Of a stretch of DNA of 64,000 nucleotides, positions 1 through 64,000 are shown piece by piece. Under the pieces are notes generated by a model, which was given only the letters and a program-made list of their open reading frames with translations, was not told the DNA's origin and did not search any database. Every line of letters starts with the position of its first letter. Within the stretch, counting starts at the first letter, position 1. The translations under genes and the position numbers were made by a program. The DNA lies in the NCBI GenBank assembly GCA_036172665.1, contig CM069876.1:39339001-39403000 (forward strand), given 5' to 3'. The stretch comes from Prosopocoilus inquinatus (lineage: Eukaryota > Arthropoda > Insecta > Coleoptera > Lucanidae).

Positions 1-2399
1 CCCTCGTCAATTCGCCGTCTCGGTTCAATTCGGTGTCGATAAATTCGCCGTGACTATTTTTACCATCAACAGATAACGCTTTAAATGCGTTCTTCAATTA
101 ATAACAATTTACATAAACAAAATACAAATATGATTAATGAGAAAAAATATGTAAACTAAGATAAAATTAACCGTTATCTGTTCCCGACGAATGACACGAA
201 CTATACGAAGTTTTAAAAAGAAAACATTAAACAGTCACAATTATCAAAAGTACAAAACTCAACCCTGTCGGCAACGATGATTGTAGCTTTCAATTTGTCA
301 ACACACATCAAAAAGCATTTTAAAACGGTTAAAACCTAAAACTCATGAACCAGCCGGAAAAAATGTAGCTCGCGGAGGCAAATCGTACTGACGGCGAATT
401 AGATCAACGGAGAATGAGATCTAAGGCGAATTATCGATGGCGAATTGGTCAAGTTCAAAGAACTCACCGGTTTTGACTTGTGGATAAACTCGCCTCCGTA
501 TACACGCATTTTATTTTATTTAAAAGTAAACTTTCTCATACCAACGCAGCGTAAATTAAAAAAAAAAAATAAAGAAAAACAGGGAGAAACAAAGGAGTTG
601 AACTTCGCAAGTGAAAGATCGTAATTAATACCCGCACGTAATGGAATAAAAATATATTTACGCGCACAAAATACCGCCAAAAGAAACACGCCAATTTGCA
701 TATATCCGCCGAAACGAAAATAATTTTTTTTTTAAGTCGACGGAATGAAATGAAATGCAAATTTTCCCATTTCAAAACGTACCGAACAAAACTAATTCAC
801 GCGTCTTGGCGAATTCGCGTTAAAACACCCGCGAATGTTTTTGCAACGTGCCGTATTCGTTTGGAGAGCAGTCAGTAGTAGTAGTTCCTTTGTGTTTTTC
901 AGTTTTAAATAGCGAACGGCCTTACAAAAGGATCGCTGTGAGCATTATAAACACTCGGTCGTTCATTAAAGCGGGCATTAATGCACACACGCGAAAGGTC
1001 TTTTCCTAAATATAACATGTACCATGTGATCCAAAAAAAAAAAAACAAAACAAAAAACGTGTGATTAAAACTCGATTTTCATTTTTCTTTCAGTATTACA
1101 CGCCAGCCAACCAGATTGGAAGCGCCACCGAACAGGAGCAAGCTCACAGTAACACGCACACGCAAGTTTGAACCGTCGTCATATCCTTAAGTGTAACGTT
1201 TTTACCTGTAATAACGATCGTAGACTTGTAAAACAAAAATCATTCTGTCATATTACAGTGTGGATATTAAAATTGTTTGTTGTATTTTGTCCTTTTATTT
1301 ATCCTAAAATCCTTATACATATAAAGAAAGAAAGATACGAATACATTAGTTGCAAGTCGTGATATACTGATATAATTTTAGGTCAAAAATTGGCTTAAAC
1401 TCTTGTCAAGGAGAATACAAATTACTATCATCTGTTGTTCATCGTTTATTCAACAACAACTACTGCCTACTTCGACTTCTAAAATAATTCTTCTTTGCTA
1501 CAACAAGAAAATAATAAAAAATGCAAAAGCAAAGGCAAAAGAGAGGTTGTAAATTAATAAACCCTACGTTGTAAATTATGGAAACACATAACTGACGTCG
1601 AGATACTCCTGTTTATTCATTTAAACAAGTTCGCTCGTAGTAAATATTTTGAACTATGACATTTACGATGCAAGCTGCATTAATCAATATAAGCAGCGGG
1701 TGTTTAAACTGGGATGCGAAGGTAATGATTAATGATAAATGTGTGCATTCAGAAGCACAGAATTACAGCGGAACGGAAAATTCTGCTGTTAAGGGTATTG
1801 TATACATACCTTTGGTATCATCAACCAACGGTCATGTAAAACAAGGAAAACAAGAATAAGCCGCAAAAATTGCGGAAAGTTTCGGTCTAAACAATTAAAA
1901 CAAGCTAAAAAAGATCAAACAAAGGGATCTGCAAATGTTTTTTCGTTCTAAAGTCGTACCTCTTTGAATAAATTTGTAAAAACCATGTCTGCTCCTCATC
2001 GTAAATAAAAAATGTATGACCTTCTGCGTTTCACTTTTCACGAACAATACGAGTATCATTCTATTTTCGTATTTCTAAATATACACCCTAAACTTGCAAA
2101 TATATTTCTGTACACGTCAAATAACCATCGTCTATATATATGAAGTAATTTTCTTTTTTTGGTGAATGGTCAAGTATGGAGCGCTTTTTTTAAAGAAATA
2201 TACAGTTATGTATATTCAATTAGAAAGTAACGGGGGTTGCAGTTTCTCTTCCACATAATAAGATGTATACATTTTAGATAAGAGTGCATTCAGTTAGAAA
2301 GTAAGGGATTTAGTTTCCCTTCCAGGTAATATCCTGTCAAACATGAATCAGAGCTGTTAGTAAACTATTGGGAAAAAGTTTCGAGTTCCTCGCTAAAGC
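1..2399. other. AT-rich intergenic DNA upstream of Rdl
   Basis: No gene is recognised here. Short open frames exist (for example a 67-codon one at 1656-1859 on +) but they match no family I know and have no supporting splice or coding signals. A loosely repeated stretch around 2210-2340 has two copies of a 'ttagaaagtaa...gttt(c)tcttcca' phrase. Confidence 0.5.
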
Positions 2400-3114
2400 T
2401 CTGGCAAGGTATGAAGGTTGCGTGGCGATGATATCTCGAAGTGGAACAGCGTGCCCATGACCAGGCCCGCTGCAGGTCGCTGTGCCAGGCGCACTCAAAG
2501 TCAAACGCAATTTGCTCTTTTGCGGCCGTGTTTATTGCGTGTTGCCGGTGTGACAGGAAGCAGTCGCGTGCCCTCCTGAAGCATTTCGTCCGTAGATTAC
2601 ACGATTACCGATACAAGTCAGACGAGATCCGAATCTGGGCCGATTTGCATAATCTAGGGGCGCCCCGAAGCGTCCTCGAGATTTTCCTTTTCCGGGGGCA
2701 TCCGGCCGAAAGACGTGCGATTAATGTTTCTCGCAGGTATCAGTGTTGACTGGAATTACGTCACTCGACGAGAGCAATAACAAGAGTCGCGGCTCGGTTC
2801 GCGATATTGATTGGATAGGTACTGGTAGCTCCAGGTTCGCGTCTGCGTCCCGAATGTAGGACATGTATCGCACACTCGGCCCGTAGAAACCACCCCTTAG
2901 AAAGAGAAGGCTAGAGCTAAGGGTACGTCGGAATTGGAACGGCCGCACATGCGATTATTTCGCACGGTTTCGCCACCATGCGCAGTGGAAGAGCTGCTAG
3001 CCGGGCCCGGCGACCACTCCTAGTGTCGGTGTCTGATGTGACACACCACCAGTCCAGCGAGTGAACTGTGCCGCTATGCCGAGGAGCAGGGGACACGTGT
3101 AGGTGCCCCAGGTC
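2400..3114 (+). promoter_or_regulatory. GC-richer block just upstream of Rdl exon 1 (likely 5' UTR/promoter region)
   Basis: Base composition changes from AT-rich to GC/CpG-rich at about 2400 and stays so up to the first coding exon at 3115. Open frames on both strands here look like by-products of GC richness. That it is the promoter and 5' UTR of Rdl is inference from position; no TATA box or initiator is assigned. Confidence 0.3.
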
Positions 3115-10331
<7,217 letters not shown>

Positions 10332-10770
10332 GCGGCGGCGAATAAGTGACACTCGTGCGCAATTTTAATACAGTGAGTGGATCCATTCCAGTAGTAATCA
10401 ACGACCGTAGTCGCATAGACTTTGCGTAGCATCCACGATGAGACGTGTTGTAAATAGCCCCAAAAGAAGAAGAAGAAGAAGTCCGAGTTTCTGACTAGCA
10501 ATTACTTTGTATTCGATTTTTCGCGCACTTACTTTGACTGGTTTTTACTGTTGCGTTCCGTACATGTACATAACGTTCCTGTTTTATACTCCTCGGCACT
10601 AACCCAAGATCACATAGGGTAGTTCGCACGCACTCTCCTCGCACCCCTACGCAGGAGGCGGTCGTCGCCCCTTCAGGGATCCACTGATGTGAACCGTCGT
10701 AGAACGGCGAAACGAAATTCTAAAATGTAATATAATTATTACTGTAAAAAAATAAACATTATACAAAAAA
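10332..10770 (+). terminator. Rdl: Rdl 3' UTR and polyadenylation signal
   Basis: An AATAAA hexamer at 10751-10756 lies about 420 bp after the stop codon and is followed by an A-run. It is the first good poly(A) signal downstream of the Rdl stop. Confidence 0.55.
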
Positions 10771-12437
10771 AAAAACTAGGTAGGTCACGCGCTCGTAGCC
10801 AATATGATGATAATAGTTATACAGACTGTACATATTACTTAGAGAAACATAAACGCATACTCGACAACAAAAACAAAAGAAAAACTTTTGAATGATCGGA
10901 ACGATCGCGTCAGGCACGTTCAGACCAAAAATACCAACGCACTTATCAACAATGAGCAGAGCTCTCCCGCGAATCTATAGACGCTCTTGTATGTACATAG
11001 GGTACACTTAGAAACCGTCACTCCAATGTTTACCGACTTGTAGCACCATGCACAGAGCAAGAGTCTGAAAGTTACGGAGCAATACTAACCAGTAATCTTC
11101 CTTCTTATGAAATCGACACAGCATTTTGCACCCACCAGCGAGCGTAACGGCGACTGACGGGAGCACGATCGACCTTTACAACACCCAAAATTCAGTCGTT
11201 CCGCGTTTTTTCTATCACACACTATAGCAGGGCTTGCTATTGTCAGTGGCGGCTGGCTCGTTGAGGGCGGAGGTGCACAGAGCTTACGGAGGGCTCGGAC
11301 TCTTTGCATCTCCTCACCCGCACTGCGAGCGACTATTGCTCACTATTGAATATTCTAAAAAGATAAGAAAGAGTTGTATGTATATTTCAAGACATTCCAA
11401 TTATTTATTAACTACGTATAACGTAGGTATATATTGTTTGGCGTTTTTATTTGAATAAAACATAAAACCTAATGGCCCTTCATTTCATTTCGTAGGGGTA
11501 CTAACAACCTTCGATGGAGAGAGAGAGAGAGCCATCGAACGGTGCTTGCTTGCGGTTCAATTAATTGCGAAGGACCCTTCAGTCGAGAGGGTCTGTTCAC
11601 GAAGGAAACCTGTTGAAGTCATAATTCAAGTAAACGCGAATGTAAAACTAAAGTAACTTTTTACACGTGAGGTAAAAAAGGAACCACTTCTTCGTACGTG
11701 ATGCACCCTTTCGAAGGGTCATACCTTGCTTGGTCCTTTACTTAATTACGTATTAATCTTCGGCAAGAGCTACATTAAGCAACGATGCTTGCGTTTCAAT
11801 TAATTAATTGTGAAGCAGGGTTAATTCGTTTGTGAGCTGGCAAGAGGGTTTGTTCACGAAGGGTACCTGTTGAAGCCATAATTCAAGTAAACGTAAATTC
11901 TGAACGTCACGTGAAATTTAATTTATTTGCGTTAAAGTAACTCGGTTGTAATTTATTGCGCGGTGCACCTTTTTCCGAAGGGCACATCATTTTAACTGAT
12001 TGACAAGGTCATATTAGAACTAATTAAAGAGACTTCAATCTGACCATTCCCTTATATGAGAATTCGATTACGTTTACTGTTAAGAACTCGATTACGTTTC
12101 GTTAAAACGAAATAATGATAAGACTCAACAACAAAAATCAATTTTTCTTAATATAGGCTCTTAGGGTGGTGTCATAGAAGTTAGCTTCTTTTGAAAGAAA
12201 TTGAAGCGTAGCTCATGGGCGACGAGAATCCACTGCGCAGCCCTAGGGCCCTCCGTTACTTCCTGCGCAGCCATTTTATGCTTTTTTTTTTAAAAAAAAG
12301 GAAATCAGTTATTTTGGATCGAAAAAAAAAACTCAAACCCGAAAATCAAAAAACTCCATCCGACTAATGAAAAATATGTATTAAGAACGATTAACGATGT
12401 TTCTTTTTTTTTGATAAAAAAAGAGAGCGAGTTAATT
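10771..12437. other. Intergenic DNA after Rdl
   Basis: No gene recognised. It includes a short (GA)n run near 11516-11533 and, near 11243, a GTCAGTGGCGGCT phrase shared with the fragment ending near 22500, probably a transposon terminus. A direct repeat of a 'gagggt(c)tgttcacgaagg' phrase with following sequence occurs near 11587 and 11844. Confidence 0.4.
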
Positions 12438-13244
12438 CAGGGCCCCCGTAACCATTTGTGCCAAGCGTGCAATGCACGCGGGCGCCATGTTTAAGGGGCG
12501 CCAATTAGCCTCTTGGACACCGGACGTGTTTTGTCATTTTCTTCGAGAAAAAAATTGACGCGAAATAGTTTCTTGTCTGGTAAAAATTATTCGAAAAAAC
12601 TGTCCACAAGACTCAACTGTCGTGATAAAGCCGTCAACATCACGGCAAAACGTTGACTAAAATAGAACAGTTAACTGCGGCAATTAAGAACAGAAAAGTT
12701 TAATTTTAGTGCTAAATTTTTCATAAAACATTTAATTTACCTAATAATATTTTTAAAAAAAATTTATTTTACTTTTTAAGTTTTTAGAAATTTAAATTCC
12801 TTTTGCTTTTGTGATTTTGTTTCTTTTTTTCTATTATTAATAACAAGCGGGTTTCGTCCACTTACTTTCTGGGAGGGAGAGGGGGGTCTGAACAAGGGTC
12901 TCCTTGAGCACAGGTCGCTAGGACCTGTCTCCGCTCTCATTGCACTCTGTGGCGTACCCCCCCCCCTCGCCTTTGAGGGGGCCCGCGGCAACTAGGAACT
13001 TGAAAAACAGTGAAGGAAAATGTTTAAAAAAGTAAAGGAAAATGCTTGGAAAGCGTTTAAAAAAATGAAAAGCTTTAAAAAATTTTTACCTAATGTGTAA
13101 ATTTTTTTTCAATTTTTTTTATTTCTTTTAATTTTTTTAAATAATTTCGATAATTGACCGTTTTCGCGTGCCCCAACTCATCTGTCAGAGGGCGCCGAAA
13201 TATGAAGTGGCACGCGGGCGGCTTTTGGTCTCGCGGAGGCCCTG
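12438..13244. mobile_element. Non-autonomous hAT-type DNA transposon with 8-bp target duplication
   Basis: The element begins CAGGGCCCCCG and ends CGGAGGCCCTG, giving an 11-bp terminal inverted repeat with one mismatch. It is flanked on both sides by the identical 8 bp AGTTAATT (12430-12437 and 13245-13252). A CAGGG terminus with an 8-bp duplication is the hAT signature. Subterminal GCACGCGGGCG motifs also occur at both ends. No transposase frame is visible in the 807 bp, so it is a passive copy. Confidence 0.8.
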
Positions 13245-13252
13245 AGTTAATT

Positions 13253-14847
13253 AAATTAATTTAAAGAGTTATTTAAGTTAATTTAAATCCCATTTAACAT
13301 CTCAGTCATCATTTTAGCTTGATGGATGGAAATACTTATGAACAAGCGAAAGTATCCACGCAGATGAACCCTTCTGCTTCCGTTTACGTTTATTGTTCCG
13401 TCGCACATGGGCGTATCGATTCGTCCTTCCCTCCCTCCCCCTCCCCTGGGCGAGACCATAAAATACGCAAATTAAATCACGCACGCACCCTGTCGAATAA
13501 ATACATCCGTTTTGCAAACCGTATGTCCTTTTTTTTGCGCCACGAGTGTAGGCACACAATCAATCAAATATTTAATTTCATTTTATCAACATTGCTCCCT
13601 TTACCTCTTCATTTAGAAATAAATAAATAATTGTTAACATTATTTTTCGGAAGTCATCTTGAAAATTAAAGCGTCTTCATCATCTCTCTTACAGACCCCC
13701 TCCCAACCCCTTCATAAAAATGGGGTGGTAACTATGCGAACAGGGCGTTGACTTTCATGCAGCCTTCAATTTTATCGAAGTTCGTTGCAACTTGAATGAC
13801 TTTCGTTTGTCTGCGAAGTTTTTTGTTATTGTTTCAAACTTCTAGATTTTTTTTTATTAAAATAGTATTCTATGGATCTTCTTTTAATTTTTGGTTTACT
13901 TATTTACGAAGCCAAAGGAGTGAATTAGGCGTATTTTGAACTAGACATTCTTTTTCACTTTGAAGTAAACCTGTTTTTTGAGAGACCTGAATCTTTATCG
14001 CTTGCACTTGATTCGTACATAATTATTAAATTTTGTAAACCAGATGCCGTAGATATTAGAACACAAATTTGTAAGTAGGCGGTGGTAGCGTGAATGAGAG
14101 CGCTCGCTACACTTTAGTTCAGTGGTACTGTAGGCGTGGCTAATGTTTTTATACGCGTTACGCCATTGGCTAGCTAACTCCTCCTGCTATCTAAGGAATA
14201 CTTTTAATTCGACGTACAACGACGCTCACCATAAATGATACCATTTGACAGTTTCGTAACCCTTACGCTGAATGTTCCTAAGGGTGTGGTTCGCATGCAG
14301 GAGTGTCATTTAAGTTGAGCATCATAGTACATAATTCTTGCGAATGCATTCTTATATAGATGAAACACGATAGAATAACTTTGAAGTTCTCATAAACTTT
14401 TTAATATGACTAATAATATTTTTTTCGAAATGCGAAACAATTCTTCGGAAAACTCAAAACCTAAAACGACAAATAAAAAGATGTCAGAATACCTACTGAT
14501 AGAAACAACTGACACAAGGCAACGGTTCCAAAGGAAAAGCAGTTGCTTTAAATAGTAAAATAAGCCTTGCTTTCAACTTGCTTTCAACCTTCGTTTCTGC
14601 TTCTTTCTTTACATGTTTTACTCTGCCCCCTCCCCCTTATTTACTGAAGCCCTCCCTTGATTTATTGATATAAGTAGGCGACACTATCTTTTTATTTACC
14701 GAAACAAATCTTTTCTTATTTACCGATGTAAGTATGGGCGTGGCTAATGAAGGCGTGGGGTTTCACATAAACGCGAGGAGGTGTCAAATATGATATATCA
14801 GGAGCAGAAAAATTCCCGCCGATTTTTTCTGACTATCATCTAAATTT
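13253..14847. other. Intergenic DNA between transposons
   Basis: No gene recognised. Phrases like AAGTAGGCG(T)GG recur at about 14075, 14130 and 14735 and again near 16200-16720, indicating a dispersed degenerate repeat. Confidence 0.4.
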
Positions 14848-15942
14848 TCTTATTGAATTTTTTTGCACTTTTTTCAAATTTTATTTTCTCGGAAACGGCG
14901 CGAGCTGGAGACTTGCGGTTTGCACCATTCGATTCGTCTGCTCAAGCTCTACGAGGGTGATTTTTTTGGCGACAATCTATTTTTCGTAGATATCCTCAAA
15001 TTTTCATGGACTATAGCCTTACTACTTTTTGGCTCAAAAAATATTTTCTTCTAAAATCACGAAAAAATTCACCAATGTAAAGCTCGACGAGGCGCATCCA
15101 AAACCGGGCTCCGTTCCTCTGTAGCTCATCCCCTTTCCGAGATATCGACCCCGAAATGGCCGTCGCAGAGAAACATTTTTTCCTCAGTGAAAAACCGGAA
15201 AAGTAAAAATCCGCTAGCGCCAATCGAATAATGGTTATTTATAGAGTGATGCAGCACGGTTTTAATATTTAAATCAGCTAGAATAACAATAAAAACAATA
15301 AATGTAATTAATTCATATATTACAGTGCTGCCATCTTCGAGCCACCAATGGAACCTACAGGTAATCCATTTAAACAGGTCTCTGTAATTACACAGGAATC
15401 TGTAATTCTTCGCCACCAATGACAGTAAGTTATGCTATGCGCTCGGAGATGGCAGCACTAGTAATGTTTGAATAAATTAAATACATTTATTGCTTTCATT
15501 GTTATTTTAACTGTTTGATATATTAAGAGCATGCCGTATCGCTCAATAAAATACAATTATTCGATTGGCGCTGCGGATTTTTACTTTTCCGATTTTTCAC
15601 TGAGAAAACAATGTTTTTCTATGACGGCCCTATCGGGGCCGATATCTCGGAAATGGGGCGAGCTACAGAGGAACGAAGCCCGGTTTTGAATGCGCCTCGT
15701 CGAGCTCTATGTTGGTGAATTTTTTCGTGATTTTAGGAGAAAGAAAAATTCTTTGGGCGAGAAAGTAGTAAGGCTATAGTCCATGAAAATTTCAGGATAT
15801 TTACGAAAAATAGATTGGCGCCACAAAAAATCACCCTCATAGAGCTTGAGCAGACGAATCGAATGGTGCAAACCGCAGGCCTCTAGCTCGTGCCGTTTCA
15901 GAGAAAATAAAATTTGGAAAAAGTGCAAAAGAATTCAATATA
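14848..15942. mobile_element. Large foldback element, about 450-bp inverted arms
   Basis: Sequence from about 14848 to 15340 returns inverted from about 15450 to 15942. For example, CGCGAGCTGGAGACTTGCGG near 14898 pairs with its diverged complement near 15880, and CGATATCTCGG-type sequence recurs in both arms. The central part contains CAGTGCTGCCATCT and its complement. ORFs in both arms are mirror images of each other, so none is taken as a gene. Arm divergence suggests an old insertion. Confidence 0.75.
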
Positions 15943-15954
15943 ATAATTCAATGT

Positions 15955-16185
15955 AATCGCGATTTTTCTGAGCTTAAGTAATTAATATCTCCGAAACGGT
16001 TAGAGTTCGGAAGGTGCGGTTTTCACTGCTATATAGCATTCGGCGTACTGCATGCAACTGTGAAAACCGCATCGCTCTATCTCTTTCCGTCGATGAGTAA
16101 TCGCGATTTCTCTGAGCTTAAATAATTAACATCTCCGAAACGGTTAGAGTTAGGAAGGTGCGGTTTTCACTGCTGTATACGTAGT
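15955..16185. repeat. Direct repeat of about 145 bp with internal hairpin
   Basis: The phrase CTCCGAAACGGTTAGAGTT with flanking sequence occurs twice, near 15989 and 16133. Between them GCGGTTTTCAC and GTGAAAACCGC form a hairpin at about 16016-16072. Confidence 0.65.
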
Positions 16186-16589
16186 CCTCTCTTAATTTAT
16201 TAAAACAAGTAGACGTAACTGTCTTTTTATTTTGCCGAAACAAATCTTTTATTTATCGATATAAGTGTGACCGTGGCTAATAATTTTTTTATGCTATACC
16301 ACTGGCTAGCCAACCATATGTAGACTCCTCCCACTGTTTGACATCGAATGTTCCTAATTCAACCTATGTAATTGTTACAAACGCACACTCTAAGTTATAT
16401 AAAAAATATCCATACACTCTGGAATATTTAATACGCGATATAATAAATGCATTTTTTACTCGAAACTTAATTCAAGTATGAAAACGCAAGGCTAGATTTA
16501 AAAAAAGATGTGTACGGATGGAGACAGCAAATAGTGTGCTTACCTCTTTCCTTCCTCTTCTTTCTTTCATTCGCTGCTTTTCATCGCTA

Positions 16590-16760
16590 CTAAACTATTA
16601 TATAGGATGTGGGTGTTACCCTCTGCTTTACTTCCTTAATTCCTTTTGAACAGATAGGCGTTGCCTTTCTTACTGAAGCAAGTGGGCGTTGCCCTTTTTT
16701 AATCAATCGAAACGTGTGGGCGTTACCCTATCCCAATCCTGTCCTTGGCTCTTTTCAATT
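16590..16760. repeat. Short tandem repeats of GTGGGCGTTRCCCT
   Basis: Four related copies (near 16605, 16653, 16682 and 16716) of a GC-containing phrase separated by T-rich spacers, with C-rich and T-rich strand bias. Confidence 0.55.
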
Positions 16761-16886
16761 TTGTTCTTTAAAGTTTTCATAAAATGGTTTTTTACTTTCT
16801 AAATATTGTAACAGATTAAAAGTGTTGGTAAAAATTTTGCAACCTGGCAACTTGACTTCCAGTTACGCCACTGTAACTATGAATGG

Positions 16887-17241
16887 GGTCTATTCTGTAA
16901 CATTGATATGGACTTGATATTGCTGTGTTTCAAGTGTCCTTGCAAAATTTGTGTCCTGTAAATAGTTTCGTAACAACTTCAAGTGTTATCTCGAATTAAT
17001 ACGCACCTCTCTTCAATTTGCGGTCGGCAATCGACGTCAAATGTTATGAAATCGTAACAAATTCTCTTCAGGTATTGAAGATCATATCAATTGATATGCA
17101 TATCAATGGGCGCGTTCAGCGGCTGAGTTGCTTACTCAGCAATCGATTGTGATTGGCTCACATGAAGGTAATAGCCAATCACAAACGACTGCTGAATAAG
17201 CAACGCATCGGCTGAACACGCCCAATGTTACAGAATAGCCC
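16887..17241. mobile_element. MITE-like element with nested hairpin
   Basis: Outer inverted ends TATTCTGTAACATTG (16891-16905) and CAATGTTACAGAATA (17223-17237). Inside the right end sits a second hairpin at 17107-17224 with arms of about 50 bp, beginning TGGGCGCGTTCAGC and ending GCTGAACACGCCCA. No coding capacity. Confidence 0.65.
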
Positions 17242-17244
17242 TGA

Positions 17245-18190
17245 TTAAGTAGGTGCTTTCTTTCGCTCACAAAATCGTGATCCAAACGCGTTTTGATTCA
17301 AAAACAGACATTCTTTTCTTTGAATCTCTCTATTTTTCAAACTTGTTTGGATTGAATTATGGTTATTTACAAATGAACTGTCAATCAAAAATGTAAGTTT
17401 GCAATAACTAAGAAATTCAGGTCAAAGTATTCGAAACATGATTGAAACTTTTAAGCCAAAGAAAGAGGGGGAAAAGGGGTGTTGGGGTACCTTATTTTAA
17501 GAATCACCTTTTAGTGTAAGTTTGGTTGCCTAATTTGGATGACGTGGCGGTTGTATTGAACGTATCCACCGAACCGACAACACTGCATCTATTTGGTTAA
17601 CTCCAATTGTAACTAGATGGCACTGACTTGACCCACCACATCAATAATTTAACTCCAATTGATATTTTTAAATTGCAGCAAGCGCACATGTGACATTTCC
17701 ATGATAATTACATGAAATACGTGCGTGACATCGATTGCCGCCGAACGCCTCTTACATCAAAGTCCGGCGGCCTGCGAACGACATTATCGCAAAACTCTTT
17801 TTTTATAACCGATTTAAAAATAAAATCCAAGAAGGATCTCTTTCATAGTCCTACGCAGATAGTTCGAGCGAAAGCCGAGCCGAGTTGAGTTGCCTTATAT
17901 TAAATAAAAACACGTGTTGCTCACAATCGACAGCGACAAACACGCAAGCAATAAAACTTATCAAATATTTTTGACCCCTGTGGCGCTTAATCAGATTTAC
18001 GTAAATTATTTTTCATTGTGCAAAATATTATTCCCTCGCGATCGATTCGACGAATCACAGTGTCGAAATTATAAGGAGTATTTGATTTAGCGGTGGAACG
18101 AACCGCGTCCTGTAAACACGTTGTTGCTTTTCGCAGAGAGGTTTATTACGTAACTGTCCGGTGCGACGTTCCCGCCTTTTCCCGAAGGAG
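17245..18190. promoter_or_regulatory. Upstream region of GCSH
   Basis: Non-coding sequence up to the GCSH start codon. The last 150 bp or so should hold promoter and 5' UTR, but no core promoter element is clear. Confidence 0.25.
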
Positions 18191-18320
18191 ATGAGTATAC
18201 CGAGGGTTTTCAGTCAAGCAAGTTGCCTCATCTACAGGACCGGAAATTCTTTCAACAGAGCTCCTGTCATCAATGGAAACATCAAGAGGTTCATCAGCGT
18301 CACCAGATCGTGTTTGGCAG
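18191..18320 (+). CDS. GCSH: GCSH exon 1: start and mitochondrial presequence
   Basis: Begins ATG at 18191 and ends GCAG|GTAGGT in phase 1. A different frame with an ATG at 18273 reads through intron 1 and is not the real start. Confidence 0.85.
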
Positions 18321-21300
18321 GTAGGTAATGAAGTTACCTGTTTGGATTTAAATACATCGATAGGCACTGTTTTAGAACGGTTGTACACGGATAAACACGA
18401 GTGGATTCAATTGGATGGGAAAATTGGCATCGTTGGAATATCACAGTATGCACAAGTGAGTTAACCTGATTGACGTTTACAAGCGAAAGAATTTGATTGG
18501 TTAAACACTCTGTCCTAGAAATGGCGCCATCTAGTAGTATCGGCGGTATCGCTGTCTTTCTTAAGCAAGGAAACTAAAGGCGGTTTCGATTGACTACTCT
18601 GAGCTGCTGTGTGAGTATCTCTATCATGTTTTTACATGAGGTTGCAACAAAATAGAGATACTCTGTTAGCAGTCCAGAGCAGTCAGTCGAAAACTCCATA
18701 ACTTTCTTGTCGTATTTAGTGGTCGCGTTCAGGTGACAAAGCGACTTAGTTACTACTCTGCATGTTTTGAAAGTCAGCGCGTAATGTTCCCGAACGGGAA
18801 AACTGCCGTAAAGGCGGCTATAATTTAGCGTGACCGTCTATAGCTACAATAAGGTACAAAACGTATCATGGCAACTCAGACGTTTGGACACCTGAACGCG
18901 AACAGTGTTCACCACCTATAATAATGACAACTATGATCGCAAAGTTGGAAGCTAGAAACAGTAGACGTGTGCAGTTTCCTGTAATGTTTCTTTCTCTAAA
19001 ATGTACAAGAAAATCGAGTTACTTGATTCAAAACAAAAAAGAAAGATTGGCAGTTTACTTTTACGTAAAAAGAAAACAAAAGAAGACCAACATCTCTAAA
19101 ACCAAGTACATCAAAATTAAATTACTCACTCACTTTTGTTTTCTTGAAAAGAAAACAGAAGAAGATCAATAATAAGAAAATCAAGTTACTCACTGAAAAC
19201 AAAAGCAAAAATTGTATAAAGTGTCAACTGCAACATCAAAAAATAAAGCAACAAAGAAAAAGAAAAAACAATGAAAGAAACATTGACAGAATGTTTCAGT
19301 AAGATGTCTTTCGCAACCGTAAACAAGAAAATGATTGGTAGGTTTTTTTCATAAAAAGTCAGAAAGGAAACAAACGACGATCGACGTTTCCATGCATATG
19401 GGAAAGTAAGAAAATCGCCAATTGAAAACAAAAGCATAAACTGTATGAAGTGTCAACTACAACAACAAAAAATAAAGCAACAAAAAAAGACAATGAAAAA
19501 AAATTGACAGATTTGATGATGCCTTTCGCAACCGCAAGGAAAAAAAAATGATTGGCAGGATTTTTTCATGAAAAGGAAACAAGCGACGGTCGACGTTTCC
19601 ACGTTGTATACCGGAGAATAAGAAAATCGCCAGTTGAAAACAAAAGTATAAATTGTAGGAAGTGTCAATTGTGTGTCAACACGAAAAATAAAGTAACAAA
19701 AAAAGAAAAATTAAAAAGCAGTGAAAAAAATTGAGATTATTTCATTAAAACTGTAATCAAAGGAATGACAGATTTTCATAAAAACAAAAGACGATCGATG
19801 TTTGTAGGTATAATGGGGAGAAAGAAAACCAAATTGCCAACTCATTACAAAAGCGTAAAATGTAACAATAAATAGAGTAACAAAAAAAGAAAAATAAAAA
19901 AAAAACAATGAAAAAGATTTACGGATTATTTCATTAAAGCTGTAAACAAAAGAATTACTGTTTTGATAAAAACAAAAGATGATCGACGTTTCCATGTATA
20001 TGGGAAAGTAAAAAAATCGCCAATTGAAAACAAAAGCATAAACTGTATGAAGTGTTACAACTACAACAACAAAAAATAAAGCAACAAACAATACAAAGAA
20101 AAAAAATTGACAGATTGGATGATGCCTTTCGCAACCGCAAACAAAAAAAAAACGATTGGCAGGATTTTTTCATAAAAAGGAAACAAGCGACGGTCGACGT
20201 TCCCACGTATACCGGAGAGTAAGAAAATCGCCAATTGAAAACAAAAGTATAAATTGTAGAAAGTGTCAATTATAACACGAAAAATAAAGTAACAAAAAAA
20301 GAAAAATTAAAAAAGCAGTGAAAAAAATGGAGATTATTTCATTAAAACTGTAAACAAAGGAATGACAGATTTCCATAAAAACAAAAGACGATCGATGTTT
20401 GTGGTTATAACGGGGAGAAAGAAAACCAAATTGCCAACTCATGACAAAAGCGTAAATTGTAACAATAAATAAAGTAACAAAAAAAGAAAAATAAAAAAAA
20501 ACAATGAAAAAAATTTACGGATTGTTTCATTAAAGCTGTAAATAAAAGAATTACTGTTTTCATAAAAACAAAAGACGATCGATGTTTGTAGGTATAACGG
20601 AGAGTAAGAAGATCAAATCGCCAACTGAACGCAAAAGTGTGAATTATAGGAAGTGTCAACTACAGCACAATAAAGAAAACAGTAACAAAAAATATAAATA
20701 AAAATAAAACAGCGAAAAAACCGACAGGTTGTTTCAGTAAAAAAAAAAAACAAAGGAATAACTGACGTTTCTATACCCATATGTGAGACGAAAATCAAAT
20801 AGTCAACTGAAAACAAAAGCAGAAATTGTATACGAAATGTCAACGGCAACACGAAAGAACGAAGTAAAAAAATAAAAATAAAATACAACGGAAAAAGTCG
20901 AACAGGTTGTCTTATAAAAACATAAAAAGAAACAAAAGAGGATCGATGATAAAGGGTAAGAAAATCAAATTGTCGACTAAAAGCAAAAACAGAAACTGTC
21001 AAATCGAACACAAAAAAATAAATAAAAGGAAGAAGAACAAAAAACGCATACAGTGAAACAAATGAAATCCTAAAAGTTGCTGTGGCGAATGAAAATCGAT
21101 GAAATTCTTTTGTTTCCTTTCATCCAACATTTGTGTATTCCGTCAGTTGTCTCTCATTTCTTGCGGTCAAATTAAGTATCGTATTGCACTATCTCTATTT
21201 CGACGAATAACAATAATTATTGAAAGAAACCACAAGAATAAAGTCAACAAAAAAGAGAGAGAAAAAAAGAACAAAATCGTGTGGAAAGTCAAACCAAAAC

Positions 21301-22143
21301 AAAAGAACAACACAGTAGAACGCAAAGAAACGAAGCAAACATTGATTTCGAATTAAAGTTTTCAAAAGCTTGATCTTCAATTATTACTCCCGTCCGAATA
21401 ATAATAAAGTCGACGATCTTCTTTTGTTTCCGGTTCATCCAACAATTTTGCATTCCCATTTCTTTCAGTTGTCCTTAGTTACATGCGGTAAAATTAATTC
21501 TTGCTTTGTACACTGGGTTTAATTTTTTTTAAGCGACATACTGTTTAAAAATGCGACTTCACAGATTATACAAAAGTTTCAAGCTTGTCAAATCTGAAAG
21601 CTTTCAAAATTTTTGTGTCACCTGTGAAGTCAGTAGTACCATTTTGGAGAAAAAGAAATTACAGGAAACTGTAACTGCCTACTATTTTCGACTGTCAAAC
21701 TTTAATACATTTTTCTTTCTGACAGGAAGCTTTAGGAGACGTGGTTTTCGCTCAATTACCAGACGTCAACATCAAAGTGACGCCTCAAAGTAACTAACTA
21801 GACAATTACTTAATTATTTGGGGACAATATAAAAATTGATTCTTATGATTCCCAGGTGAGTGTGGCACCTTAGAGAGCGTGAAGGCCGCCAGCGAATTAT
21901 TCAGCCCAGTTTCGGGCCGGATTTTAGAGAAAAACAGCGCCGTCGTGGACACGCCCTCTCTGATAAACAGCTCGTGTTACGAGAAAGGTTTGCGTCGTCG
22001 ATAATAACGGCGGCGGCGCAGTTCTAATTCTGTTTTCTGCTGTAGGCTGGCTGTTTAAAATCGAACTTGCAGACGAGAGTGAGCTGAAGGCGCTCATGTC
22101 GGAAGAGCAGTATGCGAACTTTTTGAAAACCACACAGCATTAG
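18191..22143 (+). CDS. GCSH: Glycine cleavage system H protein, mitochondrial (gene span, joined exons)
   Basis: Lipoyl carrier of the mitochondrial glycine cleavage complex: its lipoyl arm shuttles the aminomethyl group from P-protein to T-protein and is reoxidised by L-protein. Exons 18191-18320, 18376-18455, 21726-21789, 21856-21987 and 22046-22143 join in frame to 167 aa. The N terminus ([20 protein letters not shown]) is Arg/Ser-rich without acidic residues, like a mitochondrial presequence. The mature part has [34 protein letters not shown] and the lipoylation motif [18 protein letters not shown], with the acceptor Lys at 21882-21884. The end, [15 protein letters not shown], fits the family. 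Intron 1 is only 55 bp; intron 2 (18456-21725) is packed with repeats. Confidence 0.95.
18376..18455 (+). CDS. GCSH: GCSH exon 2
   Basis: Follows GTTTTAG, encodes [20 protein letters not shown] and GISQYAQ, and ends in phase 0 before GTGAGT. YTxxHEW is the hallmark start of mature H protein. Confidence 0.95.
18581..18692. repeat. Hairpin (MITE-like) in GCSH intron 2
   Basis: Arms of roughly 42 bp at 18581-18624 and 18652-18692, including GTATCTCTAT and ATAGAGATAC, with a short loop. Confidence 0.6.
18721..18903. mobile_element. Short element with CGCGTTCAGGTG inverted ends
   Basis: Left end GGTCGCGTTCAGGTG and right end CACCTGAACGCGAAC are inverted repeats about 180 bp apart in GCSH intron 2. 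No coding capacity. Confidence 0.55.
19186..21010. repeat. Higher-order tandem repeat (about 200-bp monomers, about 606-bp supra-unit)
   Basis: A-rich on the + strand. Related monomers each carry a phrase like AAAATCGCCAATTGAAAACA followed by AAAGTATAAATTGT or AAAGCATAAACTGT, and a GACGATCGAYGTTT phrase. Monomer types recur in order, so the copies starting near 19411 and 20017 (606 bp apart) and near 19620 and 20226 are closer to each other than to their neighbours. The 3' monomers (after about 20590) are more diverged. Confidence 0.75.
21726..21789 (+). CDS. GCSH: GCSH exon 3
   Basis: Follows TCTGACAG, encodes [20 protein letters not shown] then Q, and ends in phase 1 before GTAACT. LGDVVFxxLP is conserved in H proteins. 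Confidence 0.94.
21856..21987 (+). CDS. GCSH: GCSH exon 4: lipoyl-lysine region
   Basis: Encodes [20 protein letters not shown] then [20 protein letters not shown] and CYEK. The Lys in ESVKA is the lipoate attachment site. Flanked by CCCAG and GTTTGC. Confidence 0.96.
22046..22143 (+). CDS. GCSH: GCSH exon 5: C terminus
   Basis: Follows CTGTAG, encodes [20 protein letters not shown] then [12 protein letters not shown], and stops with TAG at 22141-22143. Confidence 0.95.
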
Positions 22144-22212
22144 CATCGGCGAAAACCTAATTCCTAGGATTTATTTATACTTGTAATTTTTTTTATAAAT
22201 AACCGGAAGACC

Positions 22213-22218
22213 AATAAA
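22213..22218 (+). terminator. GCSH: GCSH polyadenylation signal
   Basis: AATAAA 70 bp after the stop codon, well placed for a short 3' UTR. Confidence 0.65.
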
Positions 22219-22315
22219 AACGTCGAATCTAGTAGATACTATCTAATAGGGTTTTCGATTCAGTTGCACTGGCTGCACTTATTTGCATCTTGTTTTAATC
22301 TCGAATCAAAAACGC

Positions 22316-22502
22316 TATATGCGAGCAGTAGCTACTCGTCGGGGTGGGCAAGGTGGGCAGTGTCCACCCTGTTCTATTGAAGTTGCACATTCTGGTTCCA
22401 TGTCGGTGTAGCCTTGAAAAACGGATTTATTTGGAAAGTGCACCCATCTTTCCCTTTTGTGGTTGTTGCCCACCAGTAGTAAATTAACACGAGCCGCCAC
22501 TG
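22316..22502 (-). mobile_element. Transposon terminal fragment (CAGTGGCGGCTCGTG end)
   Basis: Read on the minus strand, it begins CCAGTGGCGGCTCGTGTTAA followed by CACCAGTAG-type sequence in inverted sense. CAGTGGCGGCT-type termini recur at many genomic sites in animals, and a related phrase occurs near 11243. The superfamily is not assigned. It is antisense to a 61-codon frame that I do not treat as a gene. Confidence 0.4.
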
Positions 22503-23020
22503 GATGCGAGTATCAACCGTTGTTTCACATTTCAATGTTTAAAGTTTATTAAAAAAAATAAACAATCAGCAAAATTACCCTATAGATTGATTTGTTTTAT
22601 AAAACGAATTAAGAATCTATTTTAAAATATGTGTGAAACGGAAACAGCTGGAAAATTCTAAAAATTATCAAAAGCTTTTGAAAATCAAACTTTCATTCGT
22701 TTCTTTCCATTTGTGTTTTTTTTTTTAAATTTTTTTCTAAGTTTCCGTTGAAAAACATTCGAAACCAAATCAGGAATTAATTTGTTTCTTTATATTTATT
22801 TTTTACTCCTTTTATTTACTTAGCGCAGGCAAAAAAGTCAACGATTTCCATCGGAAAGAAAATCTTTGAAAATGAAATAAATCAAGCTTTCATTTGTTTC
22901 TCTGCATTTCATTAATAACACTTCACGCAGTTTCTTCTTTTGTTTTCCGTTGTCCATTAGATCTACTTCGCTCCAGAGCCACCGATCTTCTATTTTTTTT
23001 GTTCATCCATGAACAAGGAA

Positions 23021-23255
23021 TTACGAAGAAAAAGTCGAACGAAAAACAAGAGACGGATTGTTCGAAATCAAGACTAATAAGAAAACAAAAGAAGAAACAG
23101 AAAATTAACTCAAAAATAAGGTCGAAATACCAAGAATAGTATTTCAATCTTATTTTTAGGTTTCTTTTCGTTTTTTTTCTTTTGTTTTCTTATCAGTCAT
23201 GATTTCGAATAATCCGTCTGTTGTTTTTTGTTCGACTTTTTCTTCGTAATACGTC
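23021..23255. repeat. Imperfect palindrome, about 105-bp arms
   Basis: Sequence containing GAAGAAAAAGTCGAAC near 23036 and AAGAAAACAAAAGAAG near 23081 returns inverted at 23160-23250 (GTTCGACTTTTTCTTC and CTTTTGTTTTC). It shares the TCTTTTGTTTTC phrase with the GCSH-intron and 35-37 kb satellites. Confidence 0.6.
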
Positions 23256-23279
23256 GTTCAAGGTTTAAGTTTTCTTTTG

Positions 23280-24411
23280 TTTTTTACAAACGATGTATTT
23301 ATAGAAGCACAGTGTGCCGTTATTTTAGTTTTAGTTAATAATACGTCTGCTACATGATGGAATTTATGAATGAAATACGGCGTCATTTTGTCCTTGAACA
23401 CCGATTTCGTGTAATTTTTATCACGTTCAGCAAAAAAAATAACGCAGTATAGTATCGTTGGTCTTCATTATACAAATTGAGAGAGACAAGCTACCACAAC
23501 GAATTTTCATTGGTTGATGCGATACTTCTCTGTCAATTTGTGCAAGAGTTTAGTTACTTACATCGAATTTTCGTGGTGTTGCACGGGCCTTAAAATTGAG
23601 TTACTTTAAATTTTCCATTTTTTACAAAATTGTTCGATAGTACAGTTGCTGTAAATAAATAAATTAAATTAAATATCTTCGCACATGTTTTTTTAAAGAA
23701 TTGTGTTTAATATGAACATATTTCCTGAATCATTGTAATTTGTTTTATTGAAATTAAATAAACGAAACGTTTAAAGGACTTACGCTTTTTTTAATTTTAA
23801 TTCTATTTTTCCTTTCGTCTTTCTTTCTCAAGAAAAAAAATATTACAGGTTGTTACAATTATTAAAAGTAAAAGTTCTGTTTCTATCTTCTTATCATAGG
23901 GGCGTTAAATCCATCCTGTTCTAATTACGCTCGCTGGATAGACCGTATTCTTTCTTTTTTTGACACAACCTGTATACGCAATTCAACTCCTTCTGACCAC
24001 ACGTTAATTTCAGAAGGAAATTGGTACTATACATTAGTCCTCCTCGTCGATCCTAACAAACAATGAAAGCGGAATAATAACGCTTATTGCCTGATTAAAG
24101 ATTGGCTGAAAATGATTAAGGCTGATTAAGCTAATTGGCTGAACTTTTAGGCGATTAAAAGTCAATTTGCAGATGCTCCACTGTTCAAGCTGAATTGCAG
24201 AAAGCATTTACGAAATCAACCAATTGACAACCTAGAAGATATTTATTTAACAAAGTGCTTCGTTACGTGTCCTTTTCTACGAGTTGCGTAATGCAGAAAA
24301 GTCAAATTGTTTTCTTTAATTTTTCCACCTCTCATAAGCTTTAGATATATATTAAATTAAACTAATGCAAATTCTGCAGATTCTGAAAGGCATCATCTAA
24401 CATCTTCCTAT
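23280..24411. other. Intergenic DNA between GCSH and the odorant receptor
   Basis: AT-rich, no gene recognised. A TTTATT at 24242-24247 could be the receptor gene's poly(A) signal on the minus strand, but this is weak. Confidence 0.35.
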
Positions 24412-24468
24412 TCATTTCCGGTCAGTTGCAAACAACACGGTGATGTAAGAGAACGAAGTCCTTACAAT
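24412..24468 (-). CDS. Odorant receptor exon 7 (C terminus)
   Basis: Encodes IVRTSFSYITVLFATDRK and TGA. The S-Y-x-x-x-L pattern at the end of the last helix is typical for insect ORs. Preceded by ATTACAG. Confidence 0.85.
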   Translation of the reverse strand: MVRTSFSYITVLFATDRK

Positions 24469-26310
24469 CTGTAATACTCATTCCCTTTTAGTAGTTCTCC
24501 AAAAGAATTGGAAGTCCTTTCTCTTACCCATAAGTAAACGGTTAAATTAAAGTCGGCCAGCTTGCCTACGGTCACCTTAAAAGGCTTTGCGGTCCTCAAG
24601 TGAACTATCCTCAAATCCCTTTCGAAGTTTTCGTCGCAAAGGTACCAAGGTCTTTCGTACAGATCATCGCGTAACTTTACAAACTAATTGGAGGAAAAAT
24701 TACTTAAATCCGTTGTTTGACTACTTTGAACAACGCACCTGCTCGTTCACCATATGACCAAAAAGCGTGGGCCAAAATACTTGGAACAAGGACGTGAAGA
24801 GGTACGTGGCATAAGTGAATCGTAGAGGTAGATTGTCGCTCTGAAAGTTGAAAGAAAAACTTAATATGCAAAGGAATCCCAAAATGCGGCTTCTATAAAG
24901 AAGAATTCTTTATTTATTTAAACTGTTTGGGCACCTGAATTCGTTTTAATCCAACAATTCACCATGACCAAGGCAAATGCTATAAATATCGTAAACGAGA
25001 TGCAGTTCGGTATGGTTAACAGCAAATACGGCGAAATGAAGCTCTCCAGTTCATCGCAGAAGACCAGAAGCTTTTGGTGAAAACGCACTAAACTCTTCAG
25101 GTGGTTCCTTAAGTCACTGTGAAACTTCCCAGTCGCAAGTACTTTATAGACCTCAGAGAAGGAACTCTCTTTTACACTAAAACAAGAACAAGGCAAGCCA
25201 TTTTTTGGTTGATTTGGATGTCTTGATGGTATCATCGTTTTTGGCCAAAATAAAAATATCTACATTTTGAAATGTAACTTACAACACCCCCCTGCAAAGA
25301 TAATCCAAATTTTGAACGTGTCCGCGATATTCCTCCTATCAGCAATATCCCTTTCCAGTTCAAAAGAAAGCCAAAGCACCCACTTTGGGGGAAATTTTGA
25401 TTTAGACTTTGTCTTCATTTTATTCCGAACGAGTTCTAATTTTAGAGCGCAAAAAATCTTTCGAGCATAAACTTTTCCATCATTTCCTTGGAAAAGCCAT
25501 TTTGAAGCAGAACACGATACAACGAGTTCCTAAACTCCCAACCTGAAACCTCGTTCTAAAGATTGGACAAGTAAAGGAGAGGGGAATTACCTAAAATGTC
25601 GATTTGACCGCTGGTCAAGAACGCAACACATATGAAGAAGAAATCGGCATTAAAATATGCAAGCCCCATAATGGATTGGCTTATAATCTGGGTGAGGTAC
25701 GTCAGCTCGTAGTATGGCGATTGAATCCAATCGTATGGATACCAGAGCAACATGGGTAAAGTCCTAAAAGGACTTTTTTAAAAGCTCTGCGCTTGTAATT
25801 TGGAGTCCCCTTACCTTTCAGCCCTCTTCAAAATCGGAATAATTAAAACAACCGTGCTGGTGAAGAAGTCCAGGACGACTCCAAGAGCCACAATCGCACG
25901 GCTTGTTTTCCTATGGCGTTCCATGGTTTTCTCTTCCAATCCAATCGCAGATGAAGATCTGAATAGGTCATTCATCATCTCCACGATCTTCATTGCGTGT
26001 TCATCAAAGAAGTAATACTAATTAATCCGCACGAAAATCCCCACGTAAACCGCTGCAATTACTTTCGGTTTTACCCCCCCCAAAATTGCTGCTCTGGTTT
26101 GGAAGACTCACTCAAGTTTAGCAAGCTTATTTCCAAGTCGGCTCGCTTCGCCACGCCTTTTATGGAAAGTGCGACGATGGAAATGGTGATAACATTGCAG
26201 AAAAAGCGGTAGACCCTGAGTAAAGTCCTCTCCAAAAAATTTGCATCAGTTTTGGGCTTGAAACCTAAAAATTGGAACCACCAAAGGTTTTCCTTCATAT
26301 ACTCGAACAT
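24412..26310 (-). CDS. Odorant receptor, 7tm_6 family (gene span, joined exons)
   Basis: Insect odorant receptor subunit: a seven-helix membrane protein with inverted topology that forms ligand-gated cation channels with Orco in antennal neurons. Minus-strand exons: 26310 to about 26078, 26017-25815, 25763-25591, 25168-24963, 24840-24739, 24683-24528 and 24468-24412, about 377 aa, the usual family length. Family features include LLWYPYDWIQSPYYELTYL before TM3/4, FVKLRDDLYERPWYLCDENF in the conserved C-terminal region, and KPFKVTVGKLADFNLTVYLW followed by TSFSYITVLFATDRK at the last helix. Exons 2-7 join cleanly with GT-AG introns. The exon 1-exon 2 join is off by one base at a run of eight G, so the gene may be a pseudogene, a variant allele or contain a sequence error. 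Confidence 0.85.
24528..24683 (-). CDS. Odorant receptor exon 6
   Basis: 52 codons, phase 0, with the conserved FVKLRDDLYERPWY and AKPFKVTVGKLADFNLTVYL. Flanked by AATTAG and GTAAGA. Confidence 0.9.
24739..24840 (-). CDS. Odorant receptor exon 5
   Basis: 34 codons, phase 0 at both ends, encoding a helix LRFTYATYLFTSLFQVFWPT and GHMVNEQ. Flanked by TTTCAG and GTGCGT. Confidence 0.85.
24963..25168 (-). CDS. Odorant receptor exon 4
   Basis: Encodes ESSFSEVYKVLATGKFHSDL and RNHLKSLVRFHQKLLVFCDE then LESFISPYLLLT and a helix ending FIAFALVM. Acceptor is AAAAG at the TGTAAAAG site (phase 1); donor is GTGAAT (phase 0). Another acceptor 8 bp upstream would break the frame. Confidence 0.82.
25591..25763 (-). 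CDS. Odorant receptor exon 3
   Basis: Encodes TLPMLLWYPYDWIQSPYYEL then TYLTQIISQSIMGLAYFNAD and FFFICVAFLTSGQIDIL. The WYPYDW...SPYYELTYL motif is characteristic of insect ORs. Flanked by TTTTAG and GTAATT. Confidence 0.88.
25815..26017 (-). CDS. Odorant receptor exon 2
   Basis: Starts after ATTAATTAG, in phase 0, with YYFFDEHAMKIVEMMNDLF, includes a helix VALGVVLDFFTSTVVLIIPI, and ends LKRAE plus two bases before GTAAGG. An in-frame TAG lies directly upstream, so it cannot extend 5'. Confidence 0.75.
26078..26310 (-). CDS. Odorant receptor exon 1 (N terminus, TM1)
   Basis: Starts MFEYMKENLWWFQFLGFKPK and contains a hydrophobic TM1 (FFCNVITISIVALSIKGVA). Best donor is GGG|GTAAAA inside a G8 run at about 26076-26083. 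The exon then ends in phase 2, whereas exon 2 needs phase 0. The 3' limit is therefore uncertain. Confidence 0.6.
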
Positions 26311-26544
26311 GGCGGGGAGGATATGACTTTGGGGTTTTGTTGTTTGCGTTGTCTTTTAATGGGCAGGTAATTTGCATATGGAATTTAGTTACTGGGAATT
26401 AGGTCTCATTATCTCCGGGAAGTTTGCGAGGAAGTTCTCGCCCGGTTGTTACCGTTTTTGTAACAATTTTGAGTTACGGGTGTAATGTGTAATTTGCAAT
26501 GCAATTAATGGTATAGTTTATTTATTTTTGGAATTCAAAAAGCT

Positions 26545-28320
26545 TAGTAAGTAAGTAAGTAAGTAAAACTTTATTAGTAAAACTATGTAGATACAGGCAT
26601 GTAAAATACTTTCGTAACGACAATGATAAACGTCAAAATAGAATTCTAACCTCTAACACTAAAAGTGGTGACGAGGCAGAATATGCTTAATAGTAACCTG
26701 AGTATCCTAATAAACATGAAAATAAAATAAACATAAAAAAATAAAAATAAAAATAAAATAGAAATTGGGCAAATTTCGTTAATAATCGACATGTAATACA
26801 ATAATACTGATCGTCCTAAATTAGCCTTGTCAATAACTTAAAATTGTACTTAACTATTCTCTATGTCACCCTTATTTATTAGCATAAATTGTAGTTAAGT
26901 CTATGTTAGCTTTAATAGCACAGCCTTTTGTGAGAGAACTAATAATTTATATAAACAATATAACATATAATAATAACAAACCTAATTGTAATAATAAAAC
27001 AATTGCACAGAGAAATAAAATAACATAAAATATGGTAACAATTTTAGGCTCAGTTTTCATAATGAACAAAAATTAGAATAAACTCACTTCAATTATTGAA
27101 TATCCTACCGTAGCACATAGTTTTTATTTTACATATAAAGACGTTGAGGTTTTTTGCACTTTGCATTTCCAGAGGTAACTTATTGAACGTATTATAAACA
27201 AGATAGTTTAATGTCTTTTTGCCGGCGTTATTTTTTATTGTTTCCAGAAAGCTCTTATTTTGACCACTTGTATTGTAATAATGGACGTCTTGATTTGTTT
27301 TTATGTTAAGATTGGTTTTGATTAGTCCTTTATATATTTGATATGCTAATTTTGATTTTTCTATAAGGATAATGTCCTCCAATCTTATTTTGTTTACTTC
27401 TTTGCAAAGCTGTAGCGTAGGTGTGTTTCAGTCCTTGTTACATATTATCTTCAGTATTTTGTTCAAATATCTGCCGAGTTTATTTAATATATACTGATTA
27501 GCATTTGACAATATTGCAGTACCATACAGTAAGTGTGGATGTATTAAAGCATAGTAGGTTTGATCTTTTATTTTGTTTGGTAAATGCATTCTCTTAAGAG
27601 CTGCAGTAATTGGAGCTAATTTTTTTATTATATTTTTGATATGCTTCTCCCATGTAAGTTTGTTGTCTATAGTCAGACCCAGGTATTTTACCGTATCTTT
27701 GCTTGCTATATTCTTGTTGTTTATTTTGATATTGACCGAGATGTCACTTTTGTTTTTTTGTTTGAATGTTAAGTAAACTGTTTTATCTGTATTTATCGTT
27801 AATCCATTTGCTACTAACCACGTTTCTAGTTGTGGTATGTCTTCGTCAATTTGAGACTGTATTTCTGCCGACTTGTTACCTGTATACGTTATAGATATGT
27901 CGTCTGCGTACGTTATGTATTTTCCTTTGAGATTTAGTGCCCTTATATTTTCTATGTACAATATAAACAATAGGGGGCCCATGATGGATCCTTGAGGTAC
28001 ACCTATATTGATTTTGCGGGAATTACTGATCGTGGTGTTGATTTTTGCTCTCTGTGTCCTACCTGTTAGGTAAGATTTGATTATGCTGTTTGTTATACCA
28101 CGTATGCCTTTGCTCTCCAGTATTTCTAGTAGTGTGCTGTGGTTTACAGTATCAAACGCCTTGCTCAAATCTATAAACAGAGAAACAGCATACTTCCCTT
28201 CATTTTGGTTTTGGTATATATGGTTGACGAATTCTAGCAGGGCTATCTGCGTGTTTGAGCCTTTTTGAAAACCAAACTGCTGTGTGTCAAATTTTGATGT
28301 TTTTACCAGGAAATCTTCCC
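26545..28320 (-). mobile_element. 5'-truncated non-LTR retrotransposon (CR1/L2/Jockey-like)
   Basis: Minus-strand coding region from 28320 down to 27089, then a 3' tail ending in a (TTAC)n microsatellite at about 26553-26574, a common 3' end of such elements. The 5' half, including endonuclease and first RT blocks, is missing. The element lies about 240 bp upstream of the odorant receptor start codon. Confidence 0.8.
27089..28320 (-). pseudogene. Reverse transcriptase fragment with one in-frame stop
   Basis: RT blocks are clear: FIDLSKAFDTVNHSTLLEIL, GVPQGSIMGPLLFILYIENI and the catalytic YADD in YITYADDISITYTG, then VKYLGLTIDNKLTWEKHIKN. The frame runs open from about 28320 to a single TGA at 27428-27430 and resumes in the same frame (NTPTLQLCKEVNKIRLEDII) to a stop at 27089. 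The tail includes YNTFNKLPLEMQSAKNLNVF, the usual C-terminal LP motif of CR1/L2/Jockey-type RT proteins. One nonsense mutation in about 410 codons suggests a fairly young, dead copy. Confidence 0.85.
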
Positions 28321-28329
28321 TATTAGTTT

Positions 28330-29759
28330 ACTATTGGTAACTTACACGAGCATAAATTACCAACGTATAGTACAGGGTGATCCACGGAAGTGGTCACTGC
28401 TTCAATAAATCTTTTCCTTTTCGAATGTCTGTGTTTGTGTCCAAAATTTTTGTGCCCTTTCTTTCACAAACAGATGCTGCATTTAATATTCTTCGAGGGA
28501 TTACTTGACTACGTCCTACGTACGAAAAAAAAAATTGTTTTAAGACCGGCAATTTAAGTAAATGAAAGTAGTCAAATGAAAAAGTTAATCTTTACAAGCA
28601 ATATAAATTTTATGTTATTTGTTATTTGTTATTCAGGGGAGTTCCGAGAATATCATATAAATTAAATCTGCATTATTAAACTCCCACTTACAGACGACCT
28701 AAAATACTTTCTAACCTTGATTTCAACGATAAGGCATTACATGCATATACCTATATATAATTGTTATAACTATCAGCTTGTTCAGGTTTCTTTCTTTTTT
28801 GCAAGCTTTACGGTAATTATATTGATCGGCTTTGTTAAACATGTACTGCTCAATGTTGAGGTCAAAACCAATAATGTACTTGCTTACAAACTTTCCCATC
28901 GTTAAGACACGTGAATTTTCGAAATGTGGATTCTCATTAAGTCAGAGTTGCGTGGCGGGTTCAAAGTCACAACAACGAATCGTACGATTAGATTTGGTCG
29001 TTTGTGTTTTGAAAAAAAAGTAAAATAAAAAATAGAACGACATTCAACTCGTGAACCCCCGATGTTTTGGATTCTCTGCGCGATAGTGATTACGTGTGGG
29101 GTTCAAAGTCGCGAAAGTCGCGCGAGATTCCGAGAAATTCTTCTGCAATTCACAATTTCGCAGATAAGAAATGTTTGAAATGAAAATGAAAAAAAAGAGA
29201 TCAGACGGCGAGGGCAATGTCATGATTTTTATTTTATCGCAGTTGTATAATTCAAGTACTCTTCCGATAAATAAATAAAATAAATAAAAAGTATACAAAT
29301 TAATAAATAAGAAGTATATATGTAAATTTGTATTTGAAAGTTGCTGGAGCGAAATGTAATTTTTTTATCATCTTAATTCCAGAATATCAAAAATATTCCT
29401 CCCTATCGAGTCTAATGGCTTTTGTAAACAGCAGTGATTTCCGTTTCTTTAAATTCTTTTTTAGAGTCGCATTAAAAGATTCAAATCAATTCAAATCGTT
29501 TTCTTTCTTAACTTAGGTTAAGACTTAAGCCGCCGTGAAACAGGCGGCTAATCAATACAACCATTCAGATATACAGTTTATAATAATCTATTAATTAGGA
29601 AGAAACTGGCGACGTTAAAAAAATTAAATTTGTGAAATTAAAGCGTCTACCAAAAGCAGATGCAAACCAAACTCAAAAGCAAACACCATTATTTGAGATT
29701 GGATTTGGTTTTCAAAATAAGATAACGGATAAATAGTGAGAAAACCCCTCGACCACATT
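28330..29759. other. Intergenic DNA between two retroelement relics
   Basis: No gene recognised. A compact hairpin AGCCGCC/GGCGGCT sits at 29529-29550. The phrase TACAGGGTGATCCACGG near 28371 resembles termini of small DNA transposons but has no visible partner. Confidence 0.35.
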
Positions 29760-29770
29760 AATTCACTGAA

Positions 29771-29813
29771 AGCGAATACGTATTTCGGTAACGAAGTTAC
29801 CATCTTCAGCGCT
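29771..29813 (-). ncRNA. Hammerhead ribozyme-like motif 3' of Penelope-like ORF
   Basis: On the minus strand: GCG, then the core CTGAAGA, one extra T, stem II GGTAAC-TTC-GTTACC (six perfect pairs), GAA, the self-complementary mini stem III ATACGTAT, T as position 17, then CGC closing stem I. This is a type I hammerhead layout. It lies about 120 bp downstream of the GIY-YIG ORF stop on the same strand, where Penelope-like elements carry their terminal repeat. The extra nucleotide before stem II and the short stem I (4 bp) lower certainty about activity. Confidence 0.6.
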
Positions 29814-29929
29814 AAACTGATATTAAACTTTAAAACAACAAATAAACTAAACTAGACTAGCTGCACTCCCCCCCTCACTTTCTTTGTACCGTATTATGCA
29901 TGCAAAGCAAACCGGGATTCTTCGAAAAT

Positions 29930-30651
29930 CTAAAGGTCGAAGAGGCGAGAAGCGGTCGGCCCGGACTTCTCCAAATTCATTAATCTATTCCTATTTTTGT
30001 GAATCTCCAAGCTTTCGAAAGAATCTAGGTTTGTTTTGTTATTAATTTGTTTGATTAAATCTATTTTATTTACCGAATGATTGTTTTCAAGCATGTGTAA
30101 GGCAACACTGGATTTATCAAAGCGTTTGTATTTTAAATGAGCCAAGTGTTCTTTGAATCTAATTTTTAAGGATCTTTTTGTTTGCCCTACATAAATTTGA
30201 TCACAATTTTTACAACTAATTTTATATATACCTGATTTATCCTCCGAATCTACTTTATCTTTTGGATTTCCCAGCAACGATTTTAAGCTGTTATTGTTGG
30301 TGTAAACTATTCTTAAACCTAATTTTTTAAAAATTGTATTCAACCCTTTAGTATATTGAGGATAAAACGGCATTTTTACAATTTTCTTATAATCTACCTC
30401 ACCTATTTTGTCAGATTTTAGTGTGGTTATTTTATTAATCTCTAATTTTTGTTTTTGTTTTCTAATAATGTTATAGATTACATCGGGTTGGTAACCATTG
30501 TACGTGGCGATTTTAATAATTTCTTGAAGTTCTTTACTATAATTAACAGTTGATAAAGGGAATGTCAGCATCCTATGCACTAAGAAATTTAAGGCCGCTA
30601 ATTTATATTGTTTGCAATGATTTAAGATAACGGGGTTACTGTCAGATTGGT
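29930..30651 (-). pseudogene. Penelope-like polyprotein fragment: RT end and GIY-YIG endonuclease
   Basis: The frame is open from about 30651 to the stop at 29930. It starts with YKLAALNFLVHRMLTFPLS, the thumb/linker region, and continues to the GIY-YIG nuclease: GIYKISCKNCDQIYVGQTKR then SLKIRFKEHLAH. This includes the GIY and YVG tyrosines, the catalytic Arg in the KIRFKEH helix, and the Cys-x-x-Cys (CKNC) typical of Penelope elements. A downstream Glu-containing ESLEIHK segment follows. It ends RLFDL. No internal stops in this part, but without RT it cannot be autonomous. Mapped Met starts are not real starts. Confidence 0.85.
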
Positions 30652-30655
30652 TCAG

Positions 30656-30950
30656 GGATTCCCAACTTTTCTAAGCATCGACTAAAAATTTCCGTCGACC
30701 CTCATTCAAAAATTTACTTAAATTGCAGTCTGTGACTCTATTTAATCATATTTCAATTTTTTTCTTAATTCTTAGTTAAAAACGATCGTCTTTTGCAGTG
30801 GCGTAGCTACATGGGTTGTGGAAATTGCAAATTGCACAGGCGGCTGTCTAGAGCCCTTCCAAACTATATAAAAAAAAAATGCTTTGATCTGGCTTGAGTG
30901 AAAGCTTATTTGTATGCCACACTTCAAAAATTTCTAAAAAATGTGGTGTT
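30656..30950. mobile_element. Possible hAT-like and CAGTGGCGTAGC-type terminal fragments
   Basis: The stretch beginning CAGGGATTCCCAACTTT (30650) has a diverged relative at about 34722 (CAGGGATTACCAAACTTT) followed by a similar ATCGACTC phrase. Near 30796 GCAGTGGCGTAGCTACATGG resembles another transposon terminus, also seen inverted near 16860. Superfamilies are guesses. Confidence 0.35.
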
Positions 30951-30989
30951 ATTTTCAAATATAGATTAAAATCTGAATTAAATAAAAAG

Positions 30990-31640
30990 AAAAGAACCTT
31001 TTCCCAGCGCCATCTGTTAATCCGAGTTGTAAATTTTTAATTTGGCGGGAAAAGGTTCCAAAAAAAAAAAAAAAATGTCGTGAAAACAACTTCGATTAAA
31101 AAATTAAATTTTATGCTTAAAAAGTCACAGTGAAAGAATTTACAAACACATGTGGCGCCACCTTTTGCCTTGAGCCGTAATATTGCAGTCTTAAAAATAT
31201 GTCGTGAAAACAACTTCGAATAAATAAAATTTTATACGTAAAAAAGTTACACCGAAAAAATTTACAAACATGTGGCGCCATCTCTTGACCTGAGCCGCAA
31301 TGTAGTCTTTATACACCGGAAAACAAATGGAAAACCTGAAGAACATTTCCGTACAATGCTCTTTTTAAAACAACTTTAAATTTAAAAATATATTATATAT
31401 ATTTGTGGCGTCATCTGTTACCGTAACTTTGTCCTCTTTATTTTCGGGGAACCAATTTAAAGGCAACTAAAAAGCAAGAAAACTCAAGAAATAATGTTAC
31501 AGACAATTTCGAATAAGTTAATTTTAAACACACAAAATGGTTAGGAAAAAATTTCAAAGAAATATCAAACGTAAGCAGCACCATCTGTTAATCCGAGCCG
31601 TAAAATTGTCATTTGCCGGGAGAAGATTCCAAATAACGGA
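30990..31640. repeat. Degenerate tandem repeats with GGCGCCAyCT motif
   Basis: Several related units of roughly 110-130 bp carry ATGTCGTGAAAACAACTTCG, a TTTACAAACA(CA)TGTGGCGCCA phrase and a GAGCCG(T/C)AA phrase. The AGCGCCATCTGTTAATCCGAG phrase near 31007 returns near 31580. Confidence 0.6.
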
Positions 31641-31644
31641 AAAA

Positions 31645-32604
31645 TAACGTTTAAAAAAACAATGTCGTGGAAATATAAATAAAACAGAAAAATAAACAGA
31701 AACCTTGTTTACTGTTCGTCTGGAGCTCTTCAAACTTAGGCGCACGTTTCTCTCTCCACTAGCATTCAACTATCACTTTATTATTAACCATGTTATTATA
31801 TAGATCAAAAGTCAAACCCATTGCTTAAAATTTGTATTAAACTCAAAGTCTTGTAAAATAAAGAGACCACCCGAATAGAAACCCCAGCCAAGCTAGAGTC
31901 CACAGAAGGAAAAACTACTTGAAAGATTTGATTGATTGAAGGTTGATTTCTACTTAAAATGCACCTAGATACACCTAGATATCTACAAAATTTTATTTTT
32001 TCAATACCCTCTTACGCTTATGACAGGGTTTTAATTTGCGTCGATTTGCGTACACAGTTTCAAGCCTCGACGAATTTCCACGGCCTCCGTTCATTCTTTT
32101 CTCTTTTATTGATTAACGTGACCACGAAAAACATTACATTTTCCTTTTTTTTAAATGTAATTAGCTTATTGTTTTCCTCGTAGATATTCAATCAAACCCT
32201 TCGAGGACTCTAATTTGCGACTAATTCATTTGCAATATTTGTGATGTCCATTTCCCCGGCAGGTCGCTTATATATCCCGTTATTTCTCCGGAATTATATC
32301 TTCGGAAAAAAGTCAGTCTTTAGAATTCTCCAGCTCGCTGTACGTGGCCAGCCAGTGATGCCAAGTTGGCATGTTGCAATCATTACAATTTGGAAGATTC
32401 TTCGTGACAAAATGACTGCTGGAATTATTAGGATTCTTAAATCTTAAAACTCTGGCTGAACTACAATTTGTCACTTGCCATCTGTTTGTTGTATTGATAA
32501 CGCTAATTATGTTGATATATTTCATGACAAGTTGCCCTAAGTTTCACTGGTTGTTAAGTATTAAATAAATTCTTGTGCTTTATGCATTAATCATTATTAT
32601 ATAC
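31645..32604. other. Intergenic DNA
   Basis: No gene or clear repeat recognised. Confidence 0.35.
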
Positions 32605-32719
32605 GAACAGATAAAACAGCGACATCTTACGCTCGCTTTTTGACCTAACATTGCAGTAGGATAGACAAATTGAAGCGGATTTGCTCCAATCAAAAACGAT
32701 TTGCAACAAAATTTTTGTT
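32605..32719 (-). mobile_element. Internally deleted copy of the hammerhead-carrying element, with 12-bp target duplication
   Basis: Minus-strand copy sharing both ends with the element at 55796-56475: it begins AAAATTTTGTTGCAAATCG and ends GTCGCTGTTTTATCTGTTC, including the AATTTGTCTATCCTACTGCA and AGGTCAAAAAGCGA phrases. The hammerhead portion is deleted. It is flanked by identical ATTATTATATAC at 32593-32604 and 32720-32731, an exact though low-complexity target duplication. Confidence 0.75.
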
Positions 32720-33054
32720 ATTATTATATACCTTTTTTGTTCCCTATTTTTCGGACTTTCCTGTTGGCCGATGGTACCAATTAATAAAAATTTGATGTCT
32801 CCTGGTGATTGGTTTTGGTTGAAAGGAACATGAAAAATATCTCGTACCCAAAATCTTTGACACTTTTCTCCCTTTGATAAGCCGCTTTTACGTGTCACTT
32901 TCATTCTTAGTTGGAAATGCATTCGCATGTCCTGCGTACGCTTTTTAAATTCTTTGATTTTATACGAATTTGTATACAGAATAAACAATAAAACGTCTTT
33001 CATTCATAATATTTACAATATAATAACAATTTCTGTCTTGCCTCCATCTTCCTT

Positions 33055-33345
33055 TTTTCAAAGTCAAATGAAACAATCTGTATATAATGGTAATAATTTA
33101 TTACTATACAGAATGTTTCATTCATTATATACCATTATATACAGATCTTCTTTTTTTCAAAATCGAATGACACAATCTGTATATAATGGTAATAATTTAT
33201 TACCATTATAATTTATTACCATTATATACAGATTGTGTCATTCGATTTTGAAAAAAAGAAGATCTGTATATAATGGTGTATAATGGTATATAATGGTAAT
33301 AAATTATTACCATTATATACAGATTGTTTCATTCGATTTTGATTA
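33055..33345. repeat. Cluster of inverted copies of TCTGTATATAATGGTAATAA
   Basis: At least five alternating forward and inverted copies of a short unit joining a TCATTCGATTTTGA phrase to CTGTATATAATGG. Nearly the whole stretch can pair with itself. Short frames here are by-products of the palindromes. Confidence 0.75.
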
Positions 33346-33429
33346 TTATTACTAATAATAGTCAAACCTCCAGAATTGTGCATGTTTATCCAGAATTTTA
33401 AGAGGTGGTACAGCAAACATACTAATTTA

Positions 33430-34990
33430 AAAACGTTTCATGTTAATTGTTCTCTAATAAGTCATTTCTTGCGTGGAGCTTTTTAACACTACGACAAAAT
33501 AAGAAACTATAGAAGAAATCATAAGCTGCTAGAATGTGACAATGCCAAAAAATTTCTTGTTCATTTACTTTTTATCTTTTTTTTTTCTTTTTCAAACCTT
33601 TATTAAACATTTATTAATGCAACGCTCTGTAGATAAAGTTTGGTTAACCGATTTGAGTAAAATAATTGCCTATACGACTATCATTAAATAATGAATCACG
33701 TCATATTTTTCGTTGTGCAGGACTGTACATTCGATTAATTTATTTAGCCGACAAGCGATTGTAACCGTTGATTAATTAAGGGATGAATTCAAAAATAGAG
33801 AATTATCCATGATATTAGTGGCCTTGAGTCGCCATAAAAGTTATACGTTCAAATATTTATTTATTTAAATATTTATTGTGATTTAAGGCACATCTCTCTC
33901 ATCGATTTTCGATTAAACCAGTAGATACGTATTTATTTAATAAATATTTGTGTGGCCCATTGACTTAAGATTAATTAATGTTTAAATTTATTGAAGTCAA
34001 GTCTTGTCCGATGAAATATGTAAGAAAATAGTTTTTAAATTTTAATATGGACACTGTAAAATCGCAATTAACACTTTGCGTTTCGCTATCGTTTTGTGTC
34101 TTCGTCAGGAATGAAAAAATATAGGAGCATTATATTTTTTCGCATTTTCTCAGATAAATTAATTATTTGTTACCATTTCTATCTGTAATATGTACATCGA
34201 AGTAAGTCCATAAGAAAAAAAATTGATCCACTGTTACCCACAAAACTTTTTTGCTTACATCAGCCGAGTTTTGGGTAATTAATGTACATTGGTAACCCTG
34301 TAGTTGTGATATTTTCGTCTTTAAGATTAGCATAAACGCAAGAATACTGTCAGAGGTTAAAAACTGAACACAAAAGCATTTCAAATGACTGACGTTAATC
34401 TCTGTCGCATAAATTACATACCTACTTACAACATTGCTTACGAAGCATACACGGTTAATTGACGCTTCGTTTTGATAAGACGATAACTTTTAGGAAATGT
34501 TTAAAAATAAATTACTGAACTATTTAAAAACGAGTGGCAAAGCAGAAAAACCGCAGACAATTTTCTTTCAGGCAAAGTTTGATTAAATATTATTCCTTCA
34601 TCTTCATTTTAGCTTTATACAGAGTGTATCTGCTTTATTGATGGGAGCGTATCTTCATAACGAAAAAAATAATATTGAATAATATTTATATTGTACTTTA
34701 CTTAACCAAAGTATATATAACAACAGGGATTACCAAACTTTTTTTAGGCATCGACTCCCTCTCAAATTTAATTAATATTTCTTAAACGGTCAGTGTAAAA
34801 ATAGTAACAGTACATTTTTGAATGTTGTAAATTGCAACATGTGATTGTATTTAACCATATTTAAAAAAAAAATTATAAACCGATGCCTCTTCTTAGTTCA
34901 ATCTGACTTTATTTTATATTTGAGTTATTATTGTTTTTTCTCTTGTTCAAGCTTTAGGTTAAAGATTCTTCATTGTTCTTGATTCGATTT
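33430..34990. other. AT-rich intergenic DNA
   Basis: No gene recognised. A diverged relative of the 30650 fragment lies at about 34722-34890. Confidence 0.35.
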
Positions 34991-34999
34991 AACTTACAA

Positions 35000-36603
35000 T
35001 TAGTTTTATGGAATTTGAATTTCACCTAATTAATCGTCCTTTTAACTTCATCGCTGACCATTTTATTTTGTTTTTAATCCTTGTTTTACCTTATTTAATT
35101 CAACTTTTAATACAATCAAATGATCCGCCTTTGTTTTTTCTTTTATTCGATTTGTTTCTATTCGTAACTATTAGCTCATCTAAAAAGAAAGTTTTTCATC
35201 AGACAAAACTTGACCTTAATTATCAGCTTATCTTAAAAAAATGTGTCCGCATTGACTGCCTTGCGCGTGATTGCGTATGAGACAACAGCATCGCTGTTAT
35301 CCACTTTCTTCGCACAATTTAAGGTCAAAATATCATTAGCCTCGTGATGGTGCGTCTAAAACTGTATTAATTTATCATCTTTTGTTTTTTCTTTTGTTTG
35401 GTTTTATTAGACGCGATTTTATTTTTTAATTATTAACTGATCGTCTTTTTGTTTAATAATTACAGATTAAATTTTTGTTTTTATTACAATTGCTTAGTTC
35501 TATTGTTACTTTTATAAAAAAAATATTTTTATTCGACTTGTACTGTATTGCATTTTATTATTATTATTATTATCTTTAATTCTTTGTTTCTTCATTTATT
35601 TGATTTTATTTGATATCATTGCTTTGTTTTTTTTTCTTTTTCTCGATTTCAGTTTATTTTAGTTTATATTTGAGTTTTTAAGGTCAATTTCTTCGGACCC
35701 AAAGCCGTATCAATTTATCAGCTTTTGCTTGTTCTTTTGTTTGATTATTATATTTATATTGACACGACTTTATTTTATTTTTATTTTATTAACTATCATC
35801 TTTTTCTTTAATATTTACATATTAAGTTTTTGATTATATTAAAATTTGTTAGTTTTATTGTTACTTTTACACAATTTTTATTTTTTGATCGTCTTTTGTT
35901 TTTTTCCTCTTTATTCGATTTCAGTTCATTTTATTTTACATTTGAATCCTATCGATCGATTGCCATTTTTGTTTTTTCTTGTATTAGATATGACTTCATT
36001 TTACACAGTTTTTATTTTTGATTCGATTTATATTGCATGTTATTATTATTATCTCCTGCTTTTCGTTTCTTCTTTTGTTTGATTTTACTTGACAGGACTG
36101 ATCGTGTTTTTTGTTTCTTCCACTCAATTTCAGTTTATTTTATTCTACATTTGAATTCCATCGATTGACCGCCATTCTCTTTTTTCTTGTATTCGATTCG
36201 ATTTGCATATCATTATCTCTTGCTTTTTGTTTTTTCTTTTATTTAATTTTATTTGACATGGTTGATCGTAATTTGTTTCTTTTTTCTTTTACTCCATTTC
36301 AGTTCATTTTGTTTTACATTTGAGTTTCATGGATCGACTATCATTTTTGTTTTTTCTTATATTAGAATTGACTTCATTTTGCAATTTTTTTATTTTTCAT
36401 TCGATTTGTATTGCACATTATTATTAACTCTTCTTTTTTGTTTTTTATTTTCTTTGATTTTATTTGACATGATTCATCGTCTTTTGTTTTTGCTTTTACT
36501 CGATTTAATTTTATTTCATTTTACATTCGAATCCCATTTTTGTTTTTTCTTGTATTATATTGTTACACATTTTTAATTTTTATTTGATATATATTGCACT
36601 GTA

Positions 36604-36637
<34 letters not shown>

Positions 36638-37370
36638 CCTTGCTTTTTGTTTCTCCTTTTGTTTGACTTTATTTGATATAATTGATCGTTTTGTTTTGTT
36701 TTGTTTTTTGCTTTCACTTGATTTTTTGTTTATTTTATTTTACATTTTAATCCCATTGATGGACCGGAATTTTTGTTTTTTCTTAAATTTGATTTTATTT
36801 CGTTTTACATAATTTTTAATTTTTATTCCTATCTCTTGTTTTTTATTTCTTGCTTTTTCGATTTTGTCTTTTGTTTTTTTTTCTTTTACTCGATTACAGT
36901 TTATTTTATTTTATTTTACATTTTAATCCCATCGATTGACCGTCATTTTTGTTTTGTCTTATATTCAATGTGAATTCATTTTATTTTTTTATTTTATTAA
37001 CTAATCGTCTTTTTTCTTTAATATTTACATGTTAAATTTTTAATTATGAAAATATTCGTCAGTTTTTTTTTATCTTCGGCTTAACTTCATCGCTGATCGT
37101 TTTTTTTACGTTATTCGATTTGGCTGTATTTTATTTTTATTTTGATAATCAATTGATCGCCTTTTCTTCTCTTTTATTCGAGTTGACATCATTTAATTTA
37201 TTTATTATTTGCTCGACGGCGGCAACTTAAATGCAATTGTAGAATTTTTTAATTTAAATTTATTTAACATTATTATTCGAAAATTTTCTTTTTCTATGTT
37301 CGTCACTCTACAATGTTTAATTTATTAATTTATTATTGTTCGTAAAATTTCTTTCTTTTTAATAAAAAAA
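35000..37370. repeat. T-rich degenerate satellite (about 180-190-bp periodicity)
   Basis: Strong strand asymmetry: the plus strand is T-rich for over 2 kb. Recurring phrases include TCAGTTCATTTTATTTTACA, TTTGAATCC, ATCGATTGACCG and TTTTTGTTTTTTCTTGTATT, seen near 35920, 36130, 36300, 36500, 36730 and 36900. A (TTA)n run lies at about 36608-36638. Many phenylalanine-rich frames here are compositional. The GATCGTCTTTTGTTTTT phrase also appears inverted in the GCSH intron 2 satellite. Confidence 0.7.
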
Positions 37371-37389
37371 AAAAAAAAAACTAGTTAGG

Positions 37390-37605
37390 TAAGCAGGCGT
37401 CCACTAGACAAAAAATTCAACAAATTCATAAATCCCACCCCTTAAAAGACCCCCACAGGTCCATCAACCCCAGGCGCAGGCGTTTAGTAGACAAGAATTC
37501 GTAAATCCCACCTCTTAACGTACCCCTACAGGTCCATCGACCCCGACCTGTAAGTTCATCGACCCATTTCCAGTCTTCATCGACCCCATTGGGAACTCCC
37601 GGCCT
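37390..37605. repeat. Short direct repeat (CCCACCYCTTAA...ACAGGTCCATC)
   Basis: An approximately 85-bp unit with GTAAATCCCACCTCTTAACG then CCCCTACAGGTCCATCGACC is present twice (near 37430 and 37505), followed by shorter TCATCGACCC echoes. Confidence 0.55.
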
Positions 37606-37679
37606 GCAAGAGGCAATCGTTTATTATACAACACAGACATTTTTTAAAATTATTTCAAATGATCTCCAAGCATACAGTT

Positions 37680-38783
37680 AAGAATATTCAATGTTGACAC
37701 AGTGCTTTAAATTCGTAAAATTATTACGTATTACAAAAATGAGACAAAATATACCGGTCGTTGTTGTAAAGTGAGAACGTAGCCAATGTGCAGGTTGGGC
37801 CAAATTTGACACTTTTAAACGGAAACACCTATCTCTAGATGAGTTAGACACAAACTGACCTCGGTGTCTGGAGCTCGATTTTTTTAACAAGTTTAATGGT
37901 AAAAACCACATTTCGGTATCTTGAACTATTTAGAATCTACGGCGTGCTTTTAGAAATTGTGCGATTTCTAAATACCTTTACAACTTTTTTGTTTCTGAAA
38001 ATTTTCCATTTCTGTAAAAACTTCTTTAAGGCACCTTTTAACGTAGAATCCACTTCTGATTGTCATATTTTTCTAAGACGCATAGTTTTTGAGATATAAG
38101 CTAAACTTCTGATTGTTTATATGGAACATCCTGTATATTTTCACATTTTTGAAAAGAGAATAGAATTACCTTTCCAAAAATATAAAACACTTGGTATATT
38201 AATCAAAAAGTATGCGAGATATAGAGTTTTAAATATTTTTTATAATATACAAGTAGGCTACGACTGATGATTATTAAAGAAATACGTTCATGGTAGACTC
38301 TTTCAACGGTACTTCCGGAGGGTGTGGCGTTTCCTATTCATAACGTATTCCTACATCAAAATACTGCCTACTTGTCTTCGTTGTATTTCTATGATCTCTG
38401 TTTGATTCAACGAACGGTATATGAGTGATCAGTAAACTGTGACTTGCTTGGGTTTAAATTATTTCTTAGAATCATCCCAAGAGCGATATAAAAATCTTCG
38501 TCTTCGTTTATCTTCACGACAGACTCCACGGTTGACCTGAAAAGTGTGAATTTGCATTCGTCCGAGCACGCGATCCATTTCGCAAGTTTCGCGTTTTTCC
38601 ACCGAAAACTTTTATCATCTCCACCACCTCGAACCCACTACAAATAAGTGCGCAAACGTGGCCAACCCATCAGTTCCGAAACTTACACCAAGGTGGCCAG
38701 CAGTAGTTCGCAGCAGCGCTCAACTTCAAAGTAAACGCGAGGAGTGCGCGTGTGTCCCGACGCCGACGACGACGAAGACGACG
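37680..38783 (+). promoter_or_regulatory. Upstream region and 5' UTR of AcCoAS
   Basis: GC content rises from about 38500 towards the ATG at 38784. The reading frame is open upstream to about 38658 without an ATG, ending in a (GAC)n-like stretch just before the start. Promoter elements are not assigned. Confidence 0.35.
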
Positions 38784-39094
38784 ATGCCGTCTGAGAAATC
38801 CATCTATCTGCCTGACAAGGCGCTCTCGAAAAACGCCTACGTCTCCACCGTCGCCCAATACAACACCCTGTACAACAAATCCCTGGATAACCCCGAGGAA
38901 TTCTGGGGGGAGATCGCCAGACAGTTCCACTGGGAGAACCCCATTAACTATGACAGGTTCTTCAGGTATAACTTCGACATCAGGAAAGGTCCAATTTACA
39001 CGAAGTGGTTCGATGGTGCCACCACCAACGTATCCTATAATGTCCTGGACAGGAACATAAGGAACGGGCACGGGGATAAAGTCGCCTTCTACTG
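38784..39094 (+). CDS. AcCoAS: AcCoAS exon 1
   Basis: Starts [20 protein letters not shown] and covers the N-terminal ACAS domain ([40 protein letters not shown]). It ends in phase 2 at TG|GTCAGT. The ATG at 38784 is chosen because MPxEKSIY is the start of insect orthologues. Confidence 0.95.
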
Positions 39095-42000
39095 GTCAGT
39101 ACCTACTTGCAAGTATCTATTTATAAAAATTCATTGAGTCTGTGCAGACTGCAGACGAAAACTGGTCGATAGGACGACCCGTTTCAGAGATATTGATCGA
39201 AATGCACATCTGAAAATCCACGGGCTATAACTGAAACGCGCCTGAAATTTCGATTGGTGGCGGCGGCGGCGTCGCGGCGCTCCGAGCTTTTATAAACGGA
39301 TCATACGAATTCGTGTGATTGCGATTGGTCGAAGGATCACACCACATGGTCTCATGATGTCGTGATCCTACGGTTTCAGGACACTTTATAATCGTCCTCT
39401 ATCGTTATATTATTTCCTGAAATTAATTAAAAAAAAAAAAACAGAAATGCAAACTAGAGCCCATACGTTTCACCTTGTACCATAAATCCCTTGCGACACA
39501 ATTATTGTTTTGACAATGGAATATTACAAGGGTGATAAATTTAGAAGGAAGTGGAAGTGGCCTTAAACTACTACTAACTTTCCTGAAATTAATAATAAGA
39601 AAAAAAAAACAGAAATGCAAACTAAGGCCACACTGATTAACCTTCTTGTAAATTTCTCTGCGCCATAAATCCCTTGCGACACAATTATTGTTTTGACAAT
39701 GGAATATTACAAGGGTGATAAATTTACAAGGAAGTGGCAGGGGACTAAAACTATTAGTAACTTTCCTGAAATTAATAATAAAAAAAAGGAAATGCAAACT
39801 AAGGCCACACTGATTAACCTTCTTGTAAATTTCTCTGCGCCATAAATCCCTTGCGACGACACAATGATTGTTTTGACAATGGAATATTACAAGGGTGATA
39901 AATTTACAAGGCAGTGGAAGTGACCTTAAACTACTACTAACTTTCCTCAAATTAATAATTAAAAAAAACAGAAGTGCAAACTAAAGTCACATTGTTTCAC
40001 CTTCTTGTAAATTTATCTGCGCCATAAAATCCTCGGGAGACAATTATTGTTTCGACAAGGGAGACGAAATTATAAGGAAGTCAAAAGACTTTAAACTACC
40101 ACTGAGAATTGAAAATTGCTGTACATTTTACAAAATTTAAAAAAATGCAGACGAAGATCCAGAAAGCTAAAAATATCCTAAATTGGCAATTAATTATTTT
40201 TATTTTTTTTTAATTACGCAACGCCCTAAAATTTTAACAGTTACTTTAATGACGTGCAAACAAACTTTCTATCATGAATACTTAATATTAACTAAAAACT
40301 TCTCAATCGATTTCTAGTAATTAAAGTCGCCCGAAGAAGAGGATTAAAATTAATTAGAGTTTTCTTTCTGCAAATGTCAGATGGCTTATTATTATTTCAT
40401 AATAAATTGAAATATAAAAGAGTAAGCATGAAATATTAATAAAAATGTAATTCTGTTATTTTAACAATGGAATATTACAAGGGAGATAAATTTACAAGGA
40501 AGTGAAATGGACTCGAACTACTACTACTAAAAATTGAAAATTGAAAAATCGCTGTATATTTTACAAAATTTAAAAAAAATGCAGACGAAGAGAGCTAAAA
40601 ATATCTTAAATTGGCAATTAATTATTTTTATTTTTTTTTAAAGTTATGTAACGCCCAAAAATCTTAACAGCTACTTAAATGACGTGCAAACAAACTTTCT
40701 ATCACGAATATTTAATATTATTTAATTGGCGAACTTTGCAATCAAACTTCTGGTGATAATTAAAAACGTCCGAAGATGAGGATTAAAAATTAATTAAGAG
40801 TTTCTTTTCTGTAAATTTCCGATGGCTTATTATTATTTCATAATAAATTGAAACATAGAAGAGTAAGCATTAATTAAGTACTAATAAAAATGTAATTCTA
40901 TTGTTTTAACAATGAAATATTACAAAGGAGATAAATTTACAAGGAAGTGAAATGGACTTAAACTATTACTACTAAGAATTGAAAATTGAAAAATTAGCAA
41001 TTAATTATTTTTATTTTTTTTTAAGTTATGTAACGCCCAAAAATCTTAACAGTTACTTAAATGACGTGCAAACAAACTTTCTATCACGAATATTTAATAT
41101 TATTTAATTGGCGAACTTTGCAATCAAACTTCTGGTGATAATTAAAAACGTCCGAAGATGAGGATTAAAAATTAATTAAGAGTTTTTTTTTTCTGCGAAT
41201 ATCCGATGGCATATTATTATTATTTTATAATAAATGGAAGCCTAGAAAAGTACGCATAAATAATAAAATAAAGTGGCTCAGTAAATGTCGCCTGAATACG
41301 TAGGCAACACAATTTACAGATCTGTTAAGTGGGTTATCTCTGTATAGGTTGATTAGATGACATGCAAACTAACTTTCTGTATCTAACATTAATTAATTAT
41401 CCAAAATTTTGCAATCATTTTCTAGTAATTAGAGCCTCCCAAATATGAAGGTTAAAAATTAATTAGGATTTTATTTTTACGTATAGCGGATGATTAGTTC
41501 AATAAAATGAAACGAAAGCATAGCAATACTAAACTAAATGGATTAACGTTGCAGGCAACCCAATTTACAGATTTGCTGAGTTAGTTGCCTCTACATCTGA
41601 TGATTAGACAAAGTCCAAACAAACTGTCTGTACTTAATATTAATTAATTATCGAAATTGTTAAAGCTATCCGAATTTCATTTCTACCAACATGGGATGGT
41701 TTATTTCAGTAAAAAAAAAAAAACACAGAAATGCAAACTAAGGCCCCAAAGCTTCACTTTCTAGTAAATTGATCTACACCATAAAATCCTTGGAAGACAA
41801 TGAAATATTATAAGGCAGATAAATTTGCAAAAAAAGTGAAATGGCCTTAAAATACTATTAAGAATTGAAAATTGAAAAATTGCTGTATACAATTTTACAA
41901 AATTTAAACAAAATTCAGACAAAGATGTATAGAGCTAAAAATATCTTAATTTAGCAATTCATTATTTTTATTTTTATGCAAATTGCCCGAGTATGTAGGC

Positions 42001-45000
42001 AACCCAGCTTACAGATGTGTTGAGCAGGTTGCGTCTTCATTTAATGATTAGATTATATACAAACTTTCTAGTCTAATAGAAGTATTAATTACTTCTACAA
42101 TCAATTTATAATATTATTAAAGTTGTCTAAAAGATGACGATTAAAATTATTAATTAGATCTCATCGCTAAAAATATTGATATAGAAATAATAATTGTTAA
42201 ATTAAAGAACTTGTACGCAATTCAATTAACATCGCTTGAGTATGTAGGCAACCAAACTGGCATATCTGGAAATTGGACTGCCTCTACATTTGGTGAGCGA
42301 GTTTCATGTTTATTTTATTAATTAGCAATTGCAATAAGAGATATAAAAACAACCCAGAATTACGTAAAATTTGAATAAAGGAAATTGTACACTAAATATT
42401 CAGATTATTTAAAAAAAAGTTTACTTTACGAACGTAAAGCACAAGACAAGTTAACTGTCACGAATAACGCACATATATTTTGACAGAAAAAATAATTTAC
42501 GGATGAAACCCCTTTATGTAAGCAACCCTATTAGTACCGCTCGAAAAGGTAGGCAATTCAACTTACATTTCTGCTAATTGTGTTGTATCTACATTTAATT
42601 GGGCCTCATATTCAGCGTAGTAACAGCAGTTGCTACAATTTGGGACATTGAAATAATCTAGAATGGGTTAGAATTTAAATTTCAATCGAAATTATAAGAC
42701 TTTTTAGCAAAAAAATATTAGGATCTGTTTCAAAGAAGTTCATTTTTTTTTAAACCAATTGGATAAACCAACTAAACTAACAACAAAGCAAAAAATTATG
42801 CGTTAACAATAATTCGCCGGTTCCAATTCCGTGATTAATTAATCATCGAAGTATGTAGGCAACCCAGCTTACAAGTGTTTTAATTAGGATGTCTACTTGT
42901 TTGCTGACTGGGATTGAAGCCCTTGACCAACAAAGCAATACGGAGAGTTACTTTGAATTAATTAGAATTTAATTTATTTTGAACCAGAAGCGACTACAAC
43001 CACCCACGAAACTAATAAACTGTCCACACGATTAAAAGAAATAATTTTTATTATCAGAAATTGTACTAGTAATAGGAAACAAATTAGTTAAAATAAAATA
43101 AAGAAAAAAGATTCTCAAGAAAAATATTGCATTAGACTTTAGTAGACATTCATCAATTACGTAAGCAACTCAACTTGCACATCTGTTAGTTGGGTTGCCT
43201 ACGTATTTTCCTCATCTCCAGAACAGTAAAGTGAAATATAAGGAAGAAACTTAAAGGACATTTCCCTCAACCAAACAAACACATCTGATTGCAGTGTTTG
43301 ATTGATTTGATTGATACAATTAATAAATAAAGTATACAGGTTGAAAATTGATTAAATTAACGAAAGGAAAACGTAAAAAAATGTTCTGTCCTAAATGCTC
43401 GTATGTACATAAATACAAAAGAATGTTTGCCAAGTTGTTTTGTTATTGTCTTCTGACGACTAGTTTCTTGAATATTAATTATTGTTTTCCTAGTATTTTA
43501 TTTATGATATCAATATTATACAATAGGTACCTTCAAATACAACATGTTAAGTGAGGAATATGTAAATAAAAGCAAATACCACGTATTTCTAAGTTCACAA
43601 ACAGCAAATACGTATTTTAAAGACAAAACTGTCATCTTCAGTGTTTGTCGACCCAACGCAACGTAAGCACTGAAGATGATGATTTTGCTATTGAAATATG
43701 TAGGTATGTGTTCTGTCTAAGTAAGATTTTGTGCTTACAAGAAAATTAAAATAAAAGACTGTAATAATTACGTGCGTTTTTAGTAATAAGTTTTTCAAAC
43801 TTCTTTCTTTCATCACTCACCAATATCATGGATAAATCCATTGCAATTACTTGCATTCTGTACAGAACAAAATCAAGATTAATGCTGCAATTCTGAGCTC
43901 AATCGTAAGCATCGTAAGATATTATCGTGCCATTTAAATGTACAGGTCTTAAGTACCGAACGATGCTTACGATCAAGCTCAGAATTGTAGAATTAATCTT
44001 TTATGAGAAATTTCAATTTCTAAAATTTCTATTTTTAATATAAAAAAATAATGAGTTCATTCAAAATTAATGCCTAATTAATTGAGACTCTTTCTCAGAA
44101 TAGAATATGTGTAGTTTTGATAATAAAGTATGTCATTTTTAAATGTATTGCTTTTACAAAAAGGAAATAGGAGTATCTATTTATTTTCATAAAGTTATCG
44201 CTCGGTGATAATTGTAGAATTGCTGTAAAAAACAAAAGCTGAAAATATAATTTTTATTTACCTTTATCTTGACGTTTCGCAAAACGAGTTATTTGCTTCT
44301 TCAAAAAAGTTTTCTTTTTCGTATGAATAAGTTTTGCAAAAAATTAACGAAATAACATAAAAATGCAAAAAATAAAATGAATTTCCAATATCTTAACAAC
44401 ATAATTCTGTTAAAATTTTGTTTTTTTGTAATAAATTTAATCAAATTCAATAATAGTGAACTAAATATACTGAATCGTATGCTCAAGTAAACACTTCACA
44501 TCCTGTACAGGATGTTAACTGCGGAAGTTCAAGAGAACATCGCATAACATTTTATTTGTTTTCCAAAATAATAAAACTATAATAATTTGTTTTGAAATTC
44601 CATTTTGTTCTTATGATTTACGAAAAATTAATTAACACAACTTCTTACTGGTTATTTTTTTGTTAACTATTTTTACTATAACGTTCTCATTATTTCATTC
44701 CGTTTAAAATAATAAACAGGTTTGAAATTTACATTAAACACAGTATCAGCAGAAAATATTGTATAAATTAGTATGACGATATGCATTTCAAATGATGTTT
44801 TTTTTTTCTAATTAAAGAATGGAAAAATTACATCAAACACATGGATTTACAATGAACGAGTAAAATATGAAGGAATTTACTGACGCGTTCTGCTTTACGC
44901 TGCTTAGGTTCATAAACATATCTGCATATCATTTTCGTTTACGGTATTATCCAAATAAATATTTATCATGTGGACTGAGCTCTTACTGATTTAATTTTCA

Positions 45001-48000
45001 CCATGTCACTATCAACAATAGACTTGGTTCTCTGTATTGCATTCTATATTTTTAATTTTAATTAAAACAGAAAAAATATATAGTATATTAGTCGAGGCTG
45101 CATGAATTTTGAATTGAATGCATATTCAGCAACAAATAATTTGCTGATCGTCTCGCAAGCAGTACAACATTCCACTGACTTGCACTACTCTAATTTTATT
45201 ACTGTGGTTACATAATATGTACTTAAATTACATCATTACATGCCTACATTATGTTTAAGTGTATTGTGTGCTATAAATCATCGAGAAAAACTTTTTTTTT
45301 AAATAAAGACAAGTTTACTTATTTTCTTTTTTTTTCTATTTTAGTCAGTATTAGTTACTTTGTTTTGATTTTTGTTTTGTTGAGTTCTTATTTCTTTACA
45401 TTTAATCGTTGTGAATACAGCGACGAATTCAAGGACCAATGGTGTCAGTGTTTTTTTGTTTTGCTGTTATCATCACATTCACTTTGACTATACGTATTTA
45501 AAACTAAAAATTTTATTAAATATTTTAAAAACTGTCAAATAAATAAAATAATCAATCAATGAAATGAAATTTGATGAAATTAGAAAACGTTATATGAATA
45601 CAATAAATAATTTAAAAAGATAATAATTATATAAATGCCTACTAAATTATGCTATAAAAATAAACGAATGAATAGAAACAAAAAATTAAATTAAAAAATT
45701 ATGAATTGCAATTATCTACAAATGGTTTTTTTACATGGTTTTGAACCAATTATGAATCACATTAATGTGAAACAATATACAGGGTGATATATGGTTAAAG
45801 TAACTTATAACTTATTTAATACCACACTTTTTTCTTCTTCTTTTCTTCTTCTTTTCGAAACGGCCATACTTTCTCCTTCTTCTTTTTTTCTTAAATTTTT
45901 TTCTAACGTATTTGATAAACAACCGTCGATTAATTTATTATGTCTGTTTTATACGATTTATACTTACTTAAAATTTTAGAGACACCAAACGAAATAAAAC
46001 TAAAATTTGTTACAAAAATCTTATCTTGTTAAGTTACGAATATGACACTAAGCTCCGATTTCTTCATCTGCGTATAAATTTATCTGCCAGGTAATATCCT
46101 CGCAAACTATTATCGATGATGACAATGATTTCCAAGGATAATGCCTGGCAGATAAATTTATCAAGAGATGAAGAAATCGGGCATTAAAATTATTTTTAAA
46201 GAAAACAGAATTGTCACCAAAAAAGAAAAGGACAGTAGAGGCAACAAAATAAGCGGTCCTAACATCCGCCCCTGAGGACCTCCAAACAAGAAAGATCTCC
46301 ATCTTGAAGTTAGCTAAATCAAAGTGATTTTTTTCTTCCTAGTAACGCGGAGTTGTATACAAAGTTTCTAACGTGCAGGAAATTGAAAGTGTTCCTAAGT
46401 ATCGACGGTAAAAGTCGATAGATGTCACTGGAATTTGTAGTTTGTAATTTCATTGCCTGTAAACTATTTATTTTTGCAATCATTTAGAATAGTTGCAAAT
46501 TTAAACATTAAACTGTTTAACTACGACCCAAAACAAACAGTTTTGGTTTAACAGCGCTAAAAGATCATTGGTGGCATTATACAGAGCGTTCGTAAATGAT
46601 TGAAAGGTGATTGAATTTAGTTCATATACAGTGTATAAAGTGATGAAGTTTCCTATAGGGAAAACTTTTTTTAACATGAGTTTTAAAAGAAAAACTTATT
46701 TTCTATAAAAATTTTTGTTTGTATCGAAACCCATTTTAGTAAAACAAAAATCCAAAACTCACTTAAGATAAGATCAAAAACTTGAAATTATGTCGAGTTG
46801 TTGATTTTGAATTTAAATCCGAATGTTACATCAAGGTCGTAATACCTGTAATTGTCGACGTTAGACAAAAGGCAAATGTCATTTCGATAAAACGTTTATT
46901 AAATTGCCTTTTGTAAATCTTCCCATGTTCCGTCCATGGTAAAAGAAAGTAATTTAGTACCAGCTGTATTCTACTATGCTCTACACTGATTGTGAGCGAG
47001 ATATTCAAACGCATTTTAATCGTTGGTGAACGCTCTGCATTTATAAAGAAATTAATTTTTAATTTGGTTCTTGAACTGTTTTTTTTTTAGTTTATCTTCT
47101 TTCTCCCCCTCTCTTCCACCCTCCCTTCTCCTTTCCTTCTTTGTTTCATTTTCTTTCTTTCTTAATCAGAAACTTTTTTTTAGCTGTAGTTGTCGATCGA
47201 TGGCGAGTTGATAGAAACTGCGCATGCGCATTGGATCGCAACCGTTTAAAATTTGTTACCTCTCTCTCTCTTAGCTTTTTAATATGCAGGAACTTTAATC
47301 AAAATTATTTTCTAATTTTTTTTATTATATCTACTTGTTTTTTTTTTAATTCCAAGGAACACATTGAAATTTTGGCGCTAAAAAAGGGCTTTGTCATTGG
47401 TAACTGGCAGGAATTGACCGGGTTTGACCAATGACAAAGCACGTTTTTAGCGCCAAAATTTCAAAGTACTTCCCCGAACAAATTTTATCTTCATCGTTAT
47501 TTTCCTTTTCTTTTTTTTTCTATGACACAACAGGGTGAACGTATCCAGATTAATTATTAACGCAAAATTTTAAAAAGAAAAACTTTTGTGTCGACGTTTC
47601 GCTTGTGCAATTGAGGGCGCTTTCAAGATTAAGATCTTAAGAAATTAAATGTTTTCTTCATTAATATGGCAACAGCTAGTTTTCATATGTCATTTCCCAT
47701 AATTAATCAATTAATTAATCAAGAAATGCATAATATAATCAAAGGGGAGAGAAAAGATTAAAATAAATGCTTCTCTTTTCCCCTGCTCTGACTTTCTTCG
47801 TTTAAGTCAAAAACTGAAACATAAAAATTGGTTTCTTTCATTTAATAACATTAAAACTCAATAGATGGCACTATCATTTGCGTCATTAAGATAACAAAGC
47901 TCGATATATGTCATTAATTTTGAAGAAATAGTTTTATTTTACATTTGTAAACGTTTTTCTGATTAGTACCCGTCTCACATTTTCGTGTGAAAAACCAACG

Positions 48001-51000
48001 TATTTTCCATTAAACCACAATAAAGTTAACAGATGGCGCCACAGTCATTTTTCTGTAGTCCAAGAAAACAAAAGCGTTAGTTTCTCAGTAGTAATTATAA
48101 AGCTCTATAGATAGCGTGCTTATTTTCGTTCAAAGCAAAAATTCTAACGTGCTTGCTTCAATTCATTTCAAAGCGTTAAAAATAAAAAGATGGCATCTCC
48201 GTTTAAATATCGGGACATTAGATTTTCATGATAAACTTAAGTCGCGACGTCCTGCGATCAATCTTAATGCAATGACAGGTCAAAAAGCGATCCCAGGATG
48301 TCGTTACCTAAGTTTTTCATTAATTTTACGTCAAAACAAAGCTCGATAGATGTTATTAGTTTCGGAGAAATAGTTTTATTCTATATTTGTAAACGTTTTT
48401 CTTCTTACTATCCGTCTCACATTTTCGTGCAAGAAACCAACGTATTTTCCATTAAACGACAATTAAAGTTAACAGATGGCGCCACAGTTCAATCAGCATT
48501 CCTATTCGTTTGACCAATCAGATCCACTGAGTTCAATAATGTCCGAATTTTGTTTATTTTTGCTCTCTTTTTGTGTAGTCCAAGAAAACAAAGGCGTTAG
48601 TTTCTCAGTAGTAACTGTAAAGCTCGATAGATAGCGTGCTTATTTTCTTTCAAAGCAAAAACTCTAACGTGTTTGCTTCAATTCATTTAAAAACGTTAAA
48701 AATAAAAAGATGGCGTCTCCATTTAAATACCTGGACATTAGATTTTCAATGATAAACTTAAGTCGCGATATCCCGCGATCAATCCTAATGTATTATCAAG
48801 TCAAAAAGCGATCGCAGGATGTCGCTACCTAAGCTTTTCATTAATTTTACGTCGCAATTGCGAATATTCTCGGATAAATCGTTTTGGTTTACTATGCTTC
48901 TGCTGACGAAGCCCCAGACAGGGCTGAACCAGCGGTACAGAGGATGCTCGAGGGATCCATTGCAATCAAAACGATTTGCAAATTTAGATTTTTAGATTGA
49001 AGAAGATGAAATTACAGAAAAAAGTTAGGTCTCTTCGACTCAGTTGTGTCAAGCTTGTTTAAATTGAGTGGCTAGTTCGACGCTAGAGCCTCTGTGTTAA
49101 AACTTGAGCATTTATTTTTTCTTTTTAGGGAAGGTAACCACCCAGACGATTACAGCCGATTAACCTACAGAAAACTCCTCGAAGAAGTCTGCCGTTTCGC
49201 CAACGTCCTCAAGAGCAAGGGGGTGAAACGGGGAGACCGAGTCGCCGTCTACATGCCGATGATTTTGGAATCAATCGTCACCCTCCTCGCCTGCAGTCGA
49301 ATCGGAGCAGTACACTCGCTGGTGGTGAGTACTTCCGGCTGGCCCCATTTGCACACAATGTTACATTGTGTGAACGGCCTAAATTAAGCAATTATGTAAG
49401 TCGAGGAGGTCGAAGGTCAAATTCCGCGGCGGCAGTTTGCAGGATTTTCGGCGGATTCCTTCGCGGAGAGGATCCAGGATTGCGGGGCGAGGGTGCTGGT
49501 GACCGCCGATGGGGTTTGGAGAGGAGAGAAGCATCTGAGTTTGAAGGCCATCTGCGACGAGGCCATGGAGAAGTGTGCCAAAAATGGGCACAACGTCGAA
49601 TGTTGCGTCGTCGTTTCACATTTGTGCAGGGTCACATCTCCAAAGGGAACTCAACAGAATCAAAGCAACAAAGTAAGTTGAATGAATCAAAGTGTTCTTT
49701 TTTTCAGGGAAGTAATTAGTCAATCAGTTTTTTTTTTTTTTTTTAATTTAAAAATTATCTTTATTTTGACTATAATCGCTAATCGCATACATTTTACACA
49801 CCAGACGAGTTTCGTTACGCAATAATTCAAGCAGAGTTCATGTCTGATGATTTTTTTTTGCCACAAAGTTCACGGTGATATACGGCTTCTGTTTTATCTT
49901 TCTATATTTTCTATTTTCATTTTCGTTTTGTAAAGAATTACACAATTGAAACGGAAAATGAATGTTTCCTGATGGAAACGTTGCGAATAAAATTGATTAG
50001 GTACACTTGAACTTCGAAACCTAATTGTATTACTTATTTATCATTACCATAATAATACACTTGATTATATTATTTATTTTCCAAAACAAACAAAAACAAT
50101 CTGACGCAAAAATGTAGTAGCTAATTGTATTCGTTTCCTTACTTATAAGTAGGCTTAGGATAATTATGCATTTGTATACGCAAACGCATATTTTTTTAAA
50201 TAATTTTATAAATAGATGCATATTTTAATTCTTTAGGTCGCTAATACATAACTTGCTGCATTTTTGTTTCAATTGCAAATTTACCATTATTTCTTCCTAC
50301 CAAGTGCAAACCGACACGTTATAGCAGACAATCTGGACAATCAGTGTTCTAAAATCAGAAAACTTGGAAATAATAAGAGGATTAGCAGGGTATGGGCACA
50401 GTCTTCTCACCGGGTGTCGATCTAATCTAACCACTGCGCATTCTTCCACGATTCGATTTTTAAACGCCGCGAACAATTTAAATTTAAATTTTTGCGGCAC
50501 GCAACTTATCTCCGCTACAAGCAACATTAGAAGAAAACGATACACTTTGAAATCATAAATATACCCGCGCCCTTTGCCTATGTTTCAAGTTTCGTCCCGA
50601 TCGGCCCACAATTTATTCTTATTTCTTGACTAAATAATTTAAAATTAAAAAATGTGTTTTATAACAGAAAAATAAATATGCGTTAATGAAAGAACGCTAT
50701 TCCTTTTTAAAAGTTAATTTTTAGTGCATATTTTTGATGATTTTGGTGCATATTTGCATGCACATTTTGAAGTTGTTTAAAGCATAATCATCCTAAGTTT
50801 ACTTATAAGTTATGAGACCAACATCAGAGATTCTTAAGTTATATAACATAAACAAAAAAGTTCTTCAAGCGGAGTACTGGGGAATATTAAAATTAAAAGA
50901 AAGAATTCAGACTACTAAAAACTTTGTATTTTTTAATGTATCTCTTGTAAAGGGTGTCTTTTTTAACACGGTTTGATTAATGCGTATTGAATCCTCGCAT

Positions 51001-54000
51001 ACAGCACCATTTACAGCACGCCACACGTCAAATTATAAATAAAAATAATAATTAAACTCTGGAGAAAACTAAATTAAATCGTTCCAAAATTAGAATGTTG
51101 TCATTAATTATAATTCTGCAAGAAATTGTCCAAACAATTAAAGAACTGACGGAAAAACAAAACAATTGAAAAACGGTCCTAACATCCGCCCCTGGGCAAC
51201 TCCAAACAAAAAATATAATAAACCTTGAGGTTGATTACCGAAACATCGCTTGCCTCGACTTTGCTTCTTTCAAATCGTGCGTGATTGCGCTCAAAATTAA
51301 ATTAATTAATCAAAGGTTTTCTTCAATGTTGAATGTTCCTTTTTTTTTCTCTCTCTCTCTCTTCTCTTTTGCTACCTTAAAAGAAACCAAAAGCGTAATT
51401 TTCTCATTAGTAACTATAAAGCTCGATAGATAGTGATAGTTCTACATTGATATCTATTTCATTTCAATTCAGACTGTTTTTCTACTATATTACGAATCAA
51501 AATTGTTTCATGTTTAAATTTTTTAATACTTTTCTCTTTATTTGCCTGCATTCGTTTAAGGCAAAAATTCAATCGAGGTGTTTCTTTTTAATTAAGAACT
51601 TTAAAAATCAATAGATGGCGTTTAAACACGATTTAAACACTTGCACAGCGATGAAAGTCAATAGATACAATTAGATCCGGATTCAATGTGTTCCGGATAG
51701 ATTCGTTTGACCAACTAGATCCGAAATTAGAAAAACGCAGGAAGTCAGACGTGTTCTTCTCATGCAGCATTTAGTAACGTTAAAAATCAATAGATGGCGA
51801 CAGCATTTTAATATTTGAACAGTTTGATTGAAGGTAATGACCACCAACTTTGGTTTGTTTCCCTCTTCTCCCTCGTCCTCCTTTCTTCTTCAGAAAAAAA
51901 AAAATAAATAAAACGGAAAGAAGAGGATTCCGAAGTAGTAACCATAAAACCCCATGGATGTCACTACGTTTGGAATCTTGGAATTCTTGAATTAGAATCT
52001 TTTTAGTGCCTATAATATTACTTGCCGTTTTTATTTTCGCAACAGGAAAGGCTAAAGTCCATGTCACAGCGATAAAAGCCTATACAAGACGCCACAAATT
52101 GATCCCAATTCAATTTGTTTCGTATTCGTTTACCAGTAAGATCCGAGATTAGAAGACAAAACGACGATCAAATTTCTGTTTCTTTTATCTCTTTTTTCGT
52201 CACACAAGAAAACAATGAGCTTTTTCTGAAGTGGCATTTAATAAAGTTAAAACTCGATAGATGGCGGCACTATTTAAAAATTTGAATGGTTAGATTCAAG
52301 ATTCGAACTTACTTTTAATTTTTCTTCTCTTTCGCTCTTTGTTCTTGAAAAAAAAATATATATTAAAAGAATAGGATTCTTAAGCAGTAAAAATAATACC
52401 CCGTAAGCGTCACTAGTTTTGGAATTTTGTTTTCTTTTTATGGTGAATCAGAACTAGTTTTATTAATTTTTTTTTAGAACATAAAAAAGCCAAGCGGAAC
52501 GATAAAAATCAATAGATGGCACTACAATTCGAGTCAAATTAAATTATTAAATTAAATTTGTTCAATACTCGTCGGACCAATCGAATGGGAGATAGAAAAC
52601 AGTGATCTCTTACTCTCTTTTGTTGTATAAGAAAATGAAGAAGCTTTTTTATTAATTAGTTACGATAAAGTTCGATAGATGTCGCTAGTTTTGATAAACT
52701 GTAACGAATAAAAATCGTTTTATCTTTAATCTTTTTAATACTTCACTGACTTCCTTCGTTTAAAGCAAAAACTCAAAAATGCTGTCGTGGCGATAACAAT
52801 GCGCACTGTTTTAACGTCTCAAAACTTAAGATAATGACCAAATTTCTTTTGTTTTTTACCTCTCCATAGTTGTCAGATTTTTTTTAAATTTGATTCCATC
52901 CATTATTTTTTCAAATTTTTTATTAATAGTTAATTTCGATACATTTTTGCTTTTAACATTGGACCAGTTTAAGTTATTGCTACCGAAATTAATTCGTAAC
53001 TTGCAAACTAACCATCATAGGAAAAATTCGTATGTGATTTTAGAGTCCGACAGTATTGCCAACCGACCAAATGGTCTATGGCTTACTTTTTCTACAACCA
53101 AAATGGGCGAATTAATTTTTATTTGGCTTTGGAGTAACAATTCTAAAATACGGAAATTAAGAAAAAAGAAACAAAAGGTTTAGCATTTAACGAATTTTTT
53201 AGTTTTTGGTTAACTTTTGGGTTTCGCGTCCCCCTTTTGGGGAATTCACGCCTCCCTCCCTTCGCCCTTCACCGTCGAATTTCAAACTTGAACCTGAAGA
53301 CTGATGCTAAAGGATAATCAAATGCTTTTATAGTATTTGTGTTTTACCAAGAAAGTGTCAAAATAAATTAAATATTTAAAAGACATTGAAAATTAAGACA
53401 AAAATCTCTTTAATTCTAATAAAATACAACCAACCTTTGATAATTAATGACGACAAAAATTATTGCTCGCCACTGTATGTGTATTGTATGTATATGCAAT
53501 TTCCTTTAAAAAAAATTACATGATAAATTAGTTGCAATTTCTATTCAATTTTCTTTTTATATTTATCTTACTGCGCCCCCTTTTGCAGACTTATGCGCCC
53601 CCCTAGGGGGACGCGCCCCACAGTTTGGGAAACACCGGTTTAATAGATCCAGGTAGGGTAATGTTGACGTTGAGATCGGTTGACCTTCATTTTAATTGCT
53701 TTTTAATTTTTAAAGAAAATTTTATACTTTTAATTTCTCTTGCAATATTTAATTTTTAATTGTATTATTAAATGGAGTTACGTTGTGATCAGTTGGGTTG
53801 GATTGAGCTTGACGTCAGTTGAACTTCACTTTAAATGATTTTTTTCAATACTCATTTTTCATTTTTAATCTTTTACTTGTATTAGGTGAAATTAGGTTGA
53901 TGTTAGTTGGATTGGATTGATCTTAATCCATCTATAATGTAAAATCGATGATGTTTAGAATTGATACGAAAAAAAAAAAGAATTAATATAATCTTTATTA

Positions 54001-57000
54001 CCTTTATCTTGACGTTTCGCAAACCGGATTGATAAAACAAACAATCCGGTTTGCGAAACGTCAAGTTAAAGGTAAGAAAATTCTGTGTTTTAAAGGAACC
54101 ACAGTGATAGAAATTAAACAAAATTAAATAAATCAATTTCAAAATCGTCATCAAGTGCATTGTCCCCTTAGGTTCCCATGCAGGATGGTAGGGACGTATG
54201 GTGGCACGACGCGGTGCCCAGCGCCTCCACCAGTTGTTACCCCGAATGGATGCAAGCCGAGGACCCCCTCTTCATGTTATACACAAGCGGATCTACGGGC
54301 AAGCCGAAGGGGGTCCTACACACCACAGGGGGTTACCTAATATACGCCGCCACCACTTTCAAGTACGTCTTCGACTACAAACCAAACGACATTTATTGGT
54401 GCACCGCAGACATCGGCTGGATTACGGGGCACACTTACGTCGTGTACGGCCCCCTTGCAAACGCAGCTACCTCAGTATTGGTAAGAGATCAATTTCGCGC
54501 TTTTTTTCGAGTTTGGAAATTTGATATTCAGCCGCAAAGCAAACATGTGCACTTCATTAATTTTATTATTAAATTAGTTTCTTACTTATTTTATTAACTG
54601 CGTCGCAGTCTTATCTAATTGACAACAACATCTGTTCGTCAGATTTAACTTAAATAGTTCACATTCACACATCAATTAGATTTCGTAATATTGATGATGA
54701 TATTGATGATAAGCGGTGACCTTTAATAACGCAATTAGTAGACTGGTGGTATGTACTAGTTATGCAACGAATTTTTTTTTCTTCTGCAGTATGAAGGAAC
54801 ACCATTTTATCCGAATAACGACAGATTCTGGACTGTGATAGAAAAATACAAGGTCACTCAGTTTTACACCGCGCCGACCGCGATAAGGGCGCTGATGAAA
54901 TTCGAAGATGATCTGGTGACAAGGTTGGGGGGGATTCACCGGTCACCTTTTCGCCTTGCGTGACGCTTGTCTTGGTTTCAGGCATGACCTGTCGACTTTG
55001 CGCGTTCTTGGATCCGTTGGTGAACCGATTAACCCCGAGGCCTGGATGTGGTACTATAAGGTGGTGGGGAGGGAAAAGTGTTCCATCGTTGATACTTTTT
55101 GGCAGACGGAAACCGGAGGGCATGTCGTCACGTCCTTACCCGGAGCTATTCCCATGAAACCTGGATCGGCCGTAAGTATTATTTCCCGAAAAAAGAGAAA
55201 ATGTTTTGCTCAAAGAACTGCGAGCAAAAAGTAAAGGTTTCGGTTGTCCAAAAAAATTTTTAAGTTAACCAACAGTATATAGAATGTTTCCTTTCGAGTT
55301 GTAAGCAGATTATTTTCCAAAAATTTAATTAAAGAACCGCGGTCACAAAATAAAGTTTTCGTTTGTCAAAAAAAAACATTACGGAATTTTTAAGCTATTT
55401 TCATAAAAGCAACTATATACAGTATGTTTCCTTTCCTTTCGAGTTTGATGCTCGTTTTTGACATGCACTTACAAATCCCTCAAGAGTACGGCGATCGCTT
55501 TTATTTTGCATCATCTTTTGTTTCATAGGATTGACATTCTTGTCCTGTCTCCGCCTTTTTCCAAGCTGCAGTTAAACAGTTGGTATGCAGTAATTGCAGA
55601 ATTTACATTTCAGAGCCGCACAGAAAAAATTAAGGCCGTATAGAGTGTTGCAAGAATCAGAATCGTTCTTGTGAAATTCGGAATTGCTTTTGAAAATAGT
55701 TAGGATTCGCAATCACTCTATTTAAAAAAAAAAGTCTTGCACTTTATAATTTCTTTTTAATAAAGAAAACCATACTGCAAAACCTTGAGATTATGGAAAA
55801 ATTTTGTGCAAATCGTTTTTGATTGCAGTGAGAACCTCGAGCAGCCTCTGGACAGCTGTTTCAGCCCTGCTTGGGGCTTCTTCAGCAGAAACGTAGCTCG
55901 ACATTCCCACCGCAGACCAAAAACGACTTGCCCAATTTATTCGCAAATGCAATGTAAGAATGATGAACATATAAAATAGCGACATCTTACTATCGCTTTT
56001 TGACCTAACATTGCAGTAGTATAGACAAATTGAAGCGGGATTTGCTCCTAATGAGTCCCCCATGCAAGGCGGCCATGCTTGCTGTCAAAGCATAATGATT
56101 TGTCTATCCTACTGCAATGTTAGGTCAAAAAGCGATAGTAAGATGTCGCTATTTTATATGTTCATCATTCTTACATCGCATTTGCGAATAAATTGGGCAA
56201 GTCGTTTTTGGTCTGCGGTGGGAATGTCGAGTTACGTTTCTGCTGAAGAAGCCCCAAGCAGGGCTGAAACAGCTGTCCAGAGGCTGCTCGAGGTTCTCAC
56301 TGCAATCAAAAACGATTTGCACAAAATTTTTCTAAAATCTTTCATTATGCTTTGACAGCAAGCATGGCCGCCTTGCATGGGGGACTCATTAGGAGCAAAT
56401 CCCGCTTCAATTTGTCTATCCTACTGCAATGTTAGGTCAAAAAGCGATAGTAAGATGTCGCTATTTTATATGTTCTTGAGATTATGCTTGAAATCGAAGT
56501 TTTATTTTATTGATTTTGAATCGTCTACTCTCTTGTTACTGACGTAAACAGAAAATAATTTCAATATTGTATAAGCGGGCCTTTTATTTACTTTTTGTTG
56601 TCATGAGTTTTGACAGACAGTTTTGAGTTTAATTTTTGTGAAAATTACCGACCCTGATTAATCAACTAATTCATAACTCTTTCAAACTCTTTCGAGGAGG
56701 TCCCTGAGCTCAGAAACTGTACAACAAATAAAATTCCTCATGTGCTACAATAGATTTATTGCGCACTAATTTATATTCATACAGAAAAAGAATAAATAAA
56801 AAATATATTGTTTATTTAGGCCCGGTCTTTTCATCTCTGAGTAACTTTAACCGTTGATTAATTCCTATAGAAACAATTATCTCTACAATTGTAATTATGG
56901 GAATAAATCAACAATTAAAGTTACTCAGAGATGAAAAGACCGGGCCTTAGTTGCCTATATTGTAGGAGCAAGTGTAACTTGTTTTTGGAATAAGTCTAAG

Positions 57001-60000
57001 GTCCAGTTTTACAATTGCAGCTCAACTTTGAGCTGAGGTTTAAACCCTTAGCAACGATTATTTCAACAAGTGTTGTGAAGGATTTAAGCTTCGGCTCAAA
57101 GTTAAACCTCATTGTAAAACTGGGCCTTAAAGGTAAAAAGTTTTCAAAGTTGCATCTCTTTAAATGAATTGATCATTATATGCAACTGTATTGTTGATGT
57201 GACAGACAGAAATGTAACATATTTCTCCATTTTCCGATTACATTTTGTTTTCGTTTTTTGTAAAAAGAAAATCACCAAGTTTCTCTTTTGTAGGTACATT
57301 TTGCAGAAATATTTTAGAAATCCTTGAGTTAGATAACACTTTCGAGTTTTCGAACTTCTACGATTTGTACTTCCAAATTGTCTCTGATGCATCTTTATTA
57401 GCAAAATTGGTACCTTCTGGGTTAATTTAGTACCCTTTTTTGTATATTACATTTCTGTACGCTGGTGTAACACTGTCGTTACAACTATTTAACAATAAAA
57501 TTGGGTTTCGTCGCCTTCGTCAAACTTTAATCAGTTTAGGCAACGCCCACTTCATATAGGTCCGATTTATTAGGTGGGAGAATATCCCGACTTCAAAACT
57601 GATTCATCTGAAACACGATCCAGCACAGATATTCACCATTTTAAAAGTTATTTTTCCGTCCTTATTAGTAAGATAGATTTTCAAAGCTCAACAGCGAAAC
57701 GCTTCCGTCGCAATCCCCAGAAACTGAATGTCTGATATTCCTACGTGATGACCCAAGCCTGTTTTTCAAGACGGTGTTGTTTAGGAAATCGTATCTTTTT
57801 CTTCTTTTATCAAAAAGAAACAAAACTAACCTGAACTTTTCAATGTAATACTTCTTAAAATATATGTATAGCTACTAACGTATGCCACTGCATAAAATCA
57901 GAAAAAGCATCGCATCCACGAGTCATTTTAGATTATTTCTTTACGCTATATGTCTTCAGTAAGTGACCAATCAGTAACAGTACCGAAGATGTTCTGCGTG
58001 GTTTTTGGATGAAACGTTTTTTACACAGGAATTTAAACAGAAATGTTAGCCTAAGATTTACCTTTATTTAGTATTGTTAGGGCACGAACATGCCAAAGAT
58101 GTCTCACTGTTCACCCTCGATATTTAGATCGCGCTCCATAGCTTGATATAAAACAAACGCCTAGATTTAAATGAAATAGTGCATGTCGAAGAAGCGCGCG
58201 ACCATTCATCTTCGAAATGCACGGTTCTATTTAAAACTGTACGTTTGTTTTACATCGAGGTGTTATCGCGGTATCGAGCGCGACCTAAACATCGAGGGTG
58301 AACAGCGAGGCATCTTCGACACGTTCATACCCTTAAGTATACACCACGTGCATTTTAAAATTAATTTGCGGTTATTTAATTCTTTGTTATGCACAAAGTT
58401 TTTAAGCCACTTAATTACGACGTTAAAAAATAGAGAGTAATAATTACAACAGCGAACCGTTTATGGTACACAAAACGGAAGCAAAAACATTTTCTGTGGC
58501 GAATGTACGCATAAGTAAAAGAGCTTATCGCTTTTGCCATCAAGCACACGCAATGTTTAACTGAAATAAATAGTTCTTTGTTTATTTTTCTTCAAGGATG
58601 GAAATAATTCGATTTTAAACCCAGTTATCAGCTGTAATGATTTGATTATGTAAAGCGATTTTATTGTTGAAAAAAAAACATTGGCATTTAAGGTCAACGA
58701 TTTGCGCCATAACTAGAGAGCGGAGGGGATCATAGTTTAGTTTTCTTTAATTTTTTTTTGAGTGACGGGAATTAGGGATTGCAAAGTATTGATTGAATAA
58801 GAATAAGAATGAAAAACACAAAAGATCGCACCTTTTTGTTTAAAATTCATAAAATTCCAAGAGAGAGAAACAACATTGTTCGTGCGGGAAAAAAAGGCTA
58901 AGAAAACGTAATAATTCTAAAGTGGAATACTTGGGGATTCCCCGAAGAAAAGTGATATTTTAGATTATTTTTTTGAGAGGTGACAAAATTGCAGAATATA
59001 AATTGCAGAATGAAATTTTCATGTTTTTAATTTAGAAAAAAATTCCGGCCATTTTCCAGGCGCCATGAAAGTGAAGTGAAAAGAAGAGAAGGTAAAATTT
59101 TTAAAGTAAAACATTAAGGATTCACAGAAAACAAAGCAAGTTTTCGATTAATTTATTAAACGACAGGAATTACAAAGAAATTAAGAGGACGCACATTTTT
59201 TGTTACAAATTAAAAAAAAAATTCCCGGAGTTTTCGTTCATACAGAGAGAAAAAGTAGGTCAAAAATATCTCCCTTGAAACAAGTGACATTTCTTTAAAA
59301 GGCGGGAATTAAGGGTTGCGAAACTAAACAAAAATGCAGAACGAAACACTGATTTTTTATTTCTTTTTAAATTCGAAAAAAAATCCGGGCGTTTTCCAGG
59401 CGCCATGAAAGTGAAGTGAAAAGAAAAGGAGGTAAAATTTTTAAAGTAAAACATTAAGGATTCACAGAAAACAAAGCAAGTTTTCGATTAATTTATTAAA
59501 CGACAGGAATTACAAAGAAATTAAGAGGACGCACATTTTTTGTTACAAATTAAAAAAAAAATTCCCGGAGTTTTCGTTCATACAGAGAGAAAAAGTAGGT
59601 CAAAAATATCTCCCTTGAAACAAGTGACATTTCTTTAAAAGGCCGGAATTAAGGGTTGCGAAACTATACAAAAATGCAGAACGAAACACTGATTTTTTAT
59701 TTCTTTTTAAATTCGAAAAAAAATCCGGGCGTTTTCCAGGCGCCATGAAAGTGAAGTGAAAAGAAAAGAAGGTAAAATTTTTAAAGTAAAACATTAAGGA
59801 TTCACAGAAAACAAAGCAAGTTTTCGATTAATTTATTAAACGACAGGAATTACAAAGAAATTAAGAGGACGCACATTTTTTGTTACAAATTAAAAAAAAA
59901 ATTCCCGGAGTTTTCGTTCATACAGAGAGAAAAAGTAGGTCAAAAATATCTCCCTTGAAACAAGTGACATTTCTTTAAAAGGCCGGAATTAAGGGTTGCG

Positions 60001-63000
60001 AAACTATACAAAAATGCAGAACGAAACACTGATTTTTTATTTCTTTTTAAATTCGAAAAAAAATCCGGGCGTTTTCCAGGCGCCATGAAAGTGAAGTGAA
60101 AAGAAAAGGAGGTAGAAAAACATAAAACTTTTAAAAGAGAGAGTTAAGGATATACAGAAAACAAGTCAAGTTTTCGATTAATTGGTTAACCGACTTGAAT
60201 TACAAGAAAAATTAAGAAAAAAAATCCCGGAGTTTTTGCTCGTACAGAGAAAAGTAGGCCAAAAATATCTTCCAATGAAAGTTCGTTTTCATTTGTTCAA
60301 AGTTTTCAAGTTCCGTAAATTTACTATCATTATTTCAGGAGCCTTCCAGAACTTGGAAGTTAAAGCTTTCGAATTAAAAAAAGATACTTTTTCTCTAGGA
60401 AACTTTCAGAAGCTTGAAAACGAGAGAAAATTTCTTGTTCGTTAAGAAAATATGTATAAAATGAAAGAGTTCATTAATGAAAGCTTGTTTTGATTTGTTT
60501 AAGAGCTTTCAGGTGCGTTCAGGATTGTGTTTCTTTTTGAGCAATTTTCGGAAACACAAGAATGAGAATAAAATTCTTGCTAGCGTAGAGAAGCTTTTTT
60601 GATTGCTTAAAAACTCCTAAAAAAATTCATCTAAGGTCATTCGGACCGCAGCCAATGTAGAGTTTGCGCAAACACATCGTTACGTTATAAAAGCAACCGT
60701 TATAAAATAGAAAATGCGATTTCTGTTTAAAAACATACAGAAGAAGCATCATTTTCAAAAGTTGCCTAAATTTCTACATACATTTTTCAAGTTTCGTGCT
60801 TTTCTCTTCCGTTCTGAAATATTAACTACTTTTCTAAGTTATAACGATGCATTTATAACGTAACGGTTCATTTGCGCAAACCACATAATGAATCAAGATT
60901 TTTCTCTTCCGGAATTTTGTACACACTGGGTGGTCGAAAAATAATTGGACACAAAGCTTTGGCGGATTTCTGACATTAAAATATTTAGATTTAACTAAAC
61001 TCGCTCGTGACTTTTTCACGGAAATAAAATTAGTATTCCTAAATGACCTAAATGAAAACGTTTTTTTCTTAACCAAAAAGATAAAAGCAAAGTACTTGTA
61101 CTGGTCTTTCATAGTGTCTTGTAATAATTTGTGTGTTCTTGACCAAATATCTAAACAAATCTTTTATAATCGATAAACATCAATTATTATTTATCGGACA
61201 GGACAAAATCGAACAATATCATGAAAACCACGTTGCATTCAAAGATAAAATAGCAAATATCGCACGAAAATGGTTAACTTTAGCGCTATTAAACAAGCAC
61301 ATCGAATTAGTTTAAAAGTGTTGAGAGAATAACTTGCTTTTATTAAAAGCTCCAAAATTCTGCACACAGAAAAATTCTAAAGCAAGAATGATTCTCTGCG
61401 TAGCGCCCTCTATCTGATATATTAAAATTGAGAACAAATTATTATTTCCCGTCTCTAAAAATCCCCGTGTGTCAGTTTTTAAGGTAATATGTCAAAAATT
61501 CGAAGAATTATCGAAGAAATTTGAAATTAATTAAATTTCATAACAGAACTTTAAATTTAAAGTTACTTTAAACTAAAAATTACAAAAAATTTTGTTACAA
61601 TTTATTCAACTTGTCCAATTTATTCGCAATAAATTGGACAAGTTGAATAAATTGCAACAAAATTTTTTGTATTTTTTTAGTTTAAAGTCAGTCGTTTTTG
61701 GTTTGCAGTGGGAATGTCGAGCTAGGTCTCTGCTGATGACGTCCAAAACAGGGCTGAAACAGCTGTTCGAGGTTTTCACTGCAATCAAAAACGATTTCCA
61801 ACAAAAATTTTTAAAACTTTCATTTTGCTTTGACAGCAAGCATGGCCGCCTTGCATGGGGGACTTAGGCTTACGAACAAATCCGCTTCAATTTGTCTATC
61901 CTACTGCAATGTCAGGTCAAAAAGCGATCGTAGGATGTCGCTGTTTTATCTGTTAAAAAAGTACATTTGATTTTTTCACCTCCTGATTAATTTATCTACC
62001 TGGTATTATCCTTGGATGTCGATTATAATTTTCGAGGATATTATCTCGCAGATAAATCTTCAGGAGGTGGAAAAATCGGTCCTATGTGAAGTGTTTAGGT
62101 AAAATCGGTGGAAAAATCGGCCCTATGTGAAGTGTTTAGGTAAAATCTAAATATTTTGATGCCAGTAATTTACTGTTGCTCTGTGTCCATTACTTTTAGA
62201 CCGCCTGTATATTTAGGTACTTATCACACACTTAATCAACATGTTTGAGATGACATGATCCAGACTACTTCTGTTATCAAAAAAGCTTAATTCCGCCGCT
62301 CTCTGGTTATAGTAACGCAACGTAATGAAAATTAATAATGGTCTCAGCATTTTCTCTTTTAATATAAATTCCAGGCGATGCCATTCTTCGGAGTCCAACC
62401 CTCGTTATTAGACGAGTCCGGGAAAGAGATCGAAGGTGAAGGTGAAGGCTACCTAGTGTTCAGCAAGCCCTGGCCCGGAATGATGCGATCCCTCTTTAAT
62501 AACCACGATCGTTACGAGACTACATACTTCTCGAAATTCCCCGGCTATTACTGCACGGGAGACGGTCGGTAAAAATCAATTTTGCGCGTCGAGACGCCTG
62601 CGCTTACGCCCCCCCTTTATTATTTCAGGAGCACGGAGAGACGCCGACGGGTATTTGTGGGTGACCGGAAGGGTCGATGATATGCTGAACGTTTCCGGTC
62701 ATTTAATGTCGACGGCGGAGATCGAGTCGGTCCTCACGGAGCACAGCGGCGTCGCCGAGGCCGCCGTCGTCGCCAAACCCCACTCCGTGAAAGGCGAATG
62801 TCTTTATTGCTTCATCACCACCACGGAAAGCGTCAAATTCGACGGGAAACTCCTGGCGGAACTTAAGCAGCACGTGCGGGAAAGGATAGGGCCCTTCGCC
62901 CAACCCGATGTTATACAGAACGCCCCTGCGCTGCCGAAAACCAGGTCCGGGAAAATCATGAGGAGGATACTGAGGAAGATCGCAGTGAATGACAGAAACG

Positions 63001-63074
63001 TCGGAGACATCAGCACGCTGGCTGATAGCTCCGTCGTCGAGCTCTTATTCACGACTAGACCTGCTAATGCTTAA
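38784..63074 (+). CDS. AcCoAS: Acetyl-CoA synthetase, AMP-forming (gene span, joined exons)
   Basis: Converts acetate, ATP and CoA to acetyl-CoA via acetyl-AMP; the ACSS2-type enzyme acts in cytosol and nucleus. Exons 38784-39094, 49129-49324, 49436-49672, 54172-54480, 54790-54923, 54982-55171, 62375-62564 and 62629-63074 join in frame to 670 aa, the usual animal length. Motifs: [11 protein letters not shown] (residues 285-295, ATP phosphate loop), [32 protein letters not shown], the hinge [13 protein letters not shown] (535-547) and [15 protein letters not shown] with the catalytic, regulatory Lys631. No mitochondrial presequence is seen; [13 protein letters not shown] matches cytosolic insect forms. 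All eight splice junctions are GT-AG. Introns 1 (10 kb) and 6 (7.2 kb) hold most of the repeats in this part of the window. Confidence 0.97.
39420..40110. repeat. Four tandem units of about 170-180 bp in AcCoAS intron 1
   Basis: The phrase TGCAAACTA(A)GGCCACACT recurs at about 39449, 39617, 39794 and 39976. Each copy is followed by CACAATTATTGTTTTGACAA and TGGAATATTACAAGGGTGAT. The long minus-strand frame across it simply reflects the repeat. Confidence 0.8.
40130..41250. repeat. Three tandem units of about 380-430 bp in AcCoAS intron 1
   Basis: The phrase GACGTGCAAACAAACTTTCT recurs at 40251, 40681 and about 41063, with surrounding blocks such as TTAAATTGGCAATTAATTAT and GATGGCTTATTATTATTTCA also repeated in order. 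Confidence 0.75.
41290..43210. repeat. Seven dispersed copies of a conserved stem-loop in AcCoAS intron 1
   Basis: Copies at about 41299-41340, 41550-41594, 41991-42036, 42241-42287, 42548-42593, 42851-42896 and 43158-43206. The general form is GTAGGCAACCCA.CTT then ACAGATNTGTT and AAGTGGGTTGCCTAC, in which the ends pair. In the last copy about 17 pairs form between TACGTAAGCAACTCAACT and AGTTGGGTTGCCTACGTA. Sequence between copies is far less conserved. Function unknown. Confidence 0.7.
43603..43710. ncRNA. Inverted pair of degenerate hammerhead-like motifs
   Basis: Minus strand: CACTGAAGATGACAG then AAAATACGTATTTGC at 43603-43645, sharing the CTGAAGA core and the ATACGTAT mini stem III with the Penelope-associated motif at 29771-29813. 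Plus strand: CACTGAAGATGATG then GAAATATGTAGG at 43669-43710. Both have damaged stem II or the GAAA box, so they are probably inactive remnants. Confidence 0.45.
43888..43987. mobile_element. MITE-like hairpin in AcCoAS intron 1
   Basis: Arms CAATTCTGAGCT.ATCGTAAG and CTTACGATCAAGCTCAGAATTG, about 28 bp each, around a 44-bp loop. No coding capacity. Confidence 0.65.
44269..44315 (-). ncRNA. Hammerhead-like motif, one core change
   Basis: Minus strand: TTGAAGA (C3 replaced by T), an extra A, stem II GCAAA...TTTGC, then GAAACGTC. The GAAACGTC tail is shared by the palindrome at 54000-54073. It looks like a decayed Penelope-type motif. Confidence 0.4.
44320..46050. other. AcCoAS intron 1, AT-rich, no feature recognised
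   Basis: No exon or RNA gene seen. A TACAGGGTGATATATGG phrase near 45778 resembles the one near 28371. Confidence 0.35.
46054..46181. mobile_element. MITE hairpin, CCGATTTCTTCATCT family
   Basis: Ends CTCCGATTTCTTCATCT and AGATGAAGAAATCGGG are inverted, and ATAAATTTATCTGCCAGG pairs with CCTGGCAGATAAATTTAT inside. Terminal sequence resembles the elements at 56819-56946 and 61970-62079. Confidence 0.7.
46190..47355. other. AcCoAS intron 1 with a dispersed GGTCCTAACATCCGCCCCTG repeat
   Basis: The phrase CGGTCCTAACATCCGCCCCT with about 60 bp of context at 46253 recurs at about 51175 on the same strand. A pyrimidine-rich run lies at about 47095-47165. Otherwise nothing recognised. Confidence 0.4.
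47357..47472. mobile_element. MITE-like hairpin with TTTTGGCGCTAAAAA arms
   Basis: GAAATTTTGGCGCTAAAAA and TTTGTCATTGGT on the left pair with ACCAATGACAAAGC and TTTTTAGCGCCAAAATTTC on the right. Arms of about 36-45 bp. Confidence 0.7.
47860..48870. repeat. Two tandem units of about 445 bp with AGATGGCGCCACAG
   Basis: Unit 1 from about 47897 and unit 2 from about 48343 share in order GTAAACGTTTTTCT, CGTCTCACATTTTCGTG, AACAGATGGCGCCACAG, AGTCCAAGAAAACAAA and AAGTCGCGA. The short frames here follow the repeat. Confidence 0.75.
48896..48943 (+). ncRNA. Degenerate hammerhead motif of the mobile family
   Basis: CTTCTG, CTGACGA, stem II AGCCC-CAGACA-GGGCT, then GAACC instead of GAAAC, and CAGAGG closing stem I. 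Cores and stems I and II are intact, but position A15.1 is changed, so cleavage is probably lost. It sits in a copy of the same repeat as 55796-56475 (preceded by GTCAAAAAGCGATCGCAGGA). Confidence 0.55.
49129..49324 (+). CDS. AcCoAS: AcCoAS exon 2
   Basis: Encodes [20 protein letters not shown] then [20 protein letters not shown] and [20 protein letters not shown]. Acceptor CTTTTTAG, donor GTGAGT, phase 0 end. Confidence 0.96.
49436..49672 (+). CDS. AcCoAS: AcCoAS exon 3
   Basis: Encodes [20 protein letters not shown] then [20 protein letters not shown] and an end at QQNQSNK before GTAAGT. The GFSxxSxAxRI and VTADGxxRGxK motifs are conserved in acetyl-CoA synthetases. Acceptor is GGCGGCAG. 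Confidence 0.94.
49680..51340. other. AcCoAS intron 3, first part
   Basis: AT-rich with no exon seen. The 51175-51240 segment repeats the 46253 sequence (see that entry). Confidence 0.35.
51400..52700. repeat. Recurring RATAGATGGCRCYA motif region in AcCoAS intron 3
   Basis: Copies near 51424, 51611, 51657, 51790, 51953, 52253, 52509 and 52671, each preceded by AAA(N)TC or AAAGCTCG and spaced about 150-300 bp. The same motif occurs at 46410, 47872, 48029, 48348 and 48474. Between copies, phrases such as GTTTGACCAA and AGAAAACAA also recur. Confidence 0.6.
52720..53999. other. AcCoAS intron 3, last part
   Basis: No exon seen. The CCCCCTAGGGGGACGCGCCC and CAGTTTGGGAAACACCGG phrases near 53595-53638 look like a transposon terminus without a visible partner. 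Confidence 0.35.
54000..54073. repeat. Near-perfect palindrome ending ACCTTTATCTTGACGTTTCGC
   Basis: ACCTTTATCTTGACGTTTCG and CGAAACGTCAAGTTAAAGGT pair through AACCGGATTG and CAATCCGGTT, leaving a loop of about 10 nt. Each arm carries the GAAACGTC tail also seen at 44269-44315, suggesting two fused Penelope-type ends. Confidence 0.75.
54172..54480 (+). CDS. AcCoAS: AcCoAS exon 4: ATP-binding loop
   Basis: Encodes [40 protein letters not shown] and [20 protein letters not shown]. Contains the AMP-binding signature of the ANL superfamily. Acceptor CCCTTAG, donor GTAAGA, phase 0 both ends. Confidence 0.97.
54790..54923 (+). CDS. AcCoAS: AcCoAS exon 5
   Basis: Encodes [20 protein letters not shown] then [20 protein letters not shown] and DLVT, ending in phase 2 before GTTGGG. 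The following intron is only 58 bp. Confidence 0.96.
54982..55171 (+). CDS. AcCoAS: AcCoAS exon 6
   Basis: Encodes [40 protein letters not shown] and [20 protein letters not shown] then GSA. WQTETGG lies at the acetate and adenylate pocket. Acceptor TTTCAG, donor GTAAGT. Confidence 0.97.
55845..55891 (-). ncRNA. Intact type I hammerhead ribozyme motif (minus-oriented copy)
   Basis: Exact reverse complement of the motif at 56237-56283: stem I TTTCTG/CAGAGG, core CTGAAGA, stem II AGCCC/GGGCT, GAA, mini stem III ACAGCTGT, C at the cleavage site. All invariant core positions are present. Confidence 0.75.
56237..56283 (+). ncRNA. Intact type I hammerhead ribozyme motif
   Basis: Order: stem I 5' TTTCTG (56237-56242), core CTGAAGA (56243-56249), stem II AGCCC-CAAGCA-GGGCT (56250-56265), GAA (56266-56268), self-complementary mini stem III ACAGCTGT (56269-56276), C17 (56277), stem I 3' CAGAGG (56278-56283). 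Stem I can extend past an internal loop through CGAG and CTCG. Predicted cleavage follows 56277. All invariant hammerhead nucleotides are met. The very short stem III is the form reported for Penelope and retrozyme hammerheads, which work best as dimers. Confidence 0.78.
56819..56946. mobile_element. MITE with perfect 32-bp ends and TTA target duplication (PIF/Harbinger-like)
   Basis: Starts GGCCCGGTCTTTTCATCTCT and ends with its exact complement. Flanked by TTA on both sides (56816-56818 and 56947-56949). A 3-bp TTA duplication with GG-starting ends suggests PIF/Harbinger. No coding capacity; the perfect arms imply recent insertion. Confidence 0.8.
57000..57126. mobile_element. Second MITE with GGYCCAGTTTTACAAT ends
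   Basis: Left end GGTCCAGTTTTACAATTG, right end CATTGTAAAACTGGGCC, with an inner inverted pair GCTCAACTTTGAGC / GCTCAAAGTT. Flanks are TAA and TTA rather than identical. It lies 53 bp from the previous MITE. Confidence 0.65.
57130..58078. other. AcCoAS intron 6, no feature recognised
   Basis: No exon, RNA or repeat seen in this AT-rich stretch. Confidence 0.35.
58079..58334. mobile_element. Palindromic MITE-like element
   Basis: AGGGCACGAACATGCC..AAGATG and GTTCACCCTCGATATTTAGA..GCGCTC on the left pair with GAGCGCGACCTAAACATCGA, GGGTGAAC and CATCTTCGACACGTTCATAC on the right. An inner ACAAACG pair continues the fold. Frames here are by-products. Confidence 0.7.
58730..60450. repeat. 340-bp tandem array with three near-identical units
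   Basis: CGCCATGAAAGTGAAGTGAA recurs at 59061, 59401, 59741 and 60081, exactly 340 bp apart each time. Central units differ at only a few bases; flanking units (before 59040 and after 60110) are diverged. The repeated minus-strand frames with MFYFKNFT starts are copies of the same non-coding unit. Confidence 0.88.
60660..60880. mobile_element. MITE-like element with GCGCAAAC ends
   Basis: GTTTGCGCAAACACATCGTTA and CGTTATAAA on the left pair with TTTATAACGTAACGGTTCAT and TTGCGCAAACC on the right, about 200 bp apart. Confidence 0.55.
61567..61685. repeat. Palindrome at the head of a hammerhead element copy
   Basis: AACTAAAAATTACAAAAAAT through CAACTTGTCCAATTTATT folds onto AATAAATTGGACAAGTTG through ATTTTTTTAGTTT, arms of about 57 bp with a 3-nt loop. 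The inner part matches the AATAAATTGG(G/A)CAAGT segment of the hammerhead element. Confidence 0.75.
61690..61956 (+). mobile_element. Copy of the hammerhead-carrying element
   Basis: Shares with 56098-56475 the GGGAATGTCGAGCTA phrase, the hammerhead core, GCAATCAAAAACGATTT, GACAGCAAGCATGGCCGCCT, AATTTGTCTATCCTACTGCA and the end GTCGCTGTTTTATCTGTT. The hammerhead (61725-61770) has CTGATGA and GAAAC intact. Its stem II is weakened (CGTCC/GGGCT), and about 11 nt of stem I 3' strand are deleted, so it should not cleave. Confidence 0.75.
61970..62079. mobile_element. MITE hairpin of the CCGATTTTTCCACCTCC family
   Basis: GATTTTTTCACCTCCTGA and GATAATTT..CCTGGTATTATCCT on the left pair with GGATATTATCTCGCAGATAA and TCAGGAGGTGGAAAAATCGG on the right. 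A roughly 40-bp direct repeat of AATCGGYCCTATGTGAAGTG follows up to about 62145. Confidence 0.65.
62375..62564 (+). CDS. AcCoAS: AcCoAS exon 7
   Basis: Encodes [40 protein letters not shown] and [12 protein letters not shown]. It ends in phase 1 before GTCGGT; a second GT 5 bp on would not give the conserved GDGAxRDxDGY join. Confidence 0.96.
62629..63074 (+). CDS. AcCoAS: AcCoAS exon 8: C-terminal domain
   Basis: Encodes [40 protein letters not shown] and [20 protein letters not shown], ending [10 protein letters not shown] and TAA at 63072. This is the mobile C-terminal lid; the Lys in SGKIMRR is the adenylation-site Lys, acetylated and controlled by sirtuins in the family. Confidence 0.97.
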
Positions 63075-63454
63075 ATTAAAATACTTAATTGACGTTATAC
63101 AATAATACTCTCTCAACCAAGAAAAAAAAAGGCGCGCGCAAATTATGGCAATATGATTATTATTAACGGGGTGATACTCACCTTAATTACAAGGAAAGGG
63201 AGAACTCCAAGCTTCAGTCTAGCGCAAGAAAAAAAAAAGATATTAATTAGATCTTGTTAATTAGGTTGTAAGTTTGATTGTTGGAATTTCACGCGTTTTA
63301 TAACATCAACTGTTATTTATTTTATTTTTAGTTTTTATTCCGTGTGTATGTGTGTACAGTCAGTTACAGACGAGCTTCTTTTGTCGTGATCAAAAGCGTT
63401 TCGTTTTCTCATCAACATATCATTCCACTGAGACGTGTTACTATATGTATTGTA

Positions 63455-63460
63455 AATAAA
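63455..63460 (+). terminator. AcCoAS: AcCoAS polyadenylation signal
   Basis: AATAAA about 380 bp after the stop codon, followed within 30 bp by a T/G-rich stretch. Confidence 0.55.
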
Positions 63461-63489
63461 ACTGTATATAACAGCACTTCTGTTTATTT

Positions 63490-64000
63490 TTTTTTAAGAC
63501 GTTTTGCCTGAAAATAATTTTTTGCCTGAAAATGTTTGGTCACTCAGAACATTTCTGAAAAATTTCAAGCCCGATCATCCAGAATCCCCTTGAAATGCTT
63601 CTTCAAAGTTTTGCTACGCGAGGGATTTTCTTTCTGAAATTCTACGAAACTTCATCAAATACTGGGTGATCCAAAATAACTGTCCGACCCATTAGCCACA
63701 GGTAGTACACGAAAAACAAAATGTATTATAAAAAATTACGCCAAACTGTAAAAAAAATATATTACATTATTGAAATATTTTGGCATCAGAAATTATTTTG
63801 GTCGAGGGTTTTCATTAATTTTCAAATTATTCCATTTCACAACCGGCCTTTCACCAAAATAAGTTTTGATGTCTCGGTACTACCAGAAATAAATTTAAAA
63901 AATATGTAATAAAACAATTTAAAATAATAAAATCTTAAAATTTTCGGATTAGAAAGTGTGGTAATAAAAAACAAAACGATTCGTCAATTAATCATAGGAT
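63490..64000. other. Intergenic DNA after AcCoAS
   Basis: AT-rich, no gene recognised. The phrase GGGTGATCCAAAATAACTGT near 63664 resembles the small-element ends noted near 28371 and 45778. Confidence 0.35.

What the first reader, a model, noticed from the sequence alone, without database searches (positions are those of the whole stretch)
55796..56475. Mobile element with intact hammerhead ribozymes in 312-bp units and an exact target duplication
Seen: two 47-nt motifs that satisfy the type I hammerhead consensus, in opposite orientation; a 312-bp period; an exact 11-12 bp flanking duplication (CTTGAGATTATG). Known: retrozymes are non-autonomous retroelements with one hammerhead per tandem unit, processed to unit-length circular RNAs; animal versions have very short stem III. 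Inference: this is an insect retrozyme family and should yield circular RNA of about 312 nt.
Basis: partly seen in the sequence, partly recalled or inferred. Interest (0 to 1): 0.92.

Follow-up and report, generated by a model that had tools for sequence, protein, structure and literature searches.

The report
Ribozyme element inserted from both ends
A small mobile element carrying hammerhead-ribozyme sequences, in a likely insect genome, has copies that mostly begin and end at two fixed points on opposite strands between duplications of about 12 bases, the same pattern as Penelope retrotransposons there, so a Penelope enzyme likely copies its RNA into both sides of a DNA cut, which would answer how such elements move.

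Summary
In detail: element 55796-56475 has two intact type I hammerhead sequences in opposite orientation, a 312-bp period and an exact 12-bp target duplication. Rfam stays below threshold, but across 128 genomic hammerhead hits the core varies mainly at the two positions the consensus leaves free (N7, H17).

Of 38 insertions read in the genome, 34 are inverted inside, and 28 start on the minus strand at unit position 54-65 and end on the plus strand at 193-204. Junctions are scattered, arms run up to about 6.7 units, and target duplications peak at 12 bp. A young Penelope-like element (PLE) in the same genome makes the same insertions: head-to-head, one short and one tailed end in 38 of 38 determinable head-to-head cases, duplications peaking at 12 bp, and the same target consensus AAC-N12-GTT.

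Best reading: a non-LTR retrozyme inserted by a PLE-type enzyme that cuts both strands and primes reverse transcription from both ends. PLE help for animal retrozymes had been proposed in print; this is structural evidence for it. Self-cleavage, circular RNA and PLE use are untested. A LINE control could not be run, and the PLE end shares no sequence with the retrozyme.

The parts
55796..56475 (.). whole element: about one inverted unit followed by 1.21 direct units
55784..55795 (.). left target-site duplication CTTGAGATTATG, preceded by AAC
56475..56486 (.). right target-site duplication CTTGAGATTATG (first C shared with the element end)
55796..56097 (-). left arm: reverse complement of the unit, from unit position 55 at the flank inward (unit numbering starts at 56278)
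56098..56475 (+). right arm: unit positions 133-312 then 1-198, ending at the second fixed end
56227..56291 (+). type I hammerhead ribozyme sequence, predicted cleavage after 56277
55837..55901 (-). second type I hammerhead sequence, predicted cleavage 55851/55850
56331..56338 (+). unit positions 54-61: inferred reverse-transcription start 1 (left ends of most insertions)
   Evidence: in an unpaired stretch of the predicted circular fold
56158..56165 (+). unit positions 193-200: inferred reverse-transcription start 2 (right ends of most insertions)
   Evidence: in an unpaired stretch of the predicted circular fold
32605..32719 (-). short family copy: inverted piece from unit position 54, then direct piece to position 198; duplication GTATATAATAAT at 32720-32731 and 32593-32604
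61690..61954 (+). family copy with hammerhead variant CTGATGA and the same right end; a palindrome lies upstream (about 61580-61680)
48779..48993 (+). old family copy with a decayed hammerhead (CTGACGA); fragment of another at 48258-48332
29729..30623 (-). 5'-truncated Penelope-like element with GIY-YIG endonuclease ORF, the likely type of mobiliser; 11-bp duplication CCGTTATCTTA at both ends, read by eye

Best explanation
A 312-nt hammerhead retrozyme, predicted to exist as a self-cleaved RNA (likely circular), is likely inserted by a Penelope-type reverse transcriptase/endonuclease that would cut both DNA strands 12 nt apart and prime reverse transcription of the RNA from both cut ends, giving the head-to-head copies seen here. 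Shown from sequence: the two fixed ends on opposite strands, the scattered inversion junctions, arms of more than one unit, duplications peaking at 12 bp, the target consensus AAC-N12-GTT, and the same set of features in a young PLE of the same genome. Inferred: a symmetric cut (N^GTT on each strand) leaves two 12-nt 3' overhangs; one primes at unit position about 197 and the other at about 58; each cDNA runs round the RNA for a variable distance; the two cDNA ends are then joined, often through 1-4 shared bases. Untested: ribozyme activity, RNA circularity, and that PLE protein acts on this RNA.
For: Retrozyme: 40 insertions read out of 50 loci; 2 dropped because their flanks repeat those of others, leaving 38. 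Left end on the minus strand at unit 54-65 in 28 of 38, right end on the plus strand at 193-204 in 35 of 38 (orientation was set by nearness to 198, so this count is partly by construction), both in 28, inversion inside in 34. Flank match of 10 bp or more in 27 of 38, lengths 11:1, 12:16, 13:4, 14:5, 15:1, against 10 of 1406 mismatched pairs. Six older loci, about 77-81% identical: 6 of 6 have an end at unit 54-58, and 2 of 6 have both ends. PLE of the same genome: 42 of 44 neighbouring hit pairs under 8 kb lie -/+ (3' ends outward), none +/-; one short and one tailed end in 38 of 38 determinable of 39 head-to-head insertions examined, duplication lengths 11:5, 12:15, 13:6, 14:6, 15:1, 16:4, 19:1. 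Target consensus at exact-12-bp sites: retrozyme (16) AAC 36 of 48 letters and GTT 30 of 48; PLE (15) 33 of 45 and 24 of 45; no other register exceeds 23. PLE hammerhead cleavage to short end 51 nt and to tailed end 91 nt; retrozyme start 1 is 54-61 nt after its cleavage site. PMC11167929 (parts 1-2 of 4): a PLE protein cleaves and extends both strands in vitro and starts reverse transcription at two internal sites that explain the tail; it puts the main site 111-118 into the ORF and the cut 26 in, i.e. 85-92 nt after the cut by my arithmetic. Hammerhead core intact in 117 of 128 hits.
Against: The PLE end and the retrozyme unit share no sequence beyond chance (360 of 500 shuffles score as high), so recognition would have to be structural or by another PLE family. 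No LINE control could be obtained (20 requests unanswered). 10 of 38 insertions lack one or both ends in the stated ranges; 4 have no inversion; 11 lack a flank match of 10 bp or more in the windows (for one of these, L002, one search shows 12 bp). Units within one arm are not always identical, which fits a multimeric RNA or template switching better than one monomer circle. Covariation support for the RNA fold is weak. Rfam below threshold.
Confidence: 0.7

Rival explanations
1. Retrozyme inserted by a LINE with ordinary twin priming: the second target strand anneals by chance inside the RNA and primes a 5' inversion.
For: Twin priming gives 5' inversions with target duplications (recalled). 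LINE reverse transcriptase fragments exist in the window (RVT_1).
Against: The second start is fixed at unit 54-65 in 28 of 38, not scattered; inversion is in 34 of 38; duplications peak at 12 bp; no poly(A) or simple-repeat tail at the right end; target consensus and architecture match the PLE.
Confidence: 0.13
2. Head-to-head copies arise by self-priming (snap-back) of a single cDNA, as proposed for Penelope copies in Adineta vaga.
For: PMC3846280 (passages) argues so from palindromes at inverted junctions. A palindrome lies at the window copy near 61580-61680, and 4 of 36 retrozyme junctions join nearly the same unit position (within 10; list).
Against: The other 32 of 36 junctions join different unit positions, and the two outer ends differ (54-65 against 193-204), which a snap-back of one cDNA would not give.
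Confidence: 0.07
3. A palindromic master element (a DNA or RNA unit that already contains the inversion) is copied as such.
For: Copies share the same two ends.
Against: Inversion junctions, arm lengths and number of units differ from insertion to insertion.
Confidence: 0.04
4. The hammerhead sequences are passengers without activity in a SINE-like element.
For: Rfam below threshold; the best fold hides the core; A-U in place of the usual G-C at the base of stem II (recalled preference).
Against: Core intact in 117 of 128 hits; variation concentrated at N7 (A 117, C 6, T 5) and H17 (C 116, A 11, T 1, no G), the positions a working hammerhead tolerates.
Confidence: 0.12

Closest known systems
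Metazoan non-LTR retrozymes with type I hammerheads (PMC7229834; parts 1-4 of 6 read)
   Same: Type I hammerhead once per short unit (312 bp; reported range 150-450), GC 43%, tandem runs, duplications longer than 4 bp, no LTR features, many copies.
   Different: Insertions are mostly head-to-head with two fixed ends and 12-bp duplications; the parts read describe tandem arrays and leave the mobiliser open, naming PLEs as a strong candidate. RNA not tested here.
Penelope-like elements, canonical RT + GIY-YIG (PMC11167929, parts 1-2 of 4; PMC3846280, passages)
   Same: Head-to-head copies, two 3' ends of which one carries a tail, hammerhead near the end, start sites about 50 and 90 nt after the hammerhead cut, duplications, AT-rich targets, both strands extended in vitro.
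   Different: The retrozyme codes for no protein, its two starts lie 58 and 197 nt after the cut, and it shares no end sequence with the PLE of this genome. The A. vaga passages report duplications of 8-10 bp and explain inversions by self-priming.
Plant LTR retrozymes (PMC4918200, listing only; described in PMC7229834)
   Same: Non-autonomous elements with hammerheads.
   Different: Type III hammerheads, LTRs and 4-bp duplications, according to PMC7229834.

Membership tests
Metazoan non-LTR retrozyme | type I hammerhead with intact core | tested here: met
   core and helices present on both strands; 117 of 128 genomic hits intact, a few loci counted twice; Rfam score below gathering
Metazoan non-LTR retrozyme | short tandem units of 150-450 bp, low GC | tested here: met
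   312-bp unit, GC 0.433; arms up to 6.74 units
Metazoan non-LTR retrozyme | dispersed copies with target duplications longer than 4 bp | tested here: met
   27 of 38 insertions with 10 bp or more
Metazoan non-LTR retrozyme | no coding capacity | tested here: met
   no ORF of 110 aa or more overlaps the element
Metazoan non-LTR retrozyme | self-cleavage and unit-length circular RNA | not testable with these tools
   no RNA data; predicted circular fold only
Mobilised by a PLE | PLE with RT and GIY-YIG present and recently active | tested here: met
   RVT_1 and GIY-YIG; the 40 scored of 1148 candidates are 99-100% identical; open frames up to 795 aa listed
Mobilised by a PLE | same insertion architecture, duplication length and target motif as that PLE | tested here: met
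Mobilised by a PLE | shared end sequence with the PLE | tested here: not met
   no similarity beyond chance
Mobilised by a PLE | PLE protein uses retrozyme RNA | not testable with these tools
   needs biochemistry
Penelope-like element (the element itself) | RT/GIY-YIG ORF | tested here: not met
MITE or other TIR DNA transposon | terminal inverted repeats matching at both ends | tested here: not met
   outer ends read GAAAAATTTTG and, reverse-complemented, GAACATATAAA; the internal inversion has no fixed junction

The most novel reading that the evidence does not exclude
Animal retrozymes are inserted by Penelope enzymes that make a symmetric 12-nt staggered cut at AAC-N12-GTT and copy one ribozyme RNA, probably a circle, from both cut ends at once, entering at two fixed points on either side of the hammerhead arm and running round it for a variable number of turns: a two-ended, rolling-circle form of target-primed reverse transcription.
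Probability: 0.5. Interest if true: 0.88.

Novelty: new variant of a known kind. Interest (0 to 1): 0.76.

Why it matters
How animal retrozymes move has been open: the 2020 study names PLEs only as a candidate (PMC7229834, part 4). Here the ends, the inversions, the duplication length and the cut motif of the non-autonomous element match those of a young PLE in the same genome, which makes the link directly testable with purified protein. The retrozyme also gives a cleaner read-out of two-strand priming than PLEs do, because its two starts lie at clearly different unit positions. I found no report of head-to-head retrozyme insertions in the listings; that library lacks most subscription journals.

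Tried and rejected
Rfam as proof of the ribozyme: below threshold (in one search one old copy, L055, gave Hammerhead_1 at 21.5 bits against 34, while L065 and L054 gave no hammerhead). MicroRNA matches follow the long inverted repeat and were set aside.

Sequence relation between PLE end and retrozyme: none found. Two arms from two different RNAs, or from one: undecided (mean distances within arm 0.0118, between arms 0.0127, between insertions 0.0189; between-arm larger in 12 of 30). Covariation of the fold in 15 old segments: few double changes (8 cells) against 123 broken ones. Viral contigs: one pattern scan, no match.

Not obtained: the LINE control (all unanswered) and a search with the 3' end alone (all unanswered). 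The 38 insertions therefore come from the best-scoring full-unit matches and lean towards young, long copies. The 39 PLE insertions were chosen because they are head-to-head.

Full report
What is there. The element at 55796-56475 contains a hammerhead sequence on each strand (56227-56291 plus, 55837-55901 minus), with a 2-bp stem III and predicted cleavage after GTC at 56277. An exact 12-bp duplication, CTTGAGATTATG, flanks it. It is not a plain tandem: from left to right it is one unit in reverse (55796-56097), then 1.21 units forward (56098-56475). I number the 312-bp unit U1-U312 from the base after the cleavage site (56278). The element lies between exons of an acetyl-CoA synthetase gene (ACAS_N at 38658-39137, AMP-binding at 54178-54597, AMP-binding C-terminal at 62655-63074), so it is probably intronic. 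The window holds other copies at 32605-32719 (minus, with its own exact 12-bp duplication), 61690-61954, 48779-48993 and a piece at 48258-48332.

Is the ribozyme real? Rfam does not reach its thresholds. Among 128 full-length hits in the loci held (45 distinct; a few loci are counted twice, since the window and L001 are one place and L015/L005 and L047/L006 share flanks), the core is intact in 117. Position N7 is A 117, C 6, T 5; position 17 is C 116, A 11, T 1 and never G; each other core position departs in at most 3 hits. This is how a working hammerhead family would vary. Against it, the predicted best fold pairs the core with stem III sequence and beats the hammerhead by 6.0 kcal/mol without tertiary contacts, and the base of stem II is A-U. 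Activity is untested.

The family. A search of the window's own genome (649.6 Mb) with the unit gave 155 matches from 40 scored of 478 candidates; a relative in the window (48180-49000) gave 3551 candidates, 40 scored. These are lower bounds and first-look counts.

The architecture. I read 40 insertions in 50 loci and dropped 2 whose flanks repeat those of others (L015, L047), leaving 38. I oriented each so that the end nearer U198 is on the right. Then 35 of 38 end on the plus strand at U193-204 (partly by construction), 28 of 38 begin on the minus strand at U54-65, and 28 do both; 12 of 312 positions would be hit 4% of the time by chance. Of the 10 exceptions on the left, L023 is cut by the locus end and shows U55 at its other end, L012 is preceded by another copy, and L014 and L042 begin near the same point by eye; the rest (L003, L006, L022, L028, L045, L049) do not fit or are truncated. 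L003 and L022 fit at neither end. Inversion is present in 34 of 38. The inner junctions are scattered over the unit; 19 of 36 share 1-4 bases and 12 have gaps. Arms run from 0.11 to 6.74 units. Left-right flank matches of 10 bp or more occur in 27 of 38 (11:1, 12:16, 13:4, 14:5, 15:1), against 10 of 1406 mismatched pairs. Six older relatives (77-81% identical) all have an end at U54-58, and two have both ends.

The partner. The window carries a truncated PLE at 29729-30623 (minus; GIY-YIG). In the genome its DNA gave 1148 candidates, and the 40 scored are 99-100% identical; its protein gave 150 scored of 4556 candidates. A longer frame carries RVT_1 and GIY-YIG, and the named relatives in the 120 listed are arthropods, among them the beetles Tribolium, Aromia and Molorchus and the lacewing Chrysoperla. 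Neighbouring PLE hits under 8 kb apart are 42 in -/+ order, one ++, one -- and none +/-. I examined both ends of 39 head-to-head PLE insertions (9). One was undeterminable; in all 38 others one end is short (0-4 nt of tail) and the other carries a tail of 35-41 nt. Duplication lengths are 11:5, 12:15, 13:6, 14:6, 15:1, 16:4, 19:1; longer values include bases shared with the element. The PLE has its own minimal hammerhead: its cut lies 51 nt before the short end and 91 nt before the tailed end.

The cut site. At insertions with an exactly 12-bp duplication, the empty site reads AAC-N12-GTT. Retrozyme (16 of 38): AAC 36 of 48 letters, GTT 30 of 48; PLE (15 of 38): AAC 33 of 45, GTT 24 of 45. Other registers reach at most 23 and average 11.5-13.2. 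Exact triplets are fewer: AAC 6 of 16 and 8 of 15, GTT 3 of 16 and 2 of 15. The rule used to bound a duplication biases the innermost letters (C and G) slightly, not the others. A symmetric motif is what an enzyme acting alike on both strands would leave: each strand cut before GTT, 12 nt apart, giving two 3' overhangs.

How it most likely works. PMC11167929 (parts 1-2 of 4 read) shows that a purified PLE protein cleaves and extends both DNA strands, and that reverse transcription starts at two internal RNA sites that define the tail. Applied here: the two overhangs prime on the retrozyme RNA at about U197 and U58; both cDNAs run through the hammerhead site and round the unit; they are joined where they stop. 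In the predicted circular fold both starts lie in unpaired stretches (48-69, 186-210) of the loop between the hammerhead arm and the other arm, though pairing probabilities there are mixed. Start 1 lies 54-61 nt after the hammerhead cut, close to the 51 nt of the PLE short end. Because arms exceed one unit and cross the cleavage site, the template is a circle or an uncleaved multimer; units within an arm are often but not always alike, so I cannot choose between them.

What speaks against. No sequence is shared between PLE end and retrozyme. The LINE control did not complete 20 times. The sample favours young full-length copies. Covariation is weak. The PLE family studied may be only a relative of the true partner.

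Place among known systems. It meets the tested features of metazoan non-LTR retrozymes (PMC7229834, parts 1-4 of 6), where PLEs are named as a strong candidate for mobilisation. Head-to-head PLE copies with a tail on one end are known (PMC3846280, passages), there explained by self-priming; only 4 of 36 retrozyme junctions look like that. What is new is the two-ended structure in a retrozyme and the shared cut motif. Hence: new variant of a known kind.

Noticed in passing
29729-30623 minus: Truncated copy of a very young PLE family (the 40 scored genome copies 99-100% identical), with a minimal hammerhead at 29809 and an 11-bp duplication.
   Followed up: yes
L060, L069-L076, L081-L140: PLE insertions always pair one short and one tailed end (38 of 38 determinable head-to-head cases), suggesting that each of the two starts is tied to one target strand.
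   Followed up: partly
43594-43702: Two weak matches to the PLE hammerhead region in head-to-head order (71% and 76%), possibly a relic of an older PLE insertion.
   Followed up: no
61580-61680: Near-perfect palindrome with a short loop at the start of the retrozyme copy, taking in what looks like flanking DNA; a possible snap-back event.
   Followed up: no
56805-56960 and 57024-57103: Two further inverted repeats (74-nt arms at 82%, 39-nt arms at 77%) just right of the element, MITE-like.
   Followed up: no
L005 and L015; L006 and L047: Insertions on contig C5 about 9.3 Mb apart share flanks, which points to segmental duplication; both pairs have one partner near 31.65 Mb and one near 40.92 Mb.
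   Followed up: no
27092-28327 minus: LINE-like reverse transcriptase fragment (RVT_1), meant as a control for insertion structure.
   Followed up: no
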